Shown in pieces: positions 1 through 64,000 of a stretch of DNA of 64,000 nt (its first letter is position 1; each line of letters begins with the position of its first letter). This stretch comes from Roseinatronobacter alkalisoli (GTDB taxonomy: Bacteria > Pseudomonadota > Alphaproteobacteria > Rhodobacterales > Rhodobacteraceae): positions 1-64,000 of the forward strand of contig NZ_JAQZSM010000008.1 in assembly GCF_028745735.1 (NCBI RefSeq). Reading direction: 5' to 3'. The notes beneath the pieces were generated by a model, which worked only from the letters and a program-made list of their open reading frames with translations, was not told the DNA's origin and made no database searches. A program made the position numbers and the translations under genes.

Positions 1-128
1 AATCATGTTTGGCAGGCTCAAGGACTGGCGGCGTGTCGCAACCCGCTATGATCGCTGCCCAAAAGTCTTCCTCTCAGCCATCGCGCTCGCCGCTACAGTC
101 ATCTATTGGCTATGAGTCCTGACCCTAA
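1..128 (+). mobile_element. Right end of an IS5-family insertion sequence (partial)
   Basis: The left edge carries the last codons of a transposase, followed by GAGTCCTGACCC at 114-125. That string resembles the terminal repeat of IS5/IS427-group elements as I remember them. The rest of the element lies outside the window, so its left end, target duplication and completeness cannot be judged. The outer boundary near 128 is inferred. Confidence 0.6.
2..115 (+). CDS. IS5-family transposase, C-terminal fragment
   Basis: An open frame runs in from the left edge and stops at TGA 113-115. The last 37 residues include FGRLKDWRRVATRYDRCPK followed by a short hydrophobic tail ending VIYWL. This is the characteristic C-terminus of the DDE transposase (orfB type) of IS5-family elements in Rhodobacteraceae. 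The catalytic residues lie upstream, out of view. The gene may be complete or broken in the chromosome. It is the only transposase-derived sequence in the window. Confidence 0.75.
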   Translation: MMFGRLKDWRRVATRYDRCPKVFLSAIALAATVIYWL

Positions 129-134
129 GCTAGG

Positions 135-152
135 AAAACCCCTTGGGTTTTT
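135..152. terminator. Weak stem-loop with A/T runs between the IS end and mcl1
   Basis: A seven-pair stem (AAAACCC 135-141, loop CTT, GGGTTTT 145-151) is flanked by A and T runs, so it could terminate transcription in either direction. It lies about 85 bp beyond the mcl1 stop. Only three G-C pairs support it. Confidence 0.35.
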
Positions 153-236
153 ATCATCGGGGAGGAACCTTTATCACATAATGTATAGCAACCACTGTAA
201 ATTGCAAGTTAACATCGGAACGTTTTCTTTGCCTGA

Positions 237-1193
237 CTAGTCAGCAATCATTTCGGCCTGCCGGACAATCACTTCGGCCTGTTTGATTGATGCGATATCA
301 ACCAGCCGCCCCTTATAGACGGTCGCGCCTTCGCCACGGGCCTTGGCCGCATCCATCGCCGCCAGGATTTCACGCGCTTCCAGCACTGCGGCTTCGGATG
401 GGGTGAACACCTCATTGGCCAGAGCAACCTGCTTGGGGTGGATCGCCCATTTCCCGACCATTCCAAGAGTGGCAGACCGCCGCGCCTGTGCGCGATACCC
501 TTCATCATCGCTGAAATCCCCGAATGGTCCGTCAACCGGCAATACCCCATGTGTCCGGCACGCCGCGACAATGGCCGATTGCGCCCAGTGCCACGGGTCT
601 GACCAATGGCGCTTGCTGTCGTGCAACATGTAGTAATTTTCCTGCGTGCCGCCGATACCTGTCGTTGCCATCCCCATGGATGCCGCAAAATCGGCCGCGC
701 CCAGCGACATCGCCTGCAGGCGCGGGGATGAAGCTGCGATTTCCCCGACATGCGCAATGCCCGCCGCCGATTCAATAATCACCTCAAAACTGATGCGCCG
801 GGCACGCCCCCTGGCCGCCTCAATCGCTGATACCAACGCATCGACTGCATAGACATCGGCGGCGCACCCCACTTTCGGAATCATGATCTGGTCCAGCCTG
901 TCGCTGGAGTGTTCCAGCAGATCGACCACATCCCGGTACCAGTATGGGGTGTCCAGCCCGTTGATACGCACAGACAGCAGCTTGCTTCCCCAGTCAATCT
1001 CATGGGTTGCCGCGATGATATTCGCGCGTGCCGTATCCTTGTCAGAAGGGGCGACAGAATCCTCCAGATCCAGATTGATGACATCTGCGCCCGATGCTGC
1101 CATCTTTTCAAACAGCGCCACCCGCGATCCGGGTCCGAATAACTGGCAGCGATTGGGGCGCGCAGGCGGGGCAGGCTGGATACGAAAGCTCAT
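237..1193 (-). CDS. mcl1: L-malyl-CoA/beta-methylmalyl-CoA lyase
   Basis: This 318-residue HpcH/HpaI aldolase-family protein cleaves (S)-malyl-CoA to acetyl-CoA and glyoxylate, and beta-methylmalyl-CoA to propionyl-CoA and glyoxylate. In Rhodobacter it serves the ethylmalonyl-CoA pathway of acetate assimilation. The N-terminus (SFRIQPAPPARPNRCQLFGP) and length match Rhodobacter Mcl1. The Mg2+ ligands known in that family, Glu141 (VIIES) and Asp168 (LGAADFA), fall at the same numbers here. Asp299 near the C-terminus (GRLVDIAS), donated to the neighbouring subunit, is also present. The ATG is preceded by GAGGTGAAGA. The gene stands alone, divergent from dgcN, and its 3' side abuts an IS remnant. 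Confidence 0.95.
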   Translation of the reverse strand: MSFRIQPAPPARPNRCQLFGPGSRVALFEKMAASGADVINLDLEDSVAPSDKDTARANIIAATHEIDWGSKLLSVRINGLDTPYWYRDVVDLLEHSSDRLDQIMIPKVGCAADVYAVDALVSAIEAARGRARRISFEVIIESAAGIAHVGEIAASSPRLQAMSLGAADFAASMGMATTGIGGTQENYYMLHDSKRHWSDPWHWAQSAIVAACRTHGVLPVDGPFGDFSDDEGYRAQARRSATLGMVGKWAIHPKQVALANEVFTPSEAAVLEAREILAAMDAAKARGEGATVYKGRLVDIASIKQAEVIVRQAEMIAD

Positions 1194-1216
1194 TCTTCAC
1201 CTCGTCGGTCAGTAAG

Positions 1217-1246
1217 TTTCGAATTAGTCTTGCTTTGGGTTATAAT
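1217..1246 (+). promoter_or_regulatory. Candidate promoter between divergent mcl1 and dgcN
   Basis: A perfect TATAAT lies at 1241-1246, but the region 16-18 bp upstream (TTTCGAA, 1217-1223) is a poor -35. The near-palindromic core (TTATAA) could also serve the minus strand toward mcl1. The distance to the dgcN start is about 200 bp. This rests on motif inspection only. Confidence 0.3.
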
Positions 1247-1452
1247 GTTGCGCGCGCCTTCGCAAGACGATTTTCTGCACCTGCAACATACCGGCGGGAT
1301 CGCGCTGCGTTAACGCAAAAAATTTGCGCGATTTTACCAATTTATACAAAAATCTTGCCTATATTCATCCATCCATATGGCAATTCACGATAAACTTGCC
1401 ATGATTCCGCGTAAAATTGCGCCAACGTTCAACATCTGGGCAGGAGCATGCC

Positions 1453-2454
1453 GTGATTCAGACCCCATATCTTCTGTTTCTGGGCGATGCGCCCGACCCG
1501 CTGGCCGCAAAGGTCGCACAGGGCATCAAGGACTGGCGGCCCGAATTTGCCATCGGCCAGCTCCGCATGGACGGGTGCCGGGCGGATATGGGCTTGCCCG
1601 ACATGACTTTGGCTGCGGCGAAGGCCGCCGGGGCGAAAACTCTGGTGATCGGTGTGGCCAATCGTGGTGGCGTCATTTCGGCGGCATGGAAAAAAGTTCT
1701 GGTCACCGCGCTGGAAGAAGGGTTCGATCTGGCATCGGGGCTGCACAATCTGTTGCGCGATGAACCGGACCTGAAAGCGGTGGCAGAGGCGACAGGCCGA
1801 CAATTGCATGATGTGCGCGTTCCGTCAGTGAAATACCCCATCGCCAATGGCGAAAAACGCAGCGGCAAGCGCTGTCTGGCGGTGGGCACCGATTGTTCAG
1901 TCGGCAAGATGTACACGGCCCTTTGCATGGAGCGCGAGATGATCGCGCGTGGCATGAAGACCACATTTCGTGCAACCGGCCAGACGGGTATTCTGATTAC
2001 AGGTGACGGTGTGCCGCTGGATGCAGTTATCGCCGATTTCATGGCAGGCGCGGTCGAATGGCTGACGCCAGATAATGACCCCGATCACTGGGATCTGATC
2101 GAGGGGCAGGGCAGTCTGTTTCATGTCTCATATTCCGGTGTGACGATGGCGCTTATCCATGGCGGGCAACCCGACGCGCTGATCCTGTCGCATGAACCGA
2201 CCCGTACCCATATGCGCGGCCTGCCGGGCTATGCGCTGCCTGCACTGTCGGACTTGCGTGACACGGCGCTGCACCTTGCGCGCGTCGCAAACCCTGCGGT
2301 GCAGGTCATCGGGATTTCGGTCAATACCGCTGCGATGGGCGCGCAGGAAGCGCTGGATTACTGCGCAGAGCTGGAGGCAAGCATGGGTCTGCCAACAGTG
2401 GACCCGTATCGCCACGGTGCAGGCAAGCTGGTTGATGCGCTTGCGGCGGTCTGA
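1453..2454 (+). CDS. dgcN: D-glutamate N-acetyltransferase (DUF1611 family)
   Basis: This protein of about 333 residues belongs to the DUF1611 family, now known as DgcN. DgcN acetylates D-glutamate to N-acetyl-D-glutamate in the D-Glu catabolic route described in marine Proteobacteria and common in Rhodobacterales. A Rossmann-like N-terminal part is followed by a P-loop-like stretch (VGTDCSVGKMYTAL) and the motifs RATGQTGILITGDGVPLDA and EGQGSLFHVSYSGV. The start taken is GTG 1453, with GGAG 10 bp upstream; an open frame extends to 1417 without a ribosome binding site. The immediate neighbour is dgcA, the usual partner, which supports the call. The regulator DgcR is not in the window. Confidence 0.9.
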   Translation: MIQTPYLLFLGDAPDPLAAKVAQGIKDWRPEFAIGQLRMDGCRADMGLPDMTLAAAKAAGAKTLVIGVANRGGVISAAWKKVLVTALEEGFDLASGLHNLLRDEPDLKAVAEATGRQLHDVRVPSVKYPIANGEKRSGKRCLAVGTDCSVGKMYTALCMEREMIARGMKTTFRATGQTGILITGDGVPLDAVIADFMAGAVEWLTPDNDPDHWDLIEGQGSLFHVSYSGVTMALIHGGQPDALILSHEPTRTHMRGLPGYALPALSDLRDTALHLARVANPAVQVIGISVNTAAMGAQEALDYCAELEASMGLPTVDPYRHGAGKLVDALAAV

Positions 2455-2460
2455 CTGAGC

Positions 2461-2541
2461 GGGGTGAATAATGGGGCTTTGCCCCTCTGGGGCCGTTGGC
2501 CCCATTCACCCCAGGATATTTGTGCCAGAATGAAAAGGGCA
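2461..2541 (+). repeat. Cloverleaf-like intergenic element ending in the dgcA ribosome binding site
   Basis: A perfect 9-bp outer stem (GGGGTGAAT 2461-2469 with ATTCACCCC 2504-2512) encloses two hairpins. These are GGGGC/GCCCC (2473-2477 with 2481-2485) and TGGGGCC/GGCCCCA (2488-2494 with 2498-2504). It is followed by AGGATATTTGTGCCAGAATG and then AAAAGGG, which lies just upstream of the dgcA start. From memory, elements with GC hairpins followed by a GGATATTT...AGAATGAAG-type tail recur between genes in Rhodobacterales. Only one copy is seen in this window. Confidence 0.6.
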
Positions 2542-2545
2542 GAGA

Positions 2546-3508
2546 ATGCTGACGATAACGCAGGACCGGTTTCAGCTGGCCGAAGTTTTCACCATTGCCC
2601 GGGGGTCGCGGACCCATGCCGATGTCGTGACTGTCAGTCTGGCCCGGGATGGGGTGACGGGGCGGGGGGAATGTGTGCCTTATGCCCGGTATGGCGAAAG
2701 CCTTGAATCGGTCTGTCGTCAGATTGAAGGGCTTGGTGCCGGGACCGGACGGGCAGGGTTGCAGACAGCGTTGCCCGCAGGTGCGGCCCGCAACGCCGTT
2801 GATTGTGCATTATGGGACTGGGACGCGAAGCGTCTGGGAAAACCGGTATGGGACCTGGCGGGGCTTGCGGTGCCAAAGCCCCTGGTGACGGCATTCACGC
2901 TGTCGCTGGATACACCCGACAGGATGGAGGCTGCCGCCCGCCGTCATGCCGAGCGGCCCTTGCTGAAGATCAAGCTGGGCACCCCTGATGATATGCCCCG
3001 GCTGGAGGCCGTGCGGCGCGGTGCCCCTGATACACGCATCATCATTGATGCCAATGAGGGCTGGAACGCAGAGGTCTATGCAGAGCTTGCGCCGCATCTG
3101 ATCGGGTTGGGCGTGGCCATGGTGGAGCAACCCCTGCCCGCAGGGGATGACGGTATGCTGGGGGAAATTGCGCGCCCGCTGCCGGTTTGTGCCGATGAGA
3201 GCTGTCACGACCGTGCCAGCTTGCCGTCGCTGAAGGGCAAGTATGACATGATCAACATCAAGCTGGACAAGACCGGGGGCCTGACGGAGGCGCTGGCTTT
3301 GCACGATGCCGCGCGTGCCGATGGGTTTGGCGTGATGGTGGGATGCATGGTTGGCAGTTCTCTGGCGATGGCGCCGGCGGTGCTGGTGGCGCAGGGGGCG
3401 GATATTGTCGATCTTGATGGTCCGCTGCTGCTGTCGGAGGACCGTGACCCGCCGCTACACTATGATGCGGAAGGTGTGCATCCCGCCTTGCCCGCGCTTT
3501 GGGGTTGA
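2546..3508 (+). CDS. dgcA: N-acetyl-D-glutamate racemase (enolase superfamily)
   Basis: This 320-residue protein of the muconate-lactonizing/dipeptide-epimerase branch of the enolase superfamily converts N-acetyl-D-Glu to N-acetyl-L-Glu after DgcN. The capping domain is N-terminal. The barrel shows the catalytic lysine pair motif LLKIKLG, metal ligands in IIIDANEGW, VEQPLP and CADESC, and the second acid/base lysine in INIKLDKTGG. The ATG has AAGGG upstream. It lies 91 bp after dgcN, separated by a structured repeat. On sequence alone it could be an L-Ala-D/L-Glu epimerase; the pairing with dgcN is what favours DgcA. Confidence 0.88.
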   Translation: MLTITQDRFQLAEVFTIARGSRTHADVVTVSLARDGVTGRGECVPYARYGESLESVCRQIEGLGAGTGRAGLQTALPAGAARNAVDCALWDWDAKRLGKPVWDLAGLAVPKPLVTAFTLSLDTPDRMEAAARRHAERPLLKIKLGTPDDMPRLEAVRRGAPDTRIIIDANEGWNAEVYAELAPHLIGLGVAMVEQPLPAGDDGMLGEIARPLPVCADESCHDRASLPSLKGKYDMINIKLDKTGGLTEALALHDAARADGFGVMVGCMVGSSLAMAPAVLVAQGADIVDLDGPLLLSEDRDPPLHYDAEGVHPALPALWG

Positions 3509-3568
3509 GTGCCCTTTTCCAACGCCTGCACATGCGCTATGGATCATGCGAAACCGGAGGACAGCCAG

Positions 3569-5410
3569 ATGCCAAGATACCGCTCTCGCACGACAACACA
3601 TGGACGCAACATGGCAGGCGCACGGGGCCTGTGGCGCGCAACGGGGATGAAGGAGGGTGATTTCGGCAAGCCGATCATTGCCATTGTCAACAGCTTCACC
3701 CAGTTTGTGCCGGGCCATGTGCATTTGAAAGACCTTGGCCAGATGGTCGCACGCGAGGTTGAAAAGGCTGGTGGTGTGGCCAAGGAATTCAACACCATCG
3801 CTGTAGATGATGGCATTGCCATGGGCCATGACGGGATGCTGTATTCGCTGCCATCGCGCGAGATCATTGCCGATTCGGTCGAATATATGGTGAATGCGCA
3901 TTGTGCCGATGCGATGGTGTGCATTTCCAATTGCGACAAGATCACCCCTGGTATGCTGATGGCGGCGATGCGGCTGAATATTCCGGTGGTGTTCGTGTCC
4001 GGCGGGCCGATGGAAGCGGGCAAGGTCGTGGTTGATGGTGTCGAAAAGGCGCTGGATCTGGTTGATGCCATGGTCGCGGCTGCAGATGACAAATACACCG
4101 ATGCGCAGGTTCTGGCGATTGAAGAAGCTGCCTGTCCTACATGCGGGTCGTGTTCGGGAATGTTCACGGCCAATTCCATGAACTGCCTGACCGAGGCGCT
4201 GGGCCTGTCGCTGCCCGGAAACGGGTCCACACTGGCGACACATGCCGACCGCAAGCAGCTATTCCTGCGGGCGGGCCATGTGATTGTCGATCTGGCCAAG
4301 CGCTATTACGAGCAGGATGACGACAGCGTGCTGCCGCGCAATATTGCAAGCTTCAAGGCGTTCGAGAATGCGATGTCGCTGGATATCGCCATGGGCGGGT
4401 CAACCAACACTGTGCTGCATCTGCTGGCTGCCGCCCATGAGGGGGGCATTGATTTCACCATGCAGGATATCGACCGCCTGTCGCGCAAGGTGCCCTGTCT
4501 GTGCAAGGTCGCGCCCGCTAAAAGTGATGTTCACATGGAAGATGTGCATCGCGCCGGGGGGATCATGTCGATCCTGGGCGAGTTGGATCGCGCAGGCTTG
4601 CTGCATTGCGATCTGCCGACGGTCCACAGCCCGAGCATGGGCGATGCGCTGAACACATGGGATGTGCGGCGCACCAACAGCCCGGAGGTACACAGGTTCT
4701 TTGCCGCTGCGCCCGGTGGCGTGCCCACACAGACTGCGTTTTCGCAGGAACGCCGTTACGATTCAGTCGATATGGACCGGCAGAACGGGGTGATCCGCGA
4801 TAAGGAACATGCCTTCAGCCAGGATGGAGGGCTGGCGGTTCTGTTCGGCAATCTGGCTGAGCAGGGCTGCATTGTAAAAACTGCGGGTGTTGATGATTCG
4901 ATCCTGCAATTCAGCGGCCCGGCGCGGGTATATGAATCGCAGGATGATGCTGTCAGCGGTATTCTGACCGGCAAGGTGCAGGCGGGCGAGGTGGTTATCA
5001 TCCGCTATGAAGGGCCGCGCGGGGGGCCGGGTATGCAGGAAATGCTGTATCCGACCAGCTATCTGAAATCCAAGGGGTTGGGTGCCGCCTGTGCGCTGGT
5101 CACTGACGGACGGTTTTCGGGGGGCACGTCGGGCCTGTCGATTGGCCATGTCAGCCCGGAAGCTGAAGAGGGCGGGTTGATTGGTGTCGTGGAAACCGGT
5201 GACAGGATTGAAATCGACATTCCCAACCGCACGATTCATCTGGCCGTGGATGATGCAACGCTTGCTGCGCGCCGTGCCGCGCAGGATGAGAAGGGCTGGA
5301 AGCCCGCCAACCCACGCCCGCGCAAGGTTACAACAGCGCTGAAGGCCTATGCGGCTTTGACCACGTCGGCGGCCATGGGGGCCGTGCGAAAACTTCCTGA
5401 AGGACTGTGA
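3569..5410 (+). CDS. ilvD: Dihydroxy-acid dehydratase
   Basis: A 613-residue member of the IlvD/Edd family. It dehydrates 2,3-dihydroxy-isovalerate and 2,3-dihydroxy-3-methylvalerate to the 2-keto acids of valine and isoleucine synthesis. Cluster cysteines are visible in NCDKITPGM (Cys122) and [11 protein letters not shown] (Cys189, 192, 195). The C-terminal swivel domain contains [12 protein letters not shown] and [11 protein letters not shown]. Length and N-terminus ([20 protein letters not shown]) match the E. coli-type enzyme. The chosen ATG has GGAGG 8 bp upstream; the frame is open 60 bp further without support. It sits between dgcA and dat with a 3-bp gap to dat, so the two are probably cotranscribed. 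That is an odd neighbour for a branched-chain gene. Confidence 0.95.
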
Positions 5411-5413
5411 GCT

Positions 5414-6277
5414 ATGAGTCGCATCGTTTATGTGAATGGCGACTACCTGCCTGAGGGCGAGGCGAAGATCTCGATCTTTGACCGGGGCTTTCTGATGGCG
5501 GATGGTGTCTATGAAGTGACGACTGTCATAGATGGCAAGCTGATCGATTTTGACGGGCATTTCCTGCGGCTGGAACGCTCGCTTGGGGAGTTGGGAATTG
5601 AAAACCCGATGGCGCGCGATGAGTGGCTGGACGTGCATCGCCAGTTGGTTGCGCAAAATGACGTCGGGCACGGGATGGTCTATTTGCAGGTCACCCGCGG
5701 TGCGCCGGGGGACCGGGATTTTATTTTCCCGGACCCGGAAACCACCAAACCCACGGTGGTTCTGTTCAGCCAGGCGAACCCTGCGTTGATTGACAGTCCG
5801 AAAGCCAAAAAGGGTATCAAGGTCATTACGATTGATGACATCCGCTGGGGGCGGCGCGATATCAAGACGGTGCAATTGCTGTATCCGTCCATGGGCAAGA
5901 TGATGGCCCTCAAGGCGGGCTGCGATGATGCCTGGATGGTGCAGGATGGTGAGGTGACCGAGGGCACATCCAACAACGCTTATATCATCAAGGGTGGCCG
6001 CATCATTACCCGCGCGCTGTCCAATGACATTCTGCACGGGATTACCCGCGCTGCGGTGCTGCGATTTGCCCGCGAGTCGCAGATGCCGGTTGAGGAACGC
6101 AGCTTTACCGTGGAAGAAGCGATGCAGGCGGATGAGGCATTCGTGACCTCTGCCAGTACTTTTGTGATGCCGGTGGTGGAAATTGACGGCGCAAAGCTGG
6201 GCGCGGGCACGCCGGGGCCGCTGGCCACGCGCTTGCGCGAAATCTACATTGAGGAAAGCCGCAAGACCGCGATCTGA
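5414..6277 (+). CDS. dat: D-amino-acid transaminase (fold-type IV PLP enzyme)
   Basis: This 287-residue class IV aminotransferase is predicted to interconvert D-alanine and 2-oxoglutarate with pyruvate and D-glutamate. Its N-terminus (IVYVNGDYLPEGEAKISIFDRGFLMADGVYE) is typical of D-amino-acid transaminases. The PLP lysine lies in RRDIKTVQLL and the Glu in EVTEGTSNNAYI. The RxH carboxylate-binding motif of the Bacillus enzyme is not seen: the equivalent stretch is TRGAPGDRDFIFP, so substrate recognition may be non-canonical. It starts 3 bp after ilvD, and GAAGGA inside the ilvD end serves as ribosome binding site. Next to dgcN/dgcA it could feed D-Glu into that route. A branched-chain or 4-amino-4-deoxychorismate role is less likely. 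Confidence 0.85.
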   Translation: MSRIVYVNGDYLPEGEAKISIFDRGFLMADGVYEVTTVIDGKLIDFDGHFLRLERSLGELGIENPMARDEWLDVHRQLVAQNDVGHGMVYLQVTRGAPGDRDFIFPDPETTKPTVVLFSQANPALIDSPKAKKGIKVITIDDIRWGRRDIKTVQLLYPSMGKMMALKAGCDDAWMVQDGEVTEGTSNNAYIIKGGRIITRALSNDILHGITRAAVLRFARESQMPVEERSFTVEEAMQADEAFVTSASTFVMPVVEIDGAKLGAGTPGPLATRLREIYIEESRKTAI

Positions 6278-6283
6278 GCAGCA

Positions 6284-6308
6284 AGGGTGCGTGGAAATCA
6301 CGCACCCT
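6284..6308. terminator. Perfect 10-bp stem between convergent dat and DUF1244 gene
   Basis: AGGGTGCGTG (6284-6293), loop GAAAT and CACGCACCCT (6299-6308) form a perfect stem between two converging genes. There is no T tract on either side, so termination is likely but not certain. Confidence 0.55.
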
Positions 6309-6328
6309 GCCAGTTGCGCTGGTGCCGG

Positions 6329-6643
6329 TCAGTCGGGTTTATGGCCGACATTCTCGGCAAAGGACTTCTGGAAAGCCGCCTGTTTGTCAGCGTTGGCTTC
6401 GGTCTGGTATTTTGCCTGCCATTCTGAATAGGGCATGCCATAGATGGCTTCGCGCGCGGTGTCCTTGTCCATGTCCAGCCCGCGCGCATTGGCGGCTTCC
6501 TGATACCAGCGCGACAGGCAGTTCCGGCAGAACCCTGCAAGGTTCATCATGTCGATATTCTGTACATCGCTGCGCTTATCCAGATGCGCCAGCAAGGCGC
6601 GGAATGCGGCGGCTTCCAGGTCTGTGCGTGTCTTGTCGTCCAT
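6329..6643 (-). CDS. DUF1244 domain protein
   Basis: A soluble protein of about 104 residues matching the DUF1244 family, common in Alpha- and Gammaproteobacteria and of unknown function. Its most striking motif is AGFCRNCLSRWY, a CxxC pair that could bind metal, followed by the conserved GMPYSEWQAKYQ. The start at 6643 is chosen because GGAGG lies 5 bp upstream; the frame stays open for 19 further codons without a ribosome binding site. It converges on dat and is divergent from pyk, so it is probably monocistronic. No function is proposed. Confidence 0.85.
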   Translation of the reverse strand: MDDKTRTDLEAAAFRALLAHLDKRSDVQNIDMMNLAGFCRNCLSRWYQEAANARGLDMDKDTAREAIYGMPYSEWQAKYQTEANADKQAAFQKSFAENVGHKPD

Positions 6644-6849
6644 TGCATCCTCCGGCGCGGTTGGAACCGGACACCTGTTCATTCCTGCGCCCGCCGTCAA
6701 GCTGACAGTATCACGGGGGCTTGATATTCTCTGGTAAAATGATAGTTGTTTGCGCTAACAACTTCTGCCGGTTGCTTATGGCTGCAATATGGTGCCTGCA
6801 TTTCTGGCCGAACGCATCTCGGGGTCACACCCGCCTGAAAGGACCTTGC

Positions 6850-8307
6850 ATGACCGTAATACGTCGCCACCGCATGATTAAGATTGTCGCCACGCTGGGG
6901 CCGTCTTCTTCGACCTATGACATGATCCGCGCCTTGTTTGAAGCGGGGGCAGATGTGTTCCGCCTGAACATGAGTCACGGCACGCATGACGAGATGGCAC
7001 AACGCCACGCCATCATCCGCCAGGTAGAGGCCGATCTGGGGCGCCCCATTGGCATTCTGGCTGACCTTCAGGGACCAAAACTGCGGATCGGCACGTTTAG
7101 TGATGGCCCGGTGGATTTGCAGGTCGGGCAGGAATTTCGCCTTGATCTGGACAAGGCACCCGGGGACCGGCAGCGCGTCAACCTGCCCCACCCCGAGATT
7201 TTCGAAGTGCTTGAACCCGGCGCTGACCTTCTGGTGAATGACGGCAAGGTGCGCCTGAAGGTGAATGAATGCGGGCCGGATTTTGCGGAATGCACAGTCA
7301 CTGTGGGTGGTGTTATTTCCGACCGCAAGGGTGTGAATGTGCCCGATGCAGTGTTGCCGGTTGCTGCACTTTCGGACAAGGACCGCAAGGATCTGGAATT
7401 CGCCTGTCGTCTGGGTGTGGACTGGCTGGCATTGTCATTCGTGCAGCGCCCGTCAGACGTGTTGGAAGCGCGTGAGCTGGCACAGGGGCGCGCGGCAATC
7501 CTGTCGAAGATTGAGAAACCCGCGGCGGTGAAGGCGTTTGACGAAATTCTTGCCGTGTCGGACGGTATCATGGTTGCGCGGGGTGACCTTGGCGTGGAGC
7601 TGCCGGTGCAGAATGTTCCCCCCATCCAGAAGCGGCTTGTCCGCAAGGCGCGCGCCGCCGCAAAACCGGTGATCGTGGCCACCCAGATGCTGGAATCCAT
7701 GATCGAAAGCCCGATGCCGACCCGCGCCGAAGTGTCCGACGTTGCAACGGCCATCTATGAAGGGGCTGATGCGGTCATGTTGTCGGCGGAATCAGCGGCG
7801 GGCCAGTTCCCGATTGAAGCTGTGACCACCATGAACAATGTCGCGATCGAAGTTGAAAGCGACCCGACCTATATTGATGTGATCGACGCGTCGCGCAAGC
7901 ATGTGCATCATCATTCCATCGCGGATGGTATCGTTTCAGCCGCGCGCGAACTGGCCGAGAAGACGAATATTGCCGCGATCTGCTGCTTTACGGAATCGGG
8001 GACCACGGCAAGCCTTGTTGCGCGCGAACGTCCGCATGTGCCGATTTTGGCGCTGACACCATTTGTCGGTGTGGCACGACGCCACGCGCTGACATGGGGC
8101 GTGCATTGCGAGCAGGTTACCGAAGTGAACCGCTTCAAGAAGGCCGTGATCAATGCTGTCCGGGTTACACGCAAATACGGTTTCGCCACAGAAAAGGACC
8201 AGATCCTTGTGACAGCGGGTATTCCGTTCAACCAGCCGGGCACAACCAATATTCTGCGCGTTGCGCCCTGTTCGGAACACTTGATTATTCAAGGAGAACC
8301 CGAGTAG
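6850..8307 (+). CDS. pyk: Pyruvate kinase
   Basis: A 485-residue pyruvate kinase transferring phosphate from phosphoenolpyruvate to ADP, the last step of glycolysis. The barrel shows KIVATLGPSSS, VFRLNMSHG, the B-domain insert after QGPKLRIG, the catalytic lysine region ILSKIEKPAAV, the metal-site motif GIMVARGDLGVELP and the P-loop-like ATQMLESMIESPMPTRAEVSDVA. The C-terminal allosteric domain is complete. Start ATG 6850 follows GAAAGGA. The open frame upstream to 6721 lacks a ribosome binding site and is not conserved sequence. A small membrane protein gene follows after 23 bp, possibly cotranscribed. Confidence 0.95.
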   Translation: MTVIRRHRMIKIVATLGPSSSTYDMIRALFEAGADVFRLNMSHGTHDEMAQRHAIIRQVEADLGRPIGILADLQGPKLRIGTFSDGPVDLQVGQEFRLDLDKAPGDRQRVNLPHPEIFEVLEPGADLLVNDGKVRLKVNECGPDFAECTVTVGGVISDRKGVNVPDAVLPVAALSDKDRKDLEFACRLGVDWLALSFVQRPSDVLEARELAQGRAAILSKIEKPAAVKAFDEILAVSDGIMVARGDLGVELPVQNVPPIQKRLVRKARAAAKPVIVATQMLESMIESPMPTRAEVSDVATAIYEGADAVMLSAESAAGQFPIEAVTTMNNVAIEVESDPTYIDVIDASRKHVHHHSIADGIVSAARELAEKTNIAAICCFTESGTTASLVARERPHVPILALTPFVGVARRHALTWGVHCEQVTEVNRFKKAVINAVRVTRKYGFATEKDQILVTAGIPFNQPGTTNILRVAPCSEHLIIQGEPE

Positions 8308-8330
8308 CCTGACCTTCCCCTGATCGTGGG

Positions 8331-8570
8331 ATGGCCATGGATTTCGAGGTGCTTTTTCTGCTGGGGGTGTATCTGTTGCCGCTGGCACTGGTCAGTGCGC
8401 TAAGCGCTTGGTCCGATAACCGCAAGCCGGTCCTTGGCCTGCTTCTGTCTGCGTGCAGCGGCGGGCTTCTGGTCTGGGTCTGGCGCATGCGCCCGCAGGG
8501 CATGTATGGCCTGCGCGACATTCCGGAACTGACTGTTGGTCTGGTGGCGCGGATCATGACATATTTCTAG
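8331..8570 (+). CDS. Small two-helix membrane protein, unknown function
   Basis: The predicted 79-residue protein has two hydrophobic segments, about residues 7-26 and 35-51, separated by WSDNRKP and followed by a short polar tail. Two in-frame ATGs (8331, 8337) are possible, neither with a strong ribosome binding site; GTGGGA lies before the first. It sits directly behind pyk and ahead of rpmI. I do not recognise a named family, although similar small proteins follow pyk in other Rhodobacteraceae as far as I recall. Confidence 0.6.
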   Translation: MAMDFEVLFLLGVYLLPLALVSALSAWSDNRKPVLGLLLSACSGGLLVWVWRMRPQGMYGLRDIPELTVGLVARIMTYF

Positions 8571-8688
8571 GTAAACTGCCTTGCGCGCTGCGGGTTTCTG
8601 GTGTAGCGAGCACGCTCTGTTTGATGTGTCCGGCCATGTGGCATGCCGAGTCGCATCTTCAACCGGTTTTCGAATTAAGGAGTCGGAA

Positions 8689-8889
8689 ATGCCCAAGATG
8701 AAGACCAAATCAGGCGCCAAAAAGCGCTTCTCCATGACGGCCAGCGGCAAGGTCAAGGCAGGTCAGGCCGGCAAACGCCACGGCATGATCAAGCGGACCA
8801 AGAAATTCATTCGCGACGCACGCGGCAACACCATCCTGTCTGATCAGGATGCGCGTATCGTCAAGAAATACATGCCCTACGATCGTTAA
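8689..8889 (+). CDS. rpmI: 50S ribosomal protein L35
   Basis: A 66-residue, strongly basic protein starting [14 protein letters not shown] and ending KKYMPYDR, the standard L35 pattern. It binds 23S rRNA in the large subunit. The ATG has AAGGAG 8 bp upstream. rplT follows 12 bp later, the usual pair. infC is not adjacent, as is common in Alphaproteobacteria. The 118 bp leader may hold the promoter; I see no clear L20-binding structure. Confidence 0.97.
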
Positions 8890-8901
8890 GGAGCAGCGCA
8901 G

Positions 8902-9264
8902 ATGTCCCGAGTTACTTCCGGCAAAGTTACCCATGCCCGTCACCGCAAAGTCGTCAAGGCCGCCAAAGGCTATTACGGCGCGCGGTCGCGCAATTTCCGC
9001 ACTGCAACGCAGGCGGTTGACAAGGCCAACCAATACGCAACGCGCGACCGCAAGGTGCGCAAGCGGAATTTCCGTGCGCTGTGGATTCAGCGTATCAACG
9101 CGGCGGTACGTGAAATCGACCCTGCGCTGACCTATTCGCGTTTCATCAACGCGCTGGGTCTGGCCGGGATCGAAGTGGACCGCAAGGTTCTGGCCGATCT
9201 GGCCGTTCACGAACCAGAAGCCTTTGGTCAGATTGTGGCCAAGGCAAAGGCCGCAATCGCCTGA
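8902..9264 (+). CDS. rplT: 50S ribosomal protein L20
   Basis: A 120-residue basic protein with the L20 landmarks [17 protein letters not shown] near residue 30 and LWIQRINAA near residue 70. It binds 23S rRNA early in assembly and in many bacteria represses its own operon. Length is typical. It is the second gene of the rpmI-rplT operon and is followed by a strong intrinsic terminator. Confidence 0.97.
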
Positions 9265-9292
9265 ACACCAGCACCGCGCTGACATGAACAGA

Positions 9293-9319
9293 CCGCATGC
9301 CCTTGGCGTGCGGTTTTTT
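9293..9319 (+). terminator. Intrinsic terminator of rpmI-rplT
   Basis: CCGCATGCC (9293-9301), loop CTT and GGCGTGCGG (9305-9313) form a nine-pair stem with one G-T wobble, directly followed by six T residues. Confidence 0.9.
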
Positions 9320-9429
9320 CTTTGCCCCGCAAGCGCAGGCAGGATATGGCAGACGGAAACAGGCCACCCCCCTTGGCCTTGACACATCTGTTGCCCATAT
9401 AAGGCAAAAGACCAACGTAGAGGGCGAAA

Positions 9430-10338
9430 ATGCTGGAACTGAACGCGGGCACGAACGCTGCCGACGAAACCCTGATCACCGAAGGATCTGACCGTGATTT
9501 CATGACCCAGGTCATCGAAGCCAGCAAGGAAGTGCCGGTTATCGTTGATTTCTGGGCGCCATGGTGCGGCCCATGCAAAACCCTTGGCCCTGCGCTGGAA
9601 GCCGAAGTCCGCGCCGCACGCGGCAAGGTGCGCATGGTCAAGATCAATGTCGATGAAAACCAGGCCATTGCCGGGCAATTGCGCGTGCAGTCCATTCCCA
9701 CGGTTTACGCATTCCATCAGGGCCAGCCGGTTGACGGGTTCCAGGGGGCACAACCGCCTGCGGCGCTAAAGGAATTTGTGGCCAAACTGGCGGCGCTTTC
9801 ATCGGGCGATGACGGGCTGGATGCCGCGCTGGACGAAGCTGACAGCATGCTGGAACAGGGCGCGGCCGCTGATGCCGCGCAGGTTTTTGCCGCCGTTCTT
9901 GCAGAAGAACCCGAAAATGCCCGCGCTTTTGGGGGATTGGCGCGCGCCCATATCGCTGCGGGTAATCTGGATCAGGCCGAAGCCCTGATTGCAAATGTCC
10001 CCGCCGCCATTGCAACCGCGCCAGAGGTGGAAGCCGCGCGCGCCAAGCTGGCGCTGGCGCGTCAGGCCGAAAATGCCGGCCCTGTGGATGAATTACGCGC
10101 GCAGGTTCAGGCCGATCCCGCCAATCATCAGGCACGGTTTGACCTTGCACAGGCGCTTTATGCCACTGATCAGGCAGAAGCCGCGATTGATGAATTGCTG
10201 GAACTGTTCCGTCGCGACCGGGAATGGAACGATGGTGCGGCCAAGGCGCAACTGTTCACGATTTTCGATGCGTTGCAGCCCAATGACCCGCTGGCCGCCA
10301 AAGGGCGGCGCAAGCTCAGCTCATTGATATTTGCCTGA
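9430..10338 (+). CDS. cnoX: Thioredoxin-TPR protein, CnoX/YbbN type chaperedoxin
   Basis: A 302-residue cytoplasmic protein. The N-terminal thioredoxin domain (about 20-125) has the intact active site WAPWCGPCK. The C-terminal half is rich in alanine helices and reads as tetratricopeptide-like repeats (about 130-300). That architecture defines YbbN/CnoX, a holdase that protects proteins and hands them to GroEL or DnaK. E. coli CnoX lacks the CGPC pair, whereas alphaproteobacterial forms keep it and can act as redox proteins. The ATG has AGAGGG 5 bp upstream. The gene is followed at short distance by a LON-domain protein and a Trm112-like protein, a common Rhodobacterales trio. Confidence 0.88.
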   Translation: MLELNAGTNAADETLITEGSDRDFMTQVIEASKEVPVIVDFWAPWCGPCKTLGPALEAEVRAARGKVRMVKINVDENQAIAGQLRVQSIPTVYAFHQGQPVDGFQGAQPPAALKEFVAKLAALSSGDDGLDAALDEADSMLEQGAAADAAQVFAAVLAEEPENARAFGGLARAHIAAGNLDQAEALIANVPAAIATAPEVEAARAKLALARQAENAGPVDELRAQVQADPANHQARFDLAQALYATDQAEAAIDELLELFRRDREWNDGAAKAQLFTIFDALQPNDPLAAKGRRKLSSLIFA

Positions 10339-10365
10339 ACGGTTTGTCGGGTTAGGTTAGCTTGC

Positions 10366-11007
10366 ATGGTGCATATAAAAGACCTTCCCGACCTTATCGC
10401 GGTATTCCCGTTGCCGGGTGCGCTGCTGTTGCCGCGCGCCCGGTTACCGCTGCATATCTTTGAACCCAGATATCTGGCGATGCTGGACGAATGCATGAAA
10501 ACGCCGCATCGTCTGATCGGCATGATCCAGCCACGCAGCACCCCGCTGGGCAGTGAAAAGGCACTGCACAGTATTGGTTGCGCGGGTCGGCTGACAGCAT
10601 TTTCCGAAACCGAAGACGGGCGCTATATGATCACGCTGACCGGGGTGTCACGGTTCCGGTTGCAACAGGAAGTGACCGGTTTCACACCCTATCGCCGCGC
10701 CGAAGTCAGTTGGGAAGGGTTTGAGCGGGACCGCGGCAGTGATGAACAGGATGACGGCTTCGACCGCGATGAATTTTTTGTGCTGCTGAAGCGGTTTTTT
10801 GCCATACATGGGCTATCGACCGATTGGGACAGCCTGACAGAGGCCAATGACGAATTGCTGATCAATTCACTGTCAATGCTGTGCCCACTGGAGCCGGATG
10901 ACAAGCAGGCCTTGCTGGAAGCACCGTCATTGACAAACCGGCGTGAAACCTTGGTAACATTGATGGAATTCGCCCTGCGTGGCGGCACGGATGAGGCGCT
11001 GCAATGA
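10366..11007 (+). CDS. LON peptidase substrate-binding domain protein
   Basis: This 213-residue protein consists of a single LON N-terminal (PUA-like) domain without ATPase or protease. Landmarks are [26 protein letters not shown] at the start and a helical C-terminal half. Members are common in Proteobacteria and have no settled function; adaptor or RNA-binding roles have been suggested. The ATG overlaps no upstream gene and its ribosome binding site is weak (TTAGG). The stop overlaps the next gene by four bases (ATGA), indicating translational coupling. The window also holds full-length lon, so this is not a fragment of it. Confidence 0.88.
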
Positions 11008-11186
11008 CCCGGAATCGTGGCTTCGACAGGCATATGCTGGAAGCGCTGGTCTGTCCCTTGACCAAGGGCAGGCTAAGCTATGACGCGCAGCGTCAGGAAC
11101 TGGTGTCCATGGCCGCGCATCTGGCCTTTCCCATTCGCAATGGTATTCCGATCATGCTGGTCGATGAAGCCCGCGAAGTTGACTGA
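11004..11186 (+). CDS. Trm112-family small protein
   Basis: A protein of about 60 residues of the Trm112p/YcaR family, with the pattern [17 protein letters not shown]...[17 protein letters not shown]. In eukaryotes Trm112 activates methyltransferases; the bacterial members are mostly uncharacterised. Of the usual zinc cysteines only one (LVCP) is visible. The start at 11004 forms an ATGA overlap with the LON-domain gene; an internal ATG at 11034 is possible but has no spacing advantage. Confidence 0.85.
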
Positions 11187-11212
11187 TATCCGGCAGGCGC
11201 TGAAAACAGATG

Positions 11213-11236
11213 CGCCCTGACCTTGCGGTCAGGGCG
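11213..11236. terminator. Perfect 10-bp hairpin after the cnoX-LON-Trm112 genes
   Basis: CGCCCTGACC (11213-11222), loop TTGC and GGTCAGGGCG (11227-11236) are perfectly complementary. The hairpin lies between the plus-strand trio and minus-strand genes. No T tract follows, so it may act as a stabilising or Rho-assisted end. Confidence 0.55.
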
Positions 11237-11261
11237 ATCAGCGTAGAAAACATGTCGCTGG

Positions 11262-11399
11262 TCAGGCGACAGGCGCGGAGATCGGGCGGCCGGTCAGCAT
11301 TTGCGTCCCTGCCCGAATGATGATGTGACCATTGCTCAATTGACGCACAAAAACACCCTGAGCAGAAATGTGCCTTCCGATCCTGATGGTGCGTATCAT
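11262..11399 (-). CDS. Possible 45-residue protein, unknown
   Basis: A short frame starts at ATG 11399 with AGGGA seven bases upstream and encodes a basic, beta-strand-like peptide (for example IRIGRHISAQGVFVRQL and GHIIIRAGTQMLTGRP). The good ribosome binding site and regular alternation of hydrophobic residues favour a real gene. Short length and no recognised family argue for caution. Confidence 0.4.
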   Translation of the reverse strand: MIRTIRIGRHISAQGVFVRQLSNGHIIIRAGTQMLTGRPISAPVA

Positions 11400-11623
11400 G
11401 GCATGGTCCCTTTTTGCGAAGGCCCTGTTCAGCGTGTTTGCCACACTGGACGGGCGTTAACCTGATTGTGCCATATTCCGGTGCCAGAACAACGCCTGCT
11501 GCATGGCATTTCCTTAATTCTGACAAGTTTTCCCGTTGACCAGCGGACGACTGTTTCCGAAGCTGTAATGGTCGCGGAATAAATCAAGGTTAACCCCGGA
11601 ACTGGAAACGCACCGCGCCGTGC
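11400..11623. other. Gene-free stretch between the small ORF and mutT
   Basis: About 220 bp without a supportable gene. Open frames here lack ribosome binding sites and conserved sequence. It presumably holds the promoter of the 45-residue ORF and the 3' end of the mutT transcript. I see no clear terminator. Confidence 0.4.
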
Positions 11624-12022
11624 CTACAGCCAATCGCGCAGAATCGGTATCAGCGGCAGGTCTGCGGGCGGCATCGGGAAATCCCGCAATTGCGCAGGGC
11701 GCACCCATTTCAGCGCCTGCCCTTCGCGCGACTGCACCTGTCCATCCCATTTGCGGCAGGCAAACAGCGGCATCAGCAGATGAAAATCATCATAGGCATG
11801 GCTGGCAAATGTCAGCGGTGCAAGGCAGCTGGACCATGTGTCGATGCCCAGTTCTTCGTGCAGTTCCCGTATCAGCGCGGCTTCGGGCGTTTCGCCCGCT
11901 TCCACTTTGCCGCCCGGAAATTCCCACAGGCCCGCCATGGATTTGCCTTCGGGCCGCTGCGCCAGCAATACGCGCCCGTCAGCATCAATCAAGGCGACCG
12001 CAGACACCAGAACCAGTTTCAC
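11624..12022 (-). CDS. mutT: 8-oxo-dGTP diphosphatase (Nudix)
   Basis: A 132-residue Nudix hydrolase with a complete Nudix box, [24 protein letters not shown], about residues 37-60. The segment [19 protein letters not shown] is typical of MutT, which removes oxidised dGTP from the nucleotide pool. The start is GTG 12022, overlapping the argJ stop as GTGA, so translation is coupled. The argJ-mutT order is common in Rhodobacterales. Substrate is inferred from family resemblance only. Confidence 0.88.
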
Positions 12023-13338
12023 GAACGGTAATCCGTGTTGATGTCAATATAGCGATGCGTCAGATCACAGGTCCAGACCGTCGCAGCCCCCACACCAAGG
12101 CGCAGGTCAACGCCGATGACCAGTTCCTGCTGGCGCATGTATTCCGCGCCGACCTGTTCGGCATAGCTGGGCGCAACCTGCCCCTGAGAGGCGACCAGAT
12201 GCGGCCCGAACCGGATGGACAGGCGGTCTCGGTCGGCTTCGGCACCGGATTTCCCGACGGCCATGACAATACGCCCCCAATTCGGGTCTTCGCCCGCGAT
12301 TGCGGTCTTGACCAGGGGCGAATTGGCAATCGCCATCGCAACCTTGCGCGCATCTGCGTCGGAACGTGCGCCTGATACGGCGACTTCCACGAATTTCGTG
12401 GCCCCTTCGCCATCACGCACGACCTGATGCGCCAGATCCAGCATGACCGCGCCCAATGCATCGTTAAAGATTTGCGCCGCGTCGCTTGTGGTATCTTCAA
12501 TCACGGGCATGTCTGCCTGCGCTGTGGCCGCGACCAGCACCATATCCGATGTGGATGTGTCGCTGTCCACGGTAATGCAGTTGAAGCTGCGGTCCGTCTG
12601 GCGCGACACCATGGATTGCAGCGCAGAGCGCGTGATCTTTGCGTCGGTGAAGATATAGACCAGCATGGTGGCCATATCGGGCGCAATCATGCCTGACCCT
12701 TTGGCAACGCCCGCGATGGTGACGGGCTGGCCGTCAATGTCCACTTTGGCGCTGGCGCCTTTGGGGAATGTGTCGGTTGTCATGATGGCGCGGGCCGCAT
12801 CCGGCAGGGCCGCCGCGGACAACCCGGAACCGAGTTCGTCCAGCACCGCGACAATCCGGTCATGTGGCAGCGCTTCGCCGATAACACCGGTTGATGATGT
12901 GAAAATCCGCGCCGCAGGCAGGCCTAGTTTCTGCGACAATGCCGCGCAAAGTGCCGTGACAGACGCAACCCCAGCTGCGCCGGTAAACGCATTGGCATTG
13001 CCGGAATTGACCAGAAACGCTGCCCCTTCGGCGCTGTCCCTGGTGATCTTGGACTGCGCATCCAGCACGGATGCCGCGCGCGTGGCCGAACGGGTGAAGG
13101 TTCCGGCGACAACCGAACCGGGGTCCAGCACCGCCAGCATGACATCTGTGCGCCCCTTGTAGCGCACACCCGCCGCTGCGGTGGACAGGCGCAACCCGCG
13201 GATGGCCGGCAGATCAGGGAATTGCGCGGGCGCCAGCGGCGACACCAGAGATGCCTTGGCAGGGGCGCTTTGCGCGGCCTGTTTGACCTGTGCCTTCAGC
13301 GATTTGATTTTCTTCTTCAGCGTCTTTTTCGCGCCCAT
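12019..13338 (-). CDS. argJ: Bifunctional ornithine acetyltransferase/N-acetylglutamate synthase
   Basis: A protein of about 439 residues that moves acetyl from N-acetylornithine to glutamate (arginine biosynthesis, cyclic route) and may also use acetyl-CoA. It self-cleaves before the nucleophile threonine in [16 protein letters not shown]. Other landmarks are [26 protein letters not shown] and EDPNWGRI. The start is placed at ATG 13338, with GGGGA six bases upstream. It gives a lysine- and alanine-rich N-terminal tail of about 35 residues before the usual ArgJ start ([12 protein letters not shown]). Such tails occur in other Rhodobacterales ArgJ. The gene is coupled to mutT, and a terminator hairpin lies just upstream. 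Confidence 0.94.
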
Positions 13339-13353
13339 CGTCATTCCCCAAAG

Positions 13354-13379
13354 AAAAGCCGACCCGCAACCGGGTCGGC
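13354..13379 (-). terminator. Intrinsic terminator between ppiC and argJ
   Basis: On the minus strand GCCGACCCG, loop GTTG and CGGGTCGGC (13371-13379 with 13358-13366) form a perfect nine-pair stem followed by TTTT. It ends about 10 bp before the argJ ribosome binding site, so it either closes ppiC or attenuates argJ. Confidence 0.85.
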
Positions 13380-13408
13380 GTTGCACTGGCAGGTTACACC
13401 CGGCGCAA

Positions 13409-14266
13409 TCAGTCGTCCAGAAGCTCTGAGCGGTCCATGATATCGGGGCCCAGCCCTTCATAGGTGCGTTCAATCGTTGCCGCTTCGGTGGCGCGGTTCA
13501 ACTCTGCCTGCGCGGCTTCGCGCTGGATATTCTGCACCAATGCGTCGCGCACTTCGTCCAGTTCCGGGGCCTGTGACATGCGCATGTCATTGAGCAACAC
13601 CAGATGCCAGCCGAACTGGGTTTCCAGTGGCCCCATATATTCGCCGACTTCCAGCGCTTCGACAGCGGCTTCAAATTCCGGGATCATGGCACCCGGTCCG
13701 AACCAGCCAAGCGACCCGCCATTCGCGGCGGCCCCGTCAAAGGAATGCTCGCGCGCCAGTTCGGCAAAATCCGCACCCTCATCAAGCTGCGTGCGCAGGG
13801 CTGCGGCTTCTTCCTCTGTCTCGACGATGATATGCGATGCGTTATATTCGGGTGTCGGTTCCTGGCCGTCAAATTCGGTGACAAATGCCGCATAGGCTTC
13901 GTCGATCACTTCATCATTGACGGCGGCGTCAGCAACCCGCGACAGGGCCGCATTGGCGACGAATGCGCGCTGTTCGTTTTCCAGCGTAACCTGTTCGCGC
14001 GCGGTCAGGGTGCCTTCGGCATGCTGCATGATGGCGGTTTGTTCGATCAGTTGCTCGACCAGCGGTTCAAACAGTGCTTCGGCGGGCAGGCCGCGGAACT
14101 GTTCCGGCAGCACTTCGCGCGCGGCCAGAAGGTGACCCAGCGTGATGTCGGCACCGTTCACAGTTGCCAGAACCGTGTCGCGCGTCACGTCATCTTGTGC
14201 GATGGCGGGGGCGGAAAACGCCAGCCCCGCCGCCAGAACGACGCTCAATCGTGAAAATCTGCCCAT
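13409..14266 (-). CDS. Periplasmic parvulin-type peptidyl-prolyl isomerase
   Basis: A 285-residue exported isomerase. The signal peptide is clear ([20 protein letters not shown], cleavage near AIAQ-DD). A SurA/PrsA-like helical N-domain leads to a parvulin (rotamase) domain, about residues 140-245, with [44 protein letters not shown] and [10 protein letters not shown]. It probably assists folding of secreted and outer-membrane proteins. Start ATG 14266 has AGGAACAGG upstream. It is divergent from secA, a pairing seen across Rhodobacterales that fits an export role. Confidence 0.92.
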
Positions 14267-14488
14267 ATTCCTGTTCCTTTCTCTGTGCGACCGGCGCACA
14301 TCGTTGACACTTTTGGGGTCGACCATTACATCGCAGACTGGTTCTGCAATGCTTGGGGCCGTGCGGTTCACCTGCCCTTCTATGGAAGCCTGCGCGTGCC
14401 GACAACCCCGGCGGCATTAGTGCGACATGACGATTTCTTTAGCGGCCATCAGAACAGGCCGCATCAGATGGAACGAGGCGGAGACAGA
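14267..14488. promoter_or_regulatory. Divergent promoter region of ppiC-type gene and secA
   Basis: The 222-bp gap separates two divergent genes and must hold both promoters. The open frame through it in the secA direction has no ribosome binding site and no conserved residues. I cannot assign -35/-10 boxes with confidence. Confidence 0.4.
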
Positions 14489-17179
14489 ATGCTGGGTTTG
14501 GGCGCGATTTCGAAGAAGGTATTCGGCACGGCAAATGACCGCATGGTCAAGGCAGCCCGCCCGATTGTTGCAAAGATCAACGCATTGGAGCCGGAGTTTC
14601 AGGCCCTGTCCGATGACGGGCTTATCGCCAAGACGGAAGAACTGAAGGTTCGCGTCGCGGGGGGTGAAACCTTGGACGCCATCTTGCCCGAAGCATTTGC
14701 CAATTGCCGCGAAGGTGCGCGCCGCGCGCTGGGTCTGCGGGCCTTTGATGTGCAGCTGATCGGCGGGATGTTCCTGCATCAGGGCAATATTGCCGAAATG
14801 AAAACCGGCGAGGGCAAGACCCTTGTGGCCACTTTTCCCGCCTATCTGAACGCGCTGACAGGCAAGGGCGTGCATGTCGTGACGGTCAACGACTATCTGG
14901 CCCGGCGCGATTCCGAATGGATGGGCAAGGTCTTTGCCAAACTGGGTATGCGCTGTGGGGTGGTGTATTCGCAGCAGCCCGATTTTGAGAAGAAGGAAGC
15001 CTACGCCGCCGATGTGACCTATGCGACGAATAACGAACTGGGGTTTGATTATTTGCGCGACAACATGCGCATGCGTCTGGACGACATGAACCAGCGCGGC
15101 CATTTCTTCGCCATCGTTGACGAGGTGGACAGCATCCTGATTGATGAAGCGCGCACGCCGCTTATCATTTCCGGCCCGGCCGAAGATAAAAGCGATCTGT
15201 ATGTCAAGGTTGACAAGCTGATCCCGCTTCTGACCGAAGAGCATTTCACCATTGACGAAAAAATCCGCAATGCCACCCTGACCGAGGATGGCAATGAATT
15301 CATCGAAGAAAAGCTGCGTGAAGCGGATTTGCTGAGCGATGACCAATCCCTTTATGATCCCGAATCCACTTCGCTGGTGCATCACGTCAATCAGGGCCTG
15401 CGCGCGCATAAGCTGTTCCACAAGGACCAGAATTACATTGTGCGCGACGGGCAGGTTGTTCTGATCGACGAATTTACCGGGCGCATGATGGCGGGTCGCC
15501 GCCTGTCCGAAGGGTTGCATCAGGCGATCGAGGCCAAGGAAGGCGCGGCCATCCAGCCGGAGAATGTGACTTATGCATCGGTCACGTTCCAGAACTACTT
15601 CCGCATGTATAAGAAACTGGCGGGCATGACCGGCACGGCGTCCACCGAAGCGGCGGAATTCCGCGAGATTTACAATCTTGGTGTGGTCGAAATACCGACC
15701 AACCTGCCAATTGCGCGTCTGGATGAACATGATCAGGTCTATCGCACGTCCAGGGAAAAACTTGACGGCGTGCTGACGGAGATCCGCGATGCGCATGAAA
15801 AGGGCCAGCCCATTCTTGTGGGCACCACATCTATTGAAAAATCCGAGGAACTGTCAGCCCTGCTGAAACAGGCGGAAATCACGCATAATGTCCTGAACGC
15901 GCGCCAGCACGAACAGGAAGCGCAGATCGTGGCCGATGCGGGGCGCTTTGGCGCGGTGACAATTGCCACCAACATGGCTGGTCGCGGCACGGACATTCAG
16001 TTGGGCGGCAATGTGGAAATGCAGGTCATGCAGGCGCTGGATGCTGACCCTGCCGCCGACCCTGCCGATTTGCGCGCCCGGATCGAGGCGGATGTCGCGG
16101 AAGAAAAGAAAAAGGTGATCGCCGTAGGCGGGCTGTTCGTGCTGGCCACGGAACGCCATGAAAGCCGACGGATCGACAACCAGCTGCGCGGTCGTTCGGG
16201 GCGGCAGGGGGATCCGGGGCGGTCTGTCTTTTTCCTGTCGCTTGAAGATGACCTTATGCGGATTTTCGGGTCTGAACGGCTGGAGAAAGTCCTGTCTACC
16301 CTTGGCATGAAAGAAGGCGAGGCGATTGTTCACCCATGGGTCAACAAATCGCTGGAAAAGGCACAGGCCAAGGTCGAAGCCCGCAATTTCGACATCCGCA
16401 AGGAATTGCTGAAATACGACAACGTCATGAATGAACAGCGTCGCGTTGTGTTTGAACAGCGCCGCGACATCATGGAAGCGGATGACCTGTCCGAAATCAT
16501 TGAAGACATGCGCCATCAGGTGGTCGATGATCTGATTGACACGCATATGCCGCCGAATTCCTATGCCGAACAATGGGATATGGAAGGGCTGAAAGCGGCG
16601 GTACGCGACAAGCTGGGTCTGGACCTGCCGGTTCAGGACTGGGGCGAGGAAGATGGCGTTGATCAGGATGTGGTGCGCGAACGGCTGTGCGAACAGTCCG
16701 ATGCGCTGATGGCGCAGAAGCAGGAACAGTTCGGGTCCGATACGCTGCGCAATCTGGAAAAGCAGATCCTACTGGAAACCATTGACCGCAAATGGCGTGA
16801 ACATCTGCTGACGCTGGATCACCTGCGGTCTGCGGTGCGCTTTCGCGGTTATGCCCAGAAAGATCCGCTGAACGAATACAAGGCCGAAGGTTTCCTGTTG
16901 TTTGAAGCGATGCTGAATTCGCTGCGCGAAGATGTATCGGCCTATCTGTCGCGCATCCGCCCGCTATCGGAAGAAGAACAGAAATCCATGTTGCAGCAGA
17001 TGGCCTTGCAACAGCACAACGCCCAGATTGCGGCGGAAAATGCGGGCGATGCCCCTGCACCGTTGCTCGAAGGGTTTGACGAGGCGGACCCCGAGACATG
17101 GGGCAATCCCGGCCGCAATGATCTGTGCCCCTGTGGGTCCGGCAAGAAGTTCAAGCATTGCCACGGGCGGCTTGCCTGA
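14489..17179 (+). CDS. secA: Protein translocase ATPase SecA
   Basis: An 896-residue motor that drives unfolded preproteins through SecYEG. Walker A is in [11 protein letters not shown] (about residues 105-115), Walker B in [20 protein letters not shown], the preprotein cross-linking domain follows, and helicase motifs [10 protein letters not shown] and [13 protein letters not shown] are intact. The C-terminal zinc-binding tail [14 protein letters not shown], which contacts SecB, is complete. Start ATG 14489 has GAGG/GGAG upstream. An open frame 204 bp longer is rejected. A terminator follows at 17218. Confidence 0.97.
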
Positions 17180-17217
17180 TGCGCCAATAGGGCTGCGCGC
17201 CACCCCACCATGCATGA

Positions 17218-17241
17218 ACAGCCCCGCTTGCGCGGGGCTGT
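17218..17241 (+). terminator. Hairpin terminator after secA
   Basis: ACAGCCCCGC (17218-17227), loop TTGC and GCGGGGCTGT (17232-17241) are perfectly complementary. The following CTGCGTTCTG is only mildly T-rich. It lies between convergent secA and the BASS transporter gene and may serve both. Confidence 0.75.
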
Positions 17242-17309
17242 CTGCGTTCTGACTGTCGGTAAAGGGGGGCGCAATGCACGGATAGAAGGCGCTGCCGTCT
17301 GTAACGCGC

Positions 17310-18215
17310 TCAGGCTTCCTGCTGTATTTTTGCAGCATCGCGTGCCAGCGCTTCGCGCGTGGCATTGCGCCGGTACCATAGCGTGATCATGGTTGAACTG
17401 ATCACGATGAACAGTGAATACAGAACGGGAATAAGCAACACAGCCTGTTGCTGCGCGGCCGTGAAGCTAAGCGTGATGACCAGCACCGCCAGTGGGCCGT
17501 TCTGGATGCCCGTTTCCAGGCTGATGGTGCGGGCGCGGTTGGTGTCTTGTCCCAGCCCGCGCGCCACCCAATAGCCGAACAACATGCCGACCAGACCAAT
17601 GCCGATGGTTGCTGCATAAATCGGGGCGGGTGTGTCCAGCAGCAACTGGTAATTGCGCGGCACCCAACTGATGATCAGGAACAGGATCACCACAACCCCC
17701 ATGAACGACCCGATCAATTCGACCGTCGCGCCCACATTGGCGTTCAGCTTGCGCAGGATCATTCCCAGCGCCGTGGGCACCAGCAACACCGCCAGTATTT
17801 GCGCCACATTTTCAGGCGGGATGACGTAATCCGCCCCGACCCCCGCCATACCCCCGTAGAATGATAGCAGTATCGGCACCATGACCACAGCGGCCAGTGT
17901 GGAAACCGTGGTCATCATGATCGACAGCGCCAGCACGCCTTTGCTGAAATAGGCGAATATGTTCGATGTCGTGCCACCAGGCATGCAGGCAATCAGCAAC
18001 AGTCCCACGACCAGCGCAGGCGGCAGGCCCAGCAGCACCGCCAGCAAAAAGCCCAGAAACGGCATGACGGCAAACTGACTGAGCAGCCCGACCAGAATGC
18101 CCTTGGGTTTGCGAAATGCGATCAGAAAATCACGCGGTGTCATGCTGGCCCCCATGCCCAGCATGATCACCATCATCATGATCCCCAGTAAGGTGGTTTC
18201 CAGTTCTGTCAGCAT
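17310..18215 (-). CDS. Bile acid:sodium symporter family (BASS) transporter
   Basis: A 301-residue inner-membrane protein with about nine or ten hydrophobic helices. The BASS signatures CMPGGTTSNIFAYFSKG (first crossover region) and ETGIQNGPLAVLV (second crossover region) are both present. Family members carry bile acids, pantoate, keto acids or other organic anions with Na+; the substrate here cannot be read. The start lies 4 bp after the stop of the acyl-CoA ligase gene, so the two are probably one transcript. That hints at an organic acid that could then be activated by the ligase. Confidence 0.88.
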   Translation of the reverse strand: MLTELETTLLGIMMMVIMLGMGASMTPRDFLIAFRKPKGILVGLLSQFAVMPFLGFLLAVLLGLPPALVVGLLLIACMPGGTTSNIFAYFSKGVLALSIMMTTVSTLAAVVMVPILLSFYGGMAGVGADYVIPPENVAQILAVLLVPTALGMILRKLNANVGATVELIGSFMGVVVILFLIISWVPRNYQLLLDTPAPIYAATIGIGLVGMLFGYWVARGLGQDTNRARTISLETGIQNGPLAVLVITLSFTAAQQQAVLLIPVLYSLFIVISSTMITLWYRRNATREALARDAAKIQQEA

Positions 18216-18219
18216 GCCC

Positions 18220-19953
18220 TCAGACCTTTCCTGCGAATTCGTCGCGCACTTCGGCTTTCAGGTCCTTGCGCAGTATTTTCCCGATAGGGGATTTCGGCAG
18301 TTCATCGCGGATGATAACGCTTTTAGGCACCTTGTAGGCCGCAAGGTATTTGCGGCAATGCGCGATCACATCCTGTTTGGTCAGTTCATCCGGCTGATCG
18401 GGGTTGCGCACAACATAGGCGCGTACCGCTTCACCCGATTTCGCGTCCGGCACGCCGACAACGGCGGCTTCCAGCACTGCGGGCAGTTTGGCCAGACAAT
18501 CCTCCACCTCATTGGGGTAGACATTGAAACCGGATACAAGAACCATGTCTTTCTTGCGGTCCACGATGCGCAAATAGCCGTCTTCATCCATTGTGGCCAC
18601 ATCACCGGTGAACAGCCAGCCATTCTGCACGGTCTGGGCCGTATCTTCGGGGCGGTTCCAGTAGCCCAGCATGACCTGTGGCCCCCTGACCAGCAATTCA
18701 CCGGGCTGCCCGTCGGCCACCGGGTCGGCATTGTCATCGACCAGCGCGATATCCGTTCCCGGCACCGGCACCCCGATGGACCCTGTGCGCATGGGCTGTT
18801 CCAGCGGGTTGAATGTCACCAAAGGCGATGATTCCGTCAGCCCGTATCCTTCGGCAATGCGGGTGCCGGTGATCTTCTCCCAGCGTTCGGCCACTGCGCC
18901 ATGCAGCGCCGTGCCGCCCGCGATGGCTGCGGTCAGGCTTTTCGGCGGATAGGCCGCAAACCATTCTTCATTCATCAGGCCGTTGAACAATGTGTTGACG
19001 CCGGTAATGCATGTGACCGGATAATTTTCCAGCGCCCGCTGGATATTCTGCACAGGCCGTGGCGAAGGCACCAGAATATTGCGCGCGCCAACGGCAAAGA
19101 AGGTCATCAGATTGGCGGTAAAAGCGAAGATATGATAGACGGGCAGCGCAGTCAGCACGCAATCCTTGCCCGCGATATGATGCGACCCCATGGCGCGAAC
19201 CTGTTCCAGATTGGCCAGAATATTGCCGTGACTTAGCATCGCGCCCTTCGGCACCCCGGTTGTGCCGCCCGTATATTGCAGCATGGCCAGATCATTCTGC
19301 TTCAGCTTGTCCCAATCCGTCACTTCCGGCTGTTTGCGCCCCAGTCGCAGCGCATCGCGTATGCGCAGAACCGGCACGGCCAGTTTCGGAATGGGTGGCA
19401 GGCTGCGTGTCCAGTATTTCTGCACGCCGCGAATAACCAGTTCCGGAATGCGCGGGAAAAACTCGGGCACACCCGCCAGCACGACATGGCGAATGCTGGT
19501 CTGCGGCACCACTTCGGCCAGCTTGTCGGCGAACATGTCGCTGATGACAAGTACCTCGACACCGGCATCGTTGAACTGATGAATCATCTCGGACGCTGTA
19601 TAAAGCGGGTTGGTATTGACCAGAACGCAACCTGCCTTGAACGCGCCAAAGGCCGCCACCGGATAGGCCAGCCCGTTGGGCAACTGCAGTGCAACCCGCG
19701 CGCCCGGCTTCAACCCGCAATCATGGCGCAGAAAGCTGGCGAAATCATCCGACAGCGTGCCGACCTGCGCAAATGTGTGGCTGCCGCTCATGCCGTTCGG
19801 CACGACGCAGGTGAAAGCTTTCTTTTCGGCGAATCTGGCGCAGGCATCCTGCACAAGTTCAGCCAGGCTTGCATAGGGCGACGGGGCAAGCACGGGCGAT
19901 ATATCGCTGCCATACGCCGCCAGCCATGGACGGTCAGATGCGGTCTTGTTCAA
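18220..19953 (-). CDS. fadD: Long-chain fatty acid-CoA ligase (AMP-forming)
   Basis: A protein of about 577 residues of the acyl-CoA synthetase family. It shows the AMP-binding P-loop YTGGTTGVPKGA, the motif GYGLTESSPLV, the hinge DRKKDMVLVSGFNVYPNEVED and the C-terminal catalytic lysine in PKSPIGKILRKDL. The reaction is activation of a fatty acid to acyl-CoA via an acyl-adenylate. I place the start at TTG 19953, which has GGAGG at ideal spacing; ATG 20007 would add 18 residues but lacks a spaced ribosome binding site. FadD is the closest familiar type; true chain length is unknown. Confidence 0.88.
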   Translation of the reverse strand: MNKTASDRPWLAAYGSDISPVLAPSPYASLAELVQDACARFAEKKAFTCVVPNGMSGSHTFAQVGTLSDDFASFLRHDCGLKPGARVALQLPNGLAYPVAAFGAFKAGCVLVNTNPLYTASEMIHQFNDAGVEVLVISDMFADKLAEVVPQTSIRHVVLAGVPEFFPRIPELVIRGVQKYWTRSLPPIPKLAVPVLRIRDALRLGRKQPEVTDWDKLKQNDLAMLQYTGGTTGVPKGAMLSHGNILANLEQVRAMGSHHIAGKDCVLTALPVYHIFAFTANLMTFFAVGARNILVPSPRPVQNIQRALENYPVTCITGVNTLFNGLMNEEWFAAYPPKSLTAAIAGGTALHGAVAERWEKITGTRIAEGYGLTESSPLVTFNPLEQPMRTGSIGVPVPGTDIALVDDNADPVADGQPGELLVRGPQVMLGYWNRPEDTAQTVQNGWLFTGDVATMDEDGYLRIVDRKKDMVLVSGFNVYPNEVEDCLAKLPAVLEAAVVGVPDAKSGEAVRAYVVRNPDQPDELTKQDVIAHCRKYLAAYKVPKSVIIRDELPKSPIGKILRKDLKAEVRDEFAGKV

Positions 19954-20111
19954 GGTATCCTCCCTCGCCCGCGTTTGAGTGCGGGCGCTAAGATCAGCAT
20001 TCCCCACTATAGTGCGTCAAACAAGCCCTGACGTTCAGTCGACGCAGGGGCATTCCATAAAAAACCTTGCGTCACATGCCTGGAATGCCGGTTTTCGCGG
20101 GGTCCGGGTGG

Positions 20112-20717
20112 CTACCACATGGTCTGGCGCGCGCGTTCCGGCCACATGCGGTCGTAGCTGGTGCCGTCAAATTCATCGCGCCCGAGTTCTGACAGAATGT
20201 CGCCCATGCTGGGCAGACCATGTGACTGATCCCCGTCAGACCATAGCCGTGCGCGCATCAGCGCACGCGCACATTGAAAGTAGATCGCAGACAGACGGAA
20301 TTCGATCACTGAACGCGGGTGCTTGCCCTGTCGTTCAAAACTGGCGCGCAATGGTGCATCCGTTGTCAGGCGCGCATGACCGTTTGCGCGGATGACATTC
20401 TGCGCACCGGCCACCACAAACATGAGGGATGCGCGGCCATCAGCGACGATATTGCGCAAACTGTCGATCCGATTATTACCGTGCCAGTCCGGCAGCAGAA
20501 GGGTTCGTTCATCCTGAATGTGCACCACCGCAGCATCATCGCCGCGCGGGCTTGCATCCACGCCATCCGGCCCCACGGTGGACAGGACACAAAAACGGGC
20601 GCGCGCGATCCATGCGCGATAGGCTGGCGTTATCTTGTCGGTCACCTTCAGCAGGCTTGCAGGGGCCGGTTGCCCGTAGTGGCTTTCCAGCTCCGCGACA
20701 GACTGAATGTATTCCAT
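20112..20717 (-). CDS. Pyridoxamine 5'-phosphate oxidase family flavoprotein
   Basis: A 201-residue PPOX-class split-barrel protein that probably binds FMN or another flavin. Landmarks are FCVLSTVGPDGVDASPRGD near residues 42-60, LLLPDWHGNNRIDSLRNI near 73-90, and a C-terminal arginine-rich segment. It matches the subgroup usually annotated as MSMEG_1061-like oxidoreductases, whose substrate is unknown. It is not expected to be PdxH. The start follows plsC by 3 bp, so it is the last gene of the ftsE-ftsX-plsC transcript. Confidence 0.82.
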   Translation of the reverse strand: MEYIQSVAELESHYGQPAPASLLKVTDKITPAYRAWIARARFCVLSTVGPDGVDASPRGDDAAVVHIQDERTLLLPDWHGNNRIDSLRNIVADGRASLMFVVAGAQNVIRANGHARLTTDAPLRASFERQGKHPRSVIEFRLSAIYFQCARALMRARLWSDGDQSHGLPSMGDILSELGRDEFDGTSYDRMWPERARQTMW

Positions 20718-20720
20718 GCT

Positions 20721-21449
20721 TCACCCCTTGCTTTGCGCTTCGGTCATCAACCGGTCGGAATGCAATTCTATCACCGATTCCATCCGGCCCAGAAATTCGC
20801 GAGGCGGCAGTCCGGCGGGGATCGGCGGCAGAAACTCCACCACGGCCAGTCCGGGTTTGCGGAACAGGCTGTGCTTTGGCCAGAACATGCCGACATTGGT
20901 TGCAACGGGCACGCATGCCCCGCCCATCTGGTCATACAGAACTGCCGTGCCAACCTTATAGGGCTTTTTTGCGCCCGGGGCGACGCGGGTTCCCTGCGGA
21001 TAGATGATCAACTGCCCGGCTTCTTCCTGCCCTTGGGCGACGCGCTTCATCATGTCCTTGATCGCAGACCCGCGTTTGCCGCGATCCACGGGCACGCAAC
21101 CGATGCGCATGGCATACCAGCCCAGCAAAGGTGCCCATTTCAGCTGCTTTTTCATCACAAATCGTGGCCGGGGCAGTGCGCCGAATATCAGGATGATATC
21201 AAAGAAGGACTGATGCTTGGCTGCAATCAGCACTGCGCCATCGGGCACCGGCCCGCGTATTTCCGAATGCAGGCCCGCAATCCATGCGGCTGACCAGCGC
21301 ACATAGCGGCAAAAACTGTGACAGGCGCGCAGCGCCATGTCGCGGCGCAGCAGTGCGAGCGGCGCGAAGGCGACAGCAAGCACCAGCATCGCAACATACA
21401 TCTGTCCAATGAAAAATACCGATCGAACCCATTGCACGGCATAGCGCAT
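20721..21449 (-). CDS. plsC: 1-acyl-sn-glycerol-3-phosphate acyltransferase
   Basis: A 242-residue acyltransferase that makes phosphatidic acid from lysophosphatidic acid at the inner membrane. An N-terminal membrane segment (about 10-35) precedes the catalytic HxxxxD motif AKHQSFFD, then FVMKKQLKWAPLLGWY, CVPVDRGKR and the glycerol-phosphate motif IYPQGTR. The start overlaps the ftsX stop by one base (TGATG), so translation is coupled. Cotranscription with ftsEX links phospholipid supply with division in this genome. Confidence 0.92.
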   Translation of the reverse strand: MRYAVQWVRSVFFIGQMYVAMLVLAVAFAPLALLRRDMALRACHSFCRYVRWSAAWIAGLHSEIRGPVPDGAVLIAAKHQSFFDIILIFGALPRPRFVMKKQLKWAPLLGWYAMRIGCVPVDRGKRGSAIKDMMKRVAQGQEEAGQLIIYPQGTRVAPGAKKPYKVGTAVLYDQMGGACVPVATNVGMFWPKHSLFRKPGLAVVEFLPPIPAGLPPREFLGRMESVIELHSDRLMTEAQSKG

Positions 21450-22321
21450 CAGGTAACCCCTCTCAGAACGCCGAAGGCAGTTGCCTTGGCGGAAACCCAG
21501 GCCAGCACGGCGGCCACAACAGGCAGGGCCAGCGGCAGCAACCAGCCGCTTCCCTGAAACCCCAGACCCGACAGAACACTGCTTGCATCCGCAGGGTCTG
21601 GCAAGGCGAATATTGCCACTGCCCCCAGGGCCGTTCCGGCAGCGGCACCCAGCGTGGCGCGCAGCGTCATCCGCCAGACAAAGGCACGGGCGATGAAACG
21701 GTCCTGCGCACCGACCAGCCGCAAGACACTGATCACCTGTGCATTGGACGCGAGCGATGCGCTGGCCGCCAGCATGATGATTGCCGCCATAACCGCGCCG
21801 ATCAACACCAGCGACAGGTTTGCCAGTTGGCGCATCCGTGCGGCCCCTTCGGCCAGCGGCCTGCGCCAGCGCGTATGATCGTCATAAACTGCGCCTGGCG
21901 CTTCGGCGGACAGACGCAGCCGCAACCCCTGCCGGTCCGGCCCTTCCGGCGTTTCGGTTACGTCAATCAGGCGCGGCAAGGGCAGTGCGTCCAGCGGCAG
22001 GTCTGGTCCAAGCCAGGCTTCCAGCAGGTCCGCCTGTTCGTCGTCGGTCATTTCGCGCGCGCTGGCAATCCCGGGGGTGGTGCGCAACACTTCCAGAACA
22101 ATTGCGGTCTGTTCGGACATTTCCTCTGGTGGGGCCGACACCCGCACTGTTGCGGTCTGCGCAAGCGCCGCCGCCCAGTTCTGTGCCAGCCGCGCTGCCG
22201 AAACCGACAGAGCCAGCGCAAAGACCGCCAGAAAGGCCATTGCCGCCGCACTCAGGCTGACTAGCCAGACCCCGCGCCCGCTGCGTGGCACCACCAGCCG
22301 GGATACCTGATGCGGACTCAT
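21449..22321 (-). CDS. ftsX: Cell division ABC transporter permease FtsX
   Basis: A 290-residue membrane protein with one N-terminal helix (about 20-43), a periplasmic domain and three C-terminal helices with the FtsX/MacB pattern (SLVLIGAVMAAIIMLAASASLASNAQVISVLRLVGAQ). With FtsE it controls peptidoglycan hydrolases at the division site. The first four bases overlap ftsE (ATGA) and the stop overlaps plsC by one. Sequence conservation is weak, as usual for FtsX, so the pairing with ftsE carries much of the assignment. Confidence 0.92.
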   Translation of the reverse strand: MSPHQVSRLVVPRSGRGVWLVSLSAAAMAFLAVFALALSVSAARLAQNWAAALAQTATVRVSAPPEEMSEQTAIVLEVLRTTPGIASAREMTDDEQADLLEAWLGPDLPLDALPLPRLIDVTETPEGPDRQGLRLRLSAEAPGAVYDDHTRWRRPLAEGAARMRQLANLSLVLIGAVMAAIIMLAASASLASNAQVISVLRLVGAQDRFIARAFVWRMTLRATLGAAAGTALGAVAIFALPDPADASSVLSGLGFQGSGWLLPLALPVVAAVLAWVSAKATAFGVLRGVT

Positions 22322-22989
22322 AGTTCTGCACCTGCTGTCTGAACTTCGCCGCGCGCGATCCGCAATACCCGTGTGGGCACTTGTGTTTTTACAAACCGGA
22401 TCAGGTTCAGATCATGCGTGGCAATCAGCACAGCCGTGCCCATGCGGTTCAGTTCAATCATCAGCGACATCAGGCGCTGCGACATGTCCCAATCCAGATT
22501 GCCGGTCGGTTCATCCGCCAGCAGCACCTCTGGCGAGGCGATGATGGCGCGGGCAAGCGCTGTGCGCTGCCGTTCGCCCCCCGACAATGTTGGCGGAAGT
22601 GACCGCGCCTGCCCGGACAGGCCGACCCATGCCAGAAGATCCGCAAGGTTGTCACCGGATACCGGGCGCCCGGTTACACTTAACGGCAGGGCGACATTCT
22701 GTTCGACCGTCAGATGGTCCAGAAACTGGCAATCCTGATGCACGATTCCGATCTTTTGGCGGGTGCGGGCCAGTTCATCGCGCGACATTGCGTTCATATC
22801 CTGCCCCAGCAGGCTGACAGTGCCTTCGCTTGGAATCAATTCACCATAGCACAGCTTCAGGAACGTACTTTTTCCCGCCCCCGATGGCCCGGTCAGAAAA
22901 TGGAAGCTGCCGGTTTCCAGTTTCAGGGTCGCGTCCCGGAATAACGGGCCGCCGCCATAATCATGGGCAACATTCTGAAACGCGATCAT
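22318..22989 (-). CDS. ftsE: Cell division ATP-binding protein FtsE
   Basis: A 223-residue ABC ATPase with Walker A GPSGAGKST (about residue 36), Q-loop GIVHQDCQFL, signature LSGGERQRTALARAI, Walker B VLLADEPTGNLD and switch histidine ATHD. The length and N-terminal sequence VAHDYGGGPLFRDATLKLETG are typical of FtsE. It is the first gene of ftsE-ftsX-plsC-PPOX and is divergent from the zinc-ribbon gene, with the promoter region in the 185 bp between. Confidence 0.95.
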   Translation of the reverse strand: MIAFQNVAHDYGGGPLFRDATLKLETGSFHFLTGPSGAGKSTFLKLCYGELIPSEGTVSLLGQDMNAMSRDELARTRQKIGIVHQDCQFLDHLTVEQNVALPLSVTGRPVSGDNLADLLAWVGLSGQARSLPPTLSGGERQRTALARAIIASPEVLLADEPTGNLDWDMSQRLMSLMIELNRMGTAVLIATHDLNLIRFVKTQVPTRVLRIARGEVQTAGAEL

Positions 22990-23174
22990 GGTGCACCCAC
23001 CTTCTCAGTCACTTTCCGACTTGCCGCCACGACCTGCAAACCTGATCATGCGCCTTCAGGGTCATGTCTCTTGGCCGGTCGGTGTATCAATAAACTTGGA
23101 ACACGCCTGATCGCTTGCTACAACAGTTCAAGAGCAGCGCCAATGCTGCATTTGGCGTAGTATAAGGTCCAAGC

Positions 23175-23939
23175 ATGCGTATCACCTGTCCCAGTTGTCT
23201 TGCGCAATACGAAATCGAGGCCGCGTTGCTGACTGCCGACGGGCGGGAGGTGCAATGCTCGTCCTGCAGCCATATCTGGTTTCAGCATGCATCAGCTGAA
23301 AAAATGGCTGCGCCAGCGCCGGATGCCGAACCCCCGGAATCGCGTGACAGTGCTGGAAGCCAGGCTTCGGACGCGCCCCCTGCAATACCGGAACCCGATG
23401 CCCCGGAACCCGAAACGGACACCGGTCTGCCCGCCGAAACAGCGCTGAAGCCCAGATCGCGGGCGCTGGACCCTGCAGTGATGGATGTGTTGCGCGAAGA
23501 GGCAGAGTTTGAGGCGAGCCAACGCAAGCGTGAAGCCGAAGGGTTGCAGTCACAGCCCGAACTGGGACTACTGAGCGGCGCACCATGGCCTGTGGCCGGG
23601 GCGGATGCTGACGATGATCAACCCCCGCGACCATCGCAGGCGGGGGGGACCGGTGCCGCATTTCCCGATATTGAGGATATCAGCGCCACCCTGGAACCCG
23701 TTAGCGAAAGGCGCAGCAACGGGGATTTCCAGCTGCCTCAGACATCGCGGGAACGACAGCGCAGCTTTTTGCGCGGCTTCGTGGTGCCACCGGTTCTGGC
23801 ACTGCTGATGGTCGGGCTGTATCTTGCCGCGCCGACGCTGGGCACAGCGGTTCCCGTTACCGCCCCGGCCATGTCCGGTTATGTCGGCCTGATAGATTCC
23901 GCCCGCGCCGGGGTGCAGGCCATGCTTTTGGGTCGCTGA
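23175..23939 (+). CDS. Zinc-ribbon (MJ0042-type) membrane-anchored protein
   Basis: A 254-residue protein. Residues 1-37 form a zinc ribbon (CPSC...CSSC, MJ0042 pattern), followed by a long acidic, proline-rich linker (about 40-190). One membrane helix (FVVPPVLALLMVGLYLAAP) lies near residues 197-215, with a short C-terminal part. Proteins of this layout lie divergent from ftsE in many Rhodobacterales. They have been suggested to be regulatory or envelope-linked, but no function is established. The stop is only 12 bp from the stop of the convergent PBP gene. Confidence 0.8.
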   Translation: MRITCPSCLAQYEIEAALLTADGREVQCSSCSHIWFQHASAEKMAAPAPDAEPPESRDSAGSQASDAPPAIPEPDAPEPETDTGLPAETALKPRSRALDPAVMDVLREEAEFEASQRKREAEGLQSQPELGLLSGAPWPVAGADADDDQPPRPSQAGGTGAAFPDIEDISATLEPVSERRSNGDFQLPQTSRERQRSFLRGFVVPPVLALLMVGLYLAAPTLGTAVPVTAPAMSGYVGLIDSARAGVQAMLLGR

Positions 23940-23951
23940 CGGGGCGTCTTG

Positions 23952-26099
23952 TCAGTTTCCGCCGAAAATGGACCCCAATATGCCGCGAATCGTATCATCC
24001 AGCGATGATACGGGGCCACGCTGTGGTGCGGGCGCGGCTGGCGCAGTGAATTCCTCCATGACGGGGCGTTGCGGTTCAAGCATGGGCAATTCACGGACTG
24101 GCAGGCCCACATGCACGCGCGTCATCACTTCGTGCCATATCTCCGCTGGCAGACCCCCGCCTGTTACCCCGGTCAAGGGGGAGTTGTCGTCATAGCCCAT
24201 CCAGACACCCGTGACATAATCGGCTGTGAACCCGATGAACCATGCATCGCGCGCCGCCTGGGTGGTGCCTGTCTTGCCTGCTGCCTGCCGGTCGGGCAGG
24301 CGCGCGCGCGCGCCGGTGCCGTCTTGCAGAACGCGGGTCATCATCCATGTCAGCATTCGCGCGGAATGCTCCGATATGACGCGATCTCCGACGCCGGTAT
24401 TGGCGCCAAACAGCGGCGTCGATTCGCCCATAAGGGTCAGATCCTGAATGCCATAGGGGCGCACCGCACTTCCCCCGTTCAGAATGCCTGCATAGGCCGC
24501 AGTCATTTCCAGCAATGTTGATTCCGATGCGCCAAGCGCCAGCGCCGGACCTTCGGCCAGTTCACTGCGCAAACCGAACTGGTTTGCAACAGCGCGCACC
24601 TGATCACGCCCCATCGCTTCGGAAATGCGCACCGCAGGGGTGTTCAGTGATTTGGCCAACGCTTCGGCCAAAGTTACGAAACCATGAAACCGACCGTCAT
24701 AATTGCGCGGCGACCAGGCACCGGAACCGGGAATATTGATGGTCAGCGGCGCGTCTTCGACAATATCAAAGGGTTCAAACCCGTTTTCCAGCGCAGCTGC
24801 GAACAGAAACGGCTTGAACGCCGACCCGGTCTGCCGCATTGCCTGTGTGGCGCGGTTGAACCCTCCAACGGACGGGTTGCGCCCACCCACCATGGCGCGC
24901 ACGGCCCCGTCTGCCGACATGACGACAACGGCGACTTCCGCTTCGGACCCTTCGCGGACGCGGTTTTCAAAGATATGAGTGACTGCATCTTCCGCAGCGG
25001 CCTGCAGGCGTGCGTCGAATGTGGTGCGCATCAGCACATCTTCTGTTGTGTCGCGCGTAAGATAGGCGGGGCCGCTTTGCATAAGCCAGTCGGCAAAATG
25101 AATGCCGCGCCGGGATTCGGCGGAATCCGACAGCGTAGCGGGGTAGGCGCGGGCCTCTGCCAGTTCGTAATCGGTCAGAAGACCCTGCTCATGCATCAAC
25201 CCGATAACGACATTGGCCCGCGCCTGCGCCCGTTCCAGGCTGCGGGTCGGCGCATAATAGGACGGCGCGACCAGAAGCCCGGCCAGCATTGCGGCTTCTG
25301 ACGGGCCAACCTCATTTGCGGACCGACCGAAATAACGCTGCGCCGCTGCTTCGAAACCGCGTGCGCCCGCGCCCAGAAAGGCACGGTTCATGTAGATGGT
25401 CAGAATGTCATCTTTTGACAGCTTTGCTTCCAGTGCGAAAGTATAGGGCAATTCTTTGATTTTGCGCCAGACCGTGCCCCGGCGGCAATCTGCTTCATAG
25501 GCCGCCTCTGACTCCCATTCATCGGGGTCGAATGGCACACCCAGACACAGAAGTTTGGCCACCTGCTGGGTGATCGTGGACCCGCCGGCACCGGAAAACG
25601 CACTGCGCCCCGCACCCAGATTGGACCGGATCGCGCCAGCTATACCGCGCGGTGACACGCCCAGATGCCGATAGAAGCGCCTGTCCTCCGTCGCGACAAT
25701 CGCGTTTTTCAGATAGGGCGACACTGTGTCAGCCGTGATCGCCCCACCAAAGGAGTCGCCGCGCCATGCAAACACGGTTCCGTCGCGGTCAATCATGGTG
25801 ACGGAACCGCGTGCGCGCGCATCCAGCAAGTCCGCCAGTGGTGGAAGATTTGCATAAAAATAGAATGTCGCACCGGCCAGTATCAGCGCGATAACTGCAG
25901 TGGTACGCCAGAAGATACCCCAGATAACACGCCAGACCGCGCGGAACAGGCCGCTGAAAAAACGCGTGACAATATTTCCTGATGCCCTGGCCTTGCGCGG
26001 CTTCGGGCTGCGTGATGTTCGTGCTTTGGGCTGCGCCGCTGGTTTTGCGCCACGCTTGTCAGCAACCAGCTTGCCGCGCTTGTTTCCTGAACTACCCAT
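23952..26099 (-). CDS. Class A penicillin-binding protein (PBP1 family)
   Basis: A 715-residue bifunctional peptidoglycan synthase. A basic cytoplasmic tail and one membrane helix (about 63-83) are followed by a GT51 transglycosylase domain with ATEDRRFYRHLGV and GGSTITQQVAKLL. The transpeptidase domain has the SxxK serine in TGSAFKPF, SLNT as SxN, and KTGT. Both activities look intact. The C-terminal 60 residues are proline-rich and end in a glycine/isoleucine segment. It polymerises and cross-links glycan strands in the periplasm. It is transcribed alone, divergent from glnK. Confidence 0.93.
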   Translation of the reverse strand: MGSSGNKRGKLVADKRGAKPAAQPKARTSRSPKPRKARASGNIVTRFFSGLFRAVWRVIWGIFWRTTAVIALILAGATFYFYANLPPLADLLDARARGSVTMIDRDGTVFAWRGDSFGGAITADTVSPYLKNAIVATEDRRFYRHLGVSPRGIAGAIRSNLGAGRSAFSGAGGSTITQQVAKLLCLGVPFDPDEWESEAAYEADCRRGTVWRKIKELPYTFALEAKLSKDDILTIYMNRAFLGAGARGFEAAAQRYFGRSANEVGPSEAAMLAGLLVAPSYYAPTRSLERAQARANVVIGLMHEQGLLTDYELAEARAYPATLSDSAESRRGIHFADWLMQSGPAYLTRDTTEDVLMRTTFDARLQAAAEDAVTHIFENRVREGSEAEVAVVVMSADGAVRAMVGGRNPSVGGFNRATQAMRQTGSAFKPFLFAAALENGFEPFDIVEDAPLTINIPGSGAWSPRNYDGRFHGFVTLAEALAKSLNTPAVRISEAMGRDQVRAVANQFGLRSELAEGPALALGASESTLLEMTAAYAGILNGGSAVRPYGIQDLTLMGESTPLFGANTGVGDRVISEHSARMLTWMMTRVLQDGTGARARLPDRQAAGKTGTTQAARDAWFIGFTADYVTGVWMGYDDNSPLTGVTGGGLPAEIWHEVMTRVHVGLPVRELPMLEPQRPVMEEFTAPAAPAPQRGPVSSLDDTIRGILGSIFGGN

Positions 26100-26340
26100 T
26101 TATCTGACCTGTTTACCCGAAACGCCTGTCACAATCATATCCGCACCGTGCCGATTCCTGCGCCCTTTTGCCACCGCATGCAGCATCTGACCAGCATCTT
26201 CGCGAGAAAGTGTTGCGTGGGTATCAGAGAAGTCACGATTCAGTTTTGCACATAATTTAATCATCGATGCTATTTTGTGCATTTTTTTTCGGATTTTCGC
26301 GGAACGCGCCATCTGAGCCATCGCAAAAGATTGAGGAACC
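26100..26340. other. Upstream region of glnK with a TGCACA/TGTGCA inverted repeat
   Basis: This is the divergent region between the PBP gene and glnK. It contains TGCACA (26247-26252) and TGTGCA (26276-26281), AT-rich sequence between them, and a T8 run at 26282-26289. Half-sites of this type recall NtrC operators, but the spacing is much wider than the enteric consensus. I see no convincing sigma-54 promoter (GG-N10-GC). Confidence 0.35.
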
Positions 26341-26401
26341 TCCCCTTTCCGCGCTGACTGCTGCTGAGGCCCGAGGGGGTCCCTGAGGTAGTGAAAGGGG
26401 A
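26341..26401 (+). promoter_or_regulatory. Possible ribosome-binding-site-sequestering stem in the glnK leader
   Basis: TCCCCTTTC (26341-26349) is perfectly complementary to GAAAGGGGA (26393-26401), the latter containing the glnK ribosome binding site. The 43-base interior is itself GC-rich and could stack. If formed in the mRNA the stem would hide the ribosome binding site. This is seen in sequence only. Confidence 0.4.
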
Positions 26402-26408
26402 AAACACC

Positions 26409-26747
26409 GTGAAATACATCATAGCGGCAATAAAACCGTTCAAGCTGGAAGAGGTACGCGAAGCGCTGACCTCGATCGGCGTGCGCGGAATGATGGTGAC
26501 TGAAATCAAGGGCTTTGGCGCACAGTCCGGTCATACAGAAATCTATCGTGGCGCTGAATATGCAGTCAATTTTGTACCCAAGCTGAAGCTGGAAATCGCA
26601 GTTTCCGACGCGATGGCGGATCAGGTGGTTGATACGCTGCAAAAAACCGCGCGTACCGACAAAATCGGCGACGGCAAGATTTTCGTGCTTGATCTGGCGG
26701 CAGCAACGCGCGTGCGCACCGGTGAAACCGGCGACGACGCGCTGTGA
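26409..26747 (+). CDS. glnK: Nitrogen regulatory PII protein GlnK
   Basis: A 112-residue PII signal protein. The uridylylation tyrosine is Tyr51 in the T-loop (YRGAEYAVNF), and the C-terminal ATP-binding segment TGETGDDAL is intact. GlnK senses 2-oxoglutarate and ATP/ADP and blocks the ammonium channel AmtB when nitrogen is plentiful. The start is GTG 26409 (encoding MKYIIAAIKPFKLEEV), with AAAGGGG upstream. The linked amtB gene follows after 41 bp, the standard pairing. Confidence 0.95.
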   Translation: MKYIIAAIKPFKLEEVREALTSIGVRGMMVTEIKGFGAQSGHTEIYRGAEYAVNFVPKLKLEIAVSDAMADQVVDTLQKTARTDKIGDGKIFVLDLAAATRVRTGETGDDAL

Positions 26748-26788
26748 TCCGCGAAAACTCTGGGAAAAGACCAAAAGGACAAATGCAG

Positions 26789-28144
26789 ATGCAACTCAAA
26801 AAACTCATACCCGTGGTGGCCGCTGCCGCACTGCTGCCCAGTCTGGGCTTCGCGCAGGAAGCTGTGGAAGCCGCAGAAACCGGCATGGATGCCGTTGAGC
26901 GCCTGAACATGGAAATGGTGTTCATCATGAACTCCTTGCTGTTTCTGGTCGGCGGTTTCCTTGTGTTCTTCATGGCGGCCGGCTTTTGTATGCTGGAAAC
27001 CGGCCTTGTGCGGTCCAAGAACGCCACGATGCAGCTGATCAAGAACGTCGCGCTGTTTTCCTTGGCGACAATCGCCTATTTCGTCGTCGGGTTTAACCTG
27101 ATGTATCCGCTTGGCGATTGGGTCGTTGAAGGTTGGTTGGGTGGCATTGCGCCAACTGTTCTGGAACCTGCAGGCGTTGCCTTCGAGGATCTGGATGATG
27201 TTGAATATGCCTCCATCGGGTCTGACTTCATTTTCCAGCTGATGTTCTGTGCTGCAACCGCGTCCATCGTTTCGGGTGCTGTGGCTGAACGCATTAAGCT
27301 GTGGCCCTTCCTTGTGTTCGTCGTCATCCTGACCGGCCTGATCTATCCGATTCAAGCCAGCTGGAGCTGGGGCGAAGGCTTCCTGGACGAACTGGGCTTT
27401 CTTGACTTCGCCGGGTCTTCCATTGTTCACGGCGCTGGTGGCTGGGCTGCATTGGCAGGGGTTATCGTTCTGGGCGCCCGCACAGGCAAATACGGCAAGG
27501 ATGGCCGCGTCACAGTCATGGCCGGTTCAAACCTGCCGCTGGCAACACTTGGTATGTTCATCCTGTGGCTGGGCTGGTTCGGGTTCAATGGCGGTTCGCA
27601 ACTGGCCATGGGCACTGTCAGCGATGTTGCAGATGTCAGCCGCATCTTTGCGAACACCAACACGGCGGCTGCCGGTGGTGCCATCGCTGCGCTGATCCTG
27701 ACCAAGATCCTGTATACCAAGCCTGACCTGACCATGGTTCTGAATGGCGCGCTGGCGGGTCTGGTGTCGATCACGGCAGAACCCCTGATGCCGGGTCTGG
27801 GCATGGCAACGCTGATCGGCGCTGTTGGTGGTGTGATCGTTGTTCTGACTGTTCCGCTGCTGGACAAGCTGAAACTGGATGACGTTGTCGGCGCAATTCC
27901 TGTTCACCTGTTCGCTGGTATCTGGGGCACGCTGGCTGTTGTTCTGACCAACCCTGATGCGACCCTTTCAGCACAGATCATCGGGATCGTTGCAATCGGC
28001 GCGTTCATGTTCATCGCATCGCTGGTGGTGTGGCTGATCCTGAAAGCGGTGATGGGCATCCGCGTCAGTGACGAAGATCAGGTCTCCGGACTGGATACAA
28101 CCGAGCTGGGCATGGAAGCCTATCCGGAATTCAGCAAAGGCTAA
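26789..28144 (+). CDS. amtB: Ammonium channel AmtB
   Basis: A 451-residue inner-membrane protein. A signal-peptide-like N-terminus (cleavage near GFAQ-EA) precedes eleven membrane helices. The conserved pore histidines sit in SSIVHGAGGW and IPVHLFAGIWGTL, and the FCMLETGLVRSKN segment near helix 1 is typical. It conducts ammonia under nitrogen limitation and is plugged by GlnK. The ATG at 26789 is preferred over 26783 because AAAAGGA is then about 9 bp away. A strong terminator follows. Confidence 0.95.
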   Translation: MQLKKLIPVVAAAALLPSLGFAQEAVEAAETGMDAVERLNMEMVFIMNSLLFLVGGFLVFFMAAGFCMLETGLVRSKNATMQLIKNVALFSLATIAYFVVGFNLMYPLGDWVVEGWLGGIAPTVLEPAGVAFEDLDDVEYASIGSDFIFQLMFCAATASIVSGAVAERIKLWPFLVFVVILTGLIYPIQASWSWGEGFLDELGFLDFAGSSIVHGAGGWAALAGVIVLGARTGKYGKDGRVTVMAGSNLPLATLGMFILWLGWFGFNGGSQLAMGTVSDVADVSRIFANTNTAAAGGAIAALILTKILYTKPDLTMVLNGALAGLVSITAEPLMPGLGMATLIGAVGGVIVVLTVPLLDKLKLDDVVGAIPVHLFAGIWGTLAVVLTNPDATLSAQIIGIVAIGAFMFIASLVVWLILKAVMGIRVSDEDQVSGLDTTELGMEAYPEFSKG

Positions 28145-28166
28145 GCTGAAACACTCAGAAACACCG

Positions 28167-28195
28167 AAAGGCCCGATCCCGCGATCGGGCCTTTT
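28167..28195. terminator. Intrinsic terminator after glnK-amtB
   Basis: AAAGGCCCGATC (28167-28178), loop CCGC and GATCGGGCCTTT (28183-28194) form a perfect twelve-pair stem ending in T4. Its symmetric A and T flanks would also work for the tRNA on the opposite strand. Confidence 0.9.
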
Positions 28196-28262
28196 CAGTA
28201 CGCGGCGCGGGGGCCGCGCACATGCCTGCACGTGGACAACGATACGGGATGGAGAAAGGGGA

Positions 28263-28337
28263 ATGGTGGGCGATAACGGATTTGAACCGCTGACATCTTC
28301 GATGTGAACGAAGCGCTCTACCGCTGAGCTAATCGCC
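28263..28337 (-). tRNA. tRNA-Val (anticodon CAC)
   Basis: Read on the minus strand the gene folds as a full cloverleaf. The acceptor is GGGCGAT/ATCGCCC, the D arm GCTC-AGCGGTA-GAGC, the anticodon stem CTTCG/CGAAG with loop TTCACAT, and the T arm AGCGG-TTCAAAT-CCGTT. The anticodon is CAC, reading GUG. The discriminator is A and the 3' CCA is encoded in the DNA. There is no integrase or duplicated tRNA end nearby. Confidence 0.96.
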
Positions 28338-28404
28338 CCCTTGCGCGGTTCATTACCCGCTGGACGTCAGTTGCGCAAGAGGGGCAGAACACGAAACCCC
28401 ATAG

Positions 28405-28428
28405 AAAAAACCGCCCCCTTAGGGGCGG
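28405..28428 (-). terminator. Intrinsic terminator of lon
   Basis: On the minus strand CCGCCCC, loop TAAG and GGGGCGG (28422-28428 with 28411-28417) are followed by TTTTTT (complement of 28405-28410). It lies 23 bp after the lon stop. Confidence 0.9.
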
Positions 28429-28451
28429 CTTCCTTATCGCATGCAGCGCTG

Positions 28452-30857
28452 TCAATGTGCTGCGCGCGGCTTTTCATCCGAAGACGGGGCTGCAAGTCTG
28501 GCCAGACGCGCGGCTTCGTCGGCTTCTTCATCCCATTCCACAGCACTTGGTTGCGATACAAGCGCATGGCGCAAGACATCGCGCACATTCTCGACCGGAA
28601 TAATTGTCAGCCCGTCTTTCACATTTTCGGGGATCTCACTCAGATCCTTGACGTTTTCCTGCGGGATGAGCACCGTTGTTATGCCCCCGCGCAATGCCGC
28701 CAGCAGTTTTTCCTTCAGCCCGCCGATGGCCAGTACATTTCCGCGCAAGGTCACCTCGCCGGTCATGGCGATATCGCGGCGCACCGGAATTTGTGTCAGC
28801 ACCGACACAATGGATGTCACCATCGCAACGCCAGCACTTGGCCCGTCCTTGGGCGTGGCCCCTTCGGGAACGTGAACGTGGATATCCAGCGCATCGAAAC
28901 GCGGCGGCTTTACCCCGATATCCGGCGCGATGGAGCGCACAAAGGAATTTGCCGCGTCGATGGATTCCTTCATCACATCGCCCAGCTTGCCGGTGGTTTT
29001 CATGCGGCCCTTGCCCGGCAGGCGTAGCGCTTCGATCTGCAGCAGATCGCCGCCTACCTGCGTCCATGCAAGGCCGGTGACAACGCCGATCTGGTCTTCC
29101 TTCTCTGCCAGGCCGAAGCGGAACCGTGACACGCCCAGAAACTCCGCAAGATTATCGCGCGCAACAATTACCTTGTCGGTTTCCTTCTTGATGATCTTCG
29201 TCACCGCCTTGCGCGCGATCTTGTTCAATTCGCGTTCAAGGTTCCGCACACCGGCTTCGCGGGTGTAGCGGCGGATGATTTCAGTAATCGCGCTGTCGGA
29301 AATCGTCATTTCACCGCGGCGCAAGCCATGGTTCTTGATTGACTTGGGTAGCAGGTGACGCCGTGCAATTTCCAGTTTCTCATCTTCAGTGTAACCCGAT
29401 AGCGGAATAACCTCCATCCGGTCCAGAAGCGGCCCTGGCATGTTGTAGCTGTTGGCCGTGGTCAGGAACATGACATTCGACAGGTCATATTCCACTTCCA
29501 GATAATGGTCGACGAAGGTGGAATTCTGTTCCGGATCCAGCACCTCCAGCATGGCGCTGGCGGGGTCACCGCGGAAATCCTGTCCCATCTTGTCGATCTC
29601 ATCCAGCAGGATAAGCGGGTTCGTGGTTTTGGCCTTTTTCAGGGCTTGAATGATCTTGCCGGGCATCGACCCGATATAGGTGCGCCTATGCCCGCGAATT
29701 TCGGATTCGTCGCGCACCCCACCCAGCGAGATGCGAATGAATTCGCGCCCCGTGGCTTTGGCCACCGACCGGCCAAGGCTGGTTTTCCCCACGCCCGGCG
29801 GGCCGACAAGGCACATGATCGGGCCTTTCAGCTTGGCAGACCGCGCCTGCACGGCCAGATATTCGACAATACGTTCCTTGACCTTGTCCAGACTGTAATG
29901 GTCCTGATCCAGCACCTCCTGGGCGCGGCCAAGATCTTTCTTGACACGGCTTTTCACGCCCCATGGAATGGCCAGCATCCAGTCCAGATAGTTGCGCACC
30001 ACTGTCGCTTCTGCGGACATGGGTGACATGTTCTTCAGTTTCTTGACTTCGGCTTCGGCCTTGGTGCGGGCTTCCTTGGACAGCTTGGTATCCGCGATGC
30101 GTTGTTCCAGTTCGGCCACTTCGTTCTGGCCGTCTTCGCCTTCGCCCAGTTCCTTCTGAATGGCCTTCATCTGTTCATTCAGGTAATATTCGCGCTGGGT
30201 GCGTTCCATCTGGCTTTTCACGCGGGTCTTGATCTTGCGTTCCACCTGAAGGACCGACAATTCCCCCTGCATCAGGCCATAGATTTCTTCCAGCCGCGCA
30301 GCGACATCCTGCTTTTCAAGCAATGCCTGCCGCTGTTCGACACTTGCCCCCAGATGACCGGCCGCCAGATCTGCCAGCGTTGCAGGGTCGGTGGTTTCCG
30401 CAATGGCGGCCTGCGCTTCATCGGGGATATTCTTGCGCACCTTGGCATAGCGTTCAAATTCGCCCTGAACGGACCGCATCAGCGCTGTTGTGGTGGCTGC
30501 ATCGCCGGGCTTGTCCGGCACTGGCCGGGCCTGCGCTTCAAAATAGGCGTCATTCTCCAGAAACGCGCTGATCTCAACACGTGCGCGCCCTTCAACCAAT
30601 ACCTTGACGGTGCCGTCAGGCAATTTCAGCAATTGCAGCACGTTGGACAGCACACCGGTACGGTAAATGTCATCGGCACCGGGGTCTTCCTGCGTGTGAT
30701 CCTTCTGCGAGACAAGCAGGATCTGCTTGTCATCCGCCATCACCGCTTCCAGTGCGCGAACGGATTTTTCCCGTCCAACGAACAGGGGAACAATCATATG
30801 CGGGAAAACCACCATGTCACGCAGCGGTAAAACCGGGAAACTGCTGAATTCACTCAT
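28452..30857 (-). CDS. lon: ATP-dependent protease Lon
   Basis: An 801-residue LonA protease degrading misfolded and regulatory proteins. An N-terminal LON substrate-binding domain (LPLRDMVVFPHMIVPLFVGR) and coiled-coil region lead to the AAA+ module with Walker A GPPGVGKTSLG and Walker B LILLDEIDKM. The protease domain has the Ser674-Lys717 dyad (GPSAGVAM and GGLKEKL). Start ATG 30857 has AAAGGAC upstream; a TTG six bases earlier is possible. A heat-shock-type promoter lies 46 bp upstream and a terminator follows. Confidence 0.96.
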   Translation of the reverse strand: MSEFSSFPVLPLRDMVVFPHMIVPLFVGREKSVRALEAVMADDKQILLVSQKDHTQEDPGADDIYRTGVLSNVLQLLKLPDGTVKVLVEGRARVEISAFLENDAYFEAQARPVPDKPGDAATTTALMRSVQGEFERYAKVRKNIPDEAQAAIAETTDPATLADLAAGHLGASVEQRQALLEKQDVAARLEEIYGLMQGELSVLQVERKIKTRVKSQMERTQREYYLNEQMKAIQKELGEGEDGQNEVAELEQRIADTKLSKEARTKAEAEVKKLKNMSPMSAEATVVRNYLDWMLAIPWGVKSRVKKDLGRAQEVLDQDHYSLDKVKERIVEYLAVQARSAKLKGPIMCLVGPPGVGKTSLGRSVAKATGREFIRISLGGVRDESEIRGHRRTYIGSMPGKIIQALKKAKTTNPLILLDEIDKMGQDFRGDPASAMLEVLDPEQNSTFVDHYLEVEYDLSNVMFLTTANSYNMPGPLLDRMEVIPLSGYTEDEKLEIARRHLLPKSIKNHGLRRGEMTISDSAITEIIRRYTREAGVRNLERELNKIARKAVTKIIKKETDKVIVARDNLAEFLGVSRFRFGLAEKEDQIGVVTGLAWTQVGGDLLQIEALRLPGKGRMKTTGKLGDVMKESIDAANSFVRSIAPDIGVKPPRFDALDIHVHVPEGATPKDGPSAGVAMVTSIVSVLTQIPVRRDIAMTGEVTLRGNVLAIGGLKEKLLAALRGGITTVLIPQENVKDLSEIPENVKDGLTIIPVENVRDVLRHALVSQPSAVEWDEEADEAARLARLAAPSSDEKPRAAH

Positions 30858-30902
30858 GACCAAGTCCTTTGTTCAGGCGGCGCACCGGGCACCTTCCACA
30901 CA

Positions 30903-30934
30903 CAAATAAGGGTCTGCGCGGGTGTGTTTCAACC
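30903..30934 (-). promoter_or_regulatory. RpoH (sigma-32)-type promoter of lon
   Basis: On the minus strand GGTTGAAA (30934-30927), a spacer of about 15 bases and CCTTATTTG (30911-30903) resemble the alphaproteobacterial RpoH consensus (CTTGAA, then CCTTAT/CCCATNT). The predicted start lies about 40 bp before the lon ATG. lon is a classical heat-shock gene, which supports the call. Confidence 0.6.
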
Positions 30935-31186
30935 TAATGCCTGCAAATTTACATCACAATCGGAATACTGCAGGAAAACGGTCAAATCTGGACCTGTACC
31001 TGACAATACAGTGTCAGACGGTGAAATGAGCAGGATGTTATTGAATCGGGGCCGCGCATAGCCCGCGGCCCCACTCACCCATATGCCCTTCACAGCACCG
31101 GAAGAAATAAGGCCGGCCATCCTGACCCGCTACTTCACAAAACCAGTCCTGACAGCCGATTTCAAGGGAACAAAACCGACAATTTG
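30935..31186. other. Gene-free stretch with a 9-bp GC hairpin
   Basis: No supportable gene lies here; a 63-codon minus-strand frame lacks a ribosome binding site and spans the hairpin. The perfect stem GGGGCCGCG (31048-31056) / CGCGGCCCC (31064-31072), loop CATAGCC, lies downstream of the DUF2853 gene. It may stabilise or end that transcript, but it has no T tract. Confidence 0.4.
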
Positions 31187-31216
31187 AATGGTTCCGGATT
31201 AAATGGTTCCGGACTA
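31187..31216 (-). repeat. 15-bp tandem duplication across the DUF2853 stop codon
   Basis: Positions 31187-31201 and 31202-31216 are two copies of AATGGTTCCGGATTA / AATGGTTCCGGACTA, 14 of 15 identical. On the minus strand each copy begins with an in-frame stop, TAG in the gene-proximal copy and TAA in the distal one. Confidence 0.85.
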
Positions 31217-31555
31217 GTTGTAGACGCCTTCCTTGCCGAAATGCCTGGTCAACAGATAATAGACCACCGCACGGTACTTGTTCCGCTCTGAGCGGCCATA
31301 TTGCTCGATGACTGCATCAATCGCAGTGTTCAGTTCAGGCCCGTCTGGCAGCCCCAGTTTCTTGATCAGAAAGCCTGTGCGCACGGTATCAAGTTCATGC
31401 TGCTGCGTGGCGGCAACCGTGCAGGCATCCGCGTCATAAATGGACGGGCCGCAGCCTATCGTCACCTTGCGCAAAAGGTCCATATCGGGGTTCACTCCGC
31501 ATTTTTCACGCAAATCAGAAGCATAGCGTTCAATCAATTCGTCCCGGCGTCCCAT
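31214..31555 (-). CDS. DUF2853 family protein
   Basis: This 113-residue soluble helical protein matches the DUF2853 family, with landmarks CGVNPDMDLLRKVTIGCGPSIYDAD near residues 19-43 and YGRSERNKYRAVVYYLL near 85-101. The function is unknown. The ATG is preceded by GGGA. It is followed on the same strand by lon, 356 bp away. The 3' end carries a short tandem duplication that includes the stop codon. Confidence 0.88.
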   Translation of the reverse strand: MGRRDELIERYASDLREKCGVNPDMDLLRKVTIGCGPSIYDADACTVAATQQHELDTVRTGFLIKKLGLPDGPELNTAIDAVIEQYGRSERNKYRAVVYYLLTRHFGKEGVYN

Positions 31556-31683
31556 GGCGTCATCCCATTTCCGTACATAATTGCATTGTTTCCTGCGCTA
31601 TCTTCACGCAGGTGTGAAGATTGGAAGAAAAACCGCGCAAAACCAACAAGAATCTGCACAAGGGGCGGGAACGCCCGGACCGA

Positions 31684-32862
31684 TTACAGCATCCGCAACA
31701 ATTGCGGGGTCGGCCAACCATCTGCGGGCAGGCCAAGCTGTGCCTGTATGTCCTGCACAGCAGCGCGCGTATTGGACCCCAGAATGCCGTCAATCCCACC
31801 CACGTCAAACCCGCGCTGCGCCAGTTTCTGTTGCAACTGGCGCATCTGGTCCTGATTAAGACCCTGTTCGGGGTTGCCAGCCTGATATACCGGCGCCCCC
31901 ATCAGCCGTGTGGCGAAATAGGCCGCCGTGGTGATGTAGATGAAGCTTTGGTTCCATTCGAACAACGTGCTGAAATTCGGGAAAACCATGAAGGCAGGCC
32001 CACGATGGCCTTGCGGCAGAATAACTGAGGCGCGCATATTTCCTGAAGGCAGGCTGCCATGGGTGGGCCGCACGCCCAGTTGTTGCCATTGGCTGACGGT
32101 CAGTTCGGTGCGCAGCCCCGTTTGTGTCAGGTCAAGGCCGCCGGGCAGGGCAACTTCATGCATCCAGGGCTCATTCGCCCGCCAGCCCTTGGCGCGCAGC
32201 ATCGATGCCGCCGACAGGATGGAATCGGGCACGGAATTCTGCAGATCGATGCGCCCGTCGCCATCACCATCCACCGCATGGCTGATGATATCTGACGGCA
32301 GTTTCTGCACCATGCCGATTTCACCTGCCCATGCCCCACGGGTGCGCGCAGGGTCCAGCATGCCCCGGCGATACATTTCAATCGCGGAAAATATCTGCGG
32401 GCGGAACAGTTCGGGGCGGCGGCAGTCATGTGCCAGCGTAACCAGCGCATTGACTGTGTTGAAATCCCCCTGGACCGCGCCGAAATCGGTTTCAAAAGCC
32501 CAGAAGGCCAGCAATATGCCGGGCTGAACACCATAGGTCTGCTGCGCGGTGGCAAAGATACTGGAATAGCGGTTCGCATTGTTGCGCCCGGCATTCATGC
32601 GGTTCTGCGAAATCAGCGCACGAGAGAAGTCCAGAAACGGGCGCTGGAAAATGCCCTGTCGCCGGTCGGCATTCAGAACAGATTGTTCCTGCCGGACATT
32701 GGCAAAGAAATTTTCGATCAACGTTCGATCATGCCCGCGCGAAGCGGCTTCGGATTTCAGGCCCTCGACAAAAGCCCCGAAATTTCCACCGCAGCTTTGG
32801 CCTTGCGCAGTTGTCGCAAGGCCAAAAGACAGAACCGCCACCAGAACCGGAAGAATACGCAT
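31684..32862 (-). CDS. Lytic murein transglycosylase (MltB-like) with peptidoglycan-binding domain
   Basis: A 392-residue exported protein. The signal peptide (about 1-22, ending TTAQGQS) is followed by an MltB-type (SLT_2) catalytic domain with the glutamate in AFWAFETDFGAVQGDFNTVNAL and the segment GAWAGEIGMVQKLPSD. A C-terminal PG_binding_1 domain (LNQDQMRQLQQKLAQRGFDVGG) completes it. It cleaves glycan strands to 1,6-anhydro-muropeptides. No lipobox cysteine is seen, so it is probably soluble periplasmic. Start ATG 32862 has AGGGGG upstream. Confidence 0.92.
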   Translation of the reverse strand: MRILPVLVAVLSFGLATTAQGQSCGGNFGAFVEGLKSEAASRGHDRTLIENFFANVRQEQSVLNADRRQGIFQRPFLDFSRALISQNRMNAGRNNANRYSSIFATAQQTYGVQPGILLAFWAFETDFGAVQGDFNTVNALVTLAHDCRRPELFRPQIFSAIEMYRRGMLDPARTRGAWAGEIGMVQKLPSDIISHAVDGDGDGRIDLQNSVPDSILSAASMLRAKGWRANEPWMHEVALPGGLDLTQTGLRTELTVSQWQQLGVRPTHGSLPSGNMRASVILPQGHRGPAFMVFPNFSTLFEWNQSFIYITTAAYFATRLMGAPVYQAGNPEQGLNQDQMRQLQQKLAQRGFDVGGIDGILGSNTRAAVQDIQAQLGLPADGWPTPQLLRML

Positions 32863-32949
32863 AACACCCCCTGAAGAAATTTTGCCCACGTTAGCGCAGG
32901 ACAGATTCCAAGGGAATCGATTTTCCGTGATCAGGGTTGTGCTGCCGGG

Positions 32950-33930
32950 TCAAAGCCCGGCACGACCATGCGATGCGTCAAAATCGGGTTCCGGGTTGAT
33001 GGGGATAATCCGGTTCGGGTTTATCGTGTCATGGCTGTAGTGATAGTGGCGCACAATATGGTCGAAATGCACGGTTTCGGCCACACCTGCATGCTGGAAC
33101 AGATCGCGCGTATAGGCCCATAGTGCCGGATAATCGACAATCCGGCGCCGGTTGCATTTGAAATGCGTGTGGTAAACCTTGTCGAACCGCACCAGCGTTG
33201 TGAACAACCGCCAGTCGGCTTCGGTCAGCGTGCGACCCATCAGGTAGCGCTGTCCCTTCAGGCGGTCTTCCAGCCAGTCAAGGGACTCAAACAGCGGAAC
33301 CACAGCGTCATCATAAGCTTCTTGCGTTGTCGCAAAACCGGCTTTGTAGACACCGTTATTCACCGTATCATAAATGCGGTCATTCACGGCATCGATATCG
33401 GCGCGTAAGGCTTCTGGGTAATAATCGTCGGTATTGCCGGTCAGCCCGTCAAAGGCGGAATTGAACATGCGGATAATTTCTGCGGATTCATTCGATACAA
33501 TGGTTCCGCGTTCCTTGTCCCACAGCACAGGCACTGTCACGCGGCCCGAAATTTTCGGGTCGGCCTGAATGTAGATGTCGCGCATGAATTTATGCCCGAA
33601 CAACCGGTCACCGGTTGCGCCGTCGAAATCAGTCGCGAAGGTCCAGCCGTCATTCAGCATGTCGGGATGGACAGCAGACACATCGATCAACCCGTCCAGC
33701 GCCTTCAGCTTGCGGAAAATCAGTGTGCGATGCGCCCAAGGACAGGCATAGGACACATACAGATGATAGCGCCCGGCTTCGGCCTTGAACCCGCCTTCGC
33801 CGGACGGGCCTGCACCGCCATCCGCCGTGACCCAGTTGCGAAACCGTGATGTGTCGCGCTTGAACGCGCCGCCGGTTTTGCTGGTATCATACCATTCGCT
33901 TGACCATTCGCCGTCAATCAATCGACCCAT
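32950..33930 (-). CDS. yqjG: Glutathionyl-hydroquinone reductase (Xi-class GST)
   Basis: A 326-residue glutathione transferase of the Xi/ECM4/YqjG class, which reduces glutathionyl-hydroquinones. The catalytic cysteine is in YVSYACPWAHRTLI. Further landmarks are TVPVLWDKERGTIVSNESAEIIRM and the all-alpha domain with YLMGRTLTEADWRLFTTLVRFDKVYHTHFKCN. The length fits. Start ATG 33930 has GGAGG upstream. The natural substrate is unknown; quinone detoxification is the family role. It is monocistronic in appearance. Confidence 0.92.
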   Translation of the reverse strand: MGRLIDGEWSSEWYDTSKTGGAFKRDTSRFRNWVTADGGAGPSGEGGFKAEAGRYHLYVSYACPWAHRTLIFRKLKALDGLIDVSAVHPDMLNDGWTFATDFDGATGDRLFGHKFMRDIYIQADPKISGRVTVPVLWDKERGTIVSNESAEIIRMFNSAFDGLTGNTDDYYPEALRADIDAVNDRIYDTVNNGVYKAGFATTQEAYDDAVVPLFESLDWLEDRLKGQRYLMGRTLTEADWRLFTTLVRFDKVYHTHFKCNRRRIVDYPALWAYTRDLFQHAGVAETVHFDHIVRHYHYSHDTINPNRIIPINPEPDFDASHGRAGL

Positions 33931-34019
33931 CGTGGAAACCTCCGTTTGCTTTAACGGTCATATGGGCCGGGGCGGGGGCGGGGCAATCTGCATTCCCGCA
34001 CGCGCCCTGTGCATGGCCG

Positions 34020-35192
34020 CTATTGCAGATCCCGGAACGCAGCCTGCAAGCGCGCTACAGCCTGTTCAATCACGGATCTCGGAGCGCCGATATTAAAGCG
34101 CAGATAGGGCGTTCCACCGGTGCCGAATGTCGGTCCGTGATTGGCGGCGATCTGAGCCTGTTGTTCCACCCGCGCGCTGAATTCATCAGGCTCCATGCCG
34201 GTGCCCGAAAAATCCACCCAGGCCAGATAGGTGGATTGCAGCGTCATCGACCGCACGCCGGGTATGGCATTCACGCCTGCATCAAACACCTGTCGGTTGC
34301 TGTCCAGATAGGCGCATAGCGCATCGACCCATTCCGCGCCTGCGGGCGAATAGGCCGCGGTTACGGCATGCAGACCGAATGAATTGGGCGAAATGCCCAT
34401 CGCGGCCAGCGTATCGGCAAACTGCCCGCGCAACCGGTCATCGGCAATGATGACATTGCCGCAATGCGTGCCCGCAAGGTTGAATGTCTTGGACGCGGCG
34501 GTCAGCATCACCAGGCGGTCGATGCAGTCAGGGGCGGCCACCGGCATCGGAATATGTCTGTGACCGGGCATGACCAGATCGTGGTGAATTTCATCCGAGA
34601 CCAGCAGCAGGTCATGGCGGGTGCAGAATGCGGCAATGTCGCGTAATTCCTGCGCCGTCCAGACCCGGCCACCGGGATTATGCGGCGAACACAGGATGAC
34701 CATGCGTTCCTGCCCGGTCATCTGTGCATCGGCGGCGTCAAGGTCCATCTCATAGATGCCATCATTCAGCGCCAGCGGGCATTCGACCACCTTGCGCCCG
34801 GCGGCATGAATGGTGCGCGCAAAAGCGTGGTAAACGGGGGTAAACAGAATAACCCCATCGCCGGGTTGCGTCCATGTATGCAGGCACAGGCCAACCGCGT
34901 TCACCAGCCCATGCGTGGTGAAAATATGCGCGGGGTCCACCTGCCAGCCATGGCGGTTGGCCATCCACCAGCAGATCGCGGCGCGGTAAGCGTCGTCATC
35001 GCCGAAATAGCCGTAAACACCGTGATCCAGCGCCTTTTGCAGCGCATCCTGCACGCAGGTGGGCGGGCGGAAATCCATATCGGCCACCCACATGGAGATT
35101 CCGGTATCGGGGGATACGCCATAGCGGTCCTGCATCATGTCCCATTTCATGGAATGTGTGCCGCGCCGGTCGATGATCTGGTCAAAATTCAT
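34020..35192 (-). CDS. MalY/PatB-type PLP-dependent C-S lyase/aminotransferase
   Basis: A 390-residue fold-type I PLP enzyme of the MalY/PatB group, usually a cystathionine beta-lyase or cysteine desulfhydrase. Landmarks are MKWDMMQDRYGV, MWVADMDFRPP, CSPHNPGGRVW, LLVSDEIHHDLV and the PLP lysine in TAASKTFNLAGTHCGN. The ATG follows AGGGG. It is divergent from def. Whether it acts in methionine synthesis, cysteine breakdown or D-cysteine handling cannot be decided. Confidence 0.88.
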   Translation of the reverse strand: MNFDQIIDRRGTHSMKWDMMQDRYGVSPDTGISMWVADMDFRPPTCVQDALQKALDHGVYGYFGDDDAYRAAICWWMANRHGWQVDPAHIFTTHGLVNAVGLCLHTWTQPGDGVILFTPVYHAFARTIHAAGRKVVECPLALNDGIYEMDLDAADAQMTGQERMVILCSPHNPGGRVWTAQELRDIAAFCTRHDLLLVSDEIHHDLVMPGHRHIPMPVAAPDCIDRLVMLTAASKTFNLAGTHCGNVIIADDRLRGQFADTLAAMGISPNSFGLHAVTAAYSPAGAEWVDALCAYLDSNRQVFDAGVNAIPGVRSMTLQSTYLAWVDFSGTGMEPDEFSARVEQQAQIAANHGPTFGTGGTPYLRFNIGAPRSVIEQAVARLQAAFRDLQ

Positions 35193-35293
35193 AGCAAACC
35201 CCTAGTTTTGGACAAGCTGGCCTGTGCAAGGCCGGGCTGCAAGCGGAAAATGCCCCATTGAACAGGGGTCTGGCTTGGCTTAAATCGCAAATC

Positions 35294-35815
35294 ATGACCC
35301 TGCGCCCGATCCTGATACACCCCGACCCGCGGCTGAAGAAGCCATGCACCCCGATTGACGGGATAACCCCTGATATCGGCAAACTGGCCGAAGACATGCT
35401 GCAAACCATGTATGACGCCCCCGGTGTCGGGCTGGCCGCGCCGCAAGTTGGCGTGTTGCAACGCATGTTCGTCATGGATTGCGTCAAGGAAGAAGGCGAA
35501 AGCCCACGGCCCATGGTGTTGATCAACCCCGAAATTGTTGCGACTTCCGATGAAATGAACACCTATGAAGAAGGGTGTCTGTCCATCCCGGAACACTATG
35601 CCGAAGTCACCCGCCCGAAGCTGGTGACCATGCGCTGGACGGGTCTTGACGGCAAGCTACATGAAGACGAATTCGACGGGCTTTGGGCCACATGTGCGCA
35701 GCATGAACTGGACCATCTGAACGGTAAGCTGTTCATCGACCATCTGGGTGCCATCAAACGCCAGATGATCACCCGCAAGATGGTCAAATTCAAGCGTGAA
35801 CAGGCGCGCGGGTGA
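35294..35815 (+). CDS. def: Peptide deformylase
   Basis: A 173-residue metalloenzyme removing formyl from nascent Met. All three motifs are complete: [15 protein letters not shown] (metal cysteine) and HELDH (two metal histidines and catalytic glutamate). Start ATG 35294 gives the normal N-terminus TLRPILIHPDPRLKK; a TTG 36 bp upstream is also open. The stop overlaps the next gene, a degenerate deformylase, as GTGA, and fmt follows, so the three form one coupled operon. Confidence 0.95.
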   Translation: MTLRPILIHPDPRLKKPCTPIDGITPDIGKLAEDMLQTMYDAPGVGLAAPQVGVLQRMFVMDCVKEEGESPRPMVLINPEIVATSDEMNTYEEGCLSIPEHYAEVTRPKLVTMRWTGLDGKLHEDEFDGLWATCAQHELDHLNGKLFIDHLGAIKRQMITRKMVKFKREQARG

Positions 35816-36306
35816 GCGTGCGCCCCTGCATACCCTGGCCTGACAAGCGCTTGCGCAGTGTCGCGGCACCGGTTGACACGATAACCGAAGAAATCCGCGC
35901 CATCTGGGCCGATATGATTGACACGATGGAAGCCATGCCCGGTGTGGGCCTCGCCGCGCCCCAGATCGGCGTCATGCTGCGGCTGGCGGTGGTGGATGCG
36001 TCCGATGCGCGCGGGCAGGCGGTGCGTATGGCGAACCCCGAAATCCTGCATGCCAGTGCCCAGATGCGCCGCCATGACGAAGGCAGCCCCAACCTGCCCG
36101 GTGTCTGGGCGCAAATCGAACGGCCCCGCGCGGTGACAGTGCGGTTCATGAATGAAACCGGCACGCTGGAGGATCGCGATTTCGTGGGGCTTTGGGCGAC
36201 GTCTGTTCAACACCAGATCGACCACCTGAACGGCAGGATGTATTTTGACCATCTCAGCAAGCTGAAGCGCGACATGCTGTTACGTCGCGCCAGAAAGGCG
36301 GGCTGA
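35812..36306 (+). CDS. Peptide deformylase-like protein, catalytic residues lost
   Basis: A 164-residue deformylase homologue starting at GTG 35812 (GTGA overlap with def). Motif 1 ([10 protein letters not shown]) is intact. Motif 2, normally EGCLS, reads EGSPNL with Ser92 in place of the metal cysteine. Motif 3, normally HExDH, reads HQIDH with Gln135 replacing the catalytic glutamate. Both histidines remain. It is therefore not expected to deformylate peptides. The frame is uninterrupted and coupled on both sides, and I recall similar HQIDH copies in other Rhodobacterales, so it looks conserved rather than decaying. A role as regulator or partner of Def/Fmt is conceivable but unproven. Confidence 0.88.
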
Positions 36307-37208
36307 TGCGCGTTATCTTCATGGGCACGCCGGATTTTTCGGTTCCTGCACTGGATGCCATTCATGCCGAACATGAAGTCATATGCGTCTACACCCAGCC
36401 GCCGCGCCCTGCTGGCCGTGGCAAGCAACCGCGCCCAACGGCGGTGCATGCGCGCGCCGATGCACTTGGCCTGCCCGTGCGCCACCCCACCAGCCTGAAG
36501 GGTGCCCATGAACAGGCGGAATTCGCAGCCCTTGGGGCGGATGTGGCAGTGGTGGTGGCCTATGGGTTGATCCTGCCGCAGCCGGTGCTGGACGCGCCGC
36601 GCTTGGGGTGCCTGAATATTCACGCCTCGCTTCTGCCACGTTGGCGCGGGGCTGCGCCCATTCAGCGCGCCATCATGGCAGGCGATTATGAGACCGGCAT
36701 ATGCATCATGCAGATGGATGCGGGACTGGACACCGGGCCGGTTCTGTTGCGCCAGACCACCACGATCGGCGATGACGACACCGCCCAGACCCTGCATGAC
36801 CGCCTGTCACAGAGGGGCGCTGGGTTGATTGGCCGCGCGCTTGCGCAATTGCCCGACCTGACGCCCGTACCGCAGCCAGAGACAGGCGTCACCTATGCCG
36901 CCAAGATTGACAAGGCCGAAGCGCGCGTTGACTGGACGCAGCCTGCGGACCATGTCGCGCGGCAAATCCGTGGCTTGTCCCCTTTTCCGGGGGCGTGGTG
37001 TGAAACGCCGTTCGGGCGGTTGAAACTGCTGCACGCGCAGGCCGTGGACGGGACCGGCACACCGGGACAGGTGCTGACAGGGCTGACAATCGCCTGCGGA
37101 AAGGGGGCCGTTCAAGTGACACAGGTGCAGCGCGAAGGCAAACGCGCCATGTCTGCGGTGGAATTGCTGCGCGGGGCGGGGTCCGTTACTGGCGCGGTTT
37201 TCGGGTAA
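36306..37208 (+). CDS. fmt: Methionyl-tRNA formyltransferase
   Basis: A 300-residue enzyme that formylates initiator Met-tRNA using 10-formyl-tetrahydrofolate. The catalytic Asn, His and Asp lie in [20 protein letters not shown] and [12 protein letters not shown], and the C-terminal tRNA-binding domain is complete. The ATG overlaps the previous stop by one base (TGATG). def, the def-like gene and fmt form one operon, so formylation and deformylation are made together. Confidence 0.96.
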
Positions 37209-37446
37209 AGGCTGGTCAGATAGGGTCGAAGCATTCTGTTTGTTGGCGTCCCCATGGCGCGGAGCAAAGGGCGCAGCCCGCCGCGCCACCGGTGGGCCGT
37301 CCCGCGGCCTGCCGGTTTCGCTGATGCTGATTCCATCCTTGGATGCCGGAGTTATGCCGCCAGCATAAAGTGAATTTCTACGACGTGGGACCGGCAGACC
37401 CCGGCCCACCGCTGGCGCGGCTAAATTAATGCCCCCGACCCCGGTT
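37209..37446. repeat. Structured intergenic region with one copy of a dispersed repeat
   Basis: No gene lies here. Positions 37256-37262 and 37281-37287 (GGCGCGG/CCGCGCC) enclose an inner hairpin GGGC-GCA-GCCC (37269-37279). The 21 bp at 37294-37314 recur exactly, in inverted orientation, at 57581-57601. Similarity continues imperfectly for about 25 bp beyond the exact match. Confidence 0.7.
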
Positions 37447-38178
37447 TTACGCGATCCCGCGCGTGGGCTGATCATTGCGCCGGAATGTCAGGTAATGCGG
37501 GTTGCGCCCTTCGCGCAGGGCTTTTTGTTCATAGCGCGTGGATAACCAGTCATCCCAGGGCTGCGCCCAGTCCGCAGGTGCAGGGGTCAGGCAGTCGAAA
37601 CCGGCGGGCGGCACTTCTTCCATGGTCTGGCGCACATAATCGGGAATATCAGTCGCGACACGAAACACCGCGCCCGGTTTCAGCACCCGCGCCAACGGGT
37701 TCAGATAGCCCGGCGTGACAAAGCGGCGGCGGTGGTGACGGGCTTTCGGCCAGGGGTCCGGATATAGCAGAAACGCGCGCTCAAGGCATTGGTCCGGCAG
37801 CACATCGAACAGGTCGCGCACATCCCATGGATAGACGCGCAGATTGTCAACGCCCGCGTTCCGGATTTTGCCCAACAACATGGCTACGCCATTGATATAG
37901 GGTTCACAGCCGATAATCCCCACGCCCGGATTGCGCGCGCATTGGTGAACCAGATGTTCCCCGCCGCCAAACCCCACTTCCAGCCAGATCGGCCGCGCAT
38001 CGCCGAAAAAACTTTGCGGGTCAACGGGATGCCGGTCCGGGTTGTCCTGCCTGCTCACCCCGCCGGGGCAAAGTTGCGCCAGATCCTCGTCCAGATAGCG
38101 CTGTTGCGCGGGCTTCAGGGTCTTGCCTTTGATCCGGCCATAGAAATTGCGTTTCTCAGGTGGCGTGGGCGCTGACAT
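37447..38178 (-). CDS. trmB: tRNA (guanine-N7-)-methyltransferase
   Basis: A 243-residue SAM-dependent enzyme that makes m7G46 in tRNA variable loops. The SAM motif is WLEVGFGGGEH, the acidic pocket lies in VYPWDVRDLFDVLPD, and the TrmB signature is LLYPDPWPKARHHRRRFV. The C-terminal TRYEQKALREGR is also typical. Convergent with fmt, it appears monocistronic. I find no obvious terminator between the two. Confidence 0.95.
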   Translation of the reverse strand: MSAPTPPEKRNFYGRIKGKTLKPAQQRYLDEDLAQLCPGGVSRQDNPDRHPVDPQSFFGDARPIWLEVGFGGGEHLVHQCARNPGVGIIGCEPYINGVAMLLGKIRNAGVDNLRVYPWDVRDLFDVLPDQCLERAFLLYPDPWPKARHHRRRFVTPGYLNPLARVLKPGAVFRVATDIPDYVRQTMEEVPPAGFDCLTPAPADWAQPWDDWLSTRYEQKALREGRNPHYLTFRRNDQPTRGIA

Positions 38179-38372
38179 ATGCTTTATTCCGTGGCTTTTG
38201 CGCGGCGGGTATGCCGGGGCGGGCCGCCCGGGTCAAGCGACTTGGGGCCGATGGGTTTACAAACAAGGGCCAAACCCTCATATTTGGCGCAGTACCCCCA
38301 GAGCAACCGTGCGAGATTGCGCGCCTCTGAAAAGCTCATCCCCCCACCATCATCATCACGGAAGGAATTCCC

Positions 38373-38801
38373 ATGACGCAAGCCAAAGCGGGCGATACTG
38401 TACGTATTCATTACACCGGCACCCTGTCAGACGGGTCGGTTTTCGACAGTTCCGAAGGCCGCGATCCGCTGGAATTCCAGCTTGGCACCGGTGCAATTAT
38501 CCCCGGCCTTGACCGTGCGATTGACGGCATGACTGTGGGTGACCAGAAAACGGTTACTATTCCCAGCGCTGAAGCATATGGCGAATATCAACCCGAAGCC
38601 CGGCAGGAAGTGCCGCGCGACCAGATACCCGACCATATTCCGCTAGACCCCGGCACCATGCTGCAAATGCAGACGCCCGACGGGCGTGCAATGCCCGTGA
38701 CAGTGGCTGAAGTGACCGATCAGGCCGTGACGCTGGACGCAAACCATCCGCTGGCTGGCAAAGACCTGACCTTCGCCGTAGAGGTGGTTTCGGTCGGTTG
38801 A
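38373..38801 (+). CDS. FKBP-type peptidyl-prolyl isomerase, SlyD-like
   Basis: A 142-residue cytoplasmic isomerase with an FKBP core (GDTVRIHYTGTLSDGSVFDSSEG and PLEFQLGTGAIIPGLDRAIDGM). The insert after residue 60 (EAYGEYQPEARQEVPRDQIPD) corresponds to the IF chaperone flap of SlyD. The histidine-rich metal tail of enteric SlyD is absent. The ATG has GGAAGG upstream. Confidence 0.9.
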   Translation: MTQAKAGDTVRIHYTGTLSDGSVFDSSEGRDPLEFQLGTGAIIPGLDRAIDGMTVGDQKTVTIPSAEAYGEYQPEARQEVPRDQIPDHIPLDPGTMLQMQTPDGRAMPVTVAEVTDQAVTLDANHPLAGKDLTFAVEVVSVG

Positions 38802-38852
38802 CGCACCCCGGCGCAAGCTGACAGCCCTGTCATGGCACTGCGCCGCGCAAGC

Positions 38853-38879
38853 TGGTCGCGCCTTTCACAGGCGCGCCCA
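38853..38879. terminator. Stem-loop between convergent FKBP and RTX genes
   Basis: TGGTCGCGCC (38853-38862), loop TTTCACA and GGCGCGCCCA (38870-38879) pair with one mismatch. There is no T tract, so this is a tentative bidirectional terminator. Confidence 0.45.
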
Positions 38880-38881
38880 TG

Positions 38882-39910
38882 TCATGCGGCGGCGATATGC
38901 GTCATGTCAGGGTATTTCGCCACCAGCGCAATGTCCTGCGCGGTCAGTCCCGCGCCATTGGCGACATTGGCGATAAGGTGACCCTGTAGCCAGATCTGGG
39001 CTGTGTCAGGGTCTGTGGCGCTGAATTGCACCTGAAGTTCCGGCATGGCAAGACGTGCAGGGTCGTAATGCAGGACAATCTGGTCATCCTGCGGGTTGTA
39101 ATCGACAATGGTGACAGGTGCGTTACCCTGTAGCCAATCGCCCAGCGCAAAGGTATCGGCACCGTCCCCGCCGTTCAGATAATCGCCCTGACCGGCGATC
39201 AGAATGTCGTCCCCGTCACCCCCGTTCAGAAAATTCCGCCCGCTGATATCATTGCCATTATGATCCAGCGCAACGCCGATCAGCGTGTCATTCCCAACCC
39301 CGGCATTCAGCGTGTTGTTTCCGGCGCCGGCAATCAGCAGATCATCGCCGTCACCGCCGATCAGCGTATCATTTCCCGCCCCGCCGATCAGCGTGTCGTT
39401 TCCGGTCCCGCCGTTCATATGCGTGGCCCCCTGACCAGCCTGCAGCCAGTCATCGCCACCGTGACCAAGAAGCGTGTCATTTCCCGCCCCGCCGGTCAGC
39501 GTGTCATCAAGCGCACCACCTTGCAGCAATGCGGGGCTGTCCCCGCCTGTCAGGTGAACCGGTTGTCCGGGTTCCGGCTGGATGAACGCATCCGAACTGT
39601 GAATGCGTTCATCCAGATCATCGAACAAACCAGCGACATCCGGCGCGGGAAAGAACGACGGCACGGCTTCCGTTTCGGGCATGTCCGAATCCGGCGTAGC
39701 CCCGAACATGTCATCCAGGCTGTCGCCGGTCCCGCCCAACACATTCCCGGCACTGAGACTTGCCTGCGCATCGTCAGAGTCCGGCGCCGTGTTATACGCA
39801 TCATCCGGGGAATCATTGTCGTGACTTTCGGAATCCCTGGCTGATGCAAGCATGCTGTCCGCCGCAACACCGGCAAGCAAGGCACCGAACAACCCCATAA
39901 ACATCAACAT
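38882..39910 (-). CDS. RTX-type calcium-binding repeat protein
   Basis: A protein of about 342 residues. The N-terminus has a hydrophobic segment ([20 protein letters not shown]), then an acidic linker rich in Asp/Ser. About eight GGxGxD-type nonapeptide repeats follow near residues 120-260 (for example [23 protein letters not shown]). A C-terminal domain with [17 protein letters not shown] closes it. RTX repeats form a calcium-dependent beta roll and are usually exported by type I secretion; a type I export signal is usually C-terminal, so the N-terminal hydrophobic segment is unusual. Start ATG 39910 is preferred over an upstream TTG. The repeats produce tandem DNA repetition at about 39140-39500. 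Substrate, partner and secretion route are unknown. Confidence 0.85.
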
Positions 39911-40177
39911 ACTGTACCACCCCACATGGCAACGAAGACCCAATATTCATTTCACCCAACACCGTAATTATTTCACATTATTCAGGATTCTCACAGTGAC
40001 ATCCGGCGAAAGCACACGGGAATCTGTAGAACTGGTTAACGCAGCCCCTTTAAAACGGGCTTTCCTTGGCGCTGCAAATGGTCTATTCGGCGCGCCTGTG
40101 CCATTGGCACGGCTTACTGGCCTTGCTGGACGACATCCCGGCCTGCGCTGAAACCTACTAACCTACAGGAGATACCG

Positions 40178-40447
40178 ATGTCGATTACCGTTGAAGACAA
40201 AACCCGCCTGATTCAGGAATTTGCCCGCACCGAAGGCGATACCGGTTCACCTGAAGTTCAGGTTGCTGTGCTGACCAAGCGTATCACGAACCTGACCGAG
40301 CATTTCAAGACCCACAAGAAAGACAACCATTCCCGTCGTGGGTTGCTGACACTGGTGGCCACGCGCCGCAAGCTGCTGGACTATCTGCGCGCCAAGGATG
40401 AAGCCCGTTACCGCGTTCTGATCGCGAAACTGGGTATCCGCCGCTAA
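40178..40447 (+). CDS. rpsO: 30S ribosomal protein S15
   Basis: An 89-residue protein with the S15 pattern ([42 protein letters not shown]). It binds 16S rRNA helix 22 early in assembly. The ATG has AGGAG upstream and a strong terminator follows. The 230 bp upstream gap presumably holds its promoter. pnp is not adjacent here. Confidence 0.97.
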
Positions 40448-40475
40448 CAGAACCGAAGGTTCATGGACAGTCCTG

Positions 40476-40505
40476 CGCCCGCCTTGAACTAGGCGGGCGT
40501 TTTTT
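40476..40505 (+). terminator. Intrinsic terminator of rpsO
   Basis: CGCCCGCC (40476-40483), an eight-base loop and GGCGGGCG (40492-40499) form a perfect stem followed by six T residues. It separates rpsO from the polysaccharide/PKS operon. Confidence 0.92.
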
Positions 40506-40676
40506 AATGCCATTCTTCCGGGCGTCGGGGCGCAATACCGTGATCGGGCGAATGTGACAGGACATAGCCTTCAAATTGCCTTATTTCTGTCGCCAAGCAG
40601 CGCCATAGACTGATACATATGTTGGTAAGGAAGCAATTAAGTTCCGCACGCTTTGAGTCCGGTGACAGGTATGATT

Positions 40677-41558
40677 ATGGTAAACACGCGAAAGCTGGAA
40701 CAGCTTTTGAAGCGTTCAGGCCGCAGCGCGGTCACCGGTACCGGACAGCCGGTTACGGCCCCGCTGCGTCGCGGGCTTGCGTTGTCGGGCGGTCCGGCGC
40801 AGCGCTATGACGTTGCGCCACGCGTTGATACAGCTGCCACCGATACGCTGAATGATGCGGCCTGGGAAAACCTTGCACCTCTTGCCCGGGACAAGGATAC
40901 CGACAAGGCGGCGCGCCTGTTCAACCAGCAAGCGCGCGATCCCGCGCTTGCGAAGCTGTTTGATGTGTTGCGCACCCAGCTTATACAGACTTTTCGTAAA
41001 CGCGGGCTGCGCAGTCTGGGGATTACGTCGCCACATGCGGGTGCGGGGACCAGTTTTACCACAGCCGGGCTGCTTGCCAGTTTCGCGCGCCGTGCGGATC
41101 TGCATGTTGTGGGGCTGGACCTGCATTTCGCCGATCCCGGTCTGCACCGATATTTCGAAGCGGTGCCAAATGGTCCCATCCTGCCCGCCATACGGGGCGA
41201 TATTCCTGTGGAAACGCACCTGCAACGCGCATACCCGACGCTTGCGCTGGGCCTGAACCGGCCCGACCCGGAGTCCATTCAGACTGGTGCAGCATTCCCC
41301 GCAGAGGATTTCACCGATATGATGCAGGACATTCTGGGCTTCATGGGGCCGGATTTTGTTGTCTGTGACATGCCGCCGCTGCTGGAAGGGGATGTTGCGC
41401 TGAACCTGCTACCCGGCATTGACGCGGTGCTGATCGTCTCCGACAGCCGCCGGACAAGCGCCAGCGACATCGCGGCGTGCGAGCGGGTATTGCAGGATCA
41501 GGCGGAATTTCTGGGTGTGGTCATGAACCGTGATGCAACCCCGCAGCGGGGGCGCTGA
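40677..41558 (+). CDS. BY-kinase-like P-loop protein with degenerate Walker A
   Basis: A protein of about 293 residues resembling the cytoplasmic CpsD/CapB domain of polysaccharide co-polymerase tyrosine kinases. The expected Walker A (PGxGKS/T) reads HAGAGTSF, with Thr replacing the lysine. Walker A' is altered (VVGLDLHFADPGLHRYF) and Walker B is present (FVVCDMPPLL). The C-terminal tyrosine cluster of true BY-kinases is absent. It probably does not hydrolyse ATP or autophosphorylate in the usual way and may be a structural or regulatory partner of the Wzz protein two bases downstream. The start at 40677 is chosen for AGG at 40667-40669; 40671 is also possible. First gene of a seven-gene cluster. 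Confidence 0.8.
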   Translation: MVNTRKLEQLLKRSGRSAVTGTGQPVTAPLRRGLALSGGPAQRYDVAPRVDTAATDTLNDAAWENLAPLARDKDTDKAARLFNQQARDPALAKLFDVLRTQLIQTFRKRGLRSLGITSPHAGAGTSFTTAGLLASFARRADLHVVGLDLHFADPGLHRYFEAVPNGPILPAIRGDIPVETHLQRAYPTLALGLNRPDPESIQTGAAFPAEDFTDMMQDILGFMGPDFVVCDMPPLLEGDVALNLLPGIDAVLIVSDSRRTSASDIAACERVLQDQAEFLGVVMNRDATPQRGR

Positions 41559-41560
41559 TC

Positions 41561-42847
41561 ATGGGGCCAATTCAATCCCTTCCGGAACTTATGGGCTTTC
41601 TGCGTCGTCGGTTTGACCTGCTGCTTGTTGCGACAGGAATTGGCGCAATCCTTGCGGCGTTTATTGCGTTGCAGACTGCGCCGGTCTTTCAGTCGCATAC
41701 GGTGCTTTCTGCGCGCCTGAATACGGTCTCGGGGGAATTTGCCACCACAGCGGGTGTGCAGAATGCGCCTGCACGGCTGCTGCAACTGGTGGAGCAGCGC
41801 CTGACCACGCGCGAGAACATGCTGGCGCTGGCCGATAAATATGACCTTTTCGCCGGGCTGCCTGTGCATGAGCGTGTTGACGCAATGCGCGAATCCGTCA
41901 CCTTTCTAAGCCACGAGGCGGTGACAATCGGCTTTGCGCGCGACGGTGTCTTGTCCTCGATCATCGTGCAGGCCCGCGCGGATGAAGGGCCCAAGGCCGC
42001 GAATATCGCAAATGAACTTGCCAGCATGATCATCGCGGAAACCGGTGCCGGGCGTGAAGCTCGCGCGCGTGAAACCCTGTCCTTTCTGCATGAAAGACAC
42101 AATCAGACCGAAGAAAACCTGCGCGAGGTCGCAGCAGAGATGCGCGCATTTTCTGCCCTGCACCCGGATGCAATGCCGTTCAGTGTGGAACTGCGCCGGG
42201 CGGAACTGCTGCAACTGACCACGGCGATACAATCCACCGAAAGTGACATTGTCGTGCTGGAATCCGAACTGGCCGCGCAGAACAGTCAGGGCAGCACCCA
42301 GCGTCGGCTCGCGTTGCTGCGCGACCAGCTGGTCACACGGCAGGCCGAGCTTGCCCGCCTTCAGTCGCGCCGGGATGAACTGGAACCCTTCTTTACCCGT
42401 GTGGCGCAGATCGAACGCGACATGGCCATGATTGAGCAGCGAGAGGAACGGCTGCAGGACAGCTTGCGCGAGATTGCGGACCAGATCGTCGATGCCGAAA
42501 CCAATCTGCGGCTGGAAACGGGCCAGCAGATTGCTGCGTTCGAAATTCTGGAACCCGCAACCGCAGCGGAATACCCGATTTCGCGCAGCCGCAAGATGAC
42601 AATGCTGATGGGCGTGTTCGGGGCGGCTGTGCTGGCGGTTGTAGCGGCTTTTGGCTATGAACTGCTGCGCCCGGCACTGCGCAGTGCAGGACAGGTGGAA
42701 CGTGAAACCGGTATGCGCCCGGTGCTGGTTCTGCCGGAACTGGTTCTGCCCGCGCAGCGCAGGCGCCTGCTGACAGCGCGTTTCGCGGGTCTGGCGTTGT
42801 TCATGCTGACGCTTGCGGCAGTCCTAAGCCCCCTGATCCAGACCTAG
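41561..42847 (+). CDS. Wzz/GumC-type polysaccharide chain-length determinant
   Basis: A 428-residue inner-membrane protein with a membrane helix near 20-40, a large periplasmic part with long coiled coils (about 170-320), and two C-terminal helices (about 345-367 and 405-425). This is the PCP2a layout, and the segment before the second helix (EPATAAEYPISRSRKM) matches the conserved proline-rich motif. It would set chain length during Wzy-dependent polymerisation. It begins 2 bp after the kinase-like gene, a usual partner. Confidence 0.85.
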   Translation: MGPIQSLPELMGFLRRRFDLLLVATGIGAILAAFIALQTAPVFQSHTVLSARLNTVSGEFATTAGVQNAPARLLQLVEQRLTTRENMLALADKYDLFAGLPVHERVDAMRESVTFLSHEAVTIGFARDGVLSSIIVQARADEGPKAANIANELASMIIAETGAGREARARETLSFLHERHNQTEENLREVAAEMRAFSALHPDAMPFSVELRRAELLQLTTAIQSTESDIVVLESELAAQNSQGSTQRRLALLRDQLVTRQAELARLQSRRDELEPFFTRVAQIERDMAMIEQREERLQDSLREIADQIVDAETNLRLETGQQIAAFEILEPATAAEYPISRSRKMTMLMGVFGAAVLAVVAAFGYELLRPALRSAGQVERETGMRPVLVLPELVLPAQRRRLLTARFAGLALFMLTLAAVLSPLIQT

Positions 42848-42865
42848 CGCGGGGATGGACGGATC

Positions 42866-44350
42866 ATGCCCAGTATCATTGCTTATGCCGCACTTCTGAT
42901 CTGGCCATTCGTGATTGTGGCCATGTTCCGCAAGATGGCCCCGGAGCGGGCCTTTATCTGGGCAATTCTGGGCGGGTATATGGCCCTGCCTGAACTGACC
43001 GAGTTCAACCTTCCGGTTATCCCCGCATTTGACAAGACATCGATTCCCAATCTGACGGCATTCGCGCTGTGCCTGGTGATGCTGAAAATGCGTCCCGGTT
43101 TGTTGCCCGATGGCCTGTTGGGCAAGGCATTGGTGGTGGTGCTGTGCGCGGCGCCGGTGATTGCGGTATTCTTCAACACTGACCCGCTGGTTTTTGGCAT
43201 GGCGCAAAGCGGACGACTGACGCTGACAAGTGATCACGCCTATTCAGTTCCGGGCATGCGCATATACGATTCCGTGTCGATGCTGGTGCGACAGCTTATC
43301 ATGATCCTGCCCTTCTTCATGGCGCGGCACCTGCTGGCAAGCGAACAGGCATTGACCGAATTGCTGCGCGCGCTGATGATTGCCGGGCTGATCTACTCCG
43401 TACCAATCATGTGGGAGGTGCGCTTCAGCCCGCAACTGCACACCGATATCTATGGTTTCTTTCAGCATGATTTCCAGCAGATGATGCGCGAAGGCGGCTA
43501 TCGCCCCATTGTTTTCATGCCGCATGGGTTGTGGCTGTCGCTGTTCATGGTCATGACTGCGGTGTCCGCGCTGTATTTTGCCAAACAGGCCACCCCGTCA
43601 GACCGGGTGCGTGCCAGCATCATCGCGGTATATCTGTTCGTCATGGTGAATCTGACCAAAAGCCTTGGGCCATTGCTGATCCTGCTGACGATTTCGACGC
43701 TCGTGGTGCTTCTGAAACCGCGTATGCAGCTTCGCGTTGCAGGTCTGATGGCCCTGCTGACATTAAGCTATCCATTGTTGCGCGGTGCTGGCCTTGTACC
43801 AACGGACAAACTGGTCGAACTTGCAAGCCAGCGCAGTCAGGAACGGGCGCAGTCATTGCAATTCCGTTTCGACAATGAAGACCTGCTGCTGGACCGCGCA
43901 GCCCAGAAACCGCTTTTTGGCTGGGGCGGCTACGGGCGGAACCAGATTTTTGACCCCCAGACCGGCGAGATGATATCGATCAGCGACGGACAATGGGTCA
44001 TAACCATCGGGCAATGGGGCTGGGTGGGTTACTTGGCACTGTTCGGGTTGCTGTGCCTGCCATTGCTGGCACTGTTGTGGCGGTACCGACAGGTGCCTGA
44101 CAGTGCGCTTCCCCCGCAGGCGGGTGTTCTGGCGCTGATACTTGGGGCCAGTCTGGTGGATCTGCTGCCCAATGCAACGCTGGTGTCCCTGACATGGCTG
44201 ATCGCTGGCGCACTTCTGGGGCATGCCGAACTGCAGAACAGGCGCAGCCGTACTGCCCAGCTGGAACACTGGCGCAACCTGCCCGGCCGCGCCGGGCTTA
44301 TGTCCACGGCGCGCACATCCGAACCCGCCCTGAAGCGCAGCTTCCTGTAA
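42866..44350 (+). CDS. O-antigen polymerase/ligase-like membrane protein (Wzy_C type)
   Basis: A 494-residue polytopic protein with roughly eleven hydrophobic helices and one larger periplasmic loop between about residues 290 and 380. The loop contains SQRSQERAQSLQFRFDNEDLLLDRAAQKPLFGWGGYGRNQ, a pattern seen in Wzy_C/WaaL proteins (R...GWG.G). It could polymerise or ligate lipid-linked sugars. It starts 18 bp after wzz. The next gene, the PKS, follows after 39 bp on the same strand without a terminator. Polymerase versus ligase cannot be decided. Confidence 0.75.
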   Translation: MPSIIAYAALLIWPFVIVAMFRKMAPERAFIWAILGGYMALPELTEFNLPVIPAFDKTSIPNLTAFALCLVMLKMRPGLLPDGLLGKALVVVLCAAPVIAVFFNTDPLVFGMAQSGRLTLTSDHAYSVPGMRIYDSVSMLVRQLIMILPFFMARHLLASEQALTELLRALMIAGLIYSVPIMWEVRFSPQLHTDIYGFFQHDFQQMMREGGYRPIVFMPHGLWLSLFMVMTAVSALYFAKQATPSDRVRASIIAVYLFVMVNLTKSLGPLLILLTISTLVVLLKPRMQLRVAGLMALLTLSYPLLRGAGLVPTDKLVELASQRSQERAQSLQFRFDNEDLLLDRAAQKPLFGWGGYGRNQIFDPQTGEMISISDGQWVITIGQWGWVGYLALFGLLCLPLLALLWRYRQVPDSALPPQAGVLALILGASLVDLLPNATLVSLTWLIAGALLGHAELQNRRSRTAQLEHWRNLPGRAGLMSTARTSEPALKRSFL

Positions 44351-44389
44351 GGGCTGAAAACACGACCGTAATTGAAAAGCGTATATATC

Positions 44390-47300
44390 ATGAGTGACCT
44401 ACCCGACCAGTTCAGTGAAAACGACATTGCCATTATCGGCATGGCCGCGCATTTGCCGGGCGCCCGATCCGTGGTCGAATTCTGGGATAACCTGCGCGCA
44501 GGTCGCAGCGCCATTCGCCGCCTGAGCGAAGCCGAGCTTCTGGCCGCCGGGGAACATGGCGCAATGCTGCGCAAACCCAATTATGTGCCCCATGCCGCAA
44601 CCCTTGATAATTTCGCGGAATTCGACCCCGATTTCTTCGGCTTCTCGCCCAAGGAAGCCGCGATTCTGGACCCGCAGCACCGGCAGTTCCTGGAAGTCGC
44701 CTGGGAAGCGTTCGAGGATGCGGGCCACCCGCCCGCCGCATTCGGCGGTCCTGTCGGGGTGTTTTCGGGCTGCGGCATGGGCAGCTATTTCTTTTTCAAC
44801 CTGTGTTCCAATCCGCATCTGGTGGATGATGTGGGCATGTTCCTGTTGCGCCATACCGGCAATGACAAGGATTTCCTGGCCACCCGCGTCAGTCATATTT
44901 TCGACCTGCGCGGCCCGTCGGTCAATGTGCAGACGGCCTGTTCCACATCGCTTGTGGCGGTGCATTATGCGGTGCAATCCCTGCTGACAGGGGAATGCGA
45001 CATGGCGCTTGCCGGGGGGGTAACAATCGAATTGCCCCATGGGCGGGGGTATCTGTTCAAGGAAAACGAAATCCTGTCGCCTGACGGGGAATGCCACGCC
45101 TTTGACCACCGCGCGCAAGGTACGGTTTTCGGGTCCGGTGCGGGGGCTGTGGTGCTGCGCCGCCTGTCCGATGCGCTGGCGGATGGCGACCGCATCATTG
45201 CAGTCATCAAGGGCAGCGCCGTCAATAACGATGGCGCGGCCAAGGCGGGCTATCTGGCCCCATCTGTCGAAGGACAGGCCGCCGCCGTGGCAGAGGCTCA
45301 TCACGTTGCAGGCGTGTCCGCAGACAGCGTGTCCTATATCGAATGCCATGGTACGGGCACCTATCTGGGTGATCCGATCGAAATTGCCGCCCTGACACAG
45401 GCATTTGCGGCGACAACCGACAAGACCGGCTTTTGCCGGATCGGGTCGGTCAAGACCAATATCGGCCATCTGGATACTGCCGCAGGTGTGGCCAGCCTGA
45501 TCAAGGTGGCATCCGCCCTGCAGCATCGCGAACTGCCCCCCAGCCTTGGGTATGAAGCGCCCAATCCCGCGATTGATTTTGATGCGACCCCGTTCGTGGT
45601 GAATGATCGCCTGACACCGTGGCAGGGCGATGGCCCGCTGCGCGCAGGGGTCAATTCGCTGGGTGTGGGTGGTACCAATGCTCATGTCATCCTGCAGGAA
45701 GCGCCGCCCCGCCCGCCATCGGGTGCAAGCGACTGGCCCTTCCAGCTTCTGACCCTGTCGGCGCGTAGCAAACCCGCGCTGGATGACGCCGCGCGTAACC
45801 TTGCCACCCATCTGCGCGCACATCCCGGCCAACCGCTGGCTGATGTGGCCTTTACCTTGCGCGAAGGGCGCACTGCATTTGCCCAGCGTCGCATTGTTGT
45901 GGCCGAAACCCATGAAGACGCCGCCACCCTGCTGGATGCGGAAAACCCCGGCCGCGTGTTCACCCATACTGCGCTGGACAACCCCGACATGGTGTTCATG
46001 TTCCCCGGCGGAGGCGCGCAATATGCCGGTATGGCGCGCGATCTTTATGAAACCGAACCCGTTTTTGCCGAATGGATGGATCGCGGGCTGGCCCATCTGC
46101 AACCGAAGCTGGGCTATGACCTGCGCGCCCTGTGGCTGCCTGCGCCGCAGGACTTGGCACAGGCGAATGAGGCCCTGATGCGCCCTTCGGTGCAATTACC
46201 GCTGATCATGATCACGGAATATGCGCTGGCGCAGTTGTTCATCGACTGGGGCGTGACCCCTTCGGTGCTGGTCGGGCATTCCATGGGTGAAAACACCGCC
46301 GCCGCGCTGGCAGGTGTCCTGCGGTTTGAGGATTGCATTGATCTGGTGCATCTGCGCGGGCAGCTATTCGATACGGTGCCTTCAGGCGGCATGCTGTCCG
46401 TGCCGCTGTCGCTGGACGCGCTGCGCCCCTATCTGGGGCCGGACCATGACATTGCATCGCTGAACGCGCCCGAATTGACTGTGGTTTCCGGTCCGCAGGC
46501 AGCACTTGACCATCTGACTGCCGCTCTGCGTGCGGATGATATAACGGCCCAGCGCATTGCCATCGACATTGCCGCCCATAGCCGCATGCTGGACCCCATT
46601 CTGGACCAGTTCCGCACCTTCTTGCAGGCGGTGCCGCTGAATGCACCGCAACTGCCCATCATTTCAAACCGCACCGGCCAGCCCCTGACGCCTCAGCAGG
46701 CCTGCGACCCCGAATACTGGGTGCAACACCTGCGCAATACGGTCCTGTTCGGCGATTGCATCACCACATTGGCCGCAAAGCCCAACCGCATCTATCTGGA
46801 AATGGGGCCGGGCAAGGCGCTATCATCGCTGACCCGCATGAACGGGGCCGTGCCGGGGCAACAGGTGCTGTCCGTGCTGCGCCACCCTGACGAAGACATC
46901 GCTGATGATCTGTACCATATCGGCACATTGGGCCGCATCTGGGCGCTGGGCGGGCAGTTCGACTGGGCGCAGATCTGGGGTGATGCGCGGCGCCAGCGCG
47001 TCCGCCTGCCCGCCTATCCGTTCCAGCGCGCGCATTATTTCATAGAACCGGGCAGCAACAGCGCCCCTGAAACGCCTGCCCTGGAACGCATTGATGATGT
47101 CACGCAATGGGGTTTTGCGACCGGCTGGAAACCGGCCTATGCCGATTGTGATATTGATGTCACCCGCGATTTGTCCGGCATGTCCGATACATGGTTGGTT
47201 TTCGCAGATGATGCAGGCATTGCCGCGCCGGTTATTGCGCAACTGCGCGACAGCGGCCAGCGCGTGATCGATGTACATGCGGGCGACACATTCGCGCGCA

Positions 47301-50300
47301 AATCTGCCGACAGTTTCACGCTGGCCCCGGAACAGGGCGCAGACGGGTATGTGCAGCTTCTGCAAGACCTGATTGCGGATGGCGTTACCCCCAGCCGTAT
47401 TGCGCATTTCTGGCTTGCGGACCCGCAGGAAACATATCGTCCGGGGTCCAGTTTCGTACACCGCAATCTGGAACAGGGGTTCTATGCATTGCTATATCTG
47501 GCGCAGGCCGTCCAGTCCGAAAACCTGACCCTGCCGGTGCATCTGACCGTTGTCACCACCGGCGCACAGGCGCTGGACGGCGAACGGCTGGCCTATCCCG
47601 AAAAGGCCATGATTGCAGGCCCCGCCCGCGTGGCGCCGCGCGAAATGCCGGGCCTGACCTGCGCCACACTGGATATTGACACCAGCCGCCCCGCTGACCC
47701 TGCCCTGACGCTGGCCCTGCTGGAAGAGCTTTGCGCCACGCCCGCCAACAGCACCGCACTGCTGCGCGGGCAGCGCCGCTGTGTGCAGGTCATCCGCCCG
47801 GCGCCACTGGCCGATGAATTGCCGGACCTGCCCGAAGGTGCGCATTGGATCATTACAGGGGGTTTTGGGGGTATCGGCCTGACACTGGCAGAAACGCTGA
47901 TCACGCAAAGCGCGGCGGATATTACCCTGATCAGCCGCACCCCCTTGCCGGACCGTGCGGATTGGGACAATTGGCTGGCCACGCATTCACCCGCCGACCG
48001 GACCAGCCGCCGCATTCTGGCCATCCGGCGGCTGGAAACCCTGGGTGGGCGCGTGCATGTCACCTGTGCCGATGTCTGTAACATAGACGAAATGCGCCGC
48101 GCGCTGGACGAGGCGAAGGCCACCTTTGGCGCAGCTTACGGGCTGATCCATGCTGCAGGGCATATCGCCGATGCGCCCCTTCTGGGCAAATCCGCCGCTG
48201 ATGTGGAAGACGTGCTTGCCCCCAAACTGCACGGATTGCAGGTTCTGGATGAATTGCTGCCCGATGGCACGCTGGATGTGATGGTGCTGTTTTCGTCAAC
48301 ATCCACCCTGACTACGCCTGTGGGCCAGGTGGATTATGTGGCCGCAAATGAATACCTGAACGCTTTTGCCCGTGCGCGCACAGCGGGGAAAACCCGTGTT
48401 CTGTCGCTGAACTGGGGTGTTTGGGCGGAAACCGGCATGGCTGCGGACGCCATGGCGGAACGTCTGGGCCAGTCCCCCGCAGTGCCTGCGATGCCCTGCG
48501 CACAGCCACTTTATGATGAGATGGATTTTGACGCCGCAGGCAACCGCCGTCTGACCCTGCAACTGGACACAGGCCATTGGGTTGTGGACCAGCACCGCAC
48601 CGGCGACGGCACCGCCATCCTGCCCGGCACTGCCTATCTGGACCTTGCCGCGCAGGCATTGCGCGCGCATGGTGAAACCGGCGCGTTTGAATTGCGCGAC
48701 ATGTGGTTTCTGCGCGCCGTGAGTGTGGCGGATGGCGGCCCGCGCAAATTGCGCGCCACCCTGACGCGCAGTCGCGAAGGGTATGATTTCACCCTGCGCA
48801 GCGATGTCATGCAGGGCGGAACCACCGGCTATGTGCTGAACGCGCAGGCGCGTGTGGTGCTAGGCAATCTGACCGCGCCTGCCGCGATTGACCCCACCGC
48901 CATTTCCGCACGCTGCCCCGATGTGACCGAAGGGAACGGCCTGCCATCCCCGCAAGAGGCGCATCTGAAATTCGGCCCGCGCTGGCGTGTCATTACCCGC
49001 ACAGCCTATGGTACGGGCGAAGGGCTGGCGCATCTGGCTTTGCCGCCGGAATTTCTGGATGATCTGCGCGCGGGCCATGTGCTGCACCCCGCGCTGATGG
49101 ATCTGGCCACTGGCTGGGCCATGCAGTTGATACCGGGGTATGACGCGCACGCGCTATGGGTGCCGGTGTCGTATGACAGTGTGTCGGTGTTTGCCGACCT
49201 GCCCGCGCAGATTGTCAGCCATGCGCGCTTGCGCGATGACAATGATGCGGGTTTTGCCTGTTTTGACCTGACGCTTGCCACCCCGGACGGGCAGGTGATT
49301 GCCGAGATCCGCCGCTTCACCATCAAAGAGGTGACAGGTACGAATTTCAGCGATGCGCCCCCACCGCGCGCGTCCGAGATTATGCGCGACAGTACCGCCA
49401 ACACCGCCCTGTCACCGGCAGAAGAACGCCTGCGCGATATGCTGGGCCTTGGCATTACACCTGCGGAAGGCGCGCGCGCTTTCCTGCGTGCCCTGATGTC
49501 GGACCGCGCCGCAATCGTGGTGTCATCCATCGATCCGCGCGTGCTGGTCGCGCAGGCCGAAAGTGATGCAATGGTCCGGCCGCAGACCAAATTCGACCGC
49601 CCCGACCTTGGCACTGAACTGATTGCACCGCGCAACGACATTGAACGCACGCTGACCGGCTTCTGGCAGGATTTGCTGGGTGTTGATCAGGTCGGGGTGG
49701 AGGATAACTTCTTCGACCTTGGCGGGCATTCACTGATTGCGGTGCGCCTGTTTGCACAGGTGAAGAAAGCCTATCATGTGGATTTCCCGATTTCCGTGCT
49801 GTTTCAGGCCCCCACCATCGCGTCCTGCGCGGCAATGATTGCCGAACAGACCGGGCTGGACCCTGACGCGGACACCGCCCAGGCGGACACGGACCAGCCC
49901 GCACGCCCAAGGTTTACCCATCTGGTGCCCATGCATGACCGCGATTCCGGCACGCAAACGCCGTTTTTCCTTGTGGCGGGGATGTTCGGGAATGTGCTGA
50001 ACCTGCGCCATCTTGCGTTGTTGATGGGGCGTGACCGGCCGTTTTACGGGCTGCAGGCGCGCGGGCTTCTGGGCGGGGATGCCCCGCATGACCGGATTGA
50101 AGATGCAGCCCGCGATTATATTGCCGAAATGCGGCAGGTGCAGCCGCATGGCCCCTATATGCTGGGCGGATTTTCGGGGGGCGGGATTGTCGCCTATGAA
50201 ATTGCCCGCCAACTGGAATCCGCAGGTGAAAAGGTGGATATGGTCGTGTTGCTGGACACGCCGCTGCCGCTGCGCCCCGGTTTGTCCCGCACCGACAAGG

Positions 50301-50737
50301 CCCTGATGAAACTGGCCGAATTGCGCCGCAAGGGGCCGGGCTATGTTGTCGAATGGTGGCGCGGGCGACAGGACTGGAAACGCCATCTGGCCGCTGGCCC
50401 TGCCGCTGACAGCGATGATGCGTTCCACAACACCGCGATCGAGGCCGCCTTTCGCCACGCGGTCGGCGCTTATCAGGTGCAACCATGGGATGGCAATCTG
50501 GTGTTGTTCCGCCCGCCGCTGGACCGTCACTGGAAAGTGTCGGGCGGCAACTGGGTCAGCAGCCAGCGTGAATATGTCTTTGCCGATAATGACTGGACCC
50601 GCTACGCCCCCAATCTGCGCGTGATAGAGGTGCCGGGCGACCATGACAGCATGGTTCTTGAACCCAATGTCCGCGTTCTGGCGTCAAGATTGCGGGCGCT
50701 GATGCCCGAAACCCACATGAAACAAGCAGCCGAGTGA
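44390..50737 (+). CDS. Type I polyketide synthase module KS-AT-KR-DH-ACP-TE
   Basis: A 2115-residue single-module PKS. The ketosynthase (about 10-430) has the Cys184-His320-His360 triad. The acyltransferase (about 540-850) has GHSMGE with Ser631 and His730; the specificity motif reads IAAH, neither HAFH nor YASH. A structural KR half and catalytic KR (about 950-1370) show GGFGGIG and Tyr1316. A dehydratase (about 1390-1660) has His1402 and Asp1571. The ACP serine is Ser1781 (LGGHSL) and the thioesterase has Ser1929 (GGFSGGG) and His2085. KR precedes DH, the reverse of the canonical order. Start ATG 44390 has a weak ribosome binding site; TTG 44372 is possible. It should make an alpha,beta-unsaturated unit and release it. 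Its starter probably comes from the NRPS protein encoded two genes downstream. Confidence 0.9.
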   Translation: MSDLPDQFSENDIAIIGMAAHLPGARSVVEFWDNLRAGRSAIRRLSEAELLAAGEHGAMLRKPNYVPHAATLDNFAEFDPDFFGFSPKEAAILDPQHRQFLEVAWEAFEDAGHPPAAFGGPVGVFSGCGMGSYFFFNLCSNPHLVDDVGMFLLRHTGNDKDFLATRVSHIFDLRGPSVNVQTACSTSLVAVHYAVQSLLTGECDMALAGGVTIELPHGRGYLFKENEILSPDGECHAFDHRAQGTVFGSGAGAVVLRRLSDALADGDRIIAVIKGSAVNNDGAAKAGYLAPSVEGQAAAVAEAHHVAGVSADSVSYIECHGTGTYLGDPIEIAALTQAFAATTDKTGFCRIGSVKTNIGHLDTAAGVASLIKVASALQHRELPPSLGYEAPNPAIDFDATPFVVNDRLTPWQGDGPLRAGVNSLGVGGTNAHVILQEAPPRPPSGASDWPFQLLTLSARSKPALDDAARNLATHLRAHPGQPLADVAFTLREGRTAFAQRRIVVAETHEDAATLLDAENPGRVFTHTALDNPDMVFMFPGGGAQYAGMARDLYETEPVFAEWMDRGLAHLQPKLGYDLRALWLPAPQDLAQANEALMRPSVQLPLIMITEYALAQLFIDWGVTPSVLVGHSMGENTAAALAGVLRFEDCIDLVHLRGQLFDTVPSGGMLSVPLSLDALRPYLGPDHDIASLNAPELTVVSGPQAALDHLTAALRADDITAQRIAIDIAAHSRMLDPILDQFRTFLQAVPLNAPQLPIISNRTGQPLTPQQACDPEYWVQHLRNTVLFGDCITTLAAKPNRIYLEMGPGKALSSLTRMNGAVPGQQVLSVLRHPDEDIADDLYHIGTLGRIWALGGQFDWAQIWGDARRQRVRLPAYPFQRAHYFIEPGSNSAPETPALERIDDVTQWGFATGWKPAYADCDIDVTRDLSGMSDTWLVFADDAGIAAPVIAQLRDSGQRVIDVHAGDTFARKSADSFTLAPEQGADGYVQLLQDLIADGVTPSRIAHFWLADPQETYRPGSSFVHRNLEQGFYALLYLAQAVQSENLTLPVHLTVVTTGAQALDGERLAYPEKAMIAGPARVAPREMPGLTCATLDIDTSRPADPALTLALLEELCATPANSTALLRGQRRCVQVIRPAPLADELPDLPEGAHWIITGGFGGIGLTLAETLITQSAADITLISRTPLPDRADWDNWLATHSPADRTSRRILAIRRLETLGGRVHVTCADVCNIDEMRRALDEAKATFGAAYGLIHAAGHIADAPLLGKSAADVEDVLAPKLHGLQVLDELLPDGTLDVMVLFSSTSTLTTPVGQVDYVAANEYLNAFARARTAGKTRVLSLNWGVWAETGMAADAMAERLGQSPAVPAMPCAQPLYDEMDFDAAGNRRLTLQLDTGHWVVDQHRTGDGTAILPGTAYLDLAAQALRAHGETGAFELRDMWFLRAVSVADGGPRKLRATLTRSREGYDFTLRSDVMQGGTTGYVLNAQARVVLGNLTAPAAIDPTAISARCPDVTEGNGLPSPQEAHLKFGPRWRVITRTAYGTGEGLAHLALPPEFLDDLRAGHVLHPALMDLATGWAMQLIPGYDAHALWVPVSYDSVSVFADLPAQIVSHARLRDDNDAGFACFDLTLATPDGQVIAEIRRFTIKEVTGTNFSDAPPPRASEIMRDSTANTALSPAEERLRDMLGLGITPAEGARAFLRALMSDRAAIVVSSIDPRVLVAQAESDAMVRPQTKFDRPDLGTELIAPRNDIERTLTGFWQDLLGVDQVGVEDNFFDLGGHSLIAVRLFAQVKKAYHVDFPISVLFQAPTIASCAAMIAEQTGLDPDADTAQADTDQPARPRFTHLVPMHDRDSGTQTPFFLVAGMFGNVLNLRHLALLMGRDRPFYGLQARGLLGGDAPHDRIEDAARDYIAEMRQVQPHGPYMLGGFSGGGIVAYEIARQLESAGEKVDMVVLLDTPLPLRPGLSRTDKALMKLAELRRKGPGYVVEWWRGRQDWKRHLAAGPAADSDDAFHNTAIEAAFRHAVGAYQVQPWDGNLVLFRPPLDRHWKVSGGNWVSSQREYVFADNDWTRYAPNLRVIEVPGDHDSMVLEPNVRVLASRLRALMPETHMKQAAE

Positions 50738-50742
50738 AATGT

Positions 50743-51714
50743 ATGAGTGCCACTGTCCTGACCGTTATCGTCAATTACAAAAGCGCCGAAATGGCGCTGA
50801 AATCGGCACAGGCCGCAGAGCGCGCCATGGCTGGCATTGATGGCGCGATCACCATTGTCGATAATGACAGTCAGGACGGGTCATATGACTATCTGCGCGA
50901 CCATACAGGCGGCATGCCGCGGGTTCAGGTGCTGCAATCGGGCCATAACGGGGGGTTCGGTTCGGGCAATAACATTGCCATCCGTGGGGGCCTGCCCGAC
51001 GGGCGGCAGCCTGATTTCATTTATCTTCTGAACCCTGATGCCTTTCCCGATGCAGATGCCATAACGCTGCTGCGTGAACATTTGCTGCAAAACCCGCAGA
51101 CAGGTTTTGTGGGCAGCGCTGTCGAAGGCGAAGATGGCACCCCGCATGAAGTGGCATTCCGCTTTCCCTCCGTCTGGTCAGAGTTTGAGGCCGCTGCGAA
51201 TACCGGCATCATTACCAGAATGCTGTACAAATACCGCGTTCCTGTCGGGTTTCCGCAAAGCACCTGCCGCGTGGATTGGTGCACGGGGGCCAGTGTGATG
51301 TTTCGCCGCGCCACGCTGGACCAGATCGGGCTGTTTGACGAAACCTTCTTCCTGTATTTTGAAGAAACGGAACTGTGTCACAGGGCATGGGCGGCTGGCT
51401 GGGGTGGCGCATATCTGCCGCAGGCGAAAGTCATGCATATCGGGTCGGCGTCAACCGGTATGCAGCAATGGACCCGCGTGCCGCGCTACTGGTTTGACTC
51501 GCGCGCGCATTATTTCCGCAAGACAGGCGGGGCCGGGTATCTGGTGCTGGCGACGTTGTCGTATATGCTGGGCGCGTCAATCTGGAAGCTGCGGCGCGTC
51601 GTTGAACGAAAAGAGGATAGAATTCCGCCACATTTTCTCCGTGATCTTGTGGCATGTACGTTTCAAACCCTGATGCCGGGCGCGGCGGCCACTCGGGGGC
51701 GGGCGGGGGCGTAG
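50743..51714 (+). CDS. Family 2 glycosyltransferase
   Basis: A protein of about 323 residues with a GT-A fold. The N-terminus [15 protein letters not shown], then [27 protein letters not shown] and LLNPDAFPD correspond to the nucleotide-sugar and metal site, as in rhamnosyltransferase-like WbbL proteins. [23 protein letters not shown] is the usual acceptor-side motif. A GTG at 50734 overlaps the PKS stop (GTGA) and could be the real, coupled start; the ATG at 50743 gives the better N-terminus. It lies between the PKS and NRPS genes, so it may glycosylate their product or belong to the polysaccharide side. Confidence 0.85.
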
Positions 51715-51737
51715 GACGCGCCCTGAAAGGGGTATGT

Positions 51738-54700
51738 ATGCAGTTTTCAAGTGTTGTGATCGGCGATGAAAGTCTGTTGGCGGCATGCAGTGATCAGGTT
51801 CTGGAACGCGGTCATGTGATTGCGGCAGTGGTCACCGACAATGCGCAACTGGCCGACTGGGCGGCCAGCCATGGCGTGCCCGTCATTGCCCCCGGTGCCG
51901 GTCTGGCTGACCGGCTGGCGGGGTTTCAGTTCGACTGGTTGCTGAACATTGCCGGGCTACGTCTGCTGCCGCGTGACGTGCTGGCATTGGCCGCGCGCGG
52001 GGCTGTGAATTTCCACGATGGGGTATTGCCGCGCCATGCGGGGCTGAACGCACCCGCCTGGGCCCTGATGGAGGGCGAAACCCGCCACGGTATTACCTGG
52101 CACCTGATCACGGATGCCGTTGATCAGGGCAATATCCTTGTTCAGTCCGAGTTCGACATTGCGCCCGATGATACCGCGCTGACGCTGAACGCGAAATGCT
52201 TTGCCGCCGGGGTCGAAAGTTTTGCGCAAGTGCTGACCCAGCTTGAAGAAGGGCAGGTAGCAGGCCAGCCGCAGGACTTAAGTAAGCGCAGCGTGCATCT
52301 GGGTTCCGACCGCCCCGCGCATGACGGGTTGCTGGATTTCACCCGCCCGGCGATGGAACTGGAACGTCAGGTTCGCGCGCTTGATCATGGCCCCTACTGG
52401 AACCCGTTGACCGCGGCCAAGCTGCGCCTTGGCCCGCAGCTTGCCTGTATCGGTGCAGCGCGGCTGGTGCCCGGCCATGGTCAACCCGGTCAGGTCGTGG
52501 CTGTGGACGCTGATGGCGTGACCGTGGCCTGCGCGGATGCGGCGCTGCATCTGTCGGGGGTGTTGTGCATACAGGGCGTACCGATCGATCCTGCAGATTT
52601 TGTCACAACAGGTGATATCCTGCCCCCCCCGCCCGACGGGGTGACAGATGCCATGGCGCGCATTGCCGCCGGTGATCAGCACTGGCGCGATGCATTGCGG
52701 GCATTGGCCCCGGCTGCACCGCTTGCACTGCGTTCTGACACGCGCATGACATTGCCACTTGATTTGCCAAAGCTGCCCGATGCGCAGCTTATCACGACAT
52801 TTGGCGCGGCTGTCGCACGCCATTTTGGCGTGTCACGCATTGATCTGGCATGGCGCAACGCGGTGATTGCTGCCGCTGAGTTGGCCGCGCCGGACCATAT
52901 TTCCGGCTGGGTGCCTGTTCAGGTGGATGCGCGCGCGCGCGACGTCGCTGCCGTTGTGGGTGCACGCCTGAAACTGGCCCAAACCGCCCCCGGTTTCGCC
53001 CGCGACATCAGCGCGCGTGATCCGGTCCTTGGCGTCATTTCCGCGCCGCATGTTGGCGTGACCCAAGGGGCAGACATGCCGGGCGCCGTGCTGGTGCTGG
53101 ACCTTGACGCGGGCATGCTGCGCTATGACCCCGAAACACTGAACAGCGCTGCCATGGCGCAGATACGGGCCTATATGACCGCGCCCCTGCCCGCCGCTGG
53201 CGATATCGGGCAGCTGAACGACACTGCGCAGCCTTATGACCGCATCTGCATTCACCATGCGTTTGAAACGCAGGTCGCGAAAACGCCCGATGCCATTGCG
53301 CTGAGTTTCGAAAACCAGTCGCTGACCTATTCTGAACTGAACGCGCGCGCAAACCGTGTGGCGCATGTGCTGGCGGATATGGGCGTTACCCCTGATACGC
53401 CTGTGGCGCTGTGCACGGCGCGCGGGCCGAACCTGCTGATCGGCGCGCTTGGCATTCTGAAGGCGGGCGGGGCCTATGTGCCACTGGACCCCGCCTATCC
53501 CGCTGACCGGCTGGCGCATTACCTGAATGATTCATCCGCGCCGGTTCTGGTGACCGAACATGACATGCTGGACATTCTGCCTGATCATGGCGCGGCGCTG
53601 TTGCAACTGGACACGGATACCCGTCTTGGCGCGGCACCCGATATGAACCCGCAAGGGAACGCCACGCCCGACAATCTGGCTTATCTGATCTATACATCCG
53701 GTTCTACCGGTGCGCCCAAGGGGGTGATGGTCGAACATGGCAATGTCGCCAATTTCTTCGCGGGCATGGACGGACGCATCCGCCACGACCCGCCCGGTGT
53801 CTGGCTGGCAGTCACATCGCTGAGTTTTGATATTTCGGTGCTGGAACTTTTCTGGACGCTGGCGCGCGGCTTCAAAGTTGTCCTGATGGGCGATGAGGAC
53901 CGCATCGCGGTGTCGCATGCGCCAGTGCGCGTGTCTGACAAGCCCATGGATTTCAGCCTTATGTATTGGGGCAATGATGACGGGCAGGGGCCACAAAAAT
54001 ACCGCCTGTTGCTGGAAGGCGCGAAATTCGCCGACACGCACGGGTTCTGTGCGGTCTGGACACCGGAACGCCATTTCCATGCCTTTGGCGGCCCGTTTCC
54101 CAACCCGTCGGTTTCGGGCGCTGCGGTGGCGGCGGTCACCCAGAATCTGGCGGTGCGGGCAGGGTCATGCGTGGCACCGCTGCACCATCCGGTGCGTATT
54201 GCCGAAGAATGGGCGATGATCGACAACCTGACCAACGGGCGCACTGGTCTGGGCATTGCGTCGGGCTGGCACCCGGTTGATTTTGTCATCCGCCCCGAAA
54301 ACCGCCCGCCAAACAACAAACAAGCCATGTTCGAGATGATCGACACGCTGCGCAAATTGTGGCGCGGCGAAGCGGTCGAATTCGACAAGGGCGATGGTCC
54401 GGTCCCGATCCAGACCCTGCCACGACCGGTATCGCGGGAATTGCCCATCTGGCTGACCACCGCCGGCAACCCGGAAACATGGCGCGATGCGGGGCGTCTT
54501 GGCGCGAATGTGCTGACCCATCTTCTGGGCCAGTCCATTGCCGAGGTGGCTGAGAAGATCGCCATCTATCACACTGCGCTGCGCGATGCGGGCCATGACC
54601 CCGCTGATTTCACCATCACGCTGATGCTGCACAGTTTTGTTGCGCGCGACCGCGACCATGCGCGCGAAGTGGCCCGCGGACCGATGAAATCCTACTTGCT

Positions 54701-56264
54701 GGCGGCGGCCGCGCTGGTGAAGCAATATGCTTGGGCGTTTCCGGCGTTCAAGCGCCCGCAAGGCGCGAAAAACCCCATGGATATTGACCTGTCCACCCTG
54801 TCGCAGGATGAAGTTGACGGTATCCTTGATTTCGCCTTCCATCGCTACTTTGAGGATTCCGGCCTGTTCGGCACAGTCGAGGATTGTCTGGAGCGTGTCG
54901 AGCAGCTGAAAGCCATTGGCGTGACCGAAATTGCCTGCCTGATCGACTATGGCATCAACACCGATCAGGTTCTGGAAGGGCTGTTTCCGCTGGCGGAAGT
55001 GGTTAAACGCGCCAATGCCGGGCTGGACCTGCCCGATGATGATTTCTCGATCGCGGCGCAGGTTCACCGCCACAAGGTGACGCATCTGCAATGCACACCG
55101 TCGATGGCGCGCATGCTGGTCGCGGATGACAGCAGCCGTGCGGCAATTGCGCAGGTCAGCAATGTCATGATCGGCGGTGAAGCCCTGCCAGGCCCCCTGG
55201 CGCGCGACATTTCCAGCCTGACCGGCCAACCGGTCCAGAATATGTATGGCCCCACTGAAACCACCATCTGGTCAACGACCCTGCCCAGCACCGGGGGGGT
55301 GGGCACCGTGGGCATCGGAACGCCCATTGCCAACACGCAGATTCATATCCTTGATGACAGTTTGCAGCCAGTTGCGCCGGGACAGGAAGGTGAATTGTTT
55401 ATCGGCGGCGATGGTGTCACGCGCGGGTACTGGAACCGGCCCGCACTGACCAGCGAACGCTTTATCCCCAACCCGTTCGGGGCAGGGCGGCTGTACCGCA
55501 CGGGTGATCTGGTGCGTCAGGGTCCGCATGGCATTGATTTCATTGGTCGTGTGGACCATCAGGTGAAAATCAGGGGATATCGCATCGAACTGGGGGAGGT
55601 GGAAGCCGCGCTTGAAGCGCAACCGGGCATAACTGCCGTTGTTGTTATCGCCCGCGAAGACCGGGACGGGGATATGCGGCTGGTGGCCTATTACACTGGC
55701 AGTCCGTCAGGGGATTTGCGCGCCGCACTGGCAGCACAGCTTCCCGCACATATGGTGCCCGCGCATTTCATGCCGCTGGCCGAAATGCCCCTGACACCGA
55801 ACAAGAAGATTGACCGCAAGGCCCTGCCTGCCCCCAGCATCCGCCAACAACCGGCGTCAATGGCGGACACTGGTGTCCCGGAAGGGGGCGGCGACACGGT
55901 AAACCGGATTGCCGCCATCTGGTGTGATGTCCTTGGTGTTGCGCAGGTCGGACAGGGGGATAACTTCTTCCATCTGGGGGGGCATTCATTGCTGGCGGTG
56001 CAGGCGCATCGCGAAATGCGCGCGCGGTTGAATATACCCGGATTGTCGATAACGGATCTGTTCCGCTTTCCGGTGCTGGGCGAGTTGGCGCGGCATCTGG
56101 ACAGCAAGCAACGCCCGCTTACGCCTGCGCCTGTCACACAACTGCATACGCCCGTGGCAAGACCTGTGGCAACGAAAACGGACGCCGCTGCGCCGTCATC
56201 GGACCGAATGCAGGCTATGGCCCGCCGCCGCGCGATGCGCGCAGAAAGGTCCGGGGGGAAATGA
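51738..56264 (+). CDS. NRPS protein: formyltransferase - C-domain remnant - adenylation domain with inserted luciferase-like monooxygenase - PCP
   Basis: A 1508-residue hybrid of the MupA/Atu3671 type. Residues 1-320 are a formyltransferase with Asn91, His93 and Asp129 equivalent to the Fmt catalytic trio. Residues about 330-500 resemble the C-terminal half of a condensation domain, ending in the NDTA linker at 494, without HHxxxDG. The adenylation domain starts near 509, with A3 [11 protein letters not shown] (652) and A4 FDISVLE (Asp698). It is interrupted at about 735-1095 by an FMN-dependent luciferase-like monooxygenase ([24 protein letters not shown]). It resumes with A5 MYGPTETT (1169). 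The PCP serine is 1417. The ten specificity residues read DILQMGMIWK, near the glycine code DILQLGLIWK. No TE is present. The ATG has AAAGGGG upstream. Confidence 0.9.
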
Positions 56265-56941
56265 TTCTGCAGCAGTTTTCCAGCGCGGATTATGCGCGCT
56301 CCCTTTTCAGCGACACAGTGGCCATGGGCTGGGCAGACCCCAAAGCCCCCATGCCGCGCCTGCTGGGGGATGAGGTGTTGGCGATCGAGCAGGTCTCCGC
56401 CCCGCGCGCGCGCGAATTCGCGTCCGGTCGCGCTGCCGCGCGTAACGCCATGGAACAGCTTGGCCATATGCCGCGCCCAGTGCTGCAAGGCGATGACCGC
56501 GCGCCAATCTGGCCTGCGGGTCTTGTCGGGTCCATTACCCATACTGGCCATGATGCGCTTGCGGTTGTCACCGACGACCCTGCCATCCGGGCGCTGGGCA
56601 TTGACATGGAACTTGCCACGCCACTGGAACCGAACCTGTGGCCTGTAATCTGCACACAGAACGACCTGCTCTGGCTGGCGGCGCTCGGCCCCACGCAACG
56701 CGGGAATTTTGCCAAGTTGTTGTTTTCCGCCAAGGAAGCGGTGTACAAGGCGCAATATCAGATCAGCCGCTGCCTGATTGATTTTCATGCGCTGGACCTG
56801 ACACCCGATCTGGCGACAATGCGTTTCACCGCCATTCTGCGTCAGGATGTGCCGGGGTTTGCGCAGGGCACCCGAATCGATGGCCGGTTCCTGATTCTTG
56901 CCAGTTCCATCATCTGTGCTGTGGAAATGCGCAGTAAATGA
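56261..56941 (+). CDS. 4'-phosphopantetheinyl transferase
   Basis: A 226-residue EntD/Sfp-type transferase that converts apo-ACP and apo-PCP to the holo form using CoA. The magnesium motif GIDMEL and the motif [12 protein letters not shown] are intact. The start overlaps the NRPS stop as ATGA. It presumably activates the two carrier domains encoded just upstream (PKS Ser1781, NRPS Ser1417). It is the last gene of the cluster; I see no strong terminator in the next 200 bp. Confidence 0.92.
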
Positions 56942-57212
56942 TCCGGTAGCACCCCGTGCAAGGGCGCATTCCGTGGCCTGTGTTTGCTAGAGGTAGTGGT
57001 CGTCATGCCCCCCCACCCCAAGATGTAAGACATAAGGTGCAGGCGTCTGTGGCATCCTGCCCAATGCGGCAAAAACATTGGCAAAATTGCGCATAAATCT
57101 GATAGACTGCGGCGGTAAACCCCACCCCGAGGCAGTATGCTGTTATTTTGTTAACCAACCGGTCGTTAGAATCGGCGACAGCATCTCAGGATCAGAAAGA
57201 ATCGAGGGCAGA

Positions 57213-57530
57213 ATGAAAAGAACCCTGTTGGCCGCCATCCTTTCGGCAGTCGTCCTTCCCGCAATCCCCAGTACCGCCGCCGCCAGCGCGATTGAATCCG
57301 CTTGCCTGCGATCGGACCGGCCACAGGCGACACGCGCGCTGTGCCGGTGCATTGGTTCTGTCGCGAATGAAACGCTGACACGTTCGGAACAGCGCCGCGC
57401 AGCAGCCTTTTTCCGCGATCCGCAACTGGCGCAGGATGTGCGCATGTCCAAAAGCGACCGCGACAACGCATTCTGGGCGCGTTACCGGGCGTTCGGGGAC
57501 CGCGCAGAACATTTCTGCACAGGCCGCTAA
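57213..57530 (+). CDS. Small secreted four-cysteine protein, unknown function
   Basis: A 105-residue protein with a signal peptide (MKRTLLAAILSAVVLPAIPS, cleavage near AAAS-AI). The mature part of about 80 residues has four cysteines (ACLRSD, LCRCIG, HFCTGR), suggesting two periplasmic disulfides. The ATG follows GAGGGCAGA; a longer open frame from 57078 is not supported. I recognise it as the type of short conserved hypothetical found in Rhodobacteraceae but know no function. The upstream 270 bp hold TTGGCA and TGATAG boxes (near 57080-57105) that could form its promoter. Confidence 0.7.
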   Translation: MKRTLLAAILSAVVLPAIPSTAAASAIESACLRSDRPQATRALCRCIGSVANETLTRSEQRRAAAFFRDPQLAQDVRMSKSDRDNAFWARYRAFGDRAEHFCTGR

Positions 57531-57839
57531 TGCGGCTGCCACGCGCCGACATGAGAAGTTAGCGCTGATACCCCCCAAATCGGCAGGCCGCGGGACGGCC
57601 CGCCGATAGTGCGACGGGTTTCGCGCTATTTGGGATGCAGGAACCGGCTTTCTACTTCCAGAACATAAGAAATCAGCGGGTCAGGGTGCGGATGAACGAG
57701 ATACGCTCTGTCTGCCGGGGCTGCGTCGGCTGACGCAGGAGTAACCGATCCTTAACAGGCATGTGCCATCCTGAATGCCGGGCATTACTGCCGGTTCGGT
57801 GCTGTTGGCATTTCCGGCGCAAGACAAGGGTGTGACAGC
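57531..57839. repeat. Non-coding stretch with the second copy of the 21-bp dispersed repeat
   Basis: Positions 57581-57601 are the exact reverse complement of 37294-37314, and weaker similarity (about 16 of 25 bases) continues to 57626. A small hairpin CTGCGTC-GGCT-GACGCAG lies at 57721-57738. No gene is supported in this stretch. Confidence 0.65.
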
Positions 57840-58217
57840 ATGCGACGAACAGAAGCTTTGCCGATGCGGCAGGCTAGGGTGGGCATTATTGCCAACCCGG
57901 CCACCGTCCGGGTACCTGTTCATCTGCCGCGAGATGTATGGTCCCGCTGGCCGGATATGCGGTCACGGCGGCGGTATAATGCGCGTGAACGGGGCGGCGG
58001 CGCTGACCAGCCCGAAGACCCGGTTTTGGACGGCAGGCTGCTGGGCGCTTTCGCGCGTGATATGCGCGCGGGCAAATGCGATGGGAAAACCCGCACCGCC
58101 GGATTCGGCGCGCCGCCCGACATTGCGCGGATGGGTGCCCCTCCGCGCAGGTGGGTCGCGTTGTTGTGTCTTGCCATCGTGATTGCCGCTGCCATTGGCT
58201 ATGGCGTTTCGCGTTAG
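57840..58217 (+). CDS. Possible tail-anchored small protein, unknown
   Basis: A 125-codon frame ending in a hydrophobic helix (WVALLCLAIVIAAAIGYG) just before the stop, which would suit a tail-anchored membrane protein. AAGGG lies about 10 bp before the ATG. The second half has codon use like neighbouring genes (G/C-rich third positions); the first half less so. No family is recognised, and a competing frame overlaps it (57775-58182). Confidence 0.4.
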   Translation: MRRTEALPMRQARVGIIANPATVRVPVHLPRDVWSRWPDMRSRRRYNARERGGGADQPEDPVLDGRLLGAFARDMRAGKCDGKTRTAGFGAPPDIARMGAPPRRWVALLCLAIVIAAAIGYGVSR

Positions 58218-58220
58218 CGT

Positions 58221-58270
58221 GTGTCGCGCAAAAGTGGGAACCGGTTTTCCGCTTCCGCGAATGCGTCATA
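58221..58270. repeat. Palindromic intergenic element, copy 1
   Basis: The core AAAAGTGGGAACCGGTTTTC (58230-58249), followed by CGCTTCCGCGAATGCG, resembles the short palindromic repeats scattered through Rhizobiales and other Alphaproteobacteria. It aligns with copy 2 at 58434-58490 and lies just after a possible gene stop. Confidence 0.6.
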
Positions 58271-58433
58271 AAAAGGTTGGCGCGGGGATGCAGGTGGACT
58301 TGCGCACGCGGCAGTGTCCGGGCGTGAACCTGGCATAAGGCGCGCTTCATGCGGGTTGTGCGCATTTGAACACCGGGAGTTCACAAAACCGCACTTGTAA
58401 CTTATGTGCACAGGCTGATCTTTGTGACAAGTC
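58271..58433. other. Spacer between two palindromic elements
   Basis: About 160 bp without a supportable gene or obvious structure. It includes AT-richer sequence near 58380-58430 that may contain the pirin promoter. Confidence 0.35.
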
Positions 58434-58490
58434 ATGGCATGTTGCGGGACAAACTGGGCACCGGATTTCCGTTTCCCGCACATGCGTTAT
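58434..58490. repeat. Palindromic intergenic element, copy 2
   Basis: Bounded by CATGGCATG and CATGCG, with inner arms TGCGGGA (58443-58449) and TCCCGCA-like CCCGCA (58475-58480). It has the same order of blocks as copy 1: TTGCGGGACAAACTGGGCAC, then CGGATTTCCG, then TTTCCCGCACATGCG. It lies about 75 bp before the pirin gene. Confidence 0.6.
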
Positions 58491-58565
58491 CAGAAGACCG
58501 GAGCATCCCCCCGATGCAACTGAATGCAAGGGGTGCGCTGGTCAGAACATTGATCGGAGTGCGCA

Positions 58566-59477
58566 ATGTCCATTCGTCCCACGCTGGAAACCCGTAAATC
58601 CGTTCCCACGCTTGAAGGCGCGGGGGTACATCTGCATCGCGCGTTCGGTTTTCAGGATCCGAGCGAGCTGGACCCGTTTTTGTTGTTCGATGATTTCCGC
58701 AACGATGTGCCAGAGCATTATCTGCGCGGCTTTCCCTGGCATCCGCACCGGGGCATTGAAACAATCACCTATGTTCTGGCGGGCGAGGTGGAGCATGGCG
58801 ACAGTCTGGGCAACCGGGGCATGCTTGGCGCGGGTGACGTGCAATGGATGACTGCGGGATCGGGCATCATGCATCAGGAGATGCCGCGCGGTAATACCAG
58901 TGGCCAGATGCACGGTTTCCAGCTTTGGGCAAACCTGCCCGGCAGTCTGAAAATGACTGCGCCACGCTATCAGGACGTGAAAGCGGCTGATATTCCCGAT
59001 GTGATTGATGATGACGGCACCCGCGTGCGTGTTGTCGTTGGTGAATTCTGGGGCAAGCGCGGCCCCGTTGACGGGATCGCCGCAGACCCGCAATATCTGG
59101 ACATATCTGTTCCGCCGGGCGTGCGCAAAACCTTCAAGGTTGATACCTATCGCCGGGCATTCGCCTATGTGTTTGCCGGGTCGGGGGCGTTTGCAGACGC
59201 ATCGCAACCGACCGGAATCCTGCTTGAAAAAGAGGTCATGGGCCAGGAAGTGAACATTCGCGATATGTCCGGGGACCGCACCCTGATCCGCTTTGGCACC
59301 GGCGAGGAAGTGACCGTGCAGGCGGGCGAAAATGGCGTGCGGTTCCTGCTGGTGTCGGGCGCTCCCATTCAGGAACCGGTTGCATGGCATGGCCCGATTG
59401 TCATGAACACCCAGGCAGAGATCCAGCAGGCAATCCGCGAACTGCGCAACGGAACCTTCATTCGCCCCGCGCATTGA
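58566..59477 (+). CDS. Pirin-family protein
   Basis: A 303-residue bicupin. The N-terminal cupin carries the metal ligands (PWHPHRGIETITYVL, MTAGSGIMHQEMP) seen in pirins such as YhhW, which can act as quercetin 2,3-dioxygenases. The C-terminal cupin is complete. Physiological function in bacteria is unsettled (redox sensing or regulatory binding have been proposed). The ATG follows CGGAGTGCGCA. No operon partner is evident. Confidence 0.9.
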   Translation: MSIRPTLETRKSVPTLEGAGVHLHRAFGFQDPSELDPFLLFDDFRNDVPEHYLRGFPWHPHRGIETITYVLAGEVEHGDSLGNRGMLGAGDVQWMTAGSGIMHQEMPRGNTSGQMHGFQLWANLPGSLKMTAPRYQDVKAADIPDVIDDDGTRVRVVVGEFWGKRGPVDGIAADPQYLDISVPPGVRKTFKVDTYRRAFAYVFAGSGAFADASQPTGILLEKEVMGQEVNIRDMSGDRTLIRFGTGEEVTVQAGENGVRFLLVSGAPIQEPVAWHGPIVMNTQAEIQQAIRELRNGTFIRPAH

Positions 59478-59540
59478 TGCCGCTGTTGATGTGCGCGGGC
59501 TTGTGCCTATAGTCAGGACACACCCATGCAGGAGGATGCG

Positions 59541-60287
59541 TTGACACGCGCCATTATCAGACTGACCGGCACGGACCCTGCAGCGTTTTTGCAGGGTCTT
59601 GTCACCAATGACACAAGGCGGCTTGCGCCGCAGACCCCGCTTTACGCCGCGCTTTTGTCACCGCAAGGCAAATATCTGGCAGATTTCTTTCTGGTTCAGG
59701 ACGGTGACAGCATCCTTCTGGATGTGGCGGCGCCGCTTGCGGATGACCTGTTCAAACGCCTGAGTATGTATAAATTACGCACGCCTGTCACACTGGAACG
59801 GGTGGATTTGCCGGTCAGCCGGGGCACGGGGCCAGCACCTGACGGGGCCGTGCCGGACCCGCGCCACCCTGCATTGGGCTGGCGGCTTTACGGGCAGGCA
59901 TTGGCGGATGACGGCACCGACTGGGACGCGCTGCGTGTGGCGCATTGTATTCCGGAAGCGGGCGTAGAACTTGTTCCCAACGAAACCTTCATACTGGAAG
60001 CCGGGTTTCCGCGCCTGAACGGCGTCGATTTCCGTAAAGGGTGCTATGTCGGTCAGGAAGTCACGGCGCGCATGCATCACAAGACTGAGCTGCGCAAGGG
60101 GCTTGTCACTGTGCCCATTCGCGGGGCGGCACCAATCGGGACTGCAATCATGGCGGGTGGCAAGGCAGCGGGCCAGCTATTCACCCAAAGTGGGGACCGC
60201 GCCATCGCCTATTTGCGGTTTGATCGGGCGCAACCGGGTATGCTTGCAGGCGATGCGGTGATTGACTGGCCGCAAATGCAAAGCTGA
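59541..60287 (+). CDS. ygfZ: Folate-binding protein YgfZ
   Basis: A protein of about 248 residues of the GcvT/YgfZ fold that uses tetrahydrofolate and helps repair or build Fe-S clusters. The hallmark KGCYVGQEV is present near residue 172, and DFRKG precedes it. I place the start at TTG 59541, because GGAGG at 59531-59535 lies five bases before it; an ATG at 59526 would place that site inside the gene. Length agrees with alphaproteobacterial homologues. Confidence 0.9.
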   Translation: MTRAIIRLTGTDPAAFLQGLVTNDTRRLAPQTPLYAALLSPQGKYLADFFLVQDGDSILLDVAAPLADDLFKRLSMYKLRTPVTLERVDLPVSRGTGPAPDGAVPDPRHPALGWRLYGQALADDGTDWDALRVAHCIPEAGVELVPNETFILEAGFPRLNGVDFRKGCYVGQEVTARMHHKTELRKGLVTVPIRGAAPIGTAIMAGGKAAGQLFTQSGDRAIAYLRFDRAQPGMLAGDAVIDWPQMQS

Positions 60288-60351
60288 CTTGATCGGCGGC
60301 GCGAAGGCATGATAGCGGTATCATGACAGGGGCTGCAAAAGACAGATACCG

Positions 60352-61341
60352 ATGAATCGCCTATTCAGAACGCGCGCGGCCGGGCCATTACTGGCGCTAA
60401 GCGCCTTTGCGCTGTTTTCGGCGCATGATGTTGTCGTCAAGATGCTTGGTGGCAGTTACAGCCCTGTTCAGATCGTGTTTTTCAGCGTGCTGCTGAGTCT
60501 GCCGCTGGCGTTCCTGATGCTGATGCGCGACAAGACCGACGGCAACCTGTTGCCGCGTCGTCCGGGCTGGACAGCATTGCGTACAGCTGCGGCGGTGTGG
60601 ACCGGGGTAAGCGTGTTCTACGCTTTCACGGTTTTGCCGATGACGCAGGTCTACGCCATCCTGTTTGCCACGCCGCTGCTGATTACGCTTCTATCGGTGC
60701 CGATGCTGGGCGAGAAAGTGGGCTGGCGGCGCGGGGGCGCAGTTGTGCTGGGGTTGATTGGTGTGCTGATTGTGTTGCGTCCGGGGCAGGGGGTGGGAAT
60801 CAGCCTTGGGCATCTGGCGGCAATATTGGGGGCATTCGGCGGGGCGGTTTCCGCGATTATCGTGCGCAAGATCGGCCATGAGGAACGCAATGTCGTTTTG
60901 CTTGTGTACCCGCTGATGGCCAATCTGGGGGTTATGGGCTTGGCGCTGCCATTCGTCTATCAACCCATGCCACTTGCGGATCTGGGGGCATGGGCGGCAA
61001 TGGCGGCGATGGCCTTTGTGGCCAGCCTGTGCGTGATCGCGGCTTACAAGCTGTCCTCCGCAGTTCAGATTGCACCGATGCAGTATTCGCAAATCATCTG
61101 GGCCGCGCTGTTTGGCGCAATCTTCTTCGGCGAGTCGCTGGACGGGGCCACGGTTCTGGGCGCTGCTGTGATTATCGCCAGCGGCGTTTATATCGTCCTG
61201 CGCGAGGATTCCGCCGAGGTGTCGGAAAACCGGCCGGTGCTTGAAACCCGCACCCGCACGGAAACCGGTACATTCCCGCGCGCCAGCCAGTTGGGCCGGT
61301 TCGATGATGCGCCTGATGACGACCCCGGTACGCCGCAATAA
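60352..61341 (+). CDS. DMT-superfamily (EamA) transporter
   Basis: A 329-residue membrane protein with ten predicted helices in two EamA repeats (about 15-140 and 155-285) and a polar C-terminal tail of about 40 residues (ENRPVLETRTRTETG). Members export amino acids, metabolites or act as permeases; substrate cannot be predicted. The ATG lacks a strong ribosome binding site. It is monocistronic or read through from ygfZ (64-bp gap). Confidence 0.88.
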   Translation: MNRLFRTRAAGPLLALSAFALFSAHDVVVKMLGGSYSPVQIVFFSVLLSLPLAFLMLMRDKTDGNLLPRRPGWTALRTAAAVWTGVSVFYAFTVLPMTQVYAILFATPLLITLLSVPMLGEKVGWRRGGAVVLGLIGVLIVLRPGQGVGISLGHLAAILGAFGGAVSAIIVRKIGHEERNVVLLVYPLMANLGVMGLALPFVYQPMPLADLGAWAAMAAMAFVASLCVIAAYKLSSAVQIAPMQYSQIIWAALFGAIFFGESLDGATVLGAAVIIASGVYIVLREDSAEVSENRPVLETRTRTETGTFPRASQLGRFDDAPDDDPGTPQ

Positions 61342-61459
61342 TTCTGTCGCGGCACAAGTGCAACGCCCGCGACGACTTGCTCTTCAGATGTGCTTCTGGT
61401 CTGGCCTCGGGGGGGGCGGGGCGCTATGACATGCGCGGAGTATTGCCGAGGAACCCCGC

Positions 61460-62548
61460 ATGACCACCGCCATTCAACCGCAGCCTGGTATTCTGGATAT
61501 CGCCCTTTATCAGGGTGGAACCGCAAAGATTGCCGGGCGCGATGATGCCATCAAACTTTCGTCTAATGAGAACCCTTTCGGGGCGGGTGATCTGGCGCGG
61601 CAGGCCTATATGCGCGCGGGGCATGAACTGCATCGCTACCCAACGACTGATCATGCCGCCTTGCGGGCCGCGATTGCATCGCGTTTCGGGCTGGATGCCG
61701 GGCGTATCATTTGCGGGGCCGGTTCAGATGAGGTGATCACCTTCCTGTGCCAGGCTTATGCCGGTCCGGGTGATGAAGTGGTGTATAGTCAGCATGGATT
61801 CCTGATGTATCGCATATCCGCGCTGGCGGCAGGTGCGACGCCTGTTGTCGCCCCGGAGCGGGACCGGACCACCGACATAGACGCCATTCTTGCCGCCTGT
61901 ACTGACCGGACGCGGCTGGTGTTTATCGCGAACCCCAATAACCCCACGGGCACAATGGTGCCGGTTTCGGAACTGGAACGCCTTGCGGATAATCTGCCCG
62001 CGCAGGCATTGCTGGTTCTGGACGGGGCCTATGCCGAATATGCCGAAGGCTATGATGGCGGCGCGGCCCTTGCGGACCAGCGCCAGAACGTGGTGATGAC
62101 GCGCACCTTCTCCAAGCTGTTCGGGCTGGGCGGCTTGCGCGTGGGCTGGGGCTATGGGCCGCAGCATGTCATTGATGTGCTGAGTCGGGTGCGCGGGCCT
62201 TTCAACCTGTCCACCACCCAGCAGGACGTGGCCGAAGCCGCATTATCCGATGATGCGCATATTGCCCGCAGCCTTGCGGAAAACGCACGGATGCGCGCCT
62301 GGCTGGCAGAGCGGCTGAACGCCATCGGGGTAGCGACTGATCCGTCGCATGCCAATTTTGTCCTGGCCCGTTTCCGTGATGCCGCGCAGGCAGAAGCCTG
62401 TAATGCTGCACTGCTGGCCGATGGGCTTATCGTGCGCAAGGTCGACAGCTACGGATTGCCGGAATGTCTGCGCATTACCATCGGTGATGAAGCTGCTTGC
62501 CGGCGCGTACTCTATACGATCACCCAGTTCATGGAGCGGCAGGCATGA
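61460..62548 (+). CDS. hisC: Histidinol-phosphate/aromatic aminotransferase
   Basis: A 362-residue fold-type I PLP aminotransferase of the HisC group. It shows LSSNENPFG at the N-terminus, [19 protein letters not shown] and the PLP lysine in [19 protein letters not shown]. HisC proteins convert imidazole-acetol phosphate to histidinol phosphate; many also transaminate prephenate or aromatic keto acids. Here it overlaps tyrC by four bases (ATGA), which favours a role in tyrosine/phenylalanine synthesis. The ATG has GAGGAA upstream. Confidence 0.9.
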
Positions 62549-63459
62549 GCGCAATATACCAGCGTGTCGCCTTTGTCGGGTTGGGGTTGATTGCGTCTTC
62601 CATGGCGCATGCCATCCGGCGTGCGGGCCTTGCCGGGGAAATTACCGGCACTGCGCGTTCGGCCGAAACCCGGCAGGTTGCGCTTGAAATCGGGCTGGTC
62701 GATGCTGTCTTTGACACCGCGGCTGAAGCGGTTGTCGGTGCGGATCTGGTTGTCCTGTGCGTGCCGGTCGGCGCAATGGCCGGAATCGCACAGGAAATCG
62801 CGCCATATCTTGAACCGGGGGTAACTGTCACTGATGTCGGTTCCGTCAAGCAGGCGGTGATTGCCGCGGTCGGCCCGCATCTGCCGGAACATGTTCATTT
62901 CATCCCCGGTCATCCGCTGGCGGGCACCGAACATTCCGGCCCGCGTGCGGGCTTTGCCGAATTGTTCGACAACCGCTGGTGTATCCTGACGCCTCTCGAC
63001 GGCGGTGATGCGCCCGCGCTGGAACGTCTTGTCAGTTTCTGGCAGGGGATCGGCGCGCATGTGGATCTGATGGACCCGCCGCATCATGACCTGGTGCTGG
63101 CCGTCACCAGCCACACGCCGCATCTTATCGCCTACACCATGGTCGGCGTCGCCGATGATCTGCGCCGTGTAACCGACAGCGAAGTAATCAAATATTCCGC
63201 CGCCGGGTTCCGGGATTTCACCCGCATCGCTGCATCTGACCCCACAATGTGGCGCGACGTGTTCCTGACCAACAAGGAAGCCACCCTGGAGGTGCTGGGC
63301 CGCTTCACAGAAGAGCTGTTCGCGCTTCAGCGTGCAATTCGTACGGGCGATGGTGTATTGCTTCATGACTACTTCTCACGCACGCGCGCGATCCGCCGGG
63401 GGATCATCGAAGCGGGTCAGGATACCGCAGCCCCCGATTTCGGACGTGCAAAGCGTTAG
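62545..63459 (+). CDS. tyrC: Prephenate/arogenate dehydrogenase
   Basis: A 304-residue NAD(P)-dependent TyrA-type dehydrogenase. The Rossmann motif is [21 protein letters not shown], then [20 protein letters not shown] and the prephenate-site motif [19 protein letters not shown]. It oxidatively decarboxylates prephenate (or arogenate) toward tyrosine. Start ATG 62545 overlaps the hisC stop; the frame is open 48 bp upstream within hisC. It has no chorismate mutase or ACT domain, as usual for cyclohexadienyl dehydrogenases in this group. Confidence 0.93.
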
Positions 63460-63573
63460 CGCCAGACAAAGTCTGCACCAGCCTTCAGTTTCAGACTGAT
63501 CCGCCCCCGGTGGATTGACCCGCCGCGCCGCGCCCGTTAGCCATGGACAGACAGGGGCAGGAGGGCGCGCAGC

Positions 63574-64000
63574 ATGACGCAAACGGATACAACTGACCGG
63601 TTGACCCGCTGCAAGGAAATTCTGGCAAATCTGATCGCGTTCCCGTCTGTTTCCGCAGATGGGAACCGCGCGGTCACCGACTATCTGGCGGATATGCTGA
63701 CACAAGCCGGCGCGCGCGTTGAGGTGATGCCCGATGCGACCGGCCTGCAAGCAAATCTTTTTGCATCAATCGGGCCGGACACAGATGACGGGATCATTCT
63801 GTCCGGCCATACCGATGTGGTCCCCGTCGTGGATCAGCCCTGGACCCATGATCCGTTTGCCATGACCGAAGCTGACGGGCGGCTATACGGTCGGGGCACC
63901 TGCGACATGAAAGGGTTTGTTGCTGCCTGTGTGGCAATGGCCCCGGAATTCGCCGCGCGCGATCTGACATGCCCTGTGCATTTCGCCTTCACCCATGACG
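63574..64000 (+). CDS. argE: Acetylornithine deacetylase, N-terminal part (runs off the window)
   Basis: The last 427 bp encode the first 142 residues of an M20 metallopeptidase-family protein. The zinc ligand motif SGHTDVVPV and the following GRGTCDMKGF are intact, and the N-terminus (CKEILANLIAFPSVS) matches ArgE/DapE. ArgE removes acetyl from N-acetylornithine; because this organism has ArgJ, which recycles acetyl, the enzyme may also or instead cleave N-acetyl-L-glutamate or related compounds. The ATG has AGGAGG about 10 bp upstream. The C-terminal part lies outside the window. Confidence 0.85.
   Translation, partial: MTQTDTTDRLTRCKEILANLIAFPSVSADGNRAVTDYLADMLTQAGARVEVMPDATGLQANLFASIGPDTDDGIILSGHTDVVPVVDQPWTHDPFAMTEADGRLYGRGTCDMKGFVAACVAMAPEFAARDLTCPVHFAFTHD

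Follow-up and report, generated by a model that had tools for sequence, protein, structure and literature searches.

A PKS/NRPS gene pair linked to polysaccharide genes in Roseinatronobacter alkalisoli and its relatives, with a possible role in exopolysaccharide decoration

In the window, by which we mean the whole stretch of 64,000 nucleotides of Roseinatronobacter alkalisoli DNA analysed here, a one-module PKS and an NRPS protein are encoded among polysaccharide genes, and the link of this pair to polysaccharide genes is real and is seen directly in related genomes. Our preferred reading, in which we place slightly less than even confidence, is that the product of the assembly line is a short enoyl group, derived from glycine and oxidised, which the TE puts on an exopolysaccharide building block. 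All the domain types are individually known; in the open-licence literature we found no description of an FT/half C/Gly-A(monooxygenase)/PCP protein with a KS-AT-KR-DH-ACP-TE partner, nor of a steady place of such a pair in polysaccharide loci. Many marine and soil bacteria have the pair among their sugar-coat genes, suggesting a kind of coat decoration that has not yet been described. If so, the exopolysaccharides of many such bacteria bear an assembly-line-made substituent, and a pair that genome mining files under secondary metabolism belongs to cell-surface chemistry.

Layout of the locus

Seven ORFs, all on the plus strand, occupy 40677-56941, the place given by the original prediction, and their positions bore out the tight spacing it described (no gap above 39 bp, and some short overlaps): in gene order, the junctions are gaps of 2, 18 and 39 bp (21 bp with a TTG start of the PKS gene), an overlap of 4 bp, a gap of 23 bp and an overlap of 4 bp. 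Gene starts were judged by eye from the sequence and placed at 40677 (kinase-like), 41561 (wzz), 42866 (wzy), 44390 or, with TTG, 44372 (PKS), 50734 (GT2), 51738 (NRPS) and 56261 (PPT); the ATG listed for the NRPS gene at 51654 would overlap the GT2 gene, and the start at 51738 was taken. The features are as follows.

40475..40500, plus strand: terminator-like stem-loop, 10 pairs, the strongest such site, separating the operon from the upstream gene
40677..41558, plus strand: BY-kinase-like protein, degenerate (SPHAGAGTS, without the Walker A lysine and without a Tyr-rich tail)
41561..42847, plus strand: Wzz / polysaccharide chain-length determinant (weak family matches)
42866..44350, plus strand: Wzy / O-antigen-ligase-like protein (PF04932)
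44390..50737, plus strand: type I PKS, one module, KS-AT-KR-DH-ACP-TE (Pfam)
44420..45553, plus strand: KS domain, Cys-His-His intact
45992..46810, plus strand: AT domain (GHSMGE)
47843..48430, plus strand: KR domain, ahead of DH
48539..49342, plus strand: DH domain
49649..49840, plus strand: ACP domain (LGGHSL)
50036..50332, plus strand: TE domain, Pfam-matched part (GGFSGGG and a downstream His)
50734..51714, plus strand: family 2 glycosyltransferase, GT2 (Pfam)
51738..56264, plus strand: NRPS protein, FT - half C - A(flavin monooxygenase) - PCP
51741..52601, plus strand: formyltransferase (FT) domain, N-H-D triad
52617..53225, plus strand: single subdomain (half) of an NRPS condensation domain
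53262..53903, plus strand: A domain, N-terminal part (to A4)
53952..55001, plus strand: inserted luciferase-like flavin monooxygenase (TIGR04020; PuwE-like)
55038..55826, plus strand: A domain, C-terminal part (from before A5)
55905..56099, plus strand: PCP domain (LGGHSL)
56261..56941, plus strand: Sfp-type phosphopantetheinyl transferase (Pfam)
57213..57530, plus strand: small Cys-containing protein with a signal-peptide-like start, membership uncertain

The gene upstream of the operon is presumably rpsO-like. Terminator-like sites numbered 24, compared with 16.5 ± 4.2 in shuffles, and several of them lay within genes; none of the 24 fell in the intergenic gaps. Promoter-like sites were at chance level (7 versus 5.8 ± 2.4). 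The small Cys-containing protein adjoins the PPT gene in close relatives only (13 of the 80 ortholog loci, the best 80 of 459 candidates).

The sub-threshold family matches of the first three proteins count against our preferred reading. BY kinases are marked by a Walker A lysine and a Tyr-rich tail, and the label "kinase-like" given earlier to the first protein seems over-read and is doubtful, as the Walker A lysine is missing. Its NCBIfam match to the XrtA-type tyrosine autokinase is weak (37 bits, far below the cut-off), the lysine is present in 10 of the 35 relatives that span the motif (36 matched), and no Tyr was seen in the last 25 aligned residues of the 36 relatives, whose alignments may end before the tail. 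Neither this protein nor Wzz had a Pfam match at 0.001; the chain-length match of Wzz in NCBIfam is likewise weak and far below the cut-off (55 bits), and the Wzy_C match falls slightly short of the Pfam cut-off (30.2 versus 31.7 bits). No match to a Wzx flippase or an initiating PHPT was found in the rest of the window; candidate genes for both lie elsewhere in the genome.

Conservation of the neighbourhood

Within the genus, the order of the seven genes was kept in all 11 loci with full coverage. Presence of wzz agreed with that of the PKS/NRPS pair in all 22 same-genus genomes, and presence of wzy agreed with that of the pair in 21 of 22; in the sole exception (G016) the contig begins inside the PKS gene. 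Because each of these genomes has one Wzy match at most, nearness by chance is unlikely. Dozens of orthologs keep both the gene order and the active-site residues, so the arrangement of the locus is more than a chance one.

More broadly, we fetched 80 ortholog loci, the best 80 of 459 candidates, of which 56 had long flanks (at least 10 kb upstream and at least 8 kb downstream). Ruegeria pomeroyi and Sulfitobacter strains are among the carriers of the cluster. Among these 56, PKS, GT2, FT, LLM and PPT were all present in every locus, and at least one type of polysaccharide gene was found in 56 and at least two in 55, in varying arrangements; some of the queries came from four of the ortholog loci themselves. 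The same queries run against the remaining ~46 kb of the window matched only fmt. The wider orthologous loci carry genes for Wzx and WecG (both clear), PHPT (clear) and GT4. Related pairs occur in polysaccharide loci of Rhizobiaceae, Aminobacter, Paracoccus and Deinococcus, and in 17 plasmid records opened from the best 30 of 216, all six with at least 80% query coverage had the pair in a polysaccharide cluster. A chance neighbourhood was rejected on the co-occurrence with wzz and wzy and on the 56 of 56 long-flank loci, and the result that would have told against the original prediction, homologous loci in which the pair never adjoins wzz/wzy, was not observed.

The Deinococcus capsule locus has a separate FT, an A-LLM-PCP protein and a PKS that ends in a C domain in place of the TE, an arrangement that would suit condensation of the chain with an acceptor. 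At the weaker end, Methylobacterium L146 has no more than a weak polysaccharide cluster, and Aliiroseovarius L153 has an FT-A-LLM-PCP protein and a PKS without a polysaccharide cluster. This last locus is what would be expected if the product were a small molecule secreted in free form, perhaps with a sugar added by GT2, and the polysaccharide genes adjoined it through a shared surface/biofilm programme. Hybrid lines ending in a TE mostly release free products, and four A-LLM proteins in which no FT was matched (two from Streptomyces, one each from Nostoc and Burkholderia) have ordinary biosynthetic surroundings with polysaccharide gene matches in 0/4. However, a free product is hard to reconcile with the persistence of polysaccharide genes in all 56 long loci despite rearrangement, and no gene for export, resistance or regulation lies in the four-gene core or was seen among the 20 flanking proteins scanned; we regard a free product as an unlikely alternative, though one to be taken seriously, to a group transferred to the polysaccharide. 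There is also no sign of a siderophore in the four-gene core, and that reading was set aside.

The NRPS protein and its inserted monooxygenase

The original prediction overlooked two domains of the NRPS protein, a flavin monooxygenase and a half C domain. The first is a 350-aa domain of the MupA/Atu3671 type (TIGR04020, 474 bits, cut-off 244) at residues 767-1116, where it interrupts AMP-binding between A4 and A5, with FDISVLELF upstream and NMYGPTE downstream. Of the nine NRPS stretches measured, it shows the highest conservation (mean column identity 0.83; residues 561-759 left out), and therefore an idle monooxygenase is unlikely.

The A-domain code of the window, DILQMGMIW, is of the glycine type, and in 20 aligned orthologs it reads DILQ-x-GMIW, with x being M in 11, L in 8 and F in 1. 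It was read by alignment to GrsA numbering, by eye and recall, with the lysine of position 517 taken by eye from the A10 motif. In the part of a published survey that lists them, four Gly domains with MOX have the code DILQLGMIWK (PMC12283262), from which the window differs by M for L at position 299; eight of the 20 orthologs have L there. Glycine as the predicted NRPS substrate, proposed before, thus agrees with the code in the window and in the orthologs.

An FT domain has an Asn-His-Asp catalytic triad, and formylation, also proposed before, is in keeping with this triad in all 20 aligned orthologs; in a separate nine-row alignment the Asp is replaced by N in one row (L045). The FT profile is nearer to FMT (120 bits) and ArnA (114) than to LgrA (62), and a fold search agrees.

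The half C domain is supported by an alignment profile and a fold search of the FT-A linker. Pfam and phmmer with single sequences found nothing in the linker, and Pfam on 20 linker members gave scattered matches only, in one member each; in the profile, only the last ~60 positions match, to C-A junctions. Foldseek on the linker model gave 15 matches at E < 0.001, which are modest (model-normalised TM 0.47-0.58, rmsd 6-9 Å). The earlier statement that there is no C domain therefore stands for a complete one and fails for the half domain between FT and A.

These domains bear on the chemistry first proposed, in which an unoxidised N-formylglycine is extended once and a 4-formamidobut-2-enoyl group is put on the polysaccharide. 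On this reading the monooxygenase would be inactive or act elsewhere. The intact FT triad would suit this chemistry, and in the relevant part of the conglobatin paper the proposed route, modelled on oxazolomycin, is PKS extension of a formylglycine starter (PMC4504003). Its difficulty is the monooxygenase, the best conserved stretch, together with an A code equal or nearly equal to that of the surveyed Gly domains with MOX, and we judge it improbable. Because the monooxygenase interrupts the A domain, the 4-formamidocrotonyl product survives as one option only, with unoxidised formylglycine no longer the default starter, and we prefer an oxidised unit.

The PKS protein

The domain content of the PKS is that of a single module, and the motifs of KS, AT, KR cofactor, ACP and TE are kept in 41 of 41 PKS sequences, including the KS Cys, AT Ser and ACP Ser of a type I modular PKS; for the DH and KR Ser/Tyr motifs, only the commonest variants were listed. 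No ER domain was matched by Pfam. Extension of the glycine unit with ketoreduction and dehydration, as originally predicted, is in line with these motifs, and the single round is an assumption: the KR-before-DH order resembles that of iterative PKSs and leaves iteration possible.

The line might instead supply the polysaccharide with a lipid-like anchor, a carrier or a glycolipid, perhaps through iterative use of the PKS module; RkpA of Sinorhizobium is a possible precedent. The one-module PKS with KR ahead of DH plus a TE, and the GT2 gene placed between the PKS and NRPS genes, would be compatible with this, whereas the starter is amino-acid-derived rather than fatty acyl and an ER is not matched, which makes an anchor quite unlikely in our estimate compared with a short acyl group.

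Proposed pathway

Gene order, domain content, conserved active sites and the link with polysaccharide genes are observed; from them we infer a dedicated acyl-group line that would serve a Wzx/Wzy-type exopolysaccharide, including its chemical steps, where oxidation occurs, how many extensions take place and what the acceptor is. The PPTase would arm the ACP and PCP, the A domain would load glycine on the PCP and the FT domain would N-formylate it. The inserted monooxygenase would then oxidise the PCP-bound glycine. The alpha carbon is the likeliest site, which would yield an N-formyl-alpha-hydroxyglycyl unit, or a glyoxylyl unit after C-N cleavage; the formyl group is wasted if cleavage comes after formylation, and these two steps fit poorly. 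The PKS would extend the unit with malonyl-CoA, and KR and DH would yield an alpha,beta-unsaturated acyl chain; the route proposed for conglobatin, with formylglycine extended by a PKS (PMC4504003), favours this part of the reading too. The TE would release the chain, preferably by passing it to a sugar in the polysaccharide precursor; GT2 would assemble or use the acceptor sugar, and Wzz/Wzy would polymerise the repeat. Alternatively, the TE might simply hydrolyse the chain. Should the line proceed through glyoxylyl, a 4-oxobut-2-enoyl group carrying an aldehyde could result, and such a group might cross-link the sugar coat. We tentatively extend this reading, at somewhat less than even confidence, to a class of NRPS-PKS lines that modify exopolysaccharide or capsule with oxidised glycine-derived unsaturated acyl groups in Rhodobacterales and Hyphomicrobiales and, rearranged, in Deinococcus.

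Two other oxidations were considered. N-hydroxylation to a hadacidin-like formyl-hydroxamate is possible and unsupported, the relatives of the inserted domain acting on carbon where their sources describe them. Althiomycin was dropped as an FT plus monooxygenase precedent for an oxime, since in the section on N-oxidation that step is assigned to the AurF-like Alb2 (PMC3445576).

Comparison with known systems

Linear gramicidin synthetase LgrA (FT-A-PCP) is the best whole-protein PDB match of the NRPS protein (737 bits), but it makes a peptide and has no monooxygenase. The CongA/OzmO loading module, as far as the sections on it describe, shares with our protein the FT, Gly-specific A and PCP domains and the lack of a complete C domain, provides a formylglycine starter and, in conglobatin, is likewise followed by a cis-AT PKS. 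Of the traits of an LgrA/CongA-type protein, the FT triad and Gly-type A code are present and an uninterrupted A domain is absent; in contrast to CongA/OzmO, the A domain here carries a monooxygenase, a half C lies between FT and A, no CongE/OzmP-like gene is among the seven, the PKS has a single module and the context is polysaccharide genes.

The A-MOx modules of myxothiazol and melithiazol synthesis are presumably encoded by the genes MtaG and MelG. In these synthetases a flavin monooxygenase between a4 and a5, the position seen here in a Gly-type A domain, acts on a glycyl residue, and, in the same passages, the modules end the chain, the peptide leaving as an amide and the TE hydrolysing the glyoxyl thioester (PMC10204066). 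Our module, by contrast, is an initiating one, includes FT and half C domains and precedes a PKS; a complete upstream C domain and a TE after the module are absent, with a half C only and the TE on the PKS protein. Among PDB entries, PuwE (6ket) matches the inserted domain best (355.6 bits); it differs in belonging to a PKS-aminotransferase-MOx-NRPS hybrid of a lipopeptide pathway, and its proposed role, in the part describing it, is in a 3-amino-2-hydroxy acyl chain (PMC4219810).

The pair may have been listed before: in the relevant part of one paper, the Phaeobacter inhibens genes are named only as PKS and NRPS, with neither function nor polysaccharide link, and the tags in two other strains are non-adjacent, while Inhi_1972 (PKS) and Inhi_1974 (NRPS), two locus tags apart, are possibly the same pair (PMC4062626).

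Organization of the seven-gene run

The window is part of a 172-kb contig in a genome of 4.84 Mb, whose nearest named relatives, Roseibaca and Natronohydrobacter, would place it in the Rhodobacteraceae (Paracoccaceae in the tree labels). Its features relevant here are as follows.

38882-39943, minus strand, RTX calcium-binding repeat protein ahead of the cluster
40475-40500, strongest terminator-like stem-loop, 5' of the run
40677-56941, plus strand, seven-gene run from ORF calling (BY-kinase-like protein, wzz, wzy, PKS, GT2, NRPS protein, PPTase)
40677-41558, plus strand, BY-kinase-like protein
57213-57530, plus strand, small protein, several cysteines, start resembling a signal peptide, directly 3' of the PPTase gene

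The original prediction of seven plus-strand genes that overlap or are at most 39 bp apart was borne out by the ORFs. With starts read from the sequence, the kin-wzz, wzz-wzy, wzy-PKS and GT2-NRPS gaps are 2, 18, 39 and 23 bp, and PKS-GT2 and NRPS-PPTase each overlap by 4 bp. Separate promoters and terminators between wzy and the PKS gene had been named as evidence against an operon; none of the 24 terminator-like sites (16.5 ± 4.2 in shuffles; several intragenic) falls in an intergenic gap of the run, and promoter-like matches were no commoner than in shuffles (7 versus 5.8 ± 2.4). One transcript for all seven genes is plausible. In 13 of 80 ortholog loci, all close kin, a relative of the small protein is encoded directly after the PPTase; the remaining loci lack it. 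Annotated calcium-binding proteins were likewise seen in two Paracoccus loci (L143 and L158).

In Pfam and NCBIfam searches the BY-kinase-like protein gave weak XrtA-type matches and Wzz a weak family match, and the Wzy_C protein scored slightly under its Pfam cut-off. The label "kinase-like" is doubtful: the expected Walker A position reads SPHAGAGTS, lacking the lysine, which is present in 10 and missing in 25 of the 35 relatives covering the motif (36 matched), and the last 25 aligned residues are free of tyrosine in all 36. Judging from these motifs, we would not call this protein a kinase; perhaps it is a degenerate partner of Wzz.

Domain architecture and predicted chemistry

The formylating (FT) and carrier (PCP) domains originally predicted for the NRPS protein stand, but two elements had been overlooked. 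The A domain is split, with AMP-binding residues 537-750 and about 1129-1391 on either side of a luciferase-like flavin monooxygenase (MOx; TIGR04020 of NCBIfam, 474 bits where the cut-off is 244), whose closest solved relative is PuwE (6ket, 355.6 bits). In the sequence and alignment, FDISVLELF (A4) precedes the insert and NMYGPTE (A5) follows it. The second element is the 200-residue linker between FT and A, which matched no Pfam family and is modelled by AlphaFold as a confident fold (mean pLDDT 91). The last ~60 positions of a 20-ortholog linker profile match, at E 1.7e-7 to 1.4e-4, the C-A domain junctions in the structures of four NRPSs. The 15 Foldseek matches under E 0.001, of modest TM and rmsd 6-9 Å, are to condensation-type chains of NRPSs, to an X domain and to CmnI, with epimerisation domains next in rank. 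We take the linker to be one of the two subdomains of a C domain (a half C), and on that reading the predicted architecture is FT - half C - A(MOx) - PCP.

Across nine stretches compared, which do not include residues 561-759, mean column identity was highest in the MOx (0.83); the C-terminal part of the A domain reached 0.74 and the half C 0.43-0.47. An idle MOx is thus unlikely in our view, which speaks against decoration of the polysaccharide with the originally predicted, unoxidised 4-formamido-but-2-enoyl unit, a reading we consider quite improbable. The FT triad is complete in 20/20 aligned orthologs; its Asp is missing in one row (L045) of a separate nine-row alignment.

The KR precedes the DH in the PKS (2115-2121 aa; KS, AT, KR, DH, ACP, TE by Pfam/NCBIfam), an arrangement that also occurs in iterative PKSs, so extension may go beyond a single round. 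All 41 PKS sequences compared (the window and the first 40 of 67 long orthologs) share identical motifs for the KS Cys, the AT Ser, the KR cofactor and the ACP Ser and keep both Ser and His of the TE; the DH and KR Ser/Tyr motifs vary among orthologs, judged from their commonest forms. By the same family searches the fifth gene encodes a GT2 and the seventh an Sfp-type PPTase, and the genome has one further PPTase-superfamily match elsewhere.

The A-domain specificity residues, mapped to GrsA numbering by eye, are DILQMGMIW; among 20 aligned orthologs position 5 varies (11 with M, 8 with L, one with F) and the other eight are invariant. PMC12283262 reports the code DILQLGMIWK for each of four domains that activate Gly and contain MOX, and describes the reaction as beta-hydroxylation followed by formation of a terminal amide. 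Other reports place the solanimycin insert between a8 and a9 with the hydroxyglycine retained, link the PuwE monooxygenase and an aminotransferase to a 3-amino-2-hydroxy acyl chain (PMC4219810), and propose formyltransferase-A(Gly) loading with PKS extension for conglobatin (PMC4504003). Because of the A code and these precedents, we infer that glycine would be the substrate and would undergo N-formylation and carbon oxidation, the oxidised product being either hydroxyglycyl or glyoxylyl.

Association with polysaccharide genes

Among 60 genomes examined, an NRPS ortholog was found in 22 of 36 from the same genus (own included), in one or two pieces, some incomplete, at 51-82% identity per piece (own 100%), and in none of the other 14 or of 24 same-class genomes. 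All seven genes keep order and direction in 11/11 same-genus genomes with long enough contigs, and four further loci, limited by contig ends, are consistent as far as they reach; flanking genes vary among several loci. One genome (G028, locus L043) has ~0.9 kb extra between PKS and GT2, with a 307-aa ORF. Whether wzz and wzy travel with the PKS/NRPS pair had been proposed as a check, and within the genus they largely do: over 22 of the 36 same-genus genomes, wzz (present in 14, absent in 8) matches the pair exactly and wzy is concordant in 21, one of the 14 with wzz (G001) having PKS and wzy fragments at contig ends only.

Beyond the genus, 459 of 577 pattern stretches of genome contigs encode a relative, and in the best 80 of these 459 the PKS-GT2-NRPS-PPTase order is constant as far as contigs reach, while wzy, wzz and the kinase-like gene shift place and strand. 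They form the upstream run in this genus; in Sulfitobacter and Ruegeria wzy precedes the PKS, with wzz/kin about 7-8 kb downstream, and in Shimia wzz and wzy are both downstream. By record title all 80 are Rhodobacteraceae or kin except one Nocardioides marinus; that record (L121) holds a Sulfitobacter-like cluster copy and is likely contaminated or mislabelled. All five core pieces occur in each of the 56 of these 80 loci with at least 10 kb upstream and at least 8 kb downstream of the monooxygenase. Polysaccharide gene types (Wzy, Wzz, BY-kinase-like, Wzx, GT4, WecG, PHPT, sugar epimerase, acyltransferase; two GT2 types excluded) numbered at least one in 56/56, at least two in 55/56 and at least three in 46/56, at E 1e-6 over 30% of the query and with some queries drawn from four of the same loci. 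The same queries matched only fmt in the remaining ~46 kb of the window. The wider loci hold Wzx, GT4 (EpsE-like, at 247 bits short of the cut-off, 400), WecG, PHPT, acyltransferase 3 and epimerases; our genome has Wzx-like and PHPT-like genes on other contigs. An 845-aa protein with no Pfam/NCBIfam match (L123:16246-18783, plus strand; L142:41178-42704) recurs in 28/80 loci and is partly alike (31%) to a protein of a Shinella locus.

Plasmid records and more distant relatives

A tblastn search of a plasmid collection gave 216 records, and the six with at least 80% coverage all sit in polysaccharide clusters. Among 17 of 30 listed records, chosen non-randomly for inspection, the pair lies in a clear polysaccharide locus in 11: Shinella (2), Rhizobium, Aminobacter, Paracoccus (3), Ruegeria (2), Parasedimentitalea and Deinococcus, with the unannotated Rhizobium, one Shinella and Methylobacterium loci assigned from one search. 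The Methylobacterium context is weak. Another large NRPS gene lies within the polysaccharide locus of Paracoccus sp. Arc7-R13 (L143:1-2555). In Deinococcus actinosclerus the pair is within a capsule locus, the FT has a gene of its own and the last domain of the PKS is a condensation domain (138.6 bits) in place of the TE. In a tree built on the A-MOx region of 36 proteins, the polysaccharide-linked Rhodobacterales and Hyphomicrobiales form one group of 29 (100/100); Methylobacterium with Aliiroseovarius, Nostoc and Deinococcus (long branch, unsure place) lie outside, so the Deinococcus association may be independent or very old.

The most economical account would be that the pair supplies polysaccharide synthesis with a small acyl group, because it stays with polysaccharide genes through many rearrangements, the four-gene core (PKS to PPTase) has no exporter or resistance gene, the GT2 keeps its place between the PKS and NRPS genes in the polysaccharide loci seen in Rhodobacterales, and the line ends in a transfer-capable domain (TE; C in Deinococcus). 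Against this account, formylation would be odd if a cleaving MOx then removed the formylated nitrogen, and in Aliiroseovarius (L153) FT and PKS lie beside nos genes with no polysaccharide locus. Four A-domain proteins with the monooxygenase and no FT match (two Streptomyces, Nostoc, Burkholderia) have ordinary biosynthetic surroundings, with no polysaccharide gene match in any. That the line makes a free metabolite is unlikely in our view, and a lipid anchor or carrier improbable; we tentatively favour polysaccharide decoration with an oxidised unit.

Among the open-licence papers listed, no title or abstract opening describes this domain combination or its polysaccharide context, and the excerpted part of PMC4359443 does not mention the pair. 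PMC4062626 names a PKS (Inhi_1972) and an NRPS (Inhi_1974) of Phaeobacter inhibens that are separated by two locus-tag numbers and may be the present pair; the tags it gives for two other strains are non-adjacent.
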